The translations under genes and the position numbers were made by a program. A stretch of DNA of 37,808 nucleotides from Actinomycetota bacterium. Its GTDB lineage: Bacteria > Actinomycetota > Acidimicrobiia > Spongiisociales > UBA11373. Numbering within the stretch: position 1 is the stretch's first letter; the number at the start of each line of letters is the position of its first letter. This document shows, piece after piece, positions 1-37,808 of the stretch. Location: the NCBI GenBank assembly GCA_016870535.1, contig VGBK01000009.1, positions 1 through 37,808 of the forward strand. Reading direction: 5' to 3'. The notes under the pieces are model-generated. The model saw nothing but the letters and a program-made list of their open reading frames with translations, made no database searches and was not told the origin of the DNA.

Positions 1-57
1 TCGAAGTACATCGGCGGGTTCGACAAGACTTTCGTGCCCATCGGCGACCGGGGTTGA
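1..57 (+). CDS. C-terminal tail of a gene that starts before the window
   Basis: Frame 1 is open from the first base and reads SKYIGGFDKTFVPIGDRG before a TGA at 55-57. Only 18 residues are visible and I do not recognise the family. It is convergent with the next gene, 43 bp away. It lies outside the direct repeats that bracket the sugar block, so it need not belong to that pathway. The reading depends on an open frame and a plausible spacing to the neighbour, so it remains tentative. Confidence 0.4.
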   Translation, partial: SKYIGGFDKTFVPIGDRG

Positions 58-100
58 CGGGACGGCCGTACTGCCCGCCCGGCCCCGGCGACTGGTCGCG

Positions 101-781
101 CTAGGCGCCTTCCCCGGGTGGCGCCGCCTCGGCCAGTTGGGCGGCGAGGTCGGCGCTCAGGCTGACCCAGGCGAAGCCGAAGGCCAGGCCGGCCAGAGCC
201 GCCCGGTGCAAGTCCTCGGTCACCGAACCGCTGGCGTCGGCGGGGAAGAAGACCCGGTAGTCGCGGTAGTAGGCGTCGCGGGCGGTCGACTCGCAGCAGA
301 GATTGGTCATCACGCCGCACACCACCAGGTCCCGAGCCTTCAAGCAGCGCAGCACCGTCTCGAGGTCGGTGTCGTAGAAGGCGGAGTAGCGATGCTTCAG
401 GACCACCTTCTCTCCGGGCAGGGGAGCCAGTTCCGGCACGATCTCGCTCTCGGGACTGCCCTCGAGGCACTTGCCTTCCCACCACCAGTCCATGATCCCG
501 CCGTCGAGGCCGTCCGGATGGTGCACGTGCCGGGTGAAGATCACGGGGCGCCCGGCGCCGCGGAAGGCATCGATCAGCAATCGGACGCGCGGCATGACCG
601 CCGGGCCCCCGGCGGTGTAGGTGGGCGAGGCGGGGTCGAGGAAGAAGCGCTGCATGTCGACGACCAGCAGCACGCTCGCCGCGGCCTCGAGTCGCATGGG
701 ATGACGGTTGTAGGGGCTGATCTCCTGCAGCCACGCCCGGGCCCGCGCGTCGAGAGTTTCGGCGGTCACATAAGGCTCCAC
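101..781 (-). CDS. Isochorismatase-family cysteine hydrolase
   Basis: A 226-residue cytoplasmic alpha/beta hydrolase of the isochorismatase-like (cysteine hydrolase) superfamily, which cleaves C-N bonds in amides, ureas or N-carbamoyl compounds, or enol ethers. The triad is visible: Asp42 in LLVVDMQ, Lys129 in VLKHRYSAF, and Cys162 in GVMTNLCCESTARDA, which is followed by a second Cys163. The start is a GTG at 781 preceded by a GGAGGAG ribosome site about 3 nt upstream; no better start lies nearby. Length is normal. The substrate cannot be told from sequence. It stands alone, facing away from the HIT gene, and borders the activator-gene fragment at 860-970. If that fragment marks an integration edge, this gene is on the outside. 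Confidence 0.9.
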   Translation of the reverse strand: MEPYVTAETLDARARAWLQEISPYNRHPMRLEAAASVLLVVDMQRFFLDPASPTYTAGGPAVMPRVRLLIDAFRGAGRPVIFTRHVHHPDGLDGGIMDWWWEGKCLEGSPESEIVPELAPLPGEKVVLKHRYSAFYDTDLETVLRCLKARDLVVCGVMTNLCCESTARDAYYRDYRVFFPADASGSVTEDLHRAALAGLAFGFAWVSLSADLAAQLAEAAPPGEGA

Positions 782-853
782 GGGCTCCTCCTCGGGTTGA
801 AGCGGCGCTCCATTGTTGCCGCGAGTGGGGCTCTCCCGTCGGCTCGTGCTCGC

Positions 854-970
854 CGCGCCTCAGCCCTCCCGGGCGATCAGCGCCGCTCCGTAGGCTCCCA
901 TCAGTTGCGGGTGCGGGGGCAGGATCACGGCCATCCCGGTCGCCTCTTCCATCATGGCCCGCACTCCGGG
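854..970 (-). repeat. Direct repeat DR1, left copy (117 bp)
   Basis: The 117 bases match 18693-18809 with four differences, at 863, 870, 878 and 900; bases 901-970 are identical. Similarity stops abruptly at both ends. Both copies have the same orientation and lie 17.8 kb apart, one on each side of the sugar catabolism block. This is the geometry left by single-crossover integration of a circular DNA, or by site-specific integration into a gene's 3' end. Confidence 0.9.
860..970 (-). pseudogene. 3' fragment of a 2-hydroxyacyl-CoA dehydratase activator gene
   Basis: The fragment encodes the last 36-37 residues of the activator found intact at 18699-19472, including VRAMMEEATGMAVILPPHPQ, and ends in the same TGA. 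Residue differences are few (T to M before GAYGAAL, L to R near the end). The ATP-binding and Fe-S ligand regions are absent, and the frame upstream is unrelated Pro/Arg-rich sequence, so it cannot make a working activator. It is best read as a remnant created with the flanking direct repeat. Confidence 0.85.
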
Positions 971-1131
971 CGCTGCGGGCGATGCCGGCCGCCTCGGACC
1001 GTCGGCCGGCCGGGCCGCATCATGAGGCCCCCCTTGAGGCAGCAAGCGGGCAGAGGTTCGCGATGGGCCACTAGGCTCCTTGCGTCCGGGACGGCAGCCG
1101 CGGGGCTCGCCGGGTCGCTGCAGAGGTGCAC

Positions 1132-1584
1132 ATGGAGCCGGCCCTCGAAGAGTTCTACGCCAAGTTCCGGGTGGTGGAGCTGGCCATTCTCGAAACCCCG
1201 TTTTGGACCTGGTCCGTCCGGCCGGCGCAGCCGACTCTGGGGGCGGGGGTCATCGCGTTGAAGCGTCACGCCTTTCGCCTGGCGGACGTCACCGCCGAAG
1301 AGATGGTCGATCTGGCCGGTCTGGTGGGGGAGGTGGAGGCCCGCCTCGCTTGCTGCTTCGGCTACCAGATCATGAACTACCTGATGCTCATGATGGTGGA
1401 TCACCACGTGCACTTCCACGCCCTTCCTCGCTATGACGGTCCGCGCGAGTTCGCCGGCCACGACTGGGTGGACGCCGGCTGGCCGGCACTCCCGGCCTTC
1501 GGCGATGCGCAGCACGCCGATGCCCCTCACCTGTTGCTCGACATCAGGCGAGTCCTGCAGGAGGCGGGAAACCTCACGAGGTAG
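1132..1584 (+). CDS. HIT-family (histidine triad) hydrolase
   Basis: A 150-residue protein of the HIT superfamily, nucleotide hydrolases or transferases acting on dinucleoside polyphosphates and nucleoside phosphoramidates. The core order fits: GVIALKRHA (strand and Lys, residues 39-47), an ADVTAEEM helix start, Asn82 in MNYLML, then the H-x-H-x-H triad in DHHVHFHALPR (His92, His94, His96). ATG at 1132 is preferred because AGAGG lies about 6 nt upstream; an in-frame GTG at 1126 would add two residues. It is the first gene inside the left direct repeat and converges on the PfpI-like gene. No link to sugar breakdown can be shown. Confidence 0.85.
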   Translation: MEPALEEFYAKFRVVELAILETPFWTWSVRPAQPTLGAGVIALKRHAFRLADVTAEEMVDLAGLVGEVEARLACCFGYQIMNYLMLMMVDHHVHFHALPRYDGPREFAGHDWVDAGWPALPAFGDAQHADAPHLLLDIRRVLQEAGNLTR

Positions 1585-1596
1585 GGTCGGCCCCGG

Positions 1597-1620
1597 CGGA
1601 GGGGCGAAGGCGCCCCACCG
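1597..1620. terminator. Hairpin between convergent HIT and PfpI-like genes
   Basis: CGGAGGGGCG (1597-1606) pairs with CGCCCCACCG (1611-1620) around an AAGG loop with one mismatch; the inner six pairs are perfect GC. It sits 12 bp past the HIT stop and 65 bp past the end of the PfpI-like gene, so it could end transcription from both sides. There is no U tract, which is common in high-GC actinomycetes. Confidence 0.5.
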
Positions 1621-1685
1621 GTGCGCGGCGGGGCATTCGGGCCGGGCCGACATGGGCGACCGTCGATCCGATGGTGGGTTGGGGG

Positions 1686-2186
1686 CTAGCGCAGCGCGGC
1701 GAGAACGGCCCGGACGAACTGGGGCAGGTCATCGGGGACCCGCGAGGTGATGATGGGACCATCGACGACTACCGGCTCGTCCACCCATTGCGCTCCGGCG
1801 TTCCGGACGTCGTCTCGCACCGCGGCGTAGGAGGTGGCGCGACGCCCCCGCAGCACATCGGCGGATATCAGGAGCGAAGGCCCGTGGCAGATGGCTGCTA
1901 CCGGTTTGCCCGCCTCGGCCAGATCGCGAGTCAGGGTCACCATGTTGGGGTCCAGCCGCAGGCTGTCGGGACCGAAGCCCCCGGGCACCACCACACCGTC
2001 GAGCTCATCGGCCCTCACCTCACCTGCCCCGACCTCGGCGCGCACCGGGTAGCCGTGCTTCCCCTTGTACTCGAGGGCCTCAGATCCGACCAGGATGACC
2101 TGGTGGCCCTCTTCCAGCAGTCGGTAGTACGGGTAGAGCAGTTCCGGCTCTTCGAACATCTCCGCTACGAGAACCGCGACGCGCAT
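1686..2186 (-). CDS. DJ-1/PfpI-family protein (YhbO-like)
   Basis: A 166-residue class I glutamine-amidotransferase-like protein of the PfpI/DJ-1 family, whose members act as deglycases, glyoxalases or proteases depending on subgroup. The nucleophile elbow AAICHGPSLLISA holds Cys100 and His101, and VVVPGGFGPD precedes it. The tail around SYAAVRDDVRNAGAQWVDE and IITSRVPDDLP is the usual PfpI/YhbO C-terminus. ATG at 2186 has an AGGAG site 6-7 nt upstream. The open frame runs further up but without family sequence. It lies downstream of the IclR gene on the same strand but 279 bp away. A role in handling reactive aldehydes from sugar breakdown would be reasonable but is inference. Confidence 0.9.
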   Translation of the reverse strand: MRVAVLVAEMFEEPELLYPYYRLLEEGHQVILVGSEALEYKGKHGYPVRAEVGAGEVRADELDGVVVPGGFGPDSLRLDPNMVTLTRDLAEAGKPVAAICHGPSLLISADVLRGRRATSYAAVRDDVRNAGAQWVDEPVVVDGPIITSRVPDDLPQFVRAVLAALR

Positions 2187-2306
2187 GGGAGTCTCCTGAC
2201 CACGACGAGCTGAGCCTATTCGGGGGGCAATGGTAGATGCCCGGGCGCCCGCACCGCCCGGAGCCCTTGCCCGAGTTGTCGCCGATGGCCTCGCACCGGC
2301 CTTGCT

Positions 2307-2335
2307 GGTCGGCGCCGTCTCACTCGGCGCCGACC
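2307..2335. terminator. Perfect 10-bp GC hairpin downstream of the IclR gene
   Basis: GGTCGGCGCC (2307-2316) and GGCGCCGACC (2326-2335) are exact reverse complements around a 9-nt loop. It lies between two minus-strand genes, about 130 bp past the IclR stop, and probably ends the IclR transcript. The only T-rich run, TCCTTTCT, follows it on the plus strand. The rest of 2187-2465 must hold the PfpI-like promoter; nothing else was seen there. Confidence 0.5.
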
Positions 2336-2465
2336 TCCTTTCTGTAGGAGGCTGTACTTGCGGCCCTCCCGGCCGAGCCGAAGGGTTCGAAGCGGCGAAG
2401 CCGCAGGAAGCGCCCATCGCACGGCGACGCCGCGGTTTCACCCGGCGCGGTCAGGATCCGCGACA

Positions 2466-3251
2466 CTACGGCGGACCGTCGGCCCCGAGTTCACCGGCCA
2501 CCGCCTGGGCAGTGGCTCGGACCTCCGGCCCGAACTGGTCGAAGTGGTCGCGGATGCGGAAGTGGGGGCCGGCGGCGCTGATGGCCCCTACCACTTCCTT
2601 CGCAGGCCCGATGATGGCGGCGGCCACACAGGCGCCCAGGGGCTCGGTCTCCCGGTCGTCGGTGGCGTAGCCGCGAGCGCGCACCCGCTGCAGCTCCCGA
2701 CGGAACTCATCGGGGTCGCAGATGGTGCGCTCGGTGCGGCGGACGAAGTCCATCTTCGACAGTCTCTCCTCGAGGGCGTCGTCGGGGAGCGCGGCCAGCA
2801 TGGCCTTTCCGAGTGAGGTGGAGTTGAGGGGCATGGTCTGGCCTATGACCGACACCAGCCGGATGGAGTTGTCCGACTCCAGCTTGTCCAGGTAGACCAC
2901 CGCCGATCCCTCCAGCACCCCCAGATGCACCGTCTCGTTCAGCCGATCGCGCAGGCTGCGCAAGTGGGGGCGGGCGAGGGTGAGGAGATCGAGGCCTGCC
3001 GACGCGGCGTGGGCCAGGTTCAGGATCTTGCCGGTGAGGCGGTACTGACGGCTGACCGGCTCTTGCACCACGTAGCCGGCGGTGATCAGCGTGGCCAAGA
3101 GACGCGCCACCGTGGCCTTGTCCAGAGTCAGCTGCCGGGCGAGGGTGGAGATCCCGAGGGTTCTGCCCTCCGTTCGAGACAGCACCTCGAGCACGCTGAG
3201 GCCCCGGGTCAGGGCCCGGGTAGGCGGTACCTGCGGTGCGGCAGCGGGCAT
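2466..3251 (-). CDS. IclR-family transcriptional regulator
   Basis: A 261-residue IclR-type regulator. The N-terminal winged helix-turn-helix spans about residues 10-75 (RALTRGLSVLEVLSR, then LTLDKATVARLLATLITAGY). The C-terminal effector-binding domain follows, with GSAVVYLDKLE, LNSTSLGKAMLAALP and an RGYATDDRETEPLGACVAA region typical of the family. ATG at 3251 is chosen because a GGGAGGGAGGG site sits 5 nt upstream; a TTG at 3269 would add six residues. It is divergent from the sugar transport and catabolism operon, so it probably controls that operon in response to the sugar or an intermediate. Candidate operators lie at 3344-3368 and 3286-3299. Confidence 0.93.
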   Translation of the reverse strand: MPAAAPQVPPTRALTRGLSVLEVLSRTEGRTLGISTLARQLTLDKATVARLLATLITAGYVVQEPVSRQYRLTGKILNLAHAASAGLDLLTLARPHLRSLRDRLNETVHLGVLEGSAVVYLDKLESDNSIRLVSVIGQTMPLNSTSLGKAMLAALPDDALEERLSKMDFVRRTERTICDPDEFRRELQRVRARGYATDDRETEPLGACVAAAIIGPAKEVVGAISAAGPHFRIRDHFDQFGPEVRATAQAVAGELGADGPP

Positions 3252-3285
3252 GTCGACCCTCCCTCCCAAGGCCTGAGCATAGGTG

Positions 3286-3299
3286 GCCGGTTCACCGGC
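3286..3299. promoter_or_regulatory. Palindrome GCCGGT-TC-ACCGGC before the IclR gene
   Basis: Two exact 6-base arms (3286-3291, 3294-3299) are separated by 2 bases, 35 bp upstream of the IclR start. The position would suit autoregulation. The sequence differs from the nearby GTTTCG/CGAAAC palindrome, and short GC palindromes are frequent at this base composition, so the evidence is weak. Confidence 0.3.
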
Positions 3300-3302
3300 A
3301 AG

Positions 3303-3331
3303 TTGCAGCGTGCCGCCTGTCAGTGTAGCAT
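3303..3331 (+). promoter_or_regulatory. Putative promoter of the sugar operon
   Basis: TTGCAG (3303-3308) and TAGCAT (3326-3331) are separated by 17 bp and lie 58 bp before the binding-protein ATG. They match the sigma-70-type consensus at three and four of six positions. The likely start site, near 3338, falls just before the inverted repeat at 3344-3368, an arrangement that suits repression by a bound regulator. Confidence 0.4.
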
Positions 3332-3343
3332 CATTCAGTGATA

Positions 3344-3368
3344 CTGCGTTTCGTTAGACGAAACGCAG
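3344..3368. promoter_or_regulatory. Probable IclR-type operator, perfect 10-bp inverted repeat
   Basis: CTGCGTTTCG (3344-3353) and CGAAACGCAG (3359-3368) are exact reverse complements around TTAGA. The GTTTCG-N5-CGAAAC core resembles operators I recall for IclR-family regulators. It lies in the IclR/transporter divergent gap, just downstream of the predicted promoter and 20 bp before the first start codon. No second copy was noticed in the window. Confidence 0.65.
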
Positions 3369-3388
3369 CCCGGAGCTAAGGAGGCAGA

Positions 3389-4504
3389 ATGACATTCGCC
3401 AAGCGGACACGCCTGCTGTCCCTGCTGGCGTTGCTCCTCGCCGTCGGACTGGTAGCCGTGGCTTGCGGCGACGATGCCGCGACCACAACCACAGGAGCTG
3501 CCACCACCACCACCGGAGCAGCGGTGGCCCCCACCAAGGTCGCATCCGTGGCCGGTGGGCCGCACCCCTTCTTCGATCCGTGGGGTCCCGGCACCAACGA
3601 CGCGGTGCGTGACTTCGGGTTGGCCGGCGGGACCTACCAGTTCCCGCCCCAGTGGGAGCTGACGGCCCAGAACAACATGGTCGAGACTCTGGTGGCCCAG
3701 GGCTACAACGCCTTCGTCATCTTCCCGGGAGATGCCACCGGAACCAACGCCCTGCTGGGCGAGTTGCTCGCTCAGGGCATTCCGTCCATCGCCGGGGGTG
3801 GCTGCACCAGCGAGCCGTCGCCTGCGGCGTTCTGCCTGGCCACCGACGTGGGCAACTCCGCCTACATCGGCACCAGGGCCCTGATCGCCGCCATGGGCGA
3901 CACCTGCACTGCTGCCGACCCGTGCCAGATCGTGCACATCGCCAGCCGCCTGGTGGACCCGAACACGCAAGCTCGCATCGCCGCGGTCGACCGTGCGGTG
4001 GGCGAGACCAACGGGACCGTAAGGGTCCTCCAGCACCTGACCGACTCCGACGATCAGGAAGCCGCCACCGAGAAGGTCGGCGCCATCCTGGCCTCCAGCG
4101 GCGCCGAGATCGACGGCATGATCTCGGTCGCCTATGTGGGCTCGTCGGTGGCCGCGACCCTGCTGCGCAATCTCGGCGACAAGCGGATCAAGATGATCGG
4201 GATCGACGACGACCCCGAGGTCCTGAGGGCAATCGAAGACGGCTTCCTGGTCGGGACCATGTCGCAGAACCCCTACGGCCAGGCTTACCTGGGCTCCTGG
4301 GTGCTCGACAAGATCCGTCACGGCTGCACCGTCAAGGATGGCGCTCCGTTCCTGGTCGACTCGGGGACCTTCCTGATCACCGCAGACGGCGCCAACGTCG
4401 GCGACGTGCCCAGCACGGCGATTGCCGAATATGTCGAGAAGCGAGTCAACATCACCAACGAGCTGAAGGCATCGTTCGAGGCGAGCTACCTCAGCTGCCC
4501 GTAG
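3389..4504 (+). CDS. Sugar ABC transporter substrate-binding lipoprotein (RbsB-type)
   Basis: A 371-residue binding protein of the ribose/rhamnose/autoinducer-2 type (Peripla_BP_4). A signal peptide ends in the lipobox VAVAC with Cys26, followed by GDD and a Thr-rich linker to about residue 46, so the mature protein is membrane-anchored outside the cell. The fold is typical: an early PHPFFDPW segment, MVETLVAQGYNAFVIFPGD, a hinge-side EIDGMISVAYVGSS, then KMIGIDDDPEVLRAIEDG and GTMSQNPYGQAYLGSW. ATG at 3389 has AAGGAGG 6 nt upstream. It is first in an operon with two permeases and an ATPase, directly after the IclR operator candidate. The downstream enzymes suggest a 6-deoxyhexose ligand; sequence alone does not fix it. 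Confidence 0.92.
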   Translation: MTFAKRTRLLSLLALLLAVGLVAVACGDDAATTTTGAATTTTGAAVAPTKVASVAGGPHPFFDPWGPGTNDAVRDFGLAGGTYQFPPQWELTAQNNMVETLVAQGYNAFVIFPGDATGTNALLGELLAQGIPSIAGGGCTSEPSPAAFCLATDVGNSAYIGTRALIAAMGDTCTAADPCQIVHIASRLVDPNTQARIAAVDRAVGETNGTVRVLQHLTDSDDQEAATEKVGAILASSGAEIDGMISVAYVGSSVAATLLRNLGDKRIKMIGIDDDPEVLRAIEDGFLVGTMSQNPYGQAYLGSWVLDKIRHGCTVKDGAPFLVDSGTFLITADGANVGDVPSTAIAEYVEKRVNITNELKASFEASYLSCP

Positions 4505-4514
4505 CCTGATACGC

Positions 4515-4594
4515 CCGGCCTCTTCGGCCGGAAGGAATGCGCCAGCGTTGGGGTTGGCTACCGGGTCGGTTCCTCCCTCCCGGCGGCCAACCCC
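4515..4594 (+). other. Hairpins between binding-protein and permease genes
   Basis: The 213-bp gap before the first permease holds two inverted repeats. CCGGCC/GGCCGG (4515-4520, 4526-4531) has a 5-nt loop. GGGGTTGGC/GCCAACCCC (4550-4558, 4586-4594) is a 9-bp stem around a 27-nt loop. Such structures often give the abundant binding protein more mRNA than its permeases, through 3' protection or partial termination. No promoter is clear in the rest of the gap. Confidence 0.5.
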
Positions 4595-4717
4595 ACCTGG
4601 CGAAGGACCAGGGGCCGTTGCCCGGAGAACCGGGTCGGTGGCCCGCCCCGGTGAGGAGTGGGATCTCCCGGAGACCGGCAACCTCCCCGGGGGGCCGACG
4701 CAGCATCAGGAGCGAGA

Positions 4718-5767
4718 GTGCGTAGACCCAATTTCATCACCATCTGGGACCGCGCCGGCCTGGCTGTGGTTGTGCTCAGTTCCTGGGCGGTCTTTGCCAT
4801 CTTCGCCGAGGGTTTCACCTCGAAGTTCAATGTCTTCAGCGTGGGTCGCCTGGTTTCCATCCTCATCGTGGTGGGCCTGGCGCAGACGGTGGTAATGGGA
4901 ATCGGCGACATCAACCTGTCGGTCGGCGCCGTCGGGGGCGTCGTAGCCATGTTCTTCGGGTGGCTGGTGGCGCCCACGCAGTTGGGCACCGCCGGCCTGG
5001 CGAGCGGGGCACCGCAGGACGTGACGGCTCTCCCCGGGTTGGGCATCAACTGGCAGTTCGCCTTCATCCTGGCCCTGCTTTTCGGGGCTGCGCTGGGATT
5101 CATCAACGGGTGGCTGATCGTCCGCTCCGGGCTCCACGGTTTCATCGTCACCTTGGGCACCATGGGGGTGTTCAGCGGGTCGATGTACATCATCACCAAG
5201 GTGAAGGCCTTCCGCAATCTCCCGGAAGGATTCCTCGGGTTCGGCAAGATGAAGTTCTTCGACCTCCTTTCCCCACTGGTCTTCATCATGCTGGGGGTCG
5301 TTGTCTTCCTCTTCTTCTTCCTGCGGAGCACGACCCCCGGCCGACAGATGCTTGCGAGCGGCGCCAATCGCCGGGCGGCGTTGGCGTCGGGCATCAACGT
5401 GAACCGGATTGTGATCTCGACCCACATGCTCTCGGCCGCTCTGGCCGGACTGGCCGGGATCATGCTGGCGGCGCGCATCGGGTCGGCCATCCCGACCATC
5501 GGCACCGGCGGCGGCGGCGATTGGCTGCTGCCCTCGTTCGCTGCCTCCGCCATCGGCGGGACTCTGTTCACCGGCGGTTCGGTGAACGTGGTCGGCACGA
5601 TGTTCGGAGGCCTGCTCTTGGGAACGGTGGAGAACGGCTTGAACCTGCTCAGGGTTCCGGGCTTCTGGGTGCAGATGATCACCGGCCTCGTGCTTCTGCT
5701 GGCCGTGATCCTGGACCGCATCCGGGTCGTTGCCGTGGAGCGGAGTCGTATGGGAGCGGCGCAATGA
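4718..5767 (+). CDS. Sugar ABC transporter permease 1 (RbsC/BPD_transp_2)
   Basis: A 349-residue multi-span membrane protein of the ribose/rhamnose permease family. Typical elements are MGIGDINLSVGAVGG in the N-terminal half, GFINGWLIVRSGLHGFIVTL, and the ATPase-coupling loop GANRRAALASGINVNRIV, followed by a hydrophobic C-terminal half. GTG at 4718 is chosen because CAGGAG stands 5-6 nt upstream; the frame stays open to 4658 but that sequence is Pro/Gly-rich and not family-like. Its TGA overlaps the ATG of the second permease, so the two are translationally coupled and probably form a heterodimeric channel, as in RhaP/RhaQ-type systems. Confidence 0.92.
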   Translation: MRRPNFITIWDRAGLAVVVLSSWAVFAIFAEGFTSKFNVFSVGRLVSILIVVGLAQTVVMGIGDINLSVGAVGGVVAMFFGWLVAPTQLGTAGLASGAPQDVTALPGLGINWQFAFILALLFGAALGFINGWLIVRSGLHGFIVTLGTMGVFSGSMYIITKVKAFRNLPEGFLGFGKMKFFDLLSPLVFIMLGVVVFLFFFLRSTTPGRQMLASGANRRAALASGINVNRIVISTHMLSAALAGLAGIMLAARIGSAIPTIGTGGGGDWLLPSFAASAIGGTLFTGGSVNVVGTMFGGLLLGTVENGLNLLRVPGFWVQMITGLVLLLAVILDRIRVVAVERSRMGAAQ

Positions 5768-6768
5768 GGCTGAACTTGAGGTCGGTGGTGCGGGCCGAGG
5801 CCTTCGTCCTCTTCATCGTGGTGCTCCTCGGGGCCACCGCGCTGTCGCTGGTCAGCAGCCAGTTCCTGCAGACGTTCAACATCTACGTGCTCCTCTACAA
5901 CGTCGCTCTGTCGACTCTGGTGGCGTTCGGCCAGATGGTGGTGGTCGCCACCGGTGGCATGAACATCTCCCTGGGCGCCATCGGCGGCTTGTCGGCGGTG
6001 GTCGCGGCGATGCTCATGGAGTGGCACGGCTGGCCGCTGTGGTTGATCATCCCGGTGGTGCTGCTGGGCGGGACGCTGATGGGATTCATCAACGGCTTCC
6101 TGACGGTGAAGACCGGGATCAGCGCTTTCGTCATCACTCTCGCCATGGCCAGTGCTTATACGGGCGCCAGCATGGCGATCACCAACGCCAACCCCATCTA
6201 CGGCATCTACGAGTCGGTGCGCTCGCTGGGGCAGGCACGAATCGGTGTCTTCCCCTGGCCGGCGGTGGCCACCATGGTGGTCATGGCGGGCCTGGCTACC
6301 TGGTTCCACCGGATGACTTCGGGTCGCCAGGTGCTCGCTCTCGGGGGCAACCGAACTGCCGCCGAGTTGACGGGTGTGCCCATTGGGCGCCGGGTCATCC
6401 AGGCCCACGTCATTTCGGGCTTGATCGCTTCCATCGCCGGTTTTCTCACCATGGCCCGGGTCCAAGCCGGGGCACCGACCATCGGCAACGCCTGGCTGCT
6501 CCCCGGCTTCGCCGCCATCGTCATCGGCGGGGTGCTGCTCGAGGGCGGGAAGATCACCATCGTCGGCGTGCTGTTGGGTGTGGCCATCCTGGAGTTGATC
6601 GCCAACGCCCTGGCCATCAGCCACACCGACCCGTTCTTCGTCACCTTGCTCCAGGGCGCTCTGGTCCTGGTGGCCGTGATCCTGGGGCAGGCGCGACGCC
6701 GGATGATGGCCAAGGGGCGCGTGAGGCCTCTGGGCGCTTTGCCGTCGACGGAACCGAGGGCGGAGTGA
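5764..6768 (+). CDS. Sugar ABC transporter permease 2 (RbsC/BPD_transp_2)
   Basis: A 334-residue permease related to the preceding one. It carries VVVATGGMNISLGAIGG, GFINGFLTVKTGISAFVITL and the coupling loop LGGNRTAAELTGVPI, with about eight to ten hydrophobic segments. The charged tail RRRMMAKGRVR is cytoplasmic by the positive-inside rule. It starts with an ATG inside the TGA of permease 1 and ends in a TGA overlapping the ATPase ATG, so all three are made together. Two distinct permeases with one fused ATPase is the arrangement of rhamnose, AI-2 and some pentose importers. Confidence 0.92.
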   Translation: MRLNLRSVVRAEAFVLFIVVLLGATALSLVSSQFLQTFNIYVLLYNVALSTLVAFGQMVVVATGGMNISLGAIGGLSAVVAAMLMEWHGWPLWLIIPVVLLGGTLMGFINGFLTVKTGISAFVITLAMASAYTGASMAITNANPIYGIYESVRSLGQARIGVFPWPAVATMVVMAGLATWFHRMTSGRQVLALGGNRTAAELTGVPIGRRVIQAHVISGLIASIAGFLTMARVQAGAPTIGNAWLLPGFAAIVIGGVLLEGGKITIVGVLLGVAILELIANALAISHTDPFFVTLLQGALVLVAVILGQARRRMMAKGRVRPLGALPSTEPRAE

Positions 6769-8354
6769 TGGATCAGGAGCGAATGGTGCCGGAAGCACAG
6801 GATCAGGCCGGTAGCACTACCACGGCGACCCTTCCCCCGGGGAGGGAGGCCAACGGCCGTCCCCTACTCGAGATGCAGGGCATCAGAAAGGCCTTCCCGG
6901 GTGTGCAGGCGCTCGATGGAGCGGAACTGACCCTGAAAGCCGGGGAGATCCTGGCCCTGGTGGGGGAGAATGGAGCGGGCAAGTCGACGCTCATCAAGGT
7001 CCTGACCGGGCTGTACCAGCCGGAGGCCGGGGAGATCTTGATCGAAGGAATGGAGGTCAGGTTCCCCACCCCCCGTGACGCCATGAAGCACGGGATCGCC
7101 CACATGCCCCAGGAGCGCAACCTGATTCCCTACTTCAGTGTGGGCGAGAACATCATGCTGGAGTCGCTGCCTCGAGGCCGCTTCGGCCTGGTGGACTACG
7201 ACCGCATCCATCGGGAGGCGCGCGGCTGGCTCGACATGCTCGAGGTGCAGGTCGAGTCGCGCGCCTCAGTGGACGATCTCAGCATCGCGCAACGCCAACT
7301 GGTCGAGATCGCCCGGGCCATCTCTCGGGAAGGGCGCATCCTGGTACTCGACGAGCCCACTGCGTCGCTGACGCCGCACGAGACCGAGACTCTCTTTGGT
7401 GTGCTGCGGCGCCTGCGCGACCAGGGAGTGGGCATCATCTTCGTCAGTCACAAGCTGGAAGAGGTCTTCGCCCTCTGCGACAACATCGTCGTTCTGCGCG
7501 ACGGCAAGAACGCCGGGAACAAGACCGCCATCGCGGAGATCGATCGCGACGGGGTGGTCACCCGGATGGTCGGGCGGGCCCCGGTGACGCAAGAGCTGCC
7601 GGAGCGCACGGAGGGACGCGGCGGTCCCATCCTCGAGTTGCAGCACGTGAACACCTCGTCGGGGGGACGCGACATCAGCCTCACCTTGCATCAGGGAGAG
7701 ATCGTGGGGCTGTACGGCCTGGTTGGGGCCGGTCGCACCGAGCTGGCCCGGGCCATCATCGGGATCGACAAGGTCACCGGAGGTCAGGTCCTGGTGAAGG
7801 GCAAGAAGGCCACTATTCGCAGCGTCAAGAGCGCGCTGGCTCGCCACCGCATCGGCTACGTCTCGGAGAACCGCAAGGAAGAGGGGCTCATCCAGATGCT
7901 CCCGCTCGTCTCCAACGTGTCGATCACCATCTGGCGCAAGCTGCAGAACCTCGTGGGGTGGATCAGCAGCCGGTTGGAGCGCAAAACGGTGCAGCCTTTC
8001 GTCGAGCGCCTGGAGATAAAGGCACCGTCGCTCAACACCGTGGTGGCCAGCCTGAGCGGCGGCAATCAGCAGAAGGTGAGTCTGGCCAAGTGGCTCGCCG
8101 CCGGGGTGGACGTGCTCATCATCGACGAGCCCACGGTGGGCATCGACGTCCGGACCAAGGCCAATCTGCACGAGCTGATCTGGGAACTGGTGCAGCGGGG
8201 ACTCGGGATTCTGCTGATCTCGAGCGATATGCCGGAGATAGTCCGTCTCGCCGACCGAATCCTGGTCATGCGGCGCGGCGAGATCAAGGGCGAGATCGCC
8301 AACGACCACGACTACGAGAAGACCAGCGAGCTGATCATGGGGTTCATCCACTGA
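6768..8354 (+). CDS. Sugar ABC transporter ATP-binding protein (RbsA-type)
   Basis: A 528-residue cytoplasmic ATPase with two ABC domains. Domain 1 (about 33-270) has Walker A GENGAGKS (66-73), signature LSIAQRQLVEIARA, Walker B ILVLDEPTAS and switch His in VSHKLEE. Domain 2 (about 285-528) has a degenerate Walker A, GLVGAGRTE, a canonical signature LSGGNQQKVSLAKW and Walker B LIIDEPTVGID. That asymmetry is normal for the RbsA/MglA/XylG family. A 30-residue N-terminal extension rich in Thr and Pro is unusual but harmless. The ATG overlaps the previous stop. A 55-bp gap separates it from the first catabolic gene. Confidence 0.95.
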   Translation: MDQERMVPEAQDQAGSTTTATLPPGREANGRPLLEMQGIRKAFPGVQALDGAELTLKAGEILALVGENGAGKSTLIKVLTGLYQPEAGEILIEGMEVRFPTPRDAMKHGIAHMPQERNLIPYFSVGENIMLESLPRGRFGLVDYDRIHREARGWLDMLEVQVESRASVDDLSIAQRQLVEIARAISREGRILVLDEPTASLTPHETETLFGVLRRLRDQGVGIIFVSHKLEEVFALCDNIVVLRDGKNAGNKTAIAEIDRDGVVTRMVGRAPVTQELPERTEGRGGPILELQHVNTSSGGRDISLTLHQGEIVGLYGLVGAGRTELARAIIGIDKVTGGQVLVKGKKATIRSVKSALARHRIGYVSENRKEEGLIQMLPLVSNVSITIWRKLQNLVGWISSRLERKTVQPFVERLEIKAPSLNTVVASLSGGNQQKVSLAKWLAAGVDVLIIDEPTVGIDVRTKANLHELIWELVQRGLGILLISSDMPEIVRLADRILVMRRGEIKGEIANDHDYEKTSELIMGFIH

Positions 8355-8409
8355 CCGGGACCAGGTTCGCCCGATCCGTGCCCCGGATCCATGCCATCGG
8401 AGGTGCAGC

Positions 8410-9495
8410 ATGCCCGTCAACTACCTGGATGTCGTAACCCTCGGAAGGACGAGGCTGTCGGTGGGCCGGCTCGGCTTCGGGATGGCGCCGCTCGGTGGCC
8501 TGTACTCGCCGGTCACCGACGAACAGGCGGCGTCGGTGCTGGCCCACACGTGGGACAAGGGCATCCGGTACTACGACGTCGCTCCTCTGTACGGGTACGG
8601 CCAGGCGGAGGTGCGTCTGGGCCGCATGCTGCAGCAGCACCCCCGCGACGAGTTCGTGATCAGCACCAAGGTGGGCCGCCTGCTCTACCCGCTGGAGGAG
8701 GTCTTGGCCCGTCCCGAACTGGATCGTGACTTCCAGCGGCTGGGCTCGGTGACGGGCATCGGCGGAGAGACCAGCGGCGAGGACCTGAACGACTGGTACT
8801 ACCGCGGGGTTCCCGACGTCCGCCCGGTCTACGACTACAGCTACGACGCCGTCATGCGCTCCGTCGAGTCGAGCCTGGAGCGCACCGGGTTGTCGGGGCT
8901 GGACATCCTGTGGATCCACGATCCCGACAATCACTGGGAGCAGGCCATCGGCGGCGCCTATCCGGCACTGGCCGATCTACGGAGCCAGGGTGTGGTTTCG
9001 GCCATCGGTGCCGGCATGAACCAGTCCGAGATGCTCACTCGCTTCGCCCTCGAAGGCGACTTCGACGCGTTCATGCTTGCCGGCCGCTACACCCTGCTCG
9101 ATCAGCGGGCCCTCGATGACTTGCTGCCCGTGTGCCTCGAGAAGGGCATCGCCATTGTGATCGCCGGCGTCATGAACAGCGGCCTGCTGGCCAATCCGAC
9201 CCCGGACTCCCACTTCGACTACGGCCCGGCCTCCGAGGCAATGGAGTGGCTGGACAAGGCCTTGAAGCTCAAGGCGGTGTGCGAGCGCAATGGGGTCCCG
9301 CTGCGGGCGGCCGCCCTCCAGTTCGTTCACGCTCACCCGGCCGTCGCCACGGTGGTGGCCGGCGTCAGGACCATTGCCCATGTCGACGACACCATCGAGA
9401 AGATGCAGGTCGAGATCCCCGATTACCTCTGGGATGAGCTGAAGGCAGAAGGGCTCCTGCATCCCGAGGCACCGACGCCGAAGCTCGGCAAGTAG
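8410..9495 (+). CDS. Aldo/keto reductase, probable L-fucose-type aldose 1-dehydrogenase
   Basis: A 361-residue TIM-barrel oxidoreductase of the aldo-keto reductase superfamily, close in layout to D-threo-aldose 1-dehydrogenase (L-fucose dehydrogenase) and pyridoxal 4-dehydrogenase. The tetrad is visible: Asp56 and Tyr61 in YYDVAPLYGYG, Lys87 in VISTKVGR, and His170 in ILWIHDPDN. It would oxidise the pyranose at C1 to a lactone with NAD(P)+. ATG at 8410 has GGAGGTG 5 nt upstream. The next gene encodes a lactonase-type amidohydrolase, which supports the assignment. L-rhamnose, L-galactose or D-arabinose are alternative substrates. Confidence 0.88.
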   Translation: MPVNYLDVVTLGRTRLSVGRLGFGMAPLGGLYSPVTDEQAASVLAHTWDKGIRYYDVAPLYGYGQAEVRLGRMLQQHPRDEFVISTKVGRLLYPLEEVLARPELDRDFQRLGSVTGIGGETSGEDLNDWYYRGVPDVRPVYDYSYDAVMRSVESSLERTGLSGLDILWIHDPDNHWEQAIGGAYPALADLRSQGVVSAIGAGMNQSEMLTRFALEGDFDAFMLAGRYTLLDQRALDDLLPVCLEKGIAIVIAGVMNSGLLANPTPDSHFDYGPASEAMEWLDKALKLKAVCERNGVPLRAAALQFVHAHPAVATVVAGVRTIAHVDDTIEKMQVEIPDYLWDELKAEGLLHPEAPTPKLGK

Positions 9496-9510
9496 CAGGG
9501 AGGACGAGGC

Positions 9511-10371
9511 GTGGCCGTCACCGTAGATTCCCACCACCACTTCTGGGACACCACCAGGGGAGTGTTCGACTACTACTGGATGACCGACGACCTGGCCGCC
9601 ATCAAGGGCGTGCGGGCACCGGAGCATCTGCGGCCCTGGCTGCAGATGAAGGGCATCGATCGCACGGTGGTGGTGCAGACCATTCCCAGCGTTCCCGAGA
9701 CGGAGCTCTTCCTGGAGACGGCCGCGGCCACGGACTTCGTGGCCGGCATCGTGGGTTGGGTCGACCTGGTGGACCCGGCAGTGGGGGAGACCCTGGCCCG
9801 GCTTCAGGCACGGCCCGACGGGAAGTACCTGGCCGGCATCCGCCATCAGGTGCACGACGAGGCTGATGCCGAGTGGCTGCTCCGGCCCGAGGTGCAGCGC
9901 GGCGTGTCGGAGGTCGGCAAGGCCGGGCTCACCTACGACGTCCTGGTTCGGTCTCGCGAGCTCCCCTGCGGCCTGGCCACCGTGCAGGCGCATCCCGACA
10001 TGCGTTTCGTGGTCGACCACATCGCCAAGCCGAATATCAAGGAGAGCGAGATCGAGCCCTGGGCGTCGCGTATGCGGCCGCTGGCCGACTACCCCAACGT
10101 CTGGGTGAAGGTTTCGGGGATGATCACCGAGGCCGACTGGAACCGCTGGGAGCCCGAGGACCTGGTGCCCTACGTGAGCCGGCTCCTCGAGTGGTTCGGC
10201 CCGAAGCGCCTGATGTTCGGCTCGGACTGGCCGGTGTGCGAGCTGGCCGGCACCTACGACCGGGTCTACGACGCGGCGGTGTTCGCCCTGGGCGACCTCG
10301 GCGCCGACGAACGGGCCGCCATCTTCGGAGGCAATGCCGTCGAGGCGTATCTGCTGAGCGTCACGGATTGA
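9511..10371 (+). CDS. Amidohydrolase-2 family sugar lactonase (L-fuconolactonase-like)
   Basis: A 286-residue amidohydrolase-related TIM barrel (COG3618 type). It starts with DSHHHFWD (His8-His10), has VDHIAKPNI in mid-sequence and the late metal/catalytic Asp in FGSDWPVCE. Family members include L-fuconolactonase, L-rhamnono-1,4-lactonase and 4-sulfomuconolactonase. It would open the lactone made by the preceding dehydrogenase. GTG at 9511 is chosen from the GGGAGGACGAGG stretch just upstream. It lies 15 bp after the dehydrogenase and 7 bp before the epimerase gene. Confidence 0.9.
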   Translation: MAVTVDSHHHFWDTTRGVFDYYWMTDDLAAIKGVRAPEHLRPWLQMKGIDRTVVVQTIPSVPETELFLETAAATDFVAGIVGWVDLVDPAVGETLARLQARPDGKYLAGIRHQVHDEADAEWLLRPEVQRGVSEVGKAGLTYDVLVRSRELPCGLATVQAHPDMRFVVDHIAKPNIKESEIEPWASRMRPLADYPNVWVKVSGMITEADWNRWEPEDLVPYVSRLLEWFGPKRLMFGSDWPVCELAGTYDRVYDAAVFALGDLGADERAAIFGGNAVEAYLLSVTD

Positions 10372-10378
10372 GGCTGCG

Positions 10379-11443
10379 ATGAGCCGGCATCATTTCGGCG
10401 CCCGCCTGCACGACTACGCCGAGCGCGGCTACCGGACTCTGGCGCTTGAGAACTCCCTCATCCGGGTCGAAGTGCTGGCGGACAAGGGAAGCGACATCAG
10501 CAGCTTCCTGCACAAGCCGTCGGACACGGACTTCATGTGGCATCGGCCCGGGGGGCTGCGGGCAGCCCCACTCGAGAGCACCCCGCGCGGGGTGGACGAG
10601 TTCGTCTTCGTCGACGGGTACGAGGGCGGATGGCAAGAGTGCTTCCCCAACGGCGGGCAGAGCGTTCGGTACAAGGGGGCGGAGCTTCCTTTCCACGGCG
10701 AGCTGCTCACCGTGCCGTTCGAGGTGGAGGTGATCGCGGACACGCCGGAGGTGGTGTCGGTTCGCCTGTCCGCCGAGACGATGCGCACCCCGTTCCGGCT
10801 GGAGAAGACCCTGTCGCTGCGAGCCGAGTCGCCGGTGCTGGAGATCGGCGAGCGGCTCGCCAACCTGGCCGATGAGCCCCTGGAAGTGATGTGGGGACAC
10901 CATCCGGCGTTCGGGCCGCCGTTCGTCGATGACTCGTGCCGGATCGACCTGCCCTCCTGCCGCGGAACCACGGAGCGCTCCGAGCCCTGGCCGGGGACCG
11001 AGCTGGAGTTCGCCGTGCCCTTCAACTGGCCGATGGCGCCCCGCCGGGACGGCACCCTCCGGGATCTCAGCGTCGTGCCCGGTCCCGAATCGAAGGTCGC
11101 CGATTGGGTCCGGCTCTACGACCTGGCCGACGGCTGGTACGGGGTCACCAACGGGCGGCGCCGGGTGGGCTTCGGTCTCCGCTGGGACGCCGGCCTCTTC
11201 CCCCATCTGTGGTTCTGGCATGTCTTCGGCGGCATGCCGGGGTATCCCTGGTACGGGCGCAACTACAACTTCGCCCTGGAGCCCTGGACGTCGTACCCCG
11301 ACGGAGGCCTGCTGCGCGCCATCGAGAACGGCTCTGCCAGGGTGATCGGCCCCGAGGAGACGGTCGAGACCAGAATGCTGGCGGTCGCCTACGACGGGGT
11401 CGAGCGAATCGCCGGGATCTCGGAGAGCGGGGCCATACGGTGA
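10379..11443 (+). CDS. Aldose 1-epimerase-like (galactose mutarotase fold) protein
   Basis: A 354-residue beta-sandwich protein of the aldose 1-epimerase superfamily, diverged from classical GalM. The expected catalytic groups are in place: His106 in PFHGELL, His174/175 in WGHHPAFG and Glu301 in NFALEPWTSYP. It may interconvert anomers of the imported sugar or of a ketose or phosphosugar intermediate. ATG at 10379 follows the lactonase stop by 7 bp and its TGA overlaps the GTG of the DHDPS-family gene. A second, unrelated mutarotase (RhaM-type) closes the operon, so the two probably act on different sugars or ring forms. Confidence 0.82.
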   Translation: MSRHHFGARLHDYAERGYRTLALENSLIRVEVLADKGSDISSFLHKPSDTDFMWHRPGGLRAAPLESTPRGVDEFVFVDGYEGGWQECFPNGGQSVRYKGAELPFHGELLTVPFEVEVIADTPEVVSVRLSAETMRTPFRLEKTLSLRAESPVLEIGERLANLADEPLEVMWGHHPAFGPPFVDDSCRIDLPSCRGTTERSEPWPGTELEFAVPFNWPMAPRRDGTLRDLSVVPGPESKVADWVRLYDLADGWYGVTNGRRRVGFGLRWDAGLFPHLWFWHVFGGMPGYPWYGRNYNFALEPWTSYPDGGLLRAIENGSARVIGPEETVETRMLAVAYDGVERIAGISESGAIR

Positions 11444-12327
11444 AGTCACTCGCCGGGATCCTCGCGCCGATCAGCACGCCCTTCCGGGAGGACGAAGAGG
11501 TCGACTTCGCCGCCCTCGAGGAGAACCTGGCGGCCTACGCGCGATCGGGCATCCTCGGCTACTTGGCGCTCGGATCCAACGGCGAGAGCAAGAGCCTCAC
11601 CGAGGAGGAGAAGGTGGCGGTGCTGCGCACCATCGTGGCCGGGCGAGCGCCGGGCCAGGTGGTGATGGCGGGGGCGGCCTACGAGGCGCAGCGCGACACC
11701 GAGCGCTTCTTCGTTGCGGCGGCCGAAGCGGGTGCCGACTTCGGGCTGCTGCTCTCGCCCTCCTACTTCCGCAAGCAGATGACCGACGAGGTCCTCTTCC
11801 GCTACTTCACGACCACCGCCGATCGTGCCCCTCTCCCCCTGCTGGTCTACAACGCGCCGGGCTTCACCGGCGTGTCGCTGTCGCCGGCTCTGGTGGAGCG
11901 CCTGGCCGCACATCCCAACATCATCGGCATGAAGGACAGCGCCCCGTCGGGCATCGAGGCCTTCCTGGCGCTGGAGAGCCGCAGCTTCCATGTACTCGCC
12001 GGGTCGGTGAACTTCCTCTTCCCGGCGATGATGGGTGGCTCGCTGGGGGGCACCGTCTCCCTGGCCAACGCGTTCCCCGAGCTCGCCCAGCGTCTCTACC
12101 ACTACGGCGTGGAGCGCGACCTGGTGGCCGGGCCTCCCTACCAGGACTTCTGCCGGCGCCTGAACGAGGCCATTTCGGGGGCCTACGGGGTTCCGGGGGT
12201 GAAGGCGGCGATGAGCCTCGCCGGGCTCAAGGGAGGACTGCCCCGCCGTCCGCTGCTCCCCCTGGTCCCCGAGCAGTTGCGTTCGCTGCAGGAAGCGCTG
12301 GCGGCCGAGGGAGTCATCGATGGGTGA
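11440..12327 (+). CDS. DHDPS/NAL-family class I aldolase
   Basis: A 295-residue TIM-barrel enzyme of the dihydrodipicolinate synthase / N-acetylneuraminate lyase family. Schiff-base Lys165 is in IIGMKDSAPS, Tyr137 in LLVYNAPGF, and the substrate carboxylate loop is GSNGES (45-50) instead of the GTTGE of DapA. That change argues for a 2-keto-3-deoxy-sugar-acid aldolase or dehydratase and not lysine synthesis. In this setting it could split a 2-keto-3-deoxy acid to pyruvate and an aldehyde. It starts with a GTG overlapping the previous TGA, and its end overlaps the kinase gene by 8 bp. Confidence 0.88.
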   Translation: MKSLAGILAPISTPFREDEEVDFAALEENLAAYARSGILGYLALGSNGESKSLTEEEKVAVLRTIVAGRAPGQVVMAGAAYEAQRDTERFFVAAAEAGADFGLLLSPSYFRKQMTDEVLFRYFTTTADRAPLPLLVYNAPGFTGVSLSPALVERLAAHPNIIGMKDSAPSGIEAFLALESRSFHVLAGSVNFLFPAMMGGSLGGTVSLANAFPELAQRLYHYGVERDLVAGPPYQDFCRRLNEAISGAYGVPGVKAAMSLAGLKGGLPRRPLLPLVPEQLRSLQEALAAEGVIDG

Positions 12328-13732
12328 GAACATCCTGGCCGTCGATGTGGGAACGGGTCGGTTCAAGCTGGCCGTCTTCGACCCTTCACTCCGCCGGTTG
12401 TGCCAGGTAGTGCATCCCTACCCCGTGAACGTCTACGGCCGGGTGTTCGCCGACATCGAGCCGGAGAGATGGTGGGAAGCCCTGCGCCGCTCCTGTGCAG
12501 AGGTCGGCGAGCATCTGGGCGGCGTCGGCGTGATCTCGCTGGCGGTGACCACCCCGGGCCTCACTCCTATGACCGCCGACGGCACCGCCCTCGGCCCGGC
12601 CATCCTCGTCTTCGACGGACGGTCGCACGCCCAGGCCCGTTGGATTCAGGAGCGCGTCGGCACCGAGTTGCTGTTGCAGGAAACCTGCAACCTGCCGGTG
12701 TCCGGAGGTTCCTCGCTCTGTTCGATCCTCTGGGTCAAGGAGATGCAGCCCGAAGTCTGGGGGGCCGCCTCCATGTTCGGCCACACCAACACCTACATGG
12801 TGAAGCGGCTCACCGGGGATTGGGCCATCGACCCGTCCACGGTGTCGATCACCGGCCTCTACAACACGGCGCGCGACGACCTCACCTGGAATCAGAAGGT
12901 CCTCGAGATCGCCGGAATCCCGGAACGCCTCCTGCCCCCGCTGCGACGGTCCCATGAGCCCGTGGGTCGGCTTCGGCCCGAGGTGGCCCGCGAACTGGGT
13001 CTGCCCGAGGAATGCGCGGTGCTGGCGGGGGGCAACGATGCGGTCCTCGCCGCCTTCTCCGGAGGAGTAACTGAGCCGGGGCAGATCGCCAGCGTGGTCG
13101 GCACCGTCGAGATCACCTCGGTTTGCGTCGATCACCCGGTCGCGTCGCAGAACTTCAACCTGCGCTGCCACGTGGTGCCGAAGCGCTGGCTGACCCTCTT
13201 CGTGCTCAACGCCGGCGGGAAGTCGTTTGAGTGGTTCAAGTCGGTCTTCTGCTCCGAGATGACCGACCGGGACTTCTACGGTGAGTACCTGCCGGGGGTC
13301 GTCCGCCGCTTCTTCGCTTCGCCGGATCTCGACGCGTCCGAGCGCCACCTGCCCGGGTACGGGCCTTTCCTCGGTGGCTCCCGCTACAGCGTCGAACAGC
13401 AGACGGGGTCTTTCACCGGGCTGGACCTGGAGACGACGCGGGACGAGATGCTGCTCGCCCTTCTGCGCGGCAACGCCGCCTACTCGGGGTCGCACCTGCG
13501 GGAGGTCGCCCGCCAGGTGAGCCTGGGCCGGAGGGTGATGGTGTCCGGCACGGGAGCCCGGGCCGAGGAGTACGCCCGGGTGCGGCAGCGCTGGTTCGGC
13601 GACTACGAGTACCTCTACCAGGAGCAATCGTCGCTGCTGGGGGCGGCCATGCTCGGCGCCTGCCATCTGAGCGGCACAGAGCCCGTCGGCCCCGTAATGG
13701 AGCCCATCCAGCGCGGCGGACCACACGAATGA
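12320..13732 (+). CDS. FGGY-family carbohydrate kinase
   Basis: A 470-residue sugar kinase of the FGGY (xylulose/glycerol/fuculose kinase) family with the two-domain ribonuclease-H-like fold. Phosphate loop 1 is VDVGTGRFK with Asp9. The catalytic base is Asp240 in AGGNDAVLAAFSGG. The adenosine-site region reads VVGTVEITS and later MVSGTGARAEEYARVRQ. It would transfer phosphate from ATP to a ketose or related polyol. A GAGGGA site precedes the ATG at 12320, inside the end of the aldolase gene. Its substrate is not evident; a phosphorylative enzyme inside an otherwise oxidative cluster suggests a second branch. Confidence 0.9.
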   Translation: MGENILAVDVGTGRFKLAVFDPSLRRLCQVVHPYPVNVYGRVFADIEPERWWEALRRSCAEVGEHLGGVGVISLAVTTPGLTPMTADGTALGPAILVFDGRSHAQARWIQERVGTELLLQETCNLPVSGGSSLCSILWVKEMQPEVWGAASMFGHTNTYMVKRLTGDWAIDPSTVSITGLYNTARDDLTWNQKVLEIAGIPERLLPPLRRSHEPVGRLRPEVARELGLPEECAVLAGGNDAVLAAFSGGVTEPGQIASVVGTVEITSVCVDHPVASQNFNLRCHVVPKRWLTLFVLNAGGKSFEWFKSVFCSEMTDRDFYGEYLPGVVRRFFASPDLDASERHLPGYGPFLGGSRYSVEQQTGSFTGLDLETTRDEMLLALLRGNAAYSGSHLREVARQVSLGRRVMVSGTGARAEEYARVRQRWFGDYEYLYQEQSSLLGAAMLGACHLSGTEPVGPVMEPIQRGGPHE

Positions 13733-13746
13733 ACGAGGTGACCGAC

Positions 13747-14943
13747 ATGAACCTGAGCCCCATCGACCGCCTGCAGGCGACCAATCCCCATGCGGAAATC
13801 TGGTGGGACTCCTCGCCGCTGGTCTTCGACGCCTGGCGCGACGAGATGGTGGCCGGCACCCCCGAGGGTGGCCGGGCCGAGATGCGTGGCCAACTCGACA
13901 GGCTGAACGAGTTCGGCAATGGGCGCCCCGGAGCGTTCCGGGGCTGCACCACCAATCCACCCCTGTCCCTGACCGCGGTGAAGCAGGCTCCGGAGCGCTG
14001 GAATCCGCGCCTCGACGCCTTGATCGCAGAGAACCCCGGGCGCGACGCCAAGGCGCTGGCCTGGATGCTCTACAAGGAGGTGATCCAGCGCGGGGCCGAG
14101 GTCTTCTACCCGCTCTGGGAGGCCTCCGCCGGACGCTACGGCTACGTGTCGGGCCAGCTCGACCCGCGCCTCTTCACGGAGACCGACGAAATGATTTCCC
14201 AGGCCCGGGAGCTGCGCGCCCTGGCGCCGAACGTCATGGTCAAGGTCCCGGCCAGCACCCAGGGGGTGGGGGTGATCCGGACGCTGACATCGGAAGCGAT
14301 CCCCACCAACACCACCACCTGTTTCACCGTCCCTCAGGTGATGGCGGTGGCTCGGGCGGCGGTCGAGGGTCTGGCTCTGGCCGCCGAGAACAAGGTGGAC
14401 ACGAGCAAGTGGCGGGCGGTCATCACCCTGATGCTCGCCCGGCTCACCGAGCGGCCCATCGTCGACGAGCAGGCGCGCTACTACGGTATAGACCTGACCC
14501 CCGCCGACAAGAAGTGGTTCGGGCTGGCGGTGTTCAAGCGGTCGTATCGCTTGCTCGCCGACGGGGGTTTCCCCAGCAAGCTGCTCCTTTGCTCGGTGCG
14601 TCCCGGGCCGCTGGTCGCCGGACGAACGGCCTTCTGGGACGTCGAAGAGGTGGCGGGCGGCAACATCGTCTACACACTGCCCCCCTACGGCCTGACGCCG
14701 CTCTTCCGGATGGGCGATTCCCTCGACTTCCGCCCCGAGGCAATCGATCAGGAAGTGCCGGCGGCTTCGCTGGAGCGCATTCTGCGGCTCCCGTACGGGC
14801 TGCAGTCCTATGAGCCGCACGGCATGTCGGTCGACCAGTTCAATGACCATCCGGCGACCGCGTTCACCGTGGCCGAGTTCTCCAATTCTGCGTCCGGGCT
14901 GGAGGACTACGTCGCTGGGAGGATGGCCGCGCCCCGCTCATGA
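13747..14943 (+). CDS. Transaldolase-family protein
   Basis: A 398-residue class I aldolase of the transaldolase family. Conserved pieces are the GCTTNPPL loop (66-73), Schiff-base Lys166 in VMVKVPAST, and NTTTCFTVPQVM. It is longer than the small TalC/F6P-aldolase type, with an extended C-terminal part (LPYGLQSYEP and beyond). ATG 13747 is preferred because GAGGTG lies about 6 nt upstream; an in-frame ATG at 13729 overlaps the kinase TGA and would add six residues. It probably moves a dihydroxyacetone unit between phosphorylated sugars, acting on the product of the kinase or class II aldolase. The exact donor and acceptor are unknown. Confidence 0.85.
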   Translation: MNLSPIDRLQATNPHAEIWWDSSPLVFDAWRDEMVAGTPEGGRAEMRGQLDRLNEFGNGRPGAFRGCTTNPPLSLTAVKQAPERWNPRLDALIAENPGRDAKALAWMLYKEVIQRGAEVFYPLWEASAGRYGYVSGQLDPRLFTETDEMISQARELRALAPNVMVKVPASTQGVGVIRTLTSEAIPTNTTTCFTVPQVMAVARAAVEGLALAAENKVDTSKWRAVITLMLARLTERPIVDEQARYYGIDLTPADKKWFGLAVFKRSYRLLADGGFPSKLLLCSVRPGPLVAGRTAFWDVEEVAGGNIVYTLPPYGLTPLFRMGDSLDFRPEAIDQEVPAASLERILRLPYGLQSYEPHGMSVDQFNDHPATAFTVAEFSNSASGLEDYVAGRMAAPRS

Positions 14944-15800
14944 CCACCGGAGCGACGAGGGAGATGGTCGGGGCGGCCTTCGCCGGCCGCTACGCCATCC
15001 CGGCGTTCAATGTGTTCGACGACTTCAGCATGCGCGCCGTCCTGCAGGCCGCCGCGGAACTCGACTCCCCGGTGATCATCCAGGTGTCCGTGAAGACGGT
15101 GAGATCGCTCGGGGCGGCGTACCTGCGTGCCCTGTTCCTGGCACGGGCCCGGGAGGTCTCCGTGCCCGCCGCCCTGCATCTCGACCACTGCCCCGAACGG
15201 GCGGTGATCACCGCCGCTTTGGAAGCCGGGTTCGACTCCTTGCTCTTCGATGCCTCGGATCGCAGCTACGACGCGGCGCTGGTCGAGACGCGTGAGGTGG
15301 TGGAGCAGGCCCGAGGCTTCGGAGCGGCGGTGGAAAGCGAGATCGAAGGCATCAGGGGCGTGGAGGACGGCGTCGGCTCGGAGGAAGAAGGTGGCAGGTA
15401 CTCCGTCAGCCGGGTGGGCCGATTCGTGGCGGCCACCGGCGTCGACTTTTTTGCCCCGGCGATCGGGACGGCTCACGGGCGCTACTCGGCCGCTCCGCGC
15501 CTCAGCCCGGAGCGAATCAATGCTCTGGTGGAAGCTACCGGCATCCCCCAGGTGCTTCATGGGGGCACGGGTCTGGCAGCGGTCGACTTCGCCGACCTCG
15601 TGGGCCGGGGCTGTGCCAAGGTCAATGTGTCCACCGCCATCAAGGAGGGCTACCTCAGGGGGGGTTACGGCGAGTTGCGGAACGCGGCGGAGAAGGACCA
15701 CTGGGATCCGCCGCGCTTCTTCGCCGCGGCGACAGAAGCCGCCACAGAAGCGGCGCGCACTCACATCAGGATGCTGGGATCGGCGGGGAAGGCGGCTTGA
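14940..15800 (+). CDS. Class II (Zn) ketose-bisphosphate aldolase family protein
   Basis: A 286-residue enzyme of the FbaA/GatY/KbaY family. Asp82 (proton donor) and His83 (Zn ligand) lie in ALHLDHC, further metal and phosphate-site motifs are AIGTAHGRYS and VLHGGTGL, and the phosphate loop CAKVNVSTAIK follows. It would cleave a ketose phosphate between C3 and C4 to dihydroxyacetone phosphate or a related ketone and an aldehyde. The start ATG overlaps the transaldolase TGA and its own TGA overlaps the TTG of the phosphatase gene. With the kinase it forms a plausible phosphorylate-then-cleave pair. Confidence 0.9.
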   Translation: MTTGATREMVGAAFAGRYAIPAFNVFDDFSMRAVLQAAAELDSPVIIQVSVKTVRSLGAAYLRALFLARAREVSVPAALHLDHCPERAVITAALEAGFDSLLFDASDRSYDAALVETREVVEQARGFGAAVESEIEGIRGVEDGVGSEEEGGRYSVSRVGRFVAATGVDFFAPAIGTAHGRYSAAPRLSPERINALVEATGIPQVLHGGTGLAAVDFADLVGRGCAKVNVSTAIKEGYLRGGYGELRNAAEKDHWDPPRFFAAATEAATEAARTHIRMLGSAGKAA

Positions 15801-16588
15801 CCGGGGCGCTCCTCTTCGACTGCGACGGCGTCCTCGCCGAGACCGAGCGAGACGGTCATCTGGTGGCCTTCAATAGCCTTTTCGGCGAGGTCGGCCTGGA
15901 CCTGCGTTGGTCGGCTCAGGAGTATGCCGGCCTGCTCCGCATCGCCGGCGGCAAGGAGCGGCTGCTCTCCCTCTTCGCCGACGAGGCCTGGGTATCTCGC
16001 CACGGCCTGCCCGGGGATCGGCGCGGCCAGGAGCGGCTGGTGGCCCTCTGGCACCGCCGCAAGACGGAGATCTTCCTGGAACTCGTCGGAAGCGGCGCGC
16101 TTCCCGCTCGTCCCGGTGTGGCGCGGCTGGCGGTGGAGGCCCGGGAGGCGGGCTGGGACGTTGCGGTCGCTTCGACGGCGGCCACGGCCTCGGTGCGCGC
16201 CATAGCGCACCACGTGTTTCCTCCGGCGCTGGCCGAGGTCGTGCGGGTGTTCGCCGGTGACGTCGTGCCGGCCAAGAAGCCGGCCCCCGATATCTACACC
16301 CATGCCCTGGCCGAGTTGGGGCACTCGCCCGCCCGGGCTTGCATCATCGAGGACTCCCGGCAGGGCCTACGGGCGGCGCATGCCGCGCGCGGTGCCGTCA
16401 TCGTGACTCCCAGCGAGTTCAACCTGGGCGACGACTTCCCCGAAGCGGCGCTGGTTGTGGACTGCCTGGGAGACGAGGCCCGCCCGTTGCGAGTGCTGGC
16501 CTCCCGGCTGGCGCGCCCGCCGGGATCCATGGTTACCGTGGAAACCTGCGAGACCGTGATGGCGGTTGATCGCGGGACGAAGCAGTGA
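15797..16588 (+). CDS. HAD phosphatase, CbbY-like
   Basis: A 263-residue HAD-superfamily subfamily IA hydrolase. Motif I is LFDCDGVLAETERDGH (nucleophile Asp8, acid/base Asp10). The cap continues with YAGLLRIAGGKERLLSL, which is the pattern of CbbY-type xylulose-1,5-bisphosphatases. Motif III includes KKPAPDIY and motif IV is IIEDSRQGLRAA. It likely removes phosphate from a sugar (bis)phosphate made by the kinase/aldolase module. It uses a TTG start overlapping the aldolase stop. A 95-bp gap follows before the SDR gene. Confidence 0.88.
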   Translation: MTGALLFDCDGVLAETERDGHLVAFNSLFGEVGLDLRWSAQEYAGLLRIAGGKERLLSLFADEAWVSRHGLPGDRRGQERLVALWHRRKTEIFLELVGSGALPARPGVARLAVEAREAGWDVAVASTAATASVRAIAHHVFPPALAEVVRVFAGDVVPAKKPAPDIYTHALAELGHSPARACIIEDSRQGLRAAHAARGAVIVTPSEFNLGDDFPEAALVVDCLGDEARPLRVLASRLARPPGSMVTVETCETVMAVDRGTKQ

Positions 16589-16683
16589 GAGGGCGATCGG
16601 GAAGGCCGTCCTACCGATGGGGCGGCAGTCGGCAGCCGCACGCTGCCCGGCGACGGTGATCCGAGAGTCGGAGGTGACCGAAG

Positions 16684-17469
16684 TTGACTGAACGAGGCCC
16701 GTTCCGGCTCGATGGCCGGGTGGCTGCCGTGACCGGCGGCGGATCGGGCATCGGGCGCGCCATTGTGCTGCGACTGGCCCGGCAGGGTGCCCTGGTGGCT
16801 GTGCTCGATCAGGACGCTGCGGCCGGGAATGGGGCCGCGGAGGAGGCGGCACGACTTGGCGGGACGGCGGAGGCCTTCACCTGTGACGTGTCCCGGGCAG
16901 CCGAGGTCGATGGCGCCTTCGCCAACGTCGCGGAGCGCTTCGGCCGCCTGGACATCCTGGTGAACTGCGCCGGGATTGGGCAGGTGGCGACGATCGCCGG
17001 AACCTCGGAAGCCGATCTCGATCGCCTCTACGCAGTCAATGTCAAGGGGACCTTCCTGTGCACCCGGGCCGCTCTTCCCCGGCTCATCGCCGGCGGCGGT
17101 GGGGTGGTGCTGAACCTGAGCTCCATCGCCGCGCTGATCGGGGTGGCGGAGCGTTTCGGCTACTCGGTGACGAAGGGCGCCGTGCTCGCCCTGACGAAGT
17201 CGGTGGCCATCGATTTCCTGAGCCAGAACGTGCGGTGCAACTGCATCTGCCCTGCCCGGGTGCACACGCCCTTCGTGGACAAGTTCGTGCGGGAGAACTA
17301 CCCGGGGCGGGAGGATGAGGTCAAGGCCTCGCTGGCCGCCTACCAGCCCGTGGGGCGCATGGCCGAACCCGAGGAGGTGGCCGACCTCGCCGTCTACCTG
17401 TGCAGCGACGAGGCGGCCTTCATCACGGGGCAGGCGGTGCCCTTCGACGGCGGGGTGCTTCTCGTATGA
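16684..17469 (+). CDS. SDR dehydrogenase, probable 2-keto-3-deoxy-L-fuconate dehydrogenase
   Basis: A 261-residue classical short-chain dehydrogenase. The Rossmann glycine motif TGGGSGIG spans 17-24, NCAG appears near residue 96, LNLSSIA carries the active Ser, Tyr160 and Lys164 form YSVTK, and the C-terminal GQAVPFDGG is standard. Because an FAH-family hydrolase gene overlaps its end by ATGA, I infer it oxidises 2-keto-3-deoxy-L-fuconate/rhamnonate to the 2,4-diketo acid. TTG at 16684 is the start, with GGAGGT 8 nt upstream; the GTG at 16674 is out of frame and closes at once. Confidence 0.88.
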   Translation: MTERGPFRLDGRVAAVTGGGSGIGRAIVLRLARQGALVAVLDQDAAAGNGAAEEAARLGGTAEAFTCDVSRAAEVDGAFANVAERFGRLDILVNCAGIGQVATIAGTSEADLDRLYAVNVKGTFLCTRAALPRLIAGGGGVVLNLSSIAALIGVAERFGYSVTKGAVLALTKSVAIDFLSQNVRCNCICPARVHTPFVDKFVRENYPGREDEVKASLAAYQPVGRMAEPEEVADLAVYLCSDEAAFITGQAVPFDGGVLLV

Positions 17470-18338
17470 GTGCCGGGCCGCTACGGCTCTTTCGTTTCGG
17501 TCCGCCGGGCGAGGAGCGCCCGGGAGCCGAATGGCGGCGGGAGCGCCTGGATGTTTCCGGCTTCGGTGAGGACTACGACGAAGGCTTCTTCGCCCGGGAA
17601 GGCGTCGCCGGCCTGCGCCGCCGGCTTGAAGCAACCGGGGCCGCACTCCCGCGGGTGCCCACCGGGGTGCGCCTGGGCCCGCCGATCTGCCGACCGAGCA
17701 AGATCATCTGTGTCGGGCTCAACTACCGGGACCATGCGCGGGAGACCGGTGCCGCTGTGCCTGCCGAGCCGGTGCTCTTCTGCAAGGCCACCACGGCCAT
17801 CTCCGGGCCTTTCGACCCCCTGGTCCTGCCGCGGGAGGCCACCAAGGTGGACTGGGAGGTCGAGCTGGGTGTGGTGGTGGGCCGCCGGGCGCGCTATGTG
17901 GCGCCCGGGGAGGCCGCCGGTCACATCGCGGGTTACCTGCTCCACAATGACTACTCCGAGCGAGCCTTCCAGCTCGAGCGCGGCGGCCAGTGGGTCAAGG
18001 GCAAGAGCTGCGACACCTTCGCCCCGCTCGGGCCGTGGCTCGTCCCGGCCGACGACGTCGCCGACCCGAGCGCCCTGGCGATGTGGCTGTCCGTCAACGG
18101 GGAACTCCGGCAGAGAGGTACCACGGCCGACATGGTCTTCGGTCCGGCCTTCCTGGTGGCCTACATCAGCCGGTTCATGACCCTGCTGCCGGGAGACCTC
18201 ATCAGCACCGGCACCCCTGCGGGGGTGGGTCTGGGCATGAGCCCTCCCGTCTATCTGCAGGCGGGTGATGTTATCGAGTGCGGCATTGAGGGACTGGGGG
18301 AGATGCGGCAGGTCGCGGTCGAAGAGGAGGCGCCATGA
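17466..18338 (+). CDS. FAH-family hydrolase, probable 2,4-diketo-3-deoxy-L-fuconate hydrolase
   Basis: A 290-residue member of the fumarylacetoacetate hydrolase family, which cleaves C-C bonds of diketo acids. Visible elements are GLNYRDHA with His90, metal ligands Glu131 and Glu133 in DWEVELG, a further ligand region HNDYSER, and GDLISTGTPAGVG. In L-fucose and L-rhamnose routes the enzyme splits the 2,4-diketo-3-deoxy acid to pyruvate and L-lactate. Its ATG overlaps the SDR stop and its TGA overlaps the mutarotase ATG, so the three are co-translated. Other acylpyruvases look similar; the assignment rests on context. Confidence 0.88.
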   Translation: MSAGPLRLFRFGPPGEERPGAEWRRERLDVSGFGEDYDEGFFAREGVAGLRRRLEATGAALPRVPTGVRLGPPICRPSKIICVGLNYRDHARETGAAVPAEPVLFCKATTAISGPFDPLVLPREATKVDWEVELGVVVGRRARYVAPGEAAGHIAGYLLHNDYSERAFQLERGGQWVKGKSCDTFAPLGPWLVPADDVADPSALAMWLSVNGELRQRGTTADMVFGPAFLVAYISRFMTLLPGDLISTGTPAGVGLGMSPPVYLQAGDVIECGIEGLGEMRQVAVEEEAP

Positions 18339-18664
18339 AGCGAGTCGGAGCGATCCTGGGCCTGAAGCCCGAGGCCTACGAGGAGTACAGCCGGTACCAC
18401 CGGAAGATCTGGCCCGAGATCGAAGCGGCCATTCGCGAGGCCGGCATCACCAACTACTCCATCTATCACTTCCGGGGCACGATGTTCGCCTACTTCGAGT
18501 ACGCCGGCCCGGAGGGGGAATACAAAGAGAGGATGCAGCGCCTCGACTCCGCACCGCGCATGCAGGAGTGGTACGGGATCATGCGGCAGTTCCAGGTGCC
18601 CGTCGAGGGGCGGCAACCGGGGGAGTGGTGGGCCGCCATGGAGGAAGTCTTCCACCAGGACTGA
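18335..18664 (+). CDS. rhaM: L-rhamnose mutarotase family protein
   Basis: A 109-residue alpha/beta ferredoxin-like protein of the L-rhamnose mutarotase family (PF05336 type). His22 in YSRYHRKIWPE matches the catalytic His position of RhaM, and AGITNYSIYHF, MFAYFEYAG and a Trp-rich C-terminus (MQEWYG, EWWAAMEEVF) are family marks. It speeds alpha/beta interconversion of L-rhamnose or a close relative such as L-fucose, feeding the dehydrogenase. It is the last gene of the operon and ends 34 bp before the convergent activator gene and 28 bp before the right direct repeat. Confidence 0.9.
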   Translation: MKRVGAILGLKPEAYEEYSRYHRKIWPEIEAAIREAGITNYSIYHFRGTMFAYFEYAGPEGEYKERMQRLDSAPRMQEWYGIMRQFQVPVEGRQPGEWWAAMEEVFHQD

Positions 18665-18692
18665 CACCACCCGCGCCGCGACGCTCCGCCGG

Positions 18693-18809
18693 CGCGCCTC
18701 ACCCCTCCAGGGCGATGAGCGCCGCTCCGTAGGCTCCCGTCAGTTGCGGGTGCGGGGGCAGGATCACGGCCATCCCGGTCGCCTCTTCCATCATGGCCCG
18801 CACTCCGGG
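18693..18809 (-). repeat. Direct repeat DR1, right copy (117 bp)
   Basis: This copy corresponds to 854-970 with four mismatches. It covers the last 37 codons of the intact activator gene plus 6 bp beyond its stop. Together the two copies bracket a 17.7-kb interval running from the HIT gene to the mutarotase gene. Confidence 0.9.
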
Positions 18810-19472
18810 GTTCAGGGCCACGCCGCCCGAGAGGATGAGCGGCGGGCCGAGGCCCACGGTGCGGGCCATGGCCACGATGCGCCCCACCAGGGAGCGGTGC
18901 AAGCCGCGGATGATGGCGTCGAGGTCGGCCCCCCGGCCGATCAGGGAGATGATCTCTGATTCGGCGAAGACGGTGCAGGTGGAGGAGATGGGCTCCTCGG
19001 CGGTGGCGCCCAGGGCTCGGGGACCCAGATCCGCGACGGCGACGCCGAGGCGGCCGGCGGTGTGCTCCAGGAAGCGGCCGGTGCCGGCGGCGCACTTGTC
19101 GTTCATGGCGAAGTCGATGGGGCGGCCTTCCTCGCCGATGCGGATGGCCTTGGCGTCCTGGCCCCCGATGTCCACCAGGGTCCCGCCGTGCCCCAGTGCC
19201 CCGAAGACCCCCCGGGCATGGCAGGTGATCTCTGTGACGCGCCGCGCCGCCCCGCGCACCAACTGCCGTCCGTAGCCGGTGGCCACCACGGGAGGCGGCT
19301 CGACCGGTCCCAGATCGCCCACCAGGGCGGTGATGAGGCCGGCGGCCTGCTCCTCGAGGCGGGGATGGGTCGCCTCCAGCCGGGAAGCCAGCAGGGCTCC
19401 GGTCTCGTCGACGGCTACCACCTTGCAGGTGGTGGACCCGGCATCGACCCCGATGGCGGCGGCGCCGGTCAT
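18699..19472 (-). CDS. hgdC: 2-hydroxyacyl-CoA dehydratase activator (HgdC/BadF family ATPase)
   Basis: A 257-residue ASKHA-fold ATPase that drives one electron into a 2-hydroxyacyl-CoA dehydratase or benzoyl-CoA reductase-like enzyme. GVDAGSTTCK (8-17) is the phosphate loop, LVDIGGQDAKAI the second ATP motif, and Cys127 (NDKCAAGTG) and Cys166 (SSTCTVFAE) are the ligands of the dimer-bridging [4Fe-4S] cluster. These positions match those known for HgdC. ATG at 19472 overlaps the stop of the adjacent dehydratase subunit gene. The cluster is very oxygen-sensitive, implying anoxic use. A duplicate of its 3' end stands at 860-970. Confidence 0.92.
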   Translation of the reverse strand: MTGAAAIGVDAGSTTCKVVAVDETGALLASRLEATHPRLEEQAAGLITALVGDLGPVEPPPVVATGYGRQLVRGAARRVTEITCHARGVFGALGHGGTLVDIGGQDAKAIRIGEEGRPIDFAMNDKCAAGTGRFLEHTAGRLGVAVADLGPRALGATAEEPISSTCTVFAESEIISLIGRGADLDAIIRGLHRSLVGRIVAMARTVGLGPPLILSGGVALNPGVRAMMEEATGMAVILPPHPQLTGAYGAALIALEG

Positions 19473-20788
19473 CCGCCCAGCATCTCCACGAAGGCCTCCA
19501 GGCGGCTTGCGGCCTGCTCCTCGGAGAAGGAGCGCGGGTCGTTGTGATCGGCTTCGAGCAGCAGCGCCGGCACCCCGGTCTGGTTGACCAGGCCGTCGCG
19601 CTGGTCGATCTGGCCCAGTGAGTAGGGCTTGCAGGAGCGGTCGGAGTGCAGGATGACCCCGTCGGCGGAGAAGTCGTCCACCATGCCGCGCATCGCTTCG
19701 AGCTTCTGCCCGGCGGAGCGGTTGAGGATGGGATGCAGGTAGACCCGGGCCATCGACTCGAAGGGATGCAACGGGTCCATCAGCGGGGCCAGTTCCCCCC
19801 AGGCATGGGCGTAGGTGGAGGCCACCACGTTCACCCCGCGGGCGGCCAGCCACTGCGACAGGGGCCCGATGCGGTACCAGATGGGCAGGTTGTCCCAGAG
19901 CACGCGGTAGCGCTCTTCGCGGACGGCGCCGATGCCGGCCGCTATGCGCCGGTCGATCTCGGCGAGCAGCCCCCGGTAGTAGTCGGTGGTCGCTTGCTCC
20001 CCGCGCAGGTCCACGATGGGCCCGAGGTGGGTGAAGGCGTCGAACGCGGTGAGGGGGGAAGGGCGGTGCCGGGCTCGCTCCAGGATCTCCAGCCAGGTCT
20101 CGCTGGCCTCCTTGGCGCGGGCGACGATCGCGGTGAACTCCTGTTCCGAAAAGGGCCGGCCGGCCACCCGCTCCGCGACGGGGACGATCTCCTCCAGTTG
20201 ACGGCGGACGTAGGCCACCTCGTGGGGCTGCGGCTGCGGCCCGTACTGGAAGGGGGTGTCCACCAGCACCAGGGGGCAGCCGAAGTGGTCGGCCAGCACG
20301 CGGTACCAGTAGAGCACCGTCTGGCAGATGTTGGTGCAGCAGAGGAGTAGGTCGGGGCGGGGCAGGCGGCCCACCGGGGTCTCCCCGGAGAGCAGGGCCC
20401 CGAGGTCGGTGCGGGCGTAGGAGCAGATGTCGCGCGAGTAGCCGGCGTCCTCGGCCACCTCGCACAGGTGCTGCGCCCGGCGCCGGGCGCCGCACAGGGC
20501 GGCGTGGTTCTCCGGGTAGATGACGAAGAACCCGAGGGTGAGCAGGATCTCGGTGGAGGCCCCACTGGTCACCCAGGCCACGGGACGCACCCCGGAGGCG
20601 TGGCGGCCCTCCAGATAGTGGCCCGACATCATCTCCTTCATGCGGGCGATGCTGCGCAGCGGCGGCTCCAGAGGACGGTCGGGACCGGATCGGAGGGAAT
20701 CCAGGCGCCGCTCGTCCCGGCGGCGCTGCAGGCGGAGCAGCGGGCGTCCCGCCAGCCGGTAGCCCAGCAGATGCCCCAGGCGGCTCAT
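19469..20788 (-). CDS. 2-hydroxyacyl-CoA dehydratase subunit (HgdA/HgdB family), larger
   Basis: A 439-residue subunit of the 2-hydroxyacyl-CoA dehydratase / benzoyl-CoA reductase family. Cys-rich motifs typical of the [4Fe-4S] ligands are SRDICSYAR (Cys122), LLLCCTNICQT (Cys150, 151, 155) and LHSDRSCKPYS; the C-terminus shows the family pattern PALLLEADHNDPR and RLEAFVEML. It would eliminate water syn from a 2-hydroxyacyl-CoA by a ketyl-radical route. The first 45 residues are Arg-rich and not obviously conserved, so a later start is possible. It overlaps both neighbours by ATGA. Confidence 0.9.
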   Translation of the reverse strand: MSRLGHLLGYRLAGRPLLRLQRRRDERRLDSLRSGPDRPLEPPLRSIARMKEMMSGHYLEGRHASGVRPVAWVTSGASTEILLTLGFFVIYPENHAALCGARRRAQHLCEVAEDAGYSRDICSYARTDLGALLSGETPVGRLPRPDLLLCCTNICQTVLYWYRVLADHFGCPLVLVDTPFQYGPQPQPHEVAYVRRQLEEIVPVAERVAGRPFSEQEFTAIVARAKEASETWLEILERARHRPSPLTAFDAFTHLGPIVDLRGEQATTDYYRGLLAEIDRRIAAGIGAVREERYRVLWDNLPIWYRIGPLSQWLAARGVNVVASTYAHAWGELAPLMDPLHPFESMARVYLHPILNRSAGQKLEAMRGMVDDFSADGVILHSDRSCKPYSLGQIDQRDGLVNQTGVPALLLEADHNDPRSFSEEQAASRLEAFVEMLGG

Positions 20789-21864
20789 CGGAGCGTCTCC
20801 ACGAAGGCCTCCAGACGGGTGAGGGTCTGCTGGGTGAGGCTGCCGGTCAGTTCGACCTCGACGTGTAGCACGGGAAGCCCGGCGGCAGAGAGGTGCCGGC
20901 GGAGCAGCGGCACGTCGAACAACTCCGGCTCGCAGAACTTCGGGTCGTAGATCACCAGGCCGCGGGCGCCGGCGGCTCCCATCTGCTCCCGCAGGTGACG
21001 GGCGCGGGCGGCGATGGGATCCCCCCGCGTCGGATCGGGGGGACCGCCCAGCAGCCGAGTGGCGAGGCGCGTGTGCGGGTCGCCCCCGTCCTGGAGCGGG
21101 TAGACGCGCCGCCGGCCGCTCGCCAGGTCGTCGGCCACCACCCGGGCTCCCATGGCGGACAGGTGGTCGAAGAGGTCGAGGGGCTCGGCCACGATTCCCG
21201 ACAGCATCACGGGCACGCCACCGGGAGGATCCCCGGCGGCGAGGGACCCGGCAAGAGCCACGAAGTCCTCGGCGGGAAGGAACTCCCGGGAGCGCACGAC
21301 GGTGTAGAACTCGCGGTCGGTGACCGCCAGGCCTTCCCGGCGGGCGTAGAGGTCGGCCAACGCCCGGTCGGCGGCGTCCTCCGCGGCGAAGGCCGCCTCC
21401 CAGTCGGCCGGGGCGGGGACCCTTCCCGAGATGGCCGCCAGCGCCTCGCCCAGTCGGCGCAGCTCGGCCACCAGGAACTCGTGATCGACCGGCCGGCGGC
21501 TGCGGGGCAGGTAGAGGGTGAGGACCGGCGGGGTGGGCCGCACGAAGTCGCCGAGCACCGACCCCATGCCCTGGAGGGCGTCGCAGGTGTGGGGGACGAG
21601 GATGGCGTCCACGCCGTCGAGGCCTCCCCGGAGCAGAAACGAGGTGGCCCGCACCACGATGTCGCAGGTGTACGCCTGGAAGTGCCGGCCGCCTTCATCC
21701 CGAGGGACGCCCGGGGGCCCCCAGACCTCGACGGGATGGAACCCGTGGGCCCGCAGCAGGGCGCGCGGGTAGTGGTAGGGGAGCACGGCCGCCACGCGGC
21801 GACCGGCGGCTTGCACCCGCGCCACCACCTCGGCGCGGGTGGGGCACCTGAGGCTGTTGGTCAT
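20785..21864 (-). CDS. 2-hydroxyacyl-CoA dehydratase subunit (HgdA/HgdB family), smaller
   Basis: A 359-residue partner of the preceding subunit and of the same family. Cys positions lie in AYTCDIVVR, VPHTCDALQGMG and IYDPKFCEPELFD, matching the usual three-ligand set. The C-terminal LHVEVELTGSLTQQ and RLEAFVETL repeat the family ending. ATG at 21864 is chosen because GGGGAG is about 10 nt upstream; ATG 21873 is in frame but only 2 nt from that site. The acyl-CoA substrate (lactyl-, 2-hydroxyglutaryl-, phenyllactyl- or other) cannot be read from sequence. Confidence 0.87.
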   Translation of the reverse strand: MTNSLRCPTRAEVVARVQAAGRRVAAVLPYHYPRALLRAHGFHPVEVWGPPGVPRDEGGRHFQAYTCDIVVRATSFLLRGGLDGVDAILVPHTCDALQGMGSVLGDFVRPTPPVLTLYLPRSRRPVDHEFLVAELRRLGEALAAISGRVPAPADWEAAFAAEDAADRALADLYARREGLAVTDREFYTVVRSREFLPAEDFVALAGSLAAGDPPGGVPVMLSGIVAEPLDLFDHLSAMGARVVADDLASGRRRVYPLQDGGDPHTRLATRLLGGPPDPTRGDPIAARARHLREQMGAAGARGLVIYDPKFCEPELFDVPLLRRHLSAAGLPVLHVEVELTGSLTQQTLTRLEAFVETLR

Positions 21865-21882
21865 CCGGCCCATTCTCCCCGA

Positions 21883-22935
21883 TCAGAGCGTCTCGCGCGG
21901 GCGGGTCGCCTCGCCGGCGAGCGGCGATTCCCGCGTCGGCGCGGCCGGCGCGCCGCACCGTCGTTCCTCGTCCGCCCAGAGCTCGAGCACGCGACGCGAC
22001 GGGTGGCGGGGCTCCCAGCCCAGGACTTGACGCGCCCGCCGGGTATCGGCGAGCCAGGGATGGCGGATGAGCTCCATGCCGCCCGACGGCGATCGATGCT
22101 GCAGGCGCAGGGCCCACGAGGCGTCGGCCAGCGAGCGCAGCAGCCGGGAGGGCAGGGGCACGGGATGGCTTCCGCAGAGCCGGATGGCTTCTCTCCAGCG
22201 GATCGTCCCGGAGCCGGCCAGGTTGAAGATCCCCGCCGCCCGCTGCTCCACGACGGCGAGCCCGGCGCTGCCGAGATCGTCGGCCGCCAGGAACTGCATC
22301 TCGGGATCGGCGCCCGCGACCACGGGGAGACGCTTCATGGCGAGCAGTTCGGCGACGAAGTTGACCGCCCCCGGCCCGAGCACGATGCAGGGCCGCAGCA
22401 CGGTCACCTTGAGCGCGGGGTGCGTTGCCGCGTACGTGGCGAGGTACCGCTCCACCTCGGCCTTGTGTTCCCCGTAGCGGAATCCGGGCGTCGGGCGAAG
22501 CGGATCGGTCTCCGGGTGCGGTGCGGCCTCGCCGGGGCGGGCCCCGTACACGGTGGTGCTGCTCGGGTAGACGAATTGTGCGGCTCCGGCCGCGCCGGCA
22601 TGTTCGAGCAGGGCGACGGCGGCCTCTACGTTCAGGGCGCGGTCGACCCCGGGATCTCGCGAAGGCTTGAGGTGGAAGGCGAAGTGCAGGACGGTGTCGA
22701 TGCCGTCGAGGAGGCCGGGGTCGGGGCGGCGGAGGTCGGCGCGCTCGAAGCGGAAGCGCGGATCCGTGGGCGGATGGGCCATGGGGCGCAGGTCGACCCC
22801 GACCACCGACTGCACCTCGGGCAAGCCCGCGAGGAGGCGGTGGACCATCATCCCGCCGAGGAACCCGGCCGCTCCGGTCACCAGCAAGCGGCACGGGGGC
22901 GTGGCCCCAGGGCGAGCAGCAGCGCAGGGTCCCAC
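21883..22935 (-). CDS. NAD-dependent epimerase/dehydratase (extended SDR)
   Basis: An extended short-chain dehydrogenase with Rossmann motif LLVTGAAGFLGG, VVGVDLRP at the second strand, ADLRRPD, YPSSTTVYG for the active Ser/Thr region and Tyr-x3-Lys in RYGEHKAEVE. Members act on nucleotide sugars, flavonoids or steroids. The start is uncertain. GTG 22935 is given because AGGGTGG is about 5 nt upstream and only 16 residues precede the fold. GTG 22944 and TTG 22887 are alternatives; the frame stays open to 23157 in Pro/Arg-rich sequence. It is 18-19 bp upstream of the dehydratase genes on the same strand, so it probably leads that operon. Confidence 0.85.
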   Translation of the reverse strand: MGPCAAARPGATPPCRLLVTGAAGFLGGMMVHRLLAGLPEVQSVVGVDLRPMAHPPTDPRFRFERADLRRPDPGLLDGIDTVLHFAFHLKPSRDPGVDRALNVEAAVALLEHAGAAGAAQFVYPSSTTVYGARPGEAAPHPETDPLRPTPGFRYGEHKAEVERYLATYAATHPALKVTVLRPCIVLGPGAVNFVAELLAMKRLPVVAGADPEMQFLAADDLGSAGLAVVEQRAAGIFNLAGSGTIRWREAIRLCGSHPVPLPSRLLRSLADASWALRLQHRSPSGGMELIRHPWLADTRRARQVLGWEPRHPSRRVLELWADEERRCGAPAAPTRESPLAGEATRPRETL

Positions 22936-23119
22936 TGGGGCCACCCTAGCCAAGGAGCCGACTGGGCCCGTCCCGGGGTGCCGGCAGGCGGGGCGATTCC
23001 CAGGGCGCGGCACGGGGCAGCCCACGCGCTCGGCGTTTAGGCGCGGGCCCGGCTCGCTAGCCTCTGCCAAGGCTGTGAGTACGGCCTCGTCCACCACCTC
23101 TGGGAAGGGAGAGCGCCCG

Positions 23120-23524
23120 ATGAAGATCGCCGCCGTGTCGGAAGACGGCCGCACCATCGCCCAGCACTTCGGCCGGGCTCCCTACTACGTAGTGGTCGCG
23201 GTGGAGGGGGGTGAGGTCGTCCTGCGGGAGACGCGAGCCAAGGTGGGCCATCGCGACTTCGCCGGAGGCATCGATCCCGGCCCGGTGGCCAAGCATCGCG
23301 CCATGGCCGACGCCATCGGCGACTGCGCTGCTCTGCTCGCCGGCGGCATGGGCAGCGGGGCCTTCACCTCTCTGCAGGCGGCCGGCATCGAGCCGGTGCT
23401 CACCGACGAAGCAGACATCGAGACGGCGGCCCTGCGGTATGCCGCGGGCGACCTGCCCAACCTGGCCGACCGCCTCCACCACGGCCGGGGCGAGCACCAC
23501 TACGGGCATGGCCACAGCGGCTGA
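23120..23524 (+). CDS. NifX/NifB-type iron-molybdenum cofactor domain protein
   Basis: A 134-residue single-domain protein of the dinitrogenase iron-molybdenum cofactor family (NifX/NafY/VnfX, NifB C-terminal type). It shows MKIAAVSEDGRTIAQHFGRA at the start and ALLAGGMGSGAFTSLQAAGI in the core. The tail is His-rich (LHHGRGEHHYGHGHSG), suggesting metal binding. No nitrogenase genes are visible, so it likely carries or scavenges a metal or Fe-S species for another enzyme. GGGAAGGGAGAG precedes the ATG. It overlaps the TrmO-like gene by 17 bp. Confidence 0.87.
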   Translation: MKIAAVSEDGRTIAQHFGRAPYYVVVAVEGGEVVLRETRAKVGHRDFAGGIDPGPVAKHRAMADAIGDCAALLAGGMGSGAFTSLQAAGIEPVLTDEADIETAALRYAAGDLPNLADRLHHGRGEHHYGHGHSG

Positions 23525-24035
23525 CGACGCGGCCGGTTCGGGACGAGCGTCCCCGCCTTCCTTCTGCGTTGTCGGGGTAGTGCACAGCCCCTTCCTTTCC
23601 CCCGCCGGGGCTCCTATCCAGCCTTACTGCGCCGGGCCCGATGCCGTCGGCAGGGTGGAGGTCTTCGAGGAGTACGCCGCCGGGCTGGAGGACCTCGACG
23701 GCTTCGAGCGCATCTGGGTGCTGTCGTGGTTCCATCGGGCGGGGGCGGCGCGTCTCAGAGTGATCCCCTACCTGGATAGCGAGGAGCGAGGCGTGTTCGC
23801 CACCCGGGCGCCGGCCCGGCCCAATCCGATCGGCATCTCGGCGGTTCGCCTGCTGCGGCGCGAGGGGCGGTGGCTCCACGTAGCCGAACTCGACCTCGTC
23901 GACGGCACGCCCGTCCTCGACCTGAAGCCCTATGCCACCGCTTTCGACTCATATCCCGGCAGCCGCCAGGGCTGGCTCGAGAATCGGGGAGCCGGCGGTG
24001 GCCCGGCCGACGATCGGTTCACCGCCGGTTCATAG
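23508..24035 (+). CDS. trmO: TrmO/TsaA-like SAM-dependent methyltransferase domain protein
   Basis: A 175-residue protein of the TrmO (TsaA-like, YaeB/VirR) family, whose best known member N6-methylates t6A37 in tRNA-Thr. The signature FATRAPARPNPIGIS and the substrate loop LVDGTPVLDLKPY are present, with VVGVVHSPF at the fold start. The first 20 residues and the Gly/Asp-rich tail are not conserved. The ATG at 23508 lies inside the NifX-like gene, which implies coupling. TsaA-like proteins paired with NifX-like proteins are something I recall from anaerobes; there the role may concern metal cofactors. Confidence 0.85.
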   Translation: MATAADDAAGSGRASPPSFCVVGVVHSPFLSPAGAPIQPYCAGPDAVGRVEVFEEYAAGLEDLDGFERIWVLSWFHRAGAARLRVIPYLDSEERGVFATRAPARPNPIGISAVRLLRREGRWLHVAELDLVDGTPVLDLKPYATAFDSYPGSRQGWLENRGAGGGPADDRFTAGS

Positions 24036-24041
24036 AGGTCC

Positions 24042-24069
24042 GGCGGCGCGGTTTCCTTCCGGCGCCGCC
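24042..24069 (+). terminator. GC hairpin after the TrmO-like gene
   Basis: GGCGGCGC (24042-24049) is the exact complement of GCGCCGCC (24062-24069) with a 12-nt loop rich in T and C. It begins 6 bp past the TrmO stop. There is no U tract. It probably separates this gene from the flavodoxin gene, whose own ribosome site GGAGGT follows. Confidence 0.5.
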
Positions 24070-24109
24070 ATCGGCCAGAATCGCGGGCAGCAACTCCGGA
24101 GGTAGCAGC

Positions 24110-24610
24110 ATGCGGGTGCTGGTAGTGGCGGCGAGCAAGCACGGGTCCACGGCTGAGATTGCCACGGCGCTGGGCGAGGCGCTCGCCCGGCGGGGCCTCA
24201 GCGCCACCGTTGCCGACGCCGCCGACGCGGGCGACATCGAGGAATACGAAGCCGTGGTGCTCGGCAGTGCCGTGTACGCCGGGCGCTGGCAGAAGGCGGC
24301 GCGCGAACTGGCCGAGCGGCACGGGGACTTTCTGGTGAAGCACCCGCTGTGGCTGTTCTCCAGCGGGCCCGTGGGGGATCCGCTGAAGCCGGAGGAGGAC
24401 CCGGTGGACGTGGCCCAGATAATGGCCATCGTCGGGGCTCGGGAGCATCGCGTCTTCGCCGGCCGGGTCGACAAGAGCCGGCTCAACCTGGCCGAGAAGG
24501 CGATCGTGAAGGCGCTGAAGGTGCCCGAAGGCGACTGGCGCGACTTCGGGGCGGTCGCCGCCTGGGGGAACGAGATCGCCGATGCCTTGCTGGGAGGCGG
24601 TGCCGGGTAG
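24110..24610 (+). CDS. Flavodoxin-domain protein (HemG-like)
   Basis: A 166-residue flavodoxin-fold protein of the kind annotated as menaquinone-dependent protoporphyrinogen oxidase (HemG, COG4635). The FMN phosphate loop is AASKHGSTAEIA (7-18), with AVVLGSAVYAGRWQ and LFSSGPVGDP for the isoalloxazine-side loops and DWRDFGAVAAWG near the end. It would move electrons with FMN. HemG activity is possible, but the long insertion typical of HemG is not clearly present, so a general redox role is equally likely. The ATG has CGGAGGT 5-6 nt upstream. Confidence 0.85.
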   Translation: MRVLVVAASKHGSTAEIATALGEALARRGLSATVADAADAGDIEEYEAVVLGSAVYAGRWQKAARELAERHGDFLVKHPLWLFSSGPVGDPLKPEEDPVDVAQIMAIVGAREHRVFAGRVDKSRLNLAEKAIVKALKVPEGDWRDFGAVAAWGNEIADALLGGGAG

Positions 24611-24632
24611 CCGCCGGCGAGGACTCCCCGTG

Positions 24633-24749
24633 TCAGCGGCCGCGGCGCCGCTGTAGCGCTCGCCCGGCGCCGGTGCCCGCGGCCAGGACGCCCAACCCGG
24701 CGGTGAGGACCAGGGCGAGCATGGTCAGGATGCTGGTCAAGGTTGCCAC
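24633..24749 (-). CDS. Possible 38-residue single-span membrane peptide
   Basis: A small minus-strand frame encodes one hydrophobic helix (ILTMLALVLTAGLGVLAAG) followed by a basic tail (GRALQRRRGR). A GTG at 24749 or a TTG at 24740 could start it; AGAGGAG stands 1 nt before the GTG and 10 nt before the TTG. It fills an otherwise empty 200-bp gap. A helix plus an Arg-rich end is a believable membrane microprotein, but chance cannot be excluded at this length. Confidence 0.35.
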   Translation of the reverse strand: MATLTSILTMLALVLTAGLGVLAAGTGAGRALQRRRGR

Positions 24750-24810
24750 GCTCCTCTGACGCCCGAGTGCGGGCCGGCGGTTCCCGGCGTGCCCGCCTGG
24801 CTCCGGGGGT

Positions 24811-25575
24811 TCAGTCCGCCGTCACCAGGCCGTAGCCGAGACCGAAGACGGCCCGAATGATCCGAGCCCCGGCCACAGACCCTATCCGGAGGCTTCGCGA
24901 GGCTTCCGCCGGGGGCAGCAGCGCCGTAGAGCGCCGCCCCAGCGGCGTGCCGTCCAGGTCGGCCTGCCCCTCCCGCACGGAGAGAAGGCCCCCCTCGCCC
25001 GGTCCTATCGCCCAGTTCAGGTCCGCCCCGGGCTCCAGGGCGGTGTCGGTGAAGCGGCGGACGTCGCAGTGGACCGGGAGGGGGGAGAGAGGGCCCACCA
25101 TCTCCCGGGTGACCACGCCCGATCCTTCCGAGTAGACGGGCATGTCCTCCCGGCGCAGGACCTCGAAGCTGGTCTGCTCGGGTATGGGACTGGTGGTGGC
25201 CACCAGGATGTAGATCTCGGCATCCACCTCGCCGTGGTTCCACTCCTGGTGGATCATGCCGCGCCGGCCTTCGGTGAAGCGGGCCAGGGCGCCCTCCGGC
25301 ACGTGGCCGGCGATGCGGTTGAGGGCGTCGTCGTGGTCGAAGGTGCCCCGCTCCAGGTAGAAGAGGCGCTCGTGATGACGGTGGGGGTGATGGCCGATCC
25401 CCAGGCCGGCCTCGATGATCGAGTCGTGCACCGTGACCAGGGGGCCGCAGGCTCGCACCCGGGTGAAGGGGCCGATGGACTCGATGGCCACGAGGCCCGG
25501 TGTGCCGAATTGGGCCTCGCCGAGCACGGCGTGGTCCTCGGGGGCCAGGACTATGGAGGCGGGGCCGGCGGTCAT
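24811..25575 (-). CDS. Pirin-like double-cupin protein
   Basis: A 254-residue bicupin of the pirin (YhhW-type) family. The first cupin holds GHHPHRHHERLFYLERG (metal site His63, His65 and neighbours) and GMIHQEWN; the second is degenerate, as in many pirins (SVREGQADLDGTPLG). Members include quercetin dioxygenases and redox-sensing proteins; no function is certain. ATG at 25575 has no strong ribosome site. Its first 41 codons and upstream region are duplicated at 28072-28233 as a fragment, with an almost identical 75-bp core. Confidence 0.88.
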   Translation of the reverse strand: MTAGPASIVLAPEDHAVLGEAQFGTPGLVAIESIGPFTRVRACGPLVTVHDSIIEAGLGIGHHPHRHHERLFYLERGTFDHDDALNRIAGHVPEGALARFTEGRRGMIHQEWNHGEVDAEIYILVATTSPIPEQTSFEVLRREDMPVYSEGSGVVTREMVGPLSPLPVHCDVRRFTDTALEPGADLNWAIGPGEGGLLSVREGQADLDGTPLGRRSTALLPPAEASRSLRIGSVAGARIIRAVFGLGYGLVTAD

Positions 25576-25615
25576 CGCGGGGCCGCACCGTAGGCCGCCC
25601 CGCCGCCTACCCAAG
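25462..25615 (-). repeat. Direct repeat DR2, left copy (cupin 5' end and upstream)
   Basis: This matches 28081-28233. The core 25471-25545 differs from 28090-28164 at a single base (25498), while the first nine codons and the region before the ATG have diverged clearly. Fainter similarity continues to about 25685 (compare 28301), so the divergent promoter region was copied with the coding start. Confidence 0.85.
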
Positions 25616-25757
25616 CCGTGCCGCCTCAGTGGCGGGTGTCGACGTCGCGGAGAGGGAGCGGCAGCGGCCGGGAGCATACGCTTCGGGAGGCCCCCGGGCC
25701 GGCCCCCTCCGGGCGCACCCCTCGGCTAGGTTCGCGGGCAGGCATACAGTCCGGGCG

Positions 25758-28004
25758 ATGAAACGCCTGCTCGCCCCTCTGGCTGTCGCTCTGCTCGCTG
25801 CCGCCCTGACGGTGCCGACCGCCTCGCCGGCCCTGGCCGCACCCAGGACCTTCACGTGGAGCGGCGGAGGCCTCACCAACGGATGGGGCGATGCCGACAA
25901 CTGGGCAGGAAAGGAGGCGCCTCCCACCAGCGGGGACACCATCGTTGACCTTTCCGCGGCGGGCGCCACCACGATCACGGGCGCGAGCGGCCAGATCAGC
26001 GAGCTTCGGGCTACCGGCGGCACGATCGTCGAGGGCAGCGGGCTGACCATCACCCGGCGCATCGAGGCGGTCTGTGTGCGCCTCAGCTTCGACAACCTGA
26101 TCGTCACCGGGGGCGGCGATATCGCCGGCGGCGCCATCTACGGCTCCATGACGAACCAGGGGAACATCACCCAGCGGCCGGTGCGGACCCAGGAATGCCT
26201 CAACAGCGATGGCGGCATGAAGACGCCCTCGACCCTGATCTCGAGCGCCGCCGTGCTGACGAACGCGGGCACCTGGCGCGCCAACGGGGCGTGGCTGCTC
26301 GGCAGCAATTGCTGCGGCACTCCGACGTCGAGCCGGGTCGTGAACGAGCCCACCGGCAGGTTCGTCGGTCTGGAGCCGGGCGGTTTCGCCATCAGCAACC
26401 TCGAGTTCCAGAACGCCGGGCGCCTCGAAGGCACGGTGACTCTGGACAACAGCCACACGGTGCTCGAGGGTGGTACCCAGGTCTCGTCGCGCCGCGGTGT
26501 GGCGCCGGGGGCGCGAGTCACCTTGCGGGGTGGGGAGACCACGGTCGAACAGACGTTCACGATCGGGCGCGGCGGGGTTCTGCGGCTCGCGGACGAGAAC
26601 GCACGACTCGTCGGCCCCGGGAAGATCGAGACACCCGCTCTGCCGTCGGACCGGCCTCCGGGGACTCTGCGCTTCGAGGGGGGGCAGGTGCTCGGGTTCA
26701 TCGAAACCGGCAACCGCCTCCGTGTCGAGAAAGCCGGGGCCCGGAAGTTGTTCGTGCGGACGCTCGGCGGTGTGCCGGGGCTCCTTCTGGTCAAGGGCCC
26801 GGCCGCGCTCTCGGGTGCCGGGCCGCTCTCGATCGACGCTCTTGCCGCGGCCAGCTTCCAGGGCGCGGTGACCGTGACGGGCGCGGTGACGGTGGCGGGC
26901 ACTTCCTGCTGTCGCGAGACCGAGATTCCGCTGTTCGATGTGGGGGGCACCATGACTCTCGCCGGCGGCGCATCGCTCGCCGTGGAGTCGGCCCGACTCG
27001 GCCTTGAGGGAGCCATCGCCGGCGCGGGCCGGCTCACGCTCAAGGGCGGGCGCCACTACGTCGGCAACGGGGCGCGGCTGGCGACGCAGACCGTCCTCGA
27101 CGCCAACGCCTTCGTGGCCCTTCCCAACGGCCGCGTGGTCGTCGACGCACCGGTCGAGCAGCGCTTCGCCGACCTGCGCGCTCCCTCGGGTCTGACCAGG
27201 CAGACTCTCCTCGAGGGTAGCGGGTCGTGGACCTGGCGGCGCGGCGACATCCAGGGAGCCGTGGCCCTCGCCATTCCTCTGGTGCTCCCGGCGACCGGGA
27301 CGGAACGGGCGCTTGAAGGGCGCCTGGAACTGCGCGCCGCATCCAGGATCGGTGGCGGGCTCACGCTCTACTTGAGGTCGCGGCTCACGGTCGAGGGCGA
27401 ACTCACGCTCGTCGACGCGGCCATCGATGCCCCCGGCAGTCCCGCCGCCAGGGTCCGGGTCGCCCCGGGCGGCACCCTCCTGGTCAGGGGTTCGCTCCCT
27501 TCGGGGATCCACGGCGCCACGGTGAGCATCGACGGGACGCTCGATCTGCGCTCGGCGGGACTCGACCTCGGTGACGGCACCCTGCACAGCGAGCAGGGAG
27601 ACGTGCGACTCAGGGGGCAGTCGCTGACCGCCCGGAAGGTCACCATCCAGTCGCAGGCGTCCCTCGCCGGCCCGGGCTCGGTCTTCGGCGACGTCGTCGC
27701 GGGAGGCACCGTCAGCATGGCGGCACGCGGTGCACTCGAAGTGCACGGCGACTGGCGCAGCCTGCCCAGGCTGCGCCTCGGACTCACCGCCGCCGGGGAT
27801 CTCCGTGACTCCCTCCGGGTCCAGGGTCACGTAGATCTGGGCGGCCGCCTGACGGTCCTTGGCTTCACTCGGCCGTCCGGGACTCCCACAGTCCTGGTTT
27901 CCGCGTTGACCCGGGGCGGTGTCTTCGATGCTGTCACCGGCATGCCCCCACAGACGGCGGTCGACTACACCAACCGGTCGGTGGTGCTCAAGCGCCTGGC
28001 CTGA
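25758..28004 (+). CDS. Large secreted beta-rich protein, function unknown
   Basis: A 748-residue exported protein. A Sec signal peptide (LLAPLAVALLAAALTVPTA then ALA-A, cleavage near 31) precedes a WSGGG..GWGDADNWAG start like those of autotransporter-passenger and dockerin-linked beta-helix proteins. The body is a long series of short Gly/Val/Leu/Thr strands such as GRLEGTVTLD and GTLLVRGSLPS, and ends in GDLRDSLRVQGHVDLGGRLTV. Two CC pairs (SNCCGT, TSCCRE) and other Cys could form disulfides. No membrane anchor, LPXTG or outer-membrane barrel is seen, so it is released or held non-covalently. It likely folds as a right-handed beta helix. The ATG at 25758 lacks a clear ribosome site. Confidence 0.85.
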   Translation: MKRLLAPLAVALLAAALTVPTASPALAAPRTFTWSGGGLTNGWGDADNWAGKEAPPTSGDTIVDLSAAGATTITGASGQISELRATGGTIVEGSGLTITRRIEAVCVRLSFDNLIVTGGGDIAGGAIYGSMTNQGNITQRPVRTQECLNSDGGMKTPSTLISSAAVLTNAGTWRANGAWLLGSNCCGTPTSSRVVNEPTGRFVGLEPGGFAISNLEFQNAGRLEGTVTLDNSHTVLEGGTQVSSRRGVAPGARVTLRGGETTVEQTFTIGRGGVLRLADENARLVGPGKIETPALPSDRPPGTLRFEGGQVLGFIETGNRLRVEKAGARKLFVRTLGGVPGLLLVKGPAALSGAGPLSIDALAAASFQGAVTVTGAVTVAGTSCCRETEIPLFDVGGTMTLAGGASLAVESARLGLEGAIAGAGRLTLKGGRHYVGNGARLATQTVLDANAFVALPNGRVVVDAPVEQRFADLRAPSGLTRQTLLEGSGSWTWRRGDIQGAVALAIPLVLPATGTERALEGRLELRAASRIGGGLTLYLRSRLTVEGELTLVDAAIDAPGSPAARVRVAPGGTLLVRGSLPSGIHGATVSIDGTLDLRSAGLDLGDGTLHSEQGDVRLRGQSLTARKVTIQSQASLAGPGSVFGDVVAGGTVSMAARGALEVHGDWRSLPRLRLGLTAAGDLRDSLRVQGHVDLGGRLTVLGFTRPSGTPTVLVSALTRGGVFDAVTGMPPQTAVDYTNRSVVLKRLA

Positions 28005-28071
28005 CCTTCCTCTCGAGAGCCTGCGGCTTGGGGTCCGCAATGCCGCGGGCGCACCGCTCGTCTGGCTCGCT

Positions 28072-28194
28072 CCGGACCCTGGTGCAGGGGCCGATGGACT
28101 CGATGGCCACGAGGCCAGGTGTGCCGAATTGGGCCTCGCCGAGCACGGCGTGGTCCTCGGGGGCGAGCACGATCGGCGGCGGATGGACGGTCAT
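28072..28194 (-). pseudogene. 5' fragment of the pirin-like cupin gene
   Basis: From an ATG at 28194 the frame reads 41 codons homologous to the intact cupin, including IVLAPEDHAVLGEAQFGTPG and ending at TRVR, with one change (Phe37 to Cys) within residues 10-41. After TRVR the frame stays open but is unrelated. Both cupin metal sites are missing, so it is non-functional. It has the same orientation as the intact gene, 2.6 kb away on the other side of the secreted-protein gene. Confidence 0.85.
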
Positions 28195-28233
28195 GGTCCG
28201 ATCAACCGTAGGCCGGGCGGCGTCCTATCCAAG
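28081..28233 (-). repeat. Direct repeat DR2, right copy
   Basis: Partner of 25462-25615. The two copies flank the gene for the large secreted protein in direct orientation, so recombination between the near-identical 75-bp cores would delete that gene. Confidence 0.85.
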
Positions 28234-28353
28234 AGCCCCTTGAGAGAAACAAGTGTTAACGCCGGGGAAAGGGGGCGGTAACGCGCCGGGGCGTACGTTC
28301 GCCACAGCCCTCGGGGTGTACCCGGGGGGCCACTGTGAGAGTGGAGGCACACG

Positions 28354-30063
28354 TTGAGAGCGAACGCCCTGCGGCGACTGCTCGTCCTGGCAATGATCCT
28401 CGCCTTCGTCGCCGCCGCATGCGGTGACGACGAAGGGGGCGGGGTCACCACGACGACCGCCGCTACCACCACCACCGGTGGGTCCGGCAGCACGACCACC
28501 ACGTCGTCCGGCCAGACCACCACCACCACGGAACCTGCCGAACCCTTCGTCATCGAACCCGGGCTCAATGGGCTCCGGGTCGTCGACGACCTCACCTTCA
28601 CGGTGACGATGACGCAGGCCGATCCCGAGTTCCCGCTGAAACTGGCCTACGCGGGCTACTTCCCCTTGCCCAAGGTCGCCTTCGACGACCCGGCGGCCTA
28701 CGAGGAGAGCCCCGTCGGCAACGGCCCCTTCATGATGGACGGGCCCTGGCAGCACGACGTGGTCATCCCCATGAAGCGCTTCGAGGCCTACGCCGGACCC
28801 GACCCGGCGCAGATCGAGCGTCTGGAGTGGACGATCATCGACAACCTGAACACGGCCTACAACGAGGTCCGGGCGGGCAACCTGGACATCCTGGGGCCGG
28901 CCCTGCCCACCGACCAGATCGCCACGGCTGCCGCCGAGTTCGGCGACCGCTACGGGCTGTCGTCGTCGACCTCGTTCACCTACATGGGGTTCCCTCTATA
29001 CCTGCCCGCGTACCAGGACCCGGATGTGCGCCGGGCCTTGTCGATGGCCATCGACCGGGACCTGATCGTGCAGCAGATCTACCAGAACACCCGCGTGGCG
29101 GCGTTCTCGACCCTGCCGCCCATCTTCCAGGGGGCGCGCGAGCACGTCTGCGACAACTGGGACTTCAACCCCGACGAGGCCAAGGCCCTGTGGGATTCCA
29201 TCGACCATCCCGACTCGCTGGTCGTCTGGTTCAACACCGGCGGGGGCCACGAGGAGTGGGTGGAGGCTGTGGCCAACATGTGGCGCAGCACCCTGGGCAT
29301 CCAGGACATCACCTTCCAGAGCCTGGAGTTCTCGGAGTACCTGCCCCTGCTCGACGCCCAGGGCGGCACCGGGCCGTTCCGCCTCGGCTGGGGGCAGGAC
29401 TACCCGTCGCCGCTGAACTTCCTGGAGCCCCTCTACGCCTCGTACAACTTCCCGCCGGTGGGCTCGAACACCACCTTCTATGCGAATGCGGCCTTCGACG
29501 CGGCCATCGCCGAAGGCAAGGCGGCCGTGGCGGAGAGCGGCGACCTGGCCGACGGAGTCCCCGCCTACCAGCGGGCCGAGGACGTTCTCTGCGCCGATGT
29601 GCCCATCGCCCCGGTGTGGTTCCGCACCAACCAGTACGTCTACACCGAGGGCGTCGGGAACGTCCACTACGACGCCTACAGCGACCTCGGGGTGACCAAG
29701 GTCACCAGCGACGACGGCCTGGTGTCGGTCCAACTCTCCGAGCCGGAGCACCTGTTCCCGACCAACTCGAACGAGTCCAACGGGATCCAGGCGCTGCGGG
29801 CGTTGTTCACCGGCCTGGTGCAGTACGACGCCGAGACCAACGAGATGTTCTTCGCCAACGCCGAGTCCATCACCTCCGAGGACGGCGGCCTCAGCTGGAC
29901 CATCACCCTGAAGCCGGGATGGACCTTCCACAACGGTGAACCGGTGACCGCCTGGTCCTATGTGAATGCCTGGAACTACGGCGCCAACAGCGCCAACGCC
30001 CAGCAGAACAACTCGTTCTACGCCGACATCTCCGGCTACGCCGAGTTGAACCCTGCCGGCTGA
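28354..30063 (+). CDS. Family-5 solute-binding lipoprotein, circularly permuted
   Basis: A 569-residue peptide/nickel-type binding lipoprotein (SBP_bac_5 family). The signal peptide ends at lipobox VAAAC with Cys23; a Thr-rich linker runs to about 62. The body then starts with GLRVVDDLTFTVTMT and SPVGNGPFMMDG, normally about 150 residues into these proteins, and proceeds through VRRALSMAIDRDLI and GWGQDYPSP to the usual C-terminus near residue 450. Residues 457-569 then supply what should be the N-terminus: SVQLSEPEHLFPTNSNES, ALFTGLVQYD, GLSWTITLKPGWTFHNGEPV and AWNYGANSANAQ. Nothing seems lost or doubled. TTG start with GGAGG 6 nt upstream. Four transporter genes follow. Confidence 0.88.
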   Translation: MRANALRRLLVLAMILAFVAAACGDDEGGGVTTTTAATTTTGGSGSTTTTSSGQTTTTTEPAEPFVIEPGLNGLRVVDDLTFTVTMTQADPEFPLKLAYAGYFPLPKVAFDDPAAYEESPVGNGPFMMDGPWQHDVVIPMKRFEAYAGPDPAQIERLEWTIIDNLNTAYNEVRAGNLDILGPALPTDQIATAAAEFGDRYGLSSSTSFTYMGFPLYLPAYQDPDVRRALSMAIDRDLIVQQIYQNTRVAAFSTLPPIFQGAREHVCDNWDFNPDEAKALWDSIDHPDSLVVWFNTGGGHEEWVEAVANMWRSTLGIQDITFQSLEFSEYLPLLDAQGGTGPFRLGWGQDYPSPLNFLEPLYASYNFPPVGSNTTFYANAAFDAAIAEGKAAVAESGDLADGVPAYQRAEDVLCADVPIAPVWFRTNQYVYTEGVGNVHYDAYSDLGVTKVTSDDGLVSVQLSEPEHLFPTNSNESNGIQALRALFTGLVQYDAETNEMFFANAESITSEDGGLSWTITLKPGWTFHNGEPVTAWSYVNAWNYGANSANAQQNNSFYADISGYAELNPAG

Positions 30064-30079
30064 CCCATCCACCGGAGGA

Positions 30080-30107
30080 GTGGGGCGGCCCCTCCCGGCC
30101 GCCCCAC
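30080..30107 (+). terminator. Perfect 11-bp hairpin after the binding-protein gene
   Basis: GTGGGGCGGCC (30080-30090) and GGCCGCCCCAC (30097-30107) pair exactly around CCTCCC, 16 bp past the stop. A run of C, not T, follows. In this place it more likely protects the lipoprotein mRNA or lowers read-through to the permease genes than fully ends transcription. A similar structure follows the other binding-protein gene at 4515-4594. Confidence 0.55.
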
Positions 30108-30186
30108 CCCCCCAACCCGCAACGCGGCTGCAACCACCAGAAGGTATCGATCGTGTCCACCCAGCGAGGGAAACGGTAGGAAGGCC

Positions 30187-31110
30187 ATGGGTCGCTACCT
30201 GATACGCCGCCTGCTGCAGTTCATCCCCGTCTTCTTCGGGGCCACCTTCCTGATCTTCGTCATGGTGTGGGCCATCCCCGGTGACCCCATCAGGGCCCTG
30301 GCCGGCGACCGCTTTCTCCCCGAACAGGTGCGCCAGGAGCTGCGGGACCGCTACCACCTCGACGACCCGCTGCCGGTGCAGTACGGCAAGTACATGGGCG
30401 GGGTCTTCCAGGGGGACTTCGGCGACGACTTCCGGGGCCGGCCGGTCACCGACCTGCTGGCACAGCGGCTCCCCATCACCGTCCGCCTGGCCCTGCTGGC
30501 CTTCGGCTTCGAAGTGGTGCTGGGCATCGTCGCCGGCATCCTCGCCGGAGTGCGCCGGGGGGGCTTCATGGACAACCTCGTCCTGGTGTCCACCCTGGTG
30601 GTGATCGCCATTCCCATATTCGTGCTGGGGTTCCTGGCCCAGCTGGTGATGGGGGTCAAGTTCGGCTGGTTCCCCGTGTCGGGGGTGCAGCGCGGCCTCT
30701 ACAGCTACCTGCTCCCCGCCATGGTGCTGGGCTCGGTGTCGCTGGCCTACATCGCCCGGCTCACCCGCACCAGCCTGATCGAGAACCTGCGCGCCGACTA
30801 CGTGCGCACCGCCACCGCCAAGGGCCTGTCGCGCCGGCGGGTGGTGGGCATTCACACCTTCCGCAACTCGATGATCCCGGTGGTCACCTTCCTGGCCATC
30901 GACCTGGGTTCCCTGATGGGAGGGGCCATCATCACCGAGACCATCTTCAACATCCCCGGCCTGGGCCGGGCCGTCTTCGAGGGGGTGCAGCGCCAGGAGG
31001 GCACCGTGGTGGTCGGCATCGTCACCTTCCTGGTCGTGGTCTACATGGTGGCCAACCTGCTCGTGGACGTCCTCTACGCCGTGCTGGACCCGAGGATCCG
31101 CTATGAGTGA
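30187..31110 (+). CDS. Peptide/nickel ABC transporter permease, DppB-type
   Basis: A 307-residue inner-membrane permease with about six spans. It begins MGRYLIRRLLQFIPVFFGA, has the family PGDPIRALAGDR loop after the first span, LRADYVRTATAKGLSRRRVV ahead of the ATPase-coupling region, and GGAIITETIFNIPGLGR near the end. The start ATG has AGGAAGG 3-4 nt upstream. The last eight bases overlap the next permease gene. The substrate (peptide, nickel chelate or oligosaccharide) is set by the binding protein and is unknown. Confidence 0.94.
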   Translation: MGRYLIRRLLQFIPVFFGATFLIFVMVWAIPGDPIRALAGDRFLPEQVRQELRDRYHLDDPLPVQYGKYMGGVFQGDFGDDFRGRPVTDLLAQRLPITVRLALLAFGFEVVLGIVAGILAGVRRGGFMDNLVLVSTLVVIAIPIFVLGFLAQLVMGVKFGWFPVSGVQRGLYSYLLPAMVLGSVSLAYIARLTRTSLIENLRADYVRTATAKGLSRRRVVGIHTFRNSMIPVVTFLAIDLGSLMGGAIITETIFNIPGLGRAVFEGVQRQEGTVVVGIVTFLVVVYMVANLLVDVLYAVLDPRIRYE

Positions 31111-32044
31111 CCGCGACCGCGAACGCCCGTCCCCCGGTTCGCCGGCTCACGCGGGCCCCACCTTCGAGGAACTCGAGGCCGAGCCGATCATCCGCCGCGA
31201 GGGCAGCCTCTACGCCGACGCCTGGCGCCAGTTGCGGCGGCGGCCCATGTTCATCATCTCGGGGATCCTCATCGTGATCCTGGCCCTGATGGCCATCTGG
31301 CCGGGCCTGTTCACCCGGGCCGATCCCCGGGCCTGCAGCCTGGCCGACTCCTTGCTGCGACCCAGCGGCGAGCACTGGTTCGGGACCGACGTGCAGGGAT
31401 GCGACTACTACGCCCGCACCATCTGGGGGGCCCGGGTCTCAATCACCATCGGGGTGCTGGTCACCGCCTGCTCCACCCTGATCGCAATGCTGCTGGGCTC
31501 GATCGCCGGATACTACGGAGGCTGGGTGGACGCGGTGATCGCCCGCCTCACCGACATCTGGTTCGCCATCCCCACCATCCTCGGGGGCATCGTGATCCTG
31601 CGGTCGATCTTCTCCACCCGCGGCCTCCTGCAGGTCAGCCTGGTGCTCATCGTGCTGGGCTGGCCCACCATGCTGCGCCTGGTGCGCTCGGCGGTGATGG
31701 CCACCAAGGAGATGGACTACGTCGATGCCGCCCGGGCGCTGGGGGTGCGCCCCTTCCGCATCATCCGGCGCCACATCCTGCCCAACGCCATCGCCCCCGT
31801 GATCGTCTACGCCACCATCACCGTGGGGGTGATCATCTCCGCCGAGGCGGCGCTCTCCTTCCTGGGGGTGGGTCTGCAACTGCCCGCCATCTCCTGGGGC
31901 TTGATGATCAGCGTGGCCCAGAACCGCATCCTCACCGCCCCCCACCTGCTGCTCTTCCCGGGAGCCCTCCTCTCGGTGACCGTGTTCTCCTTCATCCTGA
32001 TGGGCGACGCCCTGCGGGACGCCCTCGACCCGAGGTTGCGCTGA
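31103..32044 (+). CDS. Peptide/nickel ABC transporter permease, DppC-type
   Basis: A 313-residue partner permease. A charged cytoplasmic N-terminus with a WRQLRRRPMFIISG entry to the first span is followed by HWFGTDVQGCDYYARTIWGA, the marker segment of DppC/OppC proteins. The coupling loop YVDAARALGVRPFRIIRRHI and the terminal LRDALDPRLR complete it. An extra Cys pair (ACSLADSLL, QGCDYY) lies on the outer loop and might form a disulfide. It overlaps dppB-type by 8 bp and the ATPase gene by the ATGA motif. Confidence 0.94.
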   Translation: MSDRDRERPSPGSPAHAGPTFEELEAEPIIRREGSLYADAWRQLRRRPMFIISGILIVILALMAIWPGLFTRADPRACSLADSLLRPSGEHWFGTDVQGCDYYARTIWGARVSITIGVLVTACSTLIAMLLGSIAGYYGGWVDAVIARLTDIWFAIPTILGGIVILRSIFSTRGLLQVSLVLIVLGWPTMLRLVRSAVMATKEMDYVDAARALGVRPFRIIRRHILPNAIAPVIVYATITVGVIISAEAALSFLGVGLQLPAISWGLMISVAQNRILTAPHLLLFPGALLSVTVFSFILMGDALRDALDPRLR

Positions 32045-33087
32045 TGGCCACCACCCTGAGCCGAGATGCCGTCGCCGGCCGGCCGGTAGATCCGGCGGCC
32101 CCTCTGCTGGCGGTCGAAGACCTGCGCGTCGAGTTCCGCATCGACGCCGGCACGGTGCGGGCGGTGAACGGCCTCTCCTACACCCTGGGGCGGGGGGAGA
32201 CCGTGGCCATCCTGGGCGAATCGGGCAGCGGCAAGAGCGTCGGCGCCCAGGCGGTGATGGGCATCATCGACAGCCCGCCGGGCTTCGTCACCGGGGGTTC
32301 GGTGCGCTTCCGCGGGGTCGAACTGCTCGACCTGCCCGAGGCGGAGCGGCGCCGGGTGCGGGGCAACCGGATGGCCATGATCTTCCAGGACGCCCTCACC
32401 GCGCTGAACCCGGTCTTCCCGGTGGGCTGGCAGATCGCCGAGATGTTCCGCATCCACCGCGGCCTGCCCCGCAAGGCGGCCGGGGAGAAGGCCATCGAGT
32501 TGATGGAGCGGGTGAAGATCCCCTCGGCCCGCGTGCGGGCCGGCTCCTACCCTCACGAGTTCTCCGGCGGCATGCGCCAGCGGGTGATGATCGCCATGGC
32601 GCTCTCTCTGGACCCCGAGATCCTGATCGCCGACGAGCCCACCACCGCGCTCGACGTCACCGTGCAGGCCCAGATCATGAGCCTGCTCGCCGAGTTGCAG
32701 CAGCAGACCGGCATGGGGCTCATCCTCATCACCCACGATCTGGGGGTGGTGGCCGAGGTGGCCGATCAGGTGGTGGTCATGTACGCCGGGCGCGAGGTCG
32801 AGAAAGGGCCCAGCCTGCCGGTCTACCACCGGCCGGCGCACCCCTACACCCTGGGGCTCATGGACTCCCTGCCCCGCCGCGATGTCCACACCGAGCGGCT
32901 GCGCCCCATCAAGGGCTCGCCGCCCGACCTGCTGGCCATCCCGCCGGGCTGTGCCTTCCGGCCCCGCTGCCCCTACGGGCGCGAGATCTGCGCCCGGGAG
33001 GAGCCGCCTCTGGCTGCGGTGACCTCCGACCGCATCTCCGCTTGCCACTTCTGGGAGGAGGTGTCCCGTGAGCGCGCCGGCGCCTGA
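32044..33087 (+). CDS. Peptide/nickel ABC transporter ATPase, DppD-type
   Basis: A 347-residue ABC ATPase. Walker A GESGSGKS is at 58-65, signature [14 protein letters not shown], Walker [13 protein letters not shown] and switch His in LITHDLGVV. The C-terminal oligopeptide-transporter domain holds four Cys ([18 protein letters not shown] and SACHFW), the set that binds a [4Fe-4S] cluster in some Dpp/Opp ATPases. It pairs with the next ATPase to power the permeases. The ATG overlaps the dppC-type TGA; the end overlaps the next gene by 20 bp. Confidence 0.94.
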
Positions 33088-34099
33088 GCCCGTCCACCAC
33101 GGCGAGGTGGTGCTCCGGGTGGAGCACCTGGTGAAGCACTTCCCCATTACCCGGGGCATCGTTCTGAAGCGCCAGATCGGCACGGTGAAGGCGGTGGACG
33201 ACGTCAGCTTCGAACTGCATCGGGGCGAGACCCTGGGCCTGGTGGGGGAGTCGGGCTGCGGGAAGACGACCACCGCCCGCACCATCCTCCGGCTGGAGAA
33301 ACCGACCGCCGGCCACGCCTGGTATCGGGGCCGGGACATCTTCACCCTGTCGGGGGAGGAGATGCGCGCGCTGCGCCGCGAGATCCAGGTGATCTTCCAG
33401 GACCCCTACGCCTCCCTCAACCCCCGCATGACCGTGGGCGACCTCATCGCCGAGGGCTGGCGGGTGCATCGGGGGGTGCTGCCCAAGAGCGCCCGGCGGG
33501 GCCGCATCCACGAGTTGCTGGAGCTGGTGGGCCTGAACCCGGATCACATCAACCGCTACCCCCACCAGTTCTCCGGGGGGCAGCGTCAGCGCATCGGGGT
33601 GGCCCGGGCCCTGGCCCTGGAGCCCAGCATCGTCATCTGCGATGAGCCGGTGTCGGCCCTGGACGTATCGGTGCAGGCGCAGGTGGTGAACCTGCTCGAG
33701 GACTTGCAGGACGAACTGGGCCTGTCGTACCTGTTCATCGCTCACGACCTGTCGGTGGTGCGCCACATCTGCGACCGCATCGCGGTGATGTACCTGGGCA
33801 AGATCGTGGAGACCGGGGACGAGTTCCAGGTCTACGACGACACCGCCCATCCTTACACCACGGCCCTCCTGTCGGCGGTGCCCATCCCGGACCCGGCGGC
33901 CCGGAACCTGGGCAATCGCATCTTGCTGGAGGGCGATGTGCCCAGCCCGGCCGACCCGCCCAGCGGCTGCCGCTTCCGTACCCGGTGCTGGAAGGCCCAG
34001 GAGGTCTGCGCCGCGGCGGAGCCGGAACTGATCGACCGGGGCCAGGGCCACCCGGTGGCCTGCCGCTTCGCCCAGATGGAGTTCGACCCGGCGCGGTGA
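33068..34099 (+). CDS. Peptide/nickel ABC transporter ATPase, DppF-type
   Basis: A 343-residue second ATPase of the importer. Walker A GESGCGKT is at 60-67, signature [14 protein letters not shown], Walker [13 protein letters not shown] and switch His in FIAHDLSVV. The N-terminal [17 protein letters not shown] is the DppF/OppF pattern, and the C-terminal Cys set ([20 protein letters not shown]) is present. GTG at 33068 is the start, inside the preceding gene, with GGGAGGAGG 6-7 nt upstream. It closes the transporter operon. Confidence 0.94.
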
Positions 34100-34200
34100 G
34101 GCCGCCGGGCCCCCTCCGCCTCTCGACCTGACGGAGAAGCGCCGACCTGCTTGGCTGGGTGCCGGAAGCAACGCGAGCGGCGTGGGGCGAGGGAGGGGAG

Positions 34201-35340
34201 ATGAGGCGCAGCCTCGGGATCGGGATCATCGGTGCGGGATTCATCGGGCCGGTGCATGCTCGGGCGGCCCGGCTGGCCGGCGGGAACCTGGTGGGTGTGG
34301 TCGGCTCGTCGCCGGGCCGCACCCGGCGTTTGGCCACCGAGTTCGGGACGGACCCGGCGGTAGCCTCGGCAGAGGACCTGATCGCCCACCCCCAGGTGGA
34401 CGTGATCCACATCTGCACTCCCAACCACCTGCACGTACCCCTGGCCGAGGCGGCGCTGCGCGCCGGCAAGCATGTGGTGTGTGAGAAGCCCCTGGCCGTC
34501 GAGGCCTCGGGAGCCGCCCGCCTGGTGCGCCTGGCCGACGAGGCCGGCCGGGTGGCGGTGGTGCCGTTCGTCTACCGCTTCTACCCCACGGTCCGGGAAG
34601 CGCGGGAGATGGCCCGACGCGGGGATCTGGGCGCGGTGCGCCTGATCCACGGCACCTACCTGCAGGACTGGCTCAGCGACGCGGCGGATTACAGCTGGCG
34701 AGTGGATGCGGCTCTGGGCGGCGCCTCGCGGGCGTTCGCCGACATCGGCTCCCACTGGTGCGATCTGGTGGAGTTCGTGACCGGGCAGCGCATCACCCGC
34801 CTGACCGCCCGCTTGTCGACGGCGCTGGCGGAGCGCCGCCGGACGGCCGGGGCCGCTTTCACCACACGGGGAGGCTCCGGGCCCGTGGCGTCAGTGGACA
34901 CTGAGGACATCGCGGTGGTCTTGTTCGAGACGGACGGCGGAGCTGTGGGGACGGTGACCGTCAGCCAGGTGTCTCCGGGCCGCAAGAACCGGCTGTGGTT
35001 CGAGGTCGACGGTTCGGCGGCGGCGGTGGCTTTCAGCCAGGAGGAGCCGGAGAGGCTGTGGGTGGGTGGGCGTGACTCCTCGATGTTGCTGACTCGAGGC
35101 TCACCGGCGAACTCGGAGGCCTCCCGGCGGTTCGACCGGCTGCCGGCCGGCCACCCCCAGGGCTACCTCGACTGCTTCGAAGCCTTCGTGAGCGACGCCT
35201 ACCGCGCCATCGCCGGCGAGGAGCCGGAGGGTCTGCCGCGGTTTGCCGACGGCTGGCGCAGCGTGCGCATCACCGAAGCGGTCCTGGCCTCGGCGCGCCG
35301 CGGTGATTGGCGCGAGGTGGAGCCCTGCGGCGCCCCTTGA
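34201..35340 (+). CDS. Gfo/Idh/MocA-family oxidoreductase
   Basis: A 379-residue NAD(P)-dependent sugar or inositol oxidoreductase. The Rossmann motif is GIIGAGFIGPVH, followed by VDVIHICTPNHLHVPL and the catalytic Lys in VCEKPLAVE. The C-terminal domain carries the substrate His region DIGSHWCDLVEF. ATG at 34201 has GGGAGGGGAG just upstream; the frame extends to 34159 without family sequence. It is 101 bp after the transporter and may share its transcript, which would hint that the imported compound is a sugar derivative and not a peptide. Confidence 0.9.
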   Translation: MRRSLGIGIIGAGFIGPVHARAARLAGGNLVGVVGSSPGRTRRLATEFGTDPAVASAEDLIAHPQVDVIHICTPNHLHVPLAEAALRAGKHVVCEKPLAVEASGAARLVRLADEAGRVAVVPFVYRFYPTVREAREMARRGDLGAVRLIHGTYLQDWLSDAADYSWRVDAALGGASRAFADIGSHWCDLVEFVTGQRITRLTARLSTALAERRRTAGAAFTTRGGSGPVASVDTEDIAVVLFETDGGAVGTVTVSQVSPGRKNRLWFEVDGSAAAVAFSQEEPERLWVGGRDSSMLLTRGSPANSEASRRFDRLPAGHPQGYLDCFEAFVSDAYRAIAGEEPEGLPRFADGWRSVRITEAVLASARRGDWREVEPCGAP

Positions 35341-35566
35341 GGGCTGATGGCCGGCGGCCCGGGTTGGCCAGAACCGCGCCGGGCATCCCGCCGGTGGGGA
35401 ACGCGGACTCGAGATGCCGCACAACAACGCCGAGGTCGGGGCGGCCGCCGGGCGGTTGTAGGCTCAGGGGGAGGCACTCGAGCCCGTCCGTTCAGGGCGG
35501 GTGCCCCTGCGGGGCTCCAACCGCAGGTGGCCGCCGGTGCAGGGTGCCGAAAGGAAGGTGACCGGG

Positions 35567-37186
35567 GTGCGGCGAGACGACGGACTGGCGAGCCTCGCGC
35601 AGGGCTTCGACCTGGCGGTGATCGGCGGCGGCGTGGTCGGGGCCGGCATCGCCCTGGACGCCGCGGCGCGGGGGCTGCGCGTCTGCCTCCTGGAGCGTTC
35701 CGACTTCGCCTCGGGCACCTCGAGCCGGTCTACCAAGCTCCTCCACGGAGGGGTGCGCTACCTGCCGCAGCTTCGCTTTGGGCTGGTCCGCGAGAGCCTG
35801 CGCGAGCAACTGGTACTGCGGCGCATCGCCGACTACCTGGTCGAGCCCCTCGACTTCGTCATCCCGGTGTACCGGGATCGGGGCTTTGCCGATGCCCCGG
35901 CCTGGGCGCGGCATCGCTGGATCCTGCCGGGCGCTCTTCGCCTCGGCCTCTGGGTCTACGACCGCCTCGGTGGCCGCAAGGGCCAGGACCTGCAGCGGCG
36001 AATCTCGGCGGCCGAGGTGTTGGAGAGGTTCCCGCGCCTCCGCACCAAGAACCTGCGGCACGGCATCGTCTACCGCGACTACCAAACGGATGACGCTCGC
36101 TTCACCCTGGCGCTGGTCCGTACGGCCGTTGCCCACGGAGCCACCGCCCGGAACTGGGTCTCGGCCGACCGGGTGGAGGCGGCCGAGGACGGCTACCGCC
36201 TACAGGTCACGGACCGTCTGCTCGGGGGCGAGGCCACGATCCCGGCCCGGACCGTGGTGGCCGCGGCGGGAGCCTTCCCGCCCCCGCCGGGAGCCGGCCG
36301 TCCGCCGCTGGGGTTGCGACTGAGCAAGGGGACTCATCTCACCGTCGAAGCCGCCCAGCTGGGCCTCACCGGCAGCGCCCTGCTCCTGCCCGAGACCGAC
36401 GACGGGCGAGTGCTGTTCCTGGTCCCCTGGGCGGGCTATGGGCTGGTGGGGACCACCGACACCGAGTACCGCGACGACCCGGCCTTCCCCACCCCTTCCT
36501 CGGAGGATGTCGACTACCTGCTCCGCCACGTTGCCGAGTACCTGGATCTGGAGCGGCCGACGATCCTCTCGGCCTGGTCGGGGCTGCGGGCCCTGGCCGA
36601 CCGGGGAGGGGGCGCCACGGCGTCGGCCTCGAGGGAGCACAGGGTGCGGGAACTGGCCCCGGGGTACTTCCAGGTGGCCGGCGGCAAGCTGACCGGCTAT
36701 CGCCGGATCGCCGAGGAGGTGGTGAGCGGCGTGTGCCGCCGCCTCGGCCGGCGGGAGGCCTGCTGCACGGACGAGGTGCTCCTGGCGGGAGCCGGCGGAG
36801 GTGAGGCAGGGGCACCCGAGGTGCGGCGCCGGGCCGCCGCCTTGGGATTGGGCGACGCTTGGGCCGACCGCCTCGCCGCCCGATACGGCACCGACGCCGG
36901 GCGGGTCATCCACCTCATCGCCGAGCAGCCCCGGTGGGCGGCGCCCCTCGAGGGGACCGAGCACCTGCAGGCCGAGGTGGTGTTCGCCGCCCGCCACGAG
37001 TTCGCCGCCACCGTCGCCGATGTGCTGCTGCGGCGCACCCACATCGCCTGGACGGCCCGCGACCACGGCCGGGCGGTGATCGGCACCGTCGCCTCGCTGC
37101 TGGCCGCCGAGCTGGGCTGGGACGATGCTCGCCTCACGGTGGAGAGGCGGCGCGCCGAGGAGACGCTGGCCGCCGAAGGGCTCTAG
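35567..37186 (+). CDS. glpD: FAD-dependent glycerol-3-phosphate dehydrogenase
   Basis: A 539-residue membrane-associated flavoenzyme of the GlpD/GlpA family that oxidises glycerol-3-phosphate to dihydroxyacetone phosphate and passes electrons to quinone. The FAD dinucleotide motif is LAVIGGGVVGAGIA (16-29). The strongly conserved DFASGTSSRSTKLLHGGVRY follows, as do GLVGTTDTEY and VAGGKLTGYRRIAEE. The C-terminal helical domain (VVFAARHEFAATVADVLLRR) is complete. GTG at 35567 is preferred, 8 nt after AAGGAAGG; GTG 35558 would overlap that site. Its TAG shares bases with the stop of the opposing gene. The 226-bp upstream gap must hold a promoter, none of which is distinct. Confidence 0.93.
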   Translation: MRRDDGLASLAQGFDLAVIGGGVVGAGIALDAAARGLRVCLLERSDFASGTSSRSTKLLHGGVRYLPQLRFGLVRESLREQLVLRRIADYLVEPLDFVIPVYRDRGFADAPAWARHRWILPGALRLGLWVYDRLGGRKGQDLQRRISAAEVLERFPRLRTKNLRHGIVYRDYQTDDARFTLALVRTAVAHGATARNWVSADRVEAAEDGYRLQVTDRLLGGEATIPARTVVAAAGAFPPPPGAGRPPLGLRLSKGTHLTVEAAQLGLTGSALLLPETDDGRVLFLVPWAGYGLVGTTDTEYRDDPAFPTPSSEDVDYLLRHVAEYLDLERPTILSAWSGLRALADRGGGATASASREHRVRELAPGYFQVAGGKLTGYRRIAEEVVSGVCRRLGRREACCTDEVLLAGAGGGEAGAPEVRRRAAALGLGDAWADRLAARYGTDAGRVIHLIAEQPRWAAPLEGTEHLQAEVVFAARHEFAATVADVLLRRTHIAWTARDHGRAVIGTVASLLAAELGWDDARLTVERRRAEETLAAEGL

Positions 37187-37808
37187 GGCCGTCCGCTCGG
37201 AGGAGCGAGAACCGGGGACGGCTCATTGGGCGATGGAGACCCCGGCCACTTCCGCCCGGTGGCCAGCTCGACGCAGCGGTAGGCGCCGTCGTAGATACCG
37301 ATGCTCTTGTTCGCCACGATGCGGCGGCAGTAGAGGTCGAGCAGGTCTCCTTCCCGGGTCATCAGGTCGATGGCGGCGAGGGTCTCGGCGATCGAGCGCC
37401 CTTCCGAGGTTCCATCTCCCAACTCCGCTCCGCGAATGGCGCCCCAGGCCTCGTGGCCGCCGACCCGCTCGTTGAAGATCTTGGGTATCGGGTAGAAGGC
37501 CAGTTCGCTCGGCTTGGTGATCATGACGTCGGCCACTCGCATCAGGTAGTTGGTCGAGTAGACGGCGTGGAAGGTGTTGTCGTGGAGGAAGACATGGATT
37601 CCCGACGCCGTCCCGGTGCGGATCTCATCGGCAAAGGCCCTGGTGTCCTCCCAGGTGAAGTGGGTGTGGAGGGCGCCTCGGGCCGGGGCGAGGCGGCCCT
37701 CGAGCCATTCCCAGTTCTCCCGATGATCCCCCAGGTTGACGAAGAGGGCGGCCTTCCCGGAAGCGACCAGAGGAAGGCAGTGCTCGACGACCGTCTTGAA
37801 GAGGTCGC
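37183..37808 (-). CDS. C-terminal part of an unrecognised protein, cut by the window edge
   Basis: The minus-strand frame is open from the last base of the window to a TAG at 37183-37185, about 208 residues. Visible are VASGKAALFVNLGDHRENW, HTHFTWEDTRAFADE, FHAVYSTNYLMRVADVMITK and ELAFYPIPKIFNERVGGHEA. The ADVMITKPSEL segment recalls the C-terminal donor-binding region of GT-B glycosyltransferases, but I cannot confirm this and name no function. An internal ATG at 37542 is not the true start because coding sequence continues upstream. Its stop codon and that of glpD overlap in the palindrome CTAG. Confidence 0.7.
   Translation of the reverse strand, partial: DLFKTVVEHCLPLVASGKAALFVNLGDHRENWEWLEGRLAPARGALHTHFTWEDTRAFADEIRTGTASGIHVFLHDNTFHAVYSTNYLMRVADVMITKPSELAFYPIPKIFNERVGGHEAWGAIRGAELGDGTSEGRSIAETLAAIDLMTREGDLLDLYCRRIVANKSIGIYDGAYRCVELATGRKWPGSPSPNEPSPVLAPPSGRP

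Follow-up and report, generated by a model that had tools for sequence, protein, structure and literature searches.

Gene conversion between paralogues has been described for the PE/PPE genes of Mycobacterium tuberculosis (PMC12046097). In the portion of that account used here, the outcome is a mosaic gene in which one tract nearly matches a second copy in the same genome and the remainder has diverged from it, as at the locus reported below. However, the M. tuberculosis paralogues are intact and their unconverted state is known in sister strains, whereas here the partner is a truncated relic and the tract spans 51–79 bp. Small variable segments of bacterial genomes, 10–18% of which are flanked by direct repeats, have also been studied, and deletion between the repeats was proposed (PMC2884548). 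Our locus is like the segments covered by the part of that study considered here, in that a small segment with direct repeats on either side is present in one genome and missing in another. The repeats in that part of the study are mostly <30 bp, whereas those at our locus are about 250 bp and comprise a gene end plus a promoter region. The same source also treats homology-assisted illegitimate joining and, as in the available descriptions of homology-facilitated illegitimate recombination (PMC3240628; PMC2884548), a native stump would be left next to imported DNA, one of the two joins being homologous and the other not. In contrast to those descriptions, neither a donor nor an unaltered ancestor is seen here, and this process stays a candidate origin.

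The locus lies within a 37,808-nucleotide stretch of an Actinomycetota genome (contig VGBK01000009.1; hereafter, the window) and is an ordinary kind of bacterial rearrangement and genome evolution. Taking the reading as a whole, we consider it probable that old, diverged direct repeats each decayed in the opposite half, and that a short ectopic copying of their core took place much later.

Extent and divergence of the direct repeats

Two direct repeats (25454–25575 and 28073–28194) are 87% identical at a spacing of 2619 bp, and the repeat is matched at these two places only in the whole assembly (2,565,459 bases searched). The initial annotation had reported a core that is nearly identical between two direct-orientation copies amid diverged surroundings, and this is real. 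The core (25471–25545 and 28090–28164) agrees at 74/75 bases, with a lone mismatch at 25498, while 31 of the 89 aligned sites adjoining it (25451–25470 and 25546–25615) differ between the copies (1/75 vs. 31/89; Fisher p = 1.1e-8). At the flank rate, the chance of one difference or fewer in 75 is about 5e-13. The mismatch separates exact shared runs of 31 bp (25467–25497) and 47 bp (25499–25545, the longest), and the stretch with one mismatch measures 79 bp (25467–25545 on the left, 28086–28164 on the right). Uniform divergence along the repeat, named beforehand as the outcome that would overturn the observation, was discarded on the basis of this heterogeneity.

The duplication exists, but the end previously assigned to it, 25615 and 28233, is wrong. 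The stretches 25635–25700 and 28252–28316 are homologous too, with a score of 25 (shuffles averaged 12.4, sd 2.2) that was reached by 0/1000 shuffles and 0/2937 random pieces of the window, and homology reaches about 25700 and 28316. At ~250 bp, the repeat takes in ~42 codons from the start of a cupin gene, along with most of the DNA separating it from a divergent ABC transporter operon.

The left copy (L, roughly 25451–25700) holds the 5′ end and divergent upstream region of an intact, pirin-like cupin gene encoding 254 aa on the minus strand (24811–25575; Pfam Pirin, E = 6e-7). Its start codon was set from alignment with G001, the single same-genus genome compared, whose one orthologue is 76% identical in amino acid sequence. 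The search of genome contigs gave no confirmed relative of the cupin. In the right copy (R), the cupin gene is truncated to its first ~42 codons (28069–28194, minus strand; E = 8.9e-16, 86% over residues 1–42), and beyond it lies an oligopeptide-type ABC transporter operon encoding a solute-binding protein, permeases, and ATPases (28354–34099, plus strand). It had been considered that the fragment might belong to a longer gene. Its frame has 68 codons (27988–28194, minus strand) and extends into the 3′ end of the gene lying between the repeats, while cupin similarity ends after about residue 42, and we found no known longer gene of which it is a part.

In the ORF list, which was filtered by codon-position GC, the only plausible gene between the copies encodes a secreted protein of 748 aa (25758–28004, plus strand), whose sequence, judged by eye, suggests a signal peptide and beta-rich repeats. 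It has no Pfam or NCBIfam match, no relative beyond its own genome at E ≤ 1e-8 among 395 genomes of the class or at E ≤ 1e-6 among 396 of the phylum, and none confirmed in the search of genome contigs; one weak partial match was obtained among 31 relatives (E = 4e-4, 86 aa). The structure prediction was unusable (mean pLDDT 39). With no plasmid or phage match either, the gene was rejected as mobile cargo.

Comparison with a same-genus genome

Contig C57 of G001 is syntenic with 18696–21876, 23105–24789, 24808–25615 (the cupin gene, 79% identical), and 28073–34095 (the operon, 89%). In G001, a single full-length cupin gene faces directly away from this transporter operon, and the secreted gene is absent. 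With the single cupin gene of G001 beside the operon, the fragment at 28069–28233 therefore occupies the ancestral site, the displaced part being the intact cupin and secreted genes. The initial annotation had called this a dead fragment; it is indeed truncated, but the stump holds the native site by the operon, and it is the intact gene that has been displaced. Judged by gene order, then, R appears to be the native copy, attached to the operon, and the intact cupin plus the secreted gene the displaced half. Ten more distant cupins were found in the same phylum (10/396 genomes searched, besides that of the window), none of which adjoins this operon in the stretches fetched, five of them <10 kb. 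The sole other match to an operon gene near those ten is a 30% ATPase ~3.6 kb from one cupin.

We aligned L, R, and the G001 sequence (S) and counted informative sites as LR|S, LS|R, or RS|L. The core gave 19/0/0, and the sites outside it totaled 18/27/46. By block, these were 2/4/1 in 25451–25470, 7/5/4 in the first ten cupin codons, 2/10/1 in the cupin-side promoter, 6/7/23 on the operon side, and 1/1/17 in 25706–25757, where homology of L is not demonstrable. G001 differs from both copies at 20/75 core bases (27%) and at 23/90 neighboring sites (p = 1.0), and the core is therefore not specially conserved. Within the tract, both copies encode QF, a derived change, at a position where DF (aspartate-phenylalanine) is found in G001 and in six outgroup cupins. 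Given the 19/0/0 core sites and the shared derived QF, the two cores became alike only once this genome had split from G001, and the identity of the tract is recent rather than driven by constraint. Two homologous copies are present in one genome and their identity rises sharply within a bounded tract, both of which are expected of gene conversion.

Of the two causes originally put forward for the core, recent gene conversion, or an equivalent short templated copying, is upheld by these counts (19/0/0 vs. 18/27/46), while a DNA-level function is not. That the core is working DNA, whether operator, internal promoter, RNA, or attachment site, is suggested by its two near-identical copies and its position adjoining a promoter. 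We regard it as extremely improbable, since conservation between G001 and the core is no better than in the flanks, the part of L that is well kept in G001 is the promoter half at 25576–25615 (87%), which is degenerate in R, and the core is ordinary coding sequence alignable with distant cupins. The three-way comparison rules out strong DNA-level constraint on the core.

Outside the core, L and R are nearly as distant from each other as either is from G001. The functional branches carry 14 changes (6 in the cupin half of L and 8 in the operon half of R), compared with 18 on the branch to G001 combined with any L–R stem, or 13 vs. 17 when the last, poorly aligned block is omitted. L and R have therefore been separate for most of that time, an age that rests on few sites and on a single same-genus genome. 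These distances bear on whether a partial duplication arose recently, uniform at birth, and its flanks then decayed faster than its core. Such decay would account for the greater divergence of the non-functional half of each copy. It would not lead one to expect a dead fragment to remain at 74/75 when identity over the 30 coding bases that follow is down to 60%, nor that L and R should share 6 sites in the operon half (25616–25705) against 7 shared by L and G001, and we hold a recent duplication to be very improbable.

We also weighed whether a metagenome assembler had moved one core into the other copy, or whether two strains had been joined in assembly or binning. The genome is a draft of 322 contigs with 3% contamination, and the longest exact shared run (47 bp) is within short k-mer reach. 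However, both copies sit in divergent, self-consistent contexts, the right one being syntenic with G001 for 6 kb, and a chimera through shared k-mers would be expected to yield one core, not two. An artifact is, in our judgment, quite improbable.

By informative sites the tract is 51 bp long (25477–25527), and at most it is 79 bp. Its ends are flanked by 8 bp (25469–25476) and 18 bp (25528–25545) that are identical in all three sequences, and these bounds fit strand-exchange nucleation or a template switch there. Short-patch double illegitimate recombination likewise places a short templated patch between short shared stretches, as in this core. In the reading we prefer, two ~250 bp direct repeats, each made of the cupin 5′ end and the divergent promoter region that it shares with the operon, flank a lineage-specific secreted gene, with the native cupin gene on the right cut after about 42 codons and the left copy, bearing the intact cupin, leading to the secreted gene. 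The copies would have parted at about the time of the split from G001, if not before, with each then keeping just the promoter half still serving a gene. Much later, we infer, 51–79 bp of one copy overwrote the other, either by RecA-type gene conversion or by a short template switch between the conserved 8 bp and 18 bp end stretches. If the flanks are a guide, identity of the copies before the event was probably about 60–70%, a low value for conversion that depends on RecA. No strain shows the unconverted state, the same-genus comparison being with G001, which has a single copy.

Promoter halves and the origin of the duplication

The two halves of the duplicated promoter region have opposite fates. 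On the cupin side, the left half (25576–25615) is 87% identical to G001 and is kept, whereas the right half (28195–28233) is 64% identical and degenerate. On the operon side, the right half (28234–28353) is kept, at 74% identity to G001 in its first block and 94% beside the gene, whereas the left half (25616–25700), now upstream of the secreted gene, is degenerate at 56%. Of the two promoter halves, each copy thus retains just the one with a surviving gene, a reciprocal decay behind which selection may lie. A promoter and terminator scan returned 0 and 0 sites.

Three candidate origins remain, namely an old duplication, an import, and an ancestral duplication that collapsed in G001. An import would have brought in the cupin and secreted genes of a relative, replacing the native left half by homology-facilitated illegitimate recombination, with a homologous join at one end and an illegitimate one at the other, and leaving the native cupin stump; the core would have been homogenized afterwards, so that this account competes with ours over the origin only. 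Consistent with it, the flanks of L and R are diverged at least as much as between species, G001 is without the secreted gene, and divergence from G001 at fourfold sites is elevated in the flavodoxin gene (46/97 vs. 365/1368 in the reference set, p = 3e-5) and the cupin gene (45/121, p = 0.019). The reference set consisted of seven genes, including badF, with oppD dropped. However, badF itself reaches 53/148, and gene-to-gene spread could explain the cupin value. GC3 agrees between the genomes gene by gene, and a donor was found in none of the secreted-protein searches (genome contigs, class and phylum genomes, plasmids, and phages). Because of the badF value and the agreement in GC3, import is not established, and we see it as possible, though somewhat short of an even chance. 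A foreign source for the left block, as read from its 79% identity to G001, was likewise weakened by the similar fourfold-site divergence of badF. The right join, at ~28068, has no homology to G001, and the left join is obscured by rearrangements at 21876–23105 and 24789–24808.

Another account of the origin alone holds that the duplication is old and ancestral, and that in G001 the two repeats recombined, which collapsed the duplication and eliminated the secreted gene. G001 is indeed L-like up to the equivalent of 25615 (87%, with R at 64%) and R-like from there on (74–94%, with L at 45–56%), as though from a crossover, and outside the core the two copies do not group together. A crossover in G001 near 25615 would give the same pattern as the reciprocal decay, and collapse is for this reason kept among the candidates. 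However, that pattern is equally expected if each copy keeps its useful half, and G001 has an extra 2.3 kb between its flavodoxin and cupin genes that is missing here, only one 36 bp match to it being present in this genome. We judge collapse in G001 to be somewhat unlikely.

A transposon or integrase origin was rejected, with no such gene among the ORFs scanned. The duplication is ~250 bp long, no inverted repeats join the ends of the segment among the pairs listed, and a Pfam scan of 33 ORF translations from the window gave no integrase.

A second repeat pair and the meaning of the locus

The window contains another pair of repeats (851–970 and 18690–18809), identical at 115/120 bases and located exactly at the end of the G001 synteny (C57 10603). 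Three-way counts of LR|S 22, LS|R 2, and RS|L 2 indicate that this pair, too, was made alike after the split. From the two pairs, the initial annotation had proposed a recurring mode of rearrangement in this genome. Direct-repeat pairs of at least 50 bp and at least 85% identity, >500 bp apart, occurred in 0/19 other 20 kb stretches, compared with two in the window, which had itself been chosen for containing such pairs; the sample covered 380 kb of 2.57 Mb and was blind to pairs >20 kb apart or on different contigs. The matches listed within the 19 stretches were tandem or near-tandem arrays, contig-end arrays, or similarities of 73–77%. Between different stretches there were six matches of at least 60 bp and at least 85% identity, none of them with the window. 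A genome-wide mode is therefore not supported.

It is conceivable, although unlikely, that the repeats are a recombining pair that exchanges repeatedly, through a short conversion here and through a crossover collapse, with loss of the secreted gene, in G001. If that were true, the secreted gene would behave in this genus as an on/off accessory locus, next to a duplicated operon promoter region. On the reading that we favor, of old repeats and a late copying of their core, the locus offers a clean, small and datable example of ectopic copying between repeats that are strongly diverged, in which a third sequence tells conversion from constraint. It would also show a divergent promoter region that was duplicated and of which each half was then lost in turn.

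Repeat copies of a BcrAD_BadFG gene end

The other repeat pair of the window corresponds to the 3′-terminal part of a gene for a BcrAD_BadFG ATPase, and its copies (851-970 and 18690-18809) are identical at 115 of 120 positions, with a single mismatch in the sub-stretch 879-970. Between them they enclose 17.7 kb, and the right copy is placed exactly where synteny with G001, the same-genus genome used for comparison, ends. A sugar-catabolism cluster, which includes an IclR regulator, an ABC sugar transporter, an FGGY kinase, aldolases and a member of the L-rhamnose mutarotase family, among others, occupies 2466-18664. Within window positions 1-8000, matches to G001 were confined to the repeat and short partial ones.

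Other variable and dispersed segments

The epimerase gene region (21876-23105) had no match in the syntenic G001 contig, C57, which holds 2.7 kb of different DNA in its place. A stretch of 2.3 kb separating the flavodoxin and cupin genes in C57 (L010, a stretch of that contig, 6157-8459) is missing from the window genome. On visual inspection, the ORFs in this segment resemble genes for a low-temperature-requirement A protein and for an oxidoreductase of the NADP-F420 type. Scattered through the window's own genome there is also a sequence family roughly 130 bp long (L024:421-550, L028:17386-17539 and L030:18220-18349), whose members are 86-96% alike and whose centre is hairpin-like.

The cupin promoter and the origin of the subfamily

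When read by eye on the minus strand, the bases conserved in every one of the three copies of the cupin promoter (25587-25614, 28205-28232 and L010 9238-9265) match the pattern TTGGRT-N16-TACGGT. Judged by its sequence, this candidate motif resembles a -35/-10 pair; a consensus promoter scan did not pick it up (0 sites). A search of 395 genomes from the same class (E <= 1e-15) recovered the cupin subfamily from just 2, both of this genus, yet relatives at 57-59% amino acid identity are present in other classes of the phylum (L049-L058), which suggests that the subfamily was laterally transferred into this genus.

Follow-up and report, generated by a model that had tools for sequence, protein, structure and literature searches.

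Natural circular permutation of a DppA-type substrate-binding lipoprotein and its probable recurrence within family 5

Substrate-binding proteins (SBPs) of family 5 (SBP_bac_5, cluster C) carry their N-terminal segment straight after the signal peptide and linker. At 28354-30063 on the forward strand of the window, which is the whole stretch of 37,808 nucleotides that was analysed, a lipoprotein gene of this family appeared to carry this segment at its end. The locus raised the questions of whether the rotated order is genuine, whether it belongs to one gene or to several, and how a protein of this kind could have arisen and still serve an importer.

Segment order and junctions of the window gene

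The frame at 28354-30063 (+) was uninterrupted over 569 residues, with a TTG start and a TGA stop, and a Shine-Dalgarno-like GGAGG was read directly from the sequence upstream of the start (28342-28346, +). A signal peptide with the putative lipidation residue Cys23 (VAAAC) was read at 28354-28422 (+) and the Thr-rich flexible linker, residues 24-65, at 28423-28548 (+); a comparable linker was present in the normal-order relative L026. Cys23 came directly after VAAA and was invariant across the permuted relatives. The single frame with Thr-rich linker described in the original prediction was confirmed by this reading, which also fits its signal peptide and lipobox, the latter called by eye. 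The protein matched PF00496 with 203.6 bits against a curated cut-off of 32.4. A PF00496 search of the genome DNA placed profile positions 61-365 at 28528-29448, ahead of profile positions 7-67 at 29860-30036. The phmmer alignments against the PDB were swapped likewise, with residues 71-437 of the query on residues 130-501 of the Mycobacterium tuberculosis DppA (MtDppA) chain and residues 460-565 on residues 14-118 (total E 3e-72). The canonical middle and C-terminal (M) segment was assigned to residues 66-454 (28549-29715, +; profile 61-365, MtDppA 130-501), and the canonical N-terminal (N) segment to residues 455-569 with the stop codon (29716-30063, +; profile about 7-67, MtDppA 14-118). 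No second N segment was found by phmmer against the PDB and no long internal repeat by the repeat search, in agreement with the proposed clean permutation without large loss or duplication. Each segment was present once, the order was rotated, and homologues existed in both orders, which met the criteria for a circular permutation; the canonical linear order was not met. Judged by its sequence, the window protein is a permuted variant of SBP_bac_5 and not a canonical member.

The junctions were mapped by aligning a doubled copy of the window protein with normal-order relatives. The C-to-N fusion, VTKVTSDD followed by GLVSVQLSEPEH, was located at 29692-29745 (+) by alignment with L026, L028, and L032, and the swap point at about D454/G455 (29716) had been predicted correctly. 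The normal L026 protein ended in DINYTEIRVVP and its mature body started with APEGVFSTFIIEPEHL, whereas the window protein read DLGVTKVTSDDGLVSVQLSEPEHL across the fusion, which indicated that the old ends were joined without leftover signal peptide or linker. At the cut loop, the window protein ended in ELNPAG before the stop codon and started with EPFVIEPGLNGL. L026 was uninterrupted in this region (GYDEVNPAEGDPTAETLSGLAVVDD) where the window protein stopped at GYAELNPAG and started at EPFVIEPGLNGLRVVDD, so the cut fell within one loop. The length of this loop was variable among the normal relatives, and L028 had a long insertion there.

The predicted order was also sought in homologues and was found in eight further assemblies, with 47-88% identity to the window protein (L009/L018, 88%; L010/L019 and L011/L020, 64%; L021, L022, L023, L024, and L025, 47-55%). 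All of these proteins were encoded in single open frames and stopped within a few residues of one homologous place, and the records stemmed from different studies, with sequence names (k87, k127, and NODE) that pointed to several assemblers. Comparison of the window gene with L009 gave a dN of 0.068 and a dS of 0.364; the overall dN/dS of 0.19 varied little between the two segments and the fusion, all of which are under purifying selection. An assembly artefact, created by misjoining of one normal gene or of two in tandem in a metagenome, could be imagined because the draft genome consisted of 322 contigs and tandem SBP genes can yield one-piece matches without permutation, as in Phyllobacterium, but even without mapping of raw reads it was untenable in view of the same order, ends, and single open frame in these independent assemblies, the purifying selection across the fusion, a second permuted family in about 50 genomes, and another cut site that recurred in three genomes, two of them with few contigs.

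Permuted families, cut sites, and their origins

The original prediction took the gene as singular; it was instead one of a set of permuted families. A second permuted SBP_bac_5 paralogue was encoded in the same genome (C48, L002, 983-2764); it was 29% identical, was cut at the site of the window protein, and had a dppBCDF operon of its own. Of the 395 sampled genomes of the class, about 50 gave a single unbroken match to this second family (permB), and reading of the individual frames verified the order in about 30 separate loci. Few candidates were scored per genome, so that all frequencies are lower bounds. Trees of re-ordered sequences were inferred by rapid searching and contained some long branches. 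They placed the family of the window gene (permA) deep inside normal-order DppA-like proteins and permB elsewhere; the nearest normal-order relatives of permB within the set were L107 and L108. Trees of the M segment alone and of the N segment alone agreed that permA lay inside normal-order relatives. A single clade of permA and permB was rejected (AU p 2e-5), and the trees and AU tests indicated that permB arose separately from permA. The direction from normal to permuted was assumed because normal order prevails in the PDB and across phyla.

A scan of the phylum flagged further permutant candidates, whose frames were then read directly. At site 2, the protein of L117 (G485; 2207-4069, -), from a genome outside the class of the window, had the order M151-380, N, M1-148, and the 3' end of the same form was found at a contig edge in G716 (L140/L148). 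Site 3 was represented in three genomes (L116, 2455-4242, -; L125, 1447-3084; L126, 1363-3081) with the order M222-376, N, M1-215, and L125 and L126 were 77-79% identical to L116. These proteins ended in INPWE and had FGLAFNADGGH at the start, where a normal relative read PWEGTFSIAYNSDGGH. Their normal-order relatives were about 70% identical, and the site-3 permutation is a recent event common to the three genomes. Site 4 was found in one genome (L130, 1264-3024), with a short tail at the end of the protein (NDAKKAVRAAAG). Sites 2 and 4 were each represented by one complete gene. The motif TKADG occurred at the C-N fusion in both the site-3 and site-4 proteins, though the tree separated them. 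A protein from another class, L137, had the site-1 form, and its union with permA was not rejected (AU p 0.26). All of L117, the site-3 loci, L130, and L137 headed a dppBCDF operon.

The tree required six changes between normal and permuted order, or five if L137 was counted with permA. One origin for sites 3 and 4 was rejected weakly (p 0.026). The unions of sites 2, 3, and 4 (p 3e-9) and of permA, L137, and site 2 (p 2e-6) were strongly rejected. Outside the phylum, a plasmid record of Subdoligranulum variabile (Bacillota; OY725879.1) contained a site-1 permuted family-5 SBP (L151, 2830-4620) in a 596-codon frame that adjoined two ATPase genes; in this protein the N segment was followed by a tail rich in Ser and Ala. 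Among other plasmid-borne proteins, its best relatives were at most 47% identical and gave two-piece alignments that were read as normal order, so that L151 would probably represent a further independent event; this rests on one unannotated record that is absent from the tree. A one-piece match on a Phyllobacterium plasmid was discarded as a permutant, as it consisted of two neighbouring normal genes.

The sequences imply at least five, and probably six, independent origins of permutation in the family. If permutation had happened only once, in the distant past, all permuted forms would go back to that event and their normal-order relatives would have reverted; this reading would account for the identical cut site of permA and permB, the shortness of all fusions, the TKADG motif common to sites 3 and 4, and the possible union of L137 with permA. 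It is nevertheless very unlikely, since four different cut sites were found, the permA-permB clade and both larger unions were rejected (that of sites 3 and 4 only weakly), both segment trees placed permA inside normal-order relatives, and reversal would need repeated re-permutation to the exact ancestral ends. Family-5 SBPs are quite probably a hot spot of permutation, with these events spread over four cut loops and two phyla, importer genes beside nearly all checked loci, and the normal gene replaced in the best-sampled cases.

Predicted fold and importer operon

AlphaFold (AF2) was run on residues 60-569 with 25 permuted sequences. The permuted model had a pLDDT of 91.4 and a pTM of 0.87, with poor order in the first nine residues only and a well-ordered fusion; the normal-order control L026 had a pLDDT of 91.7. 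When the helix/strand string of the permuted model was rotated so as to begin with the first N-segment strand, it matched that of the control at 0.985, against 0.71 without rotation. The top Foldseek matches of the permuted model were family-5 proteins. Against MtDppA (Rv3666c; PDB 8wd9, 7jls, and 6e3d), itself a member of SBP_bac_5/cluster C, the alignment covered about 395 columns for the permuted model (TM 0.66) and about 525 for the control (TM up to 0.88). Foldseek preserves chain order in the alignment, and the shorter alignment was expected from rotation of the same fold. MtDppA was similar to the window protein in fold family, by both sequence and Foldseek, and in the kind of transporter, with 31% identity over the Foldseek-aligned part, but it had the N segment first. 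The two-lobed, three-domain family-5 fold is thus predicted to be kept despite the rotation, and the old C- and N-termini appear to adjoin in space, which was inferred from the confidence of the model without any measured distance. In OppA and DppA, both termini are in domain I, which explains why their fusion is tolerated. All four cut sites lay between helices and strands, according to the element list of the model and residues mapped by hand.

The gene was also predicted to head an intact five-gene importer operon, and this was borne out by a dppA(permuted)BCDF arrangement whose two permeases and two ATPases were of Dpp/Opp type. The repeat search found a GC-rich hairpin (30074-30113, +) downstream of the SBP gene and ahead of the first permease gene. 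It was followed on the same strand by permeases of the DppB/OppB type (30187-31110; PF00528, PF19300) and the DppC/OppC type (31103-32044; PF00528, PF12911), both identified by profile match, and by ATPases of the DppD/OppD type (32041-33087, start approximate) and the DppF/OppF type (33068-34099). Elsewhere in the window, a 122-nt direct repeat with 87% identity was present at 25454-25575 and 28073-28194, near both ends of a forward-strand ORF (25500-28004); the permuted gene starts a short distance after the second copy. An 804-codon open frame on the reverse strand (25626-28040), antisense to the 834-codon forward ORF, was probably a GC-rich shadow frame.

The five-gene operon was common to the permuted loci L009, L011, and L114 and the normal-order loci L112 and L149, whose permeases and ATPases were 62-94% identical to those of the window. 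The dppBCDF products were 92-94% identical in L009 and 72-79% in L011; in the normal-order L112 the values were 73% for DppB, 71% for DppC, 70% for DppD, and 77% for DppF. In L150, DppB was present before the contig ended. The closest normal-order relatives of the window protein, L026 and L027 (G023 and G030), were 52% identical, had orthologous dppBCDF genes downstream, and were nearest on the tree; they resembled the window protein in operon position, linker type, and predicted fold, and differed from it in having the canonical order. In the relatives search, no member of this sister normal-order group was found in genomes with the permuted gene, and one such genome, G090, had a normal gene of a deeper subgroup only. 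The permuted gene therefore appears to have replaced the normal-order gene at the operon position.

No functional data exist for the permuted protein, and it could in principle have lost its place in transport and be a receptor or other binding lipoprotein that merely lies within the operon. Around the permuted gene of G090 (L115), the 13 kb read contained no match to dppBCDF, and TpMglB-2, a published natural permutant, is a chemoreceptor according to its authors (PMC4990184). This loss of the transport role is unlikely, however, because the window gene, L009, L011, and L114 each headed intact dppBCDF genes, L150 retained DppB, and the permuted gene occupied the position of the normal-order gene with no close normal-order copy found in the genome. 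The observed swapped order, its conservation, the operon, and the separate origins on the tree left little doubt that the window gene encodes a naturally circularly permuted DppA/OppA-type lipoprotein that derives from a normal-order gene and is the substrate-binding subunit of the adjacent DppBCDF importer; its fold is a model, and peptide binding and import, for which there are no binding data, as well as the duplication route, are inferred.

Possible route of permutation and relation to known permutants

The signal peptide would direct export of the permuted protein, Cys23 would carry the lipid, and the flexible linker would serve as a tether. The body would form the usual two-lobed trap, with the old C- and N-termini joined through a short turn. 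The new ends would lie in a variable surface loop, so that the anchor would be attached elsewhere on the body; that such a move costs little may be due to the long linker. The gene would descend from a normal-order one that occupied this place in the operon; an in-frame tandem duplication followed by fusion and trimming is the likeliest way, and duplication of this kind is an accepted route of permutation (PMC3320104). A deletion between the linker and the new start would suffice to keep the export signal in front. Such a route was made plausible by L111 (G119), where two adjacent normal-order SBP genes (1323-3125 and 3129-5060), 74% identical and in the same frame, were separated by one TAG codon, the expected starting state. 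No fused dimers were seen, and the long stop-to-stop frames in L107, L119, and L121 each held one SBP only. A search beside the gene for remnants of a trimmed copy gave no credible match, and the test was noisy owing to low-complexity frames. Domain shuffling or fission and fusion remains possible as the origin, though doubtful: fission and fusion is likewise an accepted route (PMC3320104), and genes that were split for a time could account for there being several cut sites, but no split SBP halves were seen, whereas the same-frame pair in L111 and arrays of four SBP genes in Phyllobacterium supplied tandem copies. Tandem duplication thus remained the preferred route.

Natural circular permutation of a lipid-anchored SBP is known for TpMglB-2 (Tp0684) of Treponema pallidum and its relatives, termed "cluster Bc" (PMC4990184). 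Its authors noted that most such proteins are tethered and suggested that the permuted topology might reflect an adaptation of tethered proteins (PMC4990184). TpMglB-2 differs from the window protein in being a cluster B sugar binder with another fold family and another cut, and one topology has been reported for it against several cut sites in family 5. The window protein did not meet the cluster B sugar-binding fold; its sole transport-family Pfam match was PF00496 and its PDB matches were family-5 proteins. DNA methyltransferases and saposin/swaposin are natural circular permutants for which a permutation-by-duplication model exists (PMC3320104); they are unrelated and have no N-terminal export signal and lipid anchor to keep in front. 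No report of permuted family-5 proteins was found in the open literature, subscription papers being outside the search.

Reports of large exported proteins that are circularly permuted in nature are rare, and here permutation recurred within one family. Profile methods silently break the permuted genes into two matches, so that the rotation is missed in annotation. Close normal-order sisters exist for the window gene (52%) and for the site-3 proteins (about 70%), and both orders occur in orthologous operons. With these pairs one can ask whether moved termini and a moved lipid anchor affect binding, permease docking, or folding, and by what steps duplication leads to permutation. For the design of permuted peptide sensors, the different cut sites found in nature offer guidance. 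If the family is indeed a hot spot, its members would offer a series of natural cases from which to read, and on which to test, what is lost and gained when the ends and the membrane anchor of a protein are moved.

Follow-up and report, generated by a model that had tools for sequence, protein, structure and literature searches.

The permuted gene and its operon

The window, that is, the whole stretch of DNA analysed (37,808 nucleotides), contains on its forward strand (28354-30063) an uninterrupted open reading frame of 569 residues, with a TTG start codon at 28354, a GGAGG sequence just 5' of it and a stop codon at 30061-30063. The product, P0001, belongs to the SBP_bac_5 family of solute-binding proteins (SBPs), and its gene is the first of an intact five-gene operon that also encodes two permeases and two ATPases (Table 1). 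The preliminary description had recognised a signal peptide, a lipobox and a Thr-rich linker in one 569-residue frame and had placed the gene at the head of an intact five-gene importer operon; the sequence bore out the former, and the Pfam domains of DppB, DppC, DppD and DppF the latter. The lipobox cysteine was invariant in all nine of the permuted proteins of the window type, designated group 1 (g1).

Two side observations concern the surroundings of the gene. DppD and DppF (32044-34099) both finish with four spaced cysteines, GCxFRxRC...C...C, resembling the [4Fe-4S] sites that have been described in E. coli DppD and DppF (PMC12136057). A direct repeat of 122 nt is present at 25454-25575 and 28073-28194; the copies are 87% identical and 2619 bases apart, and between them lies an 834-aa ORF that matches no Pfam family. 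The copy at 28073-28194, which precedes the permuted gene by ~160 bases, resembles a truncated copy of the 5' end of a pirin-like gene on the reverse strand (24811-25677).

Table 1. Features of the permuted SBP gene and of the genes that follow it in the operon
Feature	Residues	Position	Strand	Basis and remarks
Signal peptide and lipobox	1-23	28354..28422	+	Sequence; lipobox ...VAAAC23, Cys23 predicted to be lipidated
Thr-rich linker	24-70	28423..28563	+	Sequence; leads into the fold at its new N-terminus
Old middle and C-terminal SBP_bac_5 part	71-452	28564..29709	+	PF00496, Mtb DppA, VIA-align; contains Asp349 of the GWxxDYP motif
Permutation junction KVTSDDGLVSVQLS		29698..29739	+	Tight turn between the old C-terminal and the old N-terminal strand; aligned with ordinary-order relatives
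Old N-terminal part, now C-terminal	455-569	29716..30060	+	PF00496, Mtb DppA, L024; ends in the cut loop, GYAELNPAG, then stop
DppB/OppB-type permease		30187..31110	+	PF19300 and PF00528
DppC/OppC-type permease		31103..32044	+	PF12911 and PF00528
DppD/OppD-type ATPase		32044..33087	+	PF00005 and PF08352; best NCBIfam match OppD, below cut-off
DppF/OppF-type ATPase		33068..34099	+	PF00005 and PF08352; PRK11308 412 bits, above the cut-off of 408

Segment order of the SBP_bac_5 body

P0001 scored 203.6 bits against PF00496 (curated cut-off 32.4). The match came in two fragments, either of which alone was also above the cut-off, and their profile order was swapped: the C-part fragment aligned to profile positions 67-365, and the N-part fragment behind it to positions 7-67. 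A phmmer comparison with Mycobacterium tuberculosis (Mtb) DppA (PDB 8wd9) gave the same arrangement, with query residues 71-437 matching chain residues 130-501 (i-E 1e-48) and query residues 460-565 matching chain residues 14-118 (i-E 2e-21). For an ordinary-order relative, L024, the N part aligned only to P0001 residues 455-568 (61% identity, E 3e-45) and the C part only to residues 71-450 (51% identity, E 1e-130). This comparison with L024 revealed neither a second N segment within P0001 nor any similarity between its two halves. The permuted body has 499 residues versus 510 in L024, with ~10 loop residues missing.

P0001 thus does not carry its N-terminal segment before the middle part, as proteins of ordinary order do, and it meets the definition of a circular permutation, namely two complete segments, swapped and without duplication. 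The alignments with PF00496, Mtb DppA and L024 upheld the swapped order given in the preliminary description; its further claim, that the permutation was clean and free of large loss or duplication, agreed with the exclusive segment matches and the body lengths. As judged from the sequence, the SBP_bac_5 body of the lipoprotein is circularly permuted, the old N-terminal ~115 residues being placed behind the old C-terminus. We therefore consider it highly probable that the gene encodes a naturally circularly permuted, lipid-anchored SBP of a Dpp/Opp-type importer.

Cut loop and predicted structure

The same cut was found in g1 and in g2, a second permuted family described below. It falls in the loop behind GYDExN (g1) or the g2 equivalent and ahead of the strand (LxGL)xVVDDxTFTV. 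The length of this loop varies in ordinary-order relatives, from ~11 residues in L024 to ~30 in L026, indicating that changes are tolerated there. Short turn-like sequences connect the old ends, e.g. VTKVTSDDGLVSVQLSEP in g1 and FAVVDPGGRSTFVWMQ in g2.

AlphaFold models were obtained for g1 (pLDDT 95.2, pTM 0.90) and g2 (pLDDT 93.7, pTM 0.89). In the g1 model, pLDDT was high from about model residue 11, which corresponds to P0001 residue 70. The old N- and C-termini were adjacent in this model, forming a short strand-turn-strand (strands at P0001 451-452 and 456-461, with a three-residue turn between them) at pLDDT ~98; at the g2 joint, only the old N-terminal strand was clearly assigned. VIA-align matched residues 9-394 of the g1 model to Mtb DppA 151-541 (Z ~30) and residues 9-391 of the g2 model to dipeptide-binding proteins (Z 33). 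The structure matches of both models cover the unmoved part only; sequential fold aligners cover just 9-395 of the g1 model, so AlphaFold and homology are the basis for placing the moved segment. Both permuted proteins are predicted to form a complete bilobed cluster C fold in which the old termini are joined by a tight turn. The new termini are predicted to lie in the loop that formerly ran between the GYDExN segment and the strand LxGLxVVDDxTFTV. No solved structure of a permuted SBP_bac_5 protein was seen, as the PDB matches listed for P0001 and the g2 profile were of ordinary order; a missed entry is not excluded.

Ordinary-order sisters in the orthologous operon

A number of ordinary-order SBPs (L024-L031 and others) are 40-51% identical to P0001 in the C part. 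Those of sister lineages (L024, L025, L026 and L029) resemble the window protein in SBP sequence (~50% identity), in partner proteins (62-77% identity) and in operon layout; they differ in that the N-terminal segment stands directly behind the signal peptide and linker, unpermuted. At three loci (L136, L137 and L138), an ordinary-order SBP heads a dppBCDF operon whose partner proteins are 62-77% identical to those of the window, and at the permuted locus L135 the partners are 69-72% identical to them. No operon partners were found in the 16 kb around the permuted SBP of G063 (L134). Since ordinary-order and permuted SBPs head orthologous operons, the permutation arose within an orthologous operon, and the permuted SBP replaced the ordinary-order SBP inside dppABCDF.

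We constructed a maximum-likelihood tree of 52 SBPs, all re-ordered to N+C. In this tree, g1 formed one clade (100/100), which had the ordinary-order proteins L024/L025 as its sister (99/97) and lay inside further ordinary-order clades. A tree of the N part alone gave the same picture, less resolved.

Route of origin

We infer that tandem duplication, followed by fusion and trimming, is the favoured origin of the permuted gene. An SBP gene would undergo tandem in-frame duplication; N1 would be lost behind the kept signal peptide and linker; C1 would be fused to N2; and the gene would be truncated after N2. Such a course would explain why the signal peptide and linker were kept, why the segments are intact and why both parts have a common sister group. 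Two observations favour it: the N part alone gave the same ordinary-order sisters as the full re-ordered alignment, and a genome of the same bacterial order (G132; G132:C437) carries tandem ordinary-order SBP genes that are 74% identical. Among the sequences compared, none had the N-C-N or C-N-C arrangement of a duplicated intermediate, so that the support for this route is indirect.

Domain shuffling differs from it in that the tail segment would have been taken from a diverged SBP paralogue instead of a second copy of the gene itself. Many SBP paralogues are present in these genomes, and the two parts of one protein, L075, have unequal affinities. However, the N-part-only tree set the moved segment beside L024/L025, as did the full alignment; a donor, if there was one, was therefore nearly a copy, as a tandem duplicate would be. 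We regard shuffling as unlikely and retain duplication, fusion and trimming as the working route.

A second permuted family and the number of origins

The distant SBP_bac_5 family g2 is present in the window genome itself (L002, G000:C48:1055-2761) and in ~50 of 138 genomes in the order; 45 of these copies are near full length. It shares with the window protein the swapped order, the cut loop and the position of the SBP at the head of its own dppBCDF operon. It differs in sequence (~20-30% identity), in having a DppA-like Arg/Asp pair and three apparent cysteine pairs, and in its origin, which the tree tests below indicate to be independent. The nearest ordinary-order relatives of g2 (L115-L128) are ~35% identical in the C part. 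Outside the order but inside the class, g2 occurs in G322 and G373; in another class, it was found in G484 and G715, one genus among 66 genomes of that class. The proteins of the latter two (L114 and L113) branch inside the Acidimicrobiia g2 clade beside L034. This nesting, together with the restriction to one genus, makes it likely that G484 and G715 acquired g2 by horizontal transfer.

Several further features of these proteins were observed. At L129 (G322:C106), two dpp operons adjoin, one with an ordinary-order SBP and the other with a permuted g2 SBP. L002 and other g2 proteins contain six cysteines that, with one exception, are absent from the six ordinary-order relatives checked. Cys462 and Cys474 are constant in 28 of 28 g2 proteins, Cys499 and Cys510 are gained or lost together, and Cys83 is constant, as is a cysteine close to the new N-terminus. 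It is possible that a disulfide pins the new end in g2.

In the re-ordered tree, g2 formed one clade (100/99) beside other ordinary-order proteins, apart from g1. Constraining g1 and g2 into a single clade lowered lnL by 218 (AU p 1.3e-5). The partner proteins DppBCDF, which have no sequence in common with the SBP, gave a tree that also rejected one permuted clade (AU p 2e-12), with the g1 operons nested among operons that carry an ordinary-order SBP. With both trees rejecting a single permuted clade, g1 and g2 are, on this phylogenetic evidence, two independent permutations in the order, cut in the same loop. The common loop and identical architecture would also be expected if one ancient permutation had given rise to both groups and ordinary order had been regained in several lineages. 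That single origin was rejected by the AU tests on the two data sets, and the nesting of g1 in several ordinary-order clades would require many exact reversions, which are formally possible but very unlikely.

One ordinary-order protein, L075 (G373:C7, about 325313-326401), behaved unusually. It shares 46% identity with g1 in the N part but just ~35% with ordinary-order relatives in the C part, its branch is long and its place in the tree unstable. L075 is possibly a mosaic, and none of our conclusions depends on it.

Ligand site, lipid anchor and function

Asp349 of the GWxxDYP motif is equivalent to Asp445 of Mtb DppA and Asp436 of E. coli DppA, and this aspartate is kept in both g1 and g2. 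E. coli DppA binds its peptide by Asp436 together with Arg383 (PMC12136057). The equivalent of Arg383 is kept in g2 (Arg296 of L002). None is evident in g1, in this respect similar to Mtb DppA. We infer that the permuted protein works like any ordinary peptide receptor of the Venus-flytrap type and passes its ligand on to DppBC/DppDF; there are no expression, ligand or transport data. The cut site lies in what we take to be small domain II, assuming the domain limits of OppA. From this position, we infer that the lipid anchor has shifted away from the old termini and now joins the fold elsewhere on its surface.

Without functional data, it remains conceivable that P0001 is a pseudo-SBP, decaying or put to another use, which has ceased to supply DppBC with ligand. 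Against this stand the kept Asp349, the confident predicted fold, the conserved first-gene position in an intact importer operon in several genomes, and the pattern of substitution. Between the window gene and its counterpart in a same-genus metagenome-assembled genome (MAG), G013, dN was 0.068 and dS 0.364 (dN/dS ~0.19); for the moved part, dN was 0.047 and dS 0.246. The rearranged gene is passed on under purifying selection, also across the junction. We accordingly give little credence to a pseudo-SBP and keep to the inferred receptor function.

Occurrence of the g1 order and assembly

The g1 order is present in nine genomes of the order, the window genome and eight others, which represent three families (f1, f4 and f7); no g1 copy was found in the wider class beyond these nine. 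The G013 protein has the same order with 88% identity across residues 1-569. Almost all permuted copies come from MAGs, and several of the eight other g1 genomes were obtained by different projects and assemblers (contig names k87, k127 and NODE). Although the window comes from a fragmented MAG of 322 contigs without read mapping, a misassembly or binning chimera is practically ruled out as the source of the swapped order, because independent orthologues in eight other genomes share it (those of G013 and G027 on contigs of 70.6 and 61.0 kb), the frame is uninterrupted and purifying selection spans the junction. In the plasmid search, matches spanning most of the query could be two joined pieces; the best, from Deinococcus radiodurans, was of ordinary order and was rejected.

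Significance and comparison with known systems

Natural circular permutations are mostly known between distant proteins, for which the ancestral state and the route have been lost. Here, permuted and unpermuted SBPs share an orthologous operon at ~50% identity, and within one bacterial order the event occurred a second time, independently, with the cut in the same loop. The effects of permutation on folding, anchoring, ligand binding and permease docking, as well as its origin, are therefore directly testable in what amounts to a natural experiment in re-cutting proteins that still fold. Profile annotation splits such proteins into two pieces, and sequential structure aligners lose the moved quarter.

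A broader reading is that permutation of cluster C SBPs recurs at the GYDExN-VVDDxTFTV loop, where moving the anchor changes the seating of the receptor on the permease, a change selected at least twice in the order and fed by tandem SBP duplication. We put this forward only tentatively, as an idea that could prove right but that we would not yet rely on. If it is true, these recurrently permuted SBPs deserve a subclass of their own, 'Cluster Cc'.

The best structural and sequence match to the window protein is Mtb DppA (Rv3666c; PDB 6e3d, 7jls and 8wd9), a member of SBP_bac_5/cluster C. The two have in common the GWxxDYP-type aspartate and a Dpp-type importer; Mtb DppA, unlike the window protein, has the ordinary linear order, and identity is ~32% over the aligned part. 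We found no earlier report of a circular permutation in cluster C/SBP_bac_5 in a literature search that left out most subscription papers. The closest precedent comes from another SBP cluster: the permuted TpMglB-2 (Tp0684) of Treponema pallidum represents a natural circular permutation among cluster B SBPs, for which the name 'Type Ic / Cluster Bc' was proposed and a link to membrane tethering suggested (PMC4990184). The window protein does not qualify for Cluster Bc, its sequence family and fold being SBP_bac_5/cluster C. Both are lipid-anchored SBPs in which an N-terminal part has moved to the C-terminus, and in both the arrangement is conserved across a clade (PMC4990184). They differ in that TpMglB-2 is a sugar-binding cluster B protein of the MglB type with another cut site, the product of a separate event in other phyla.
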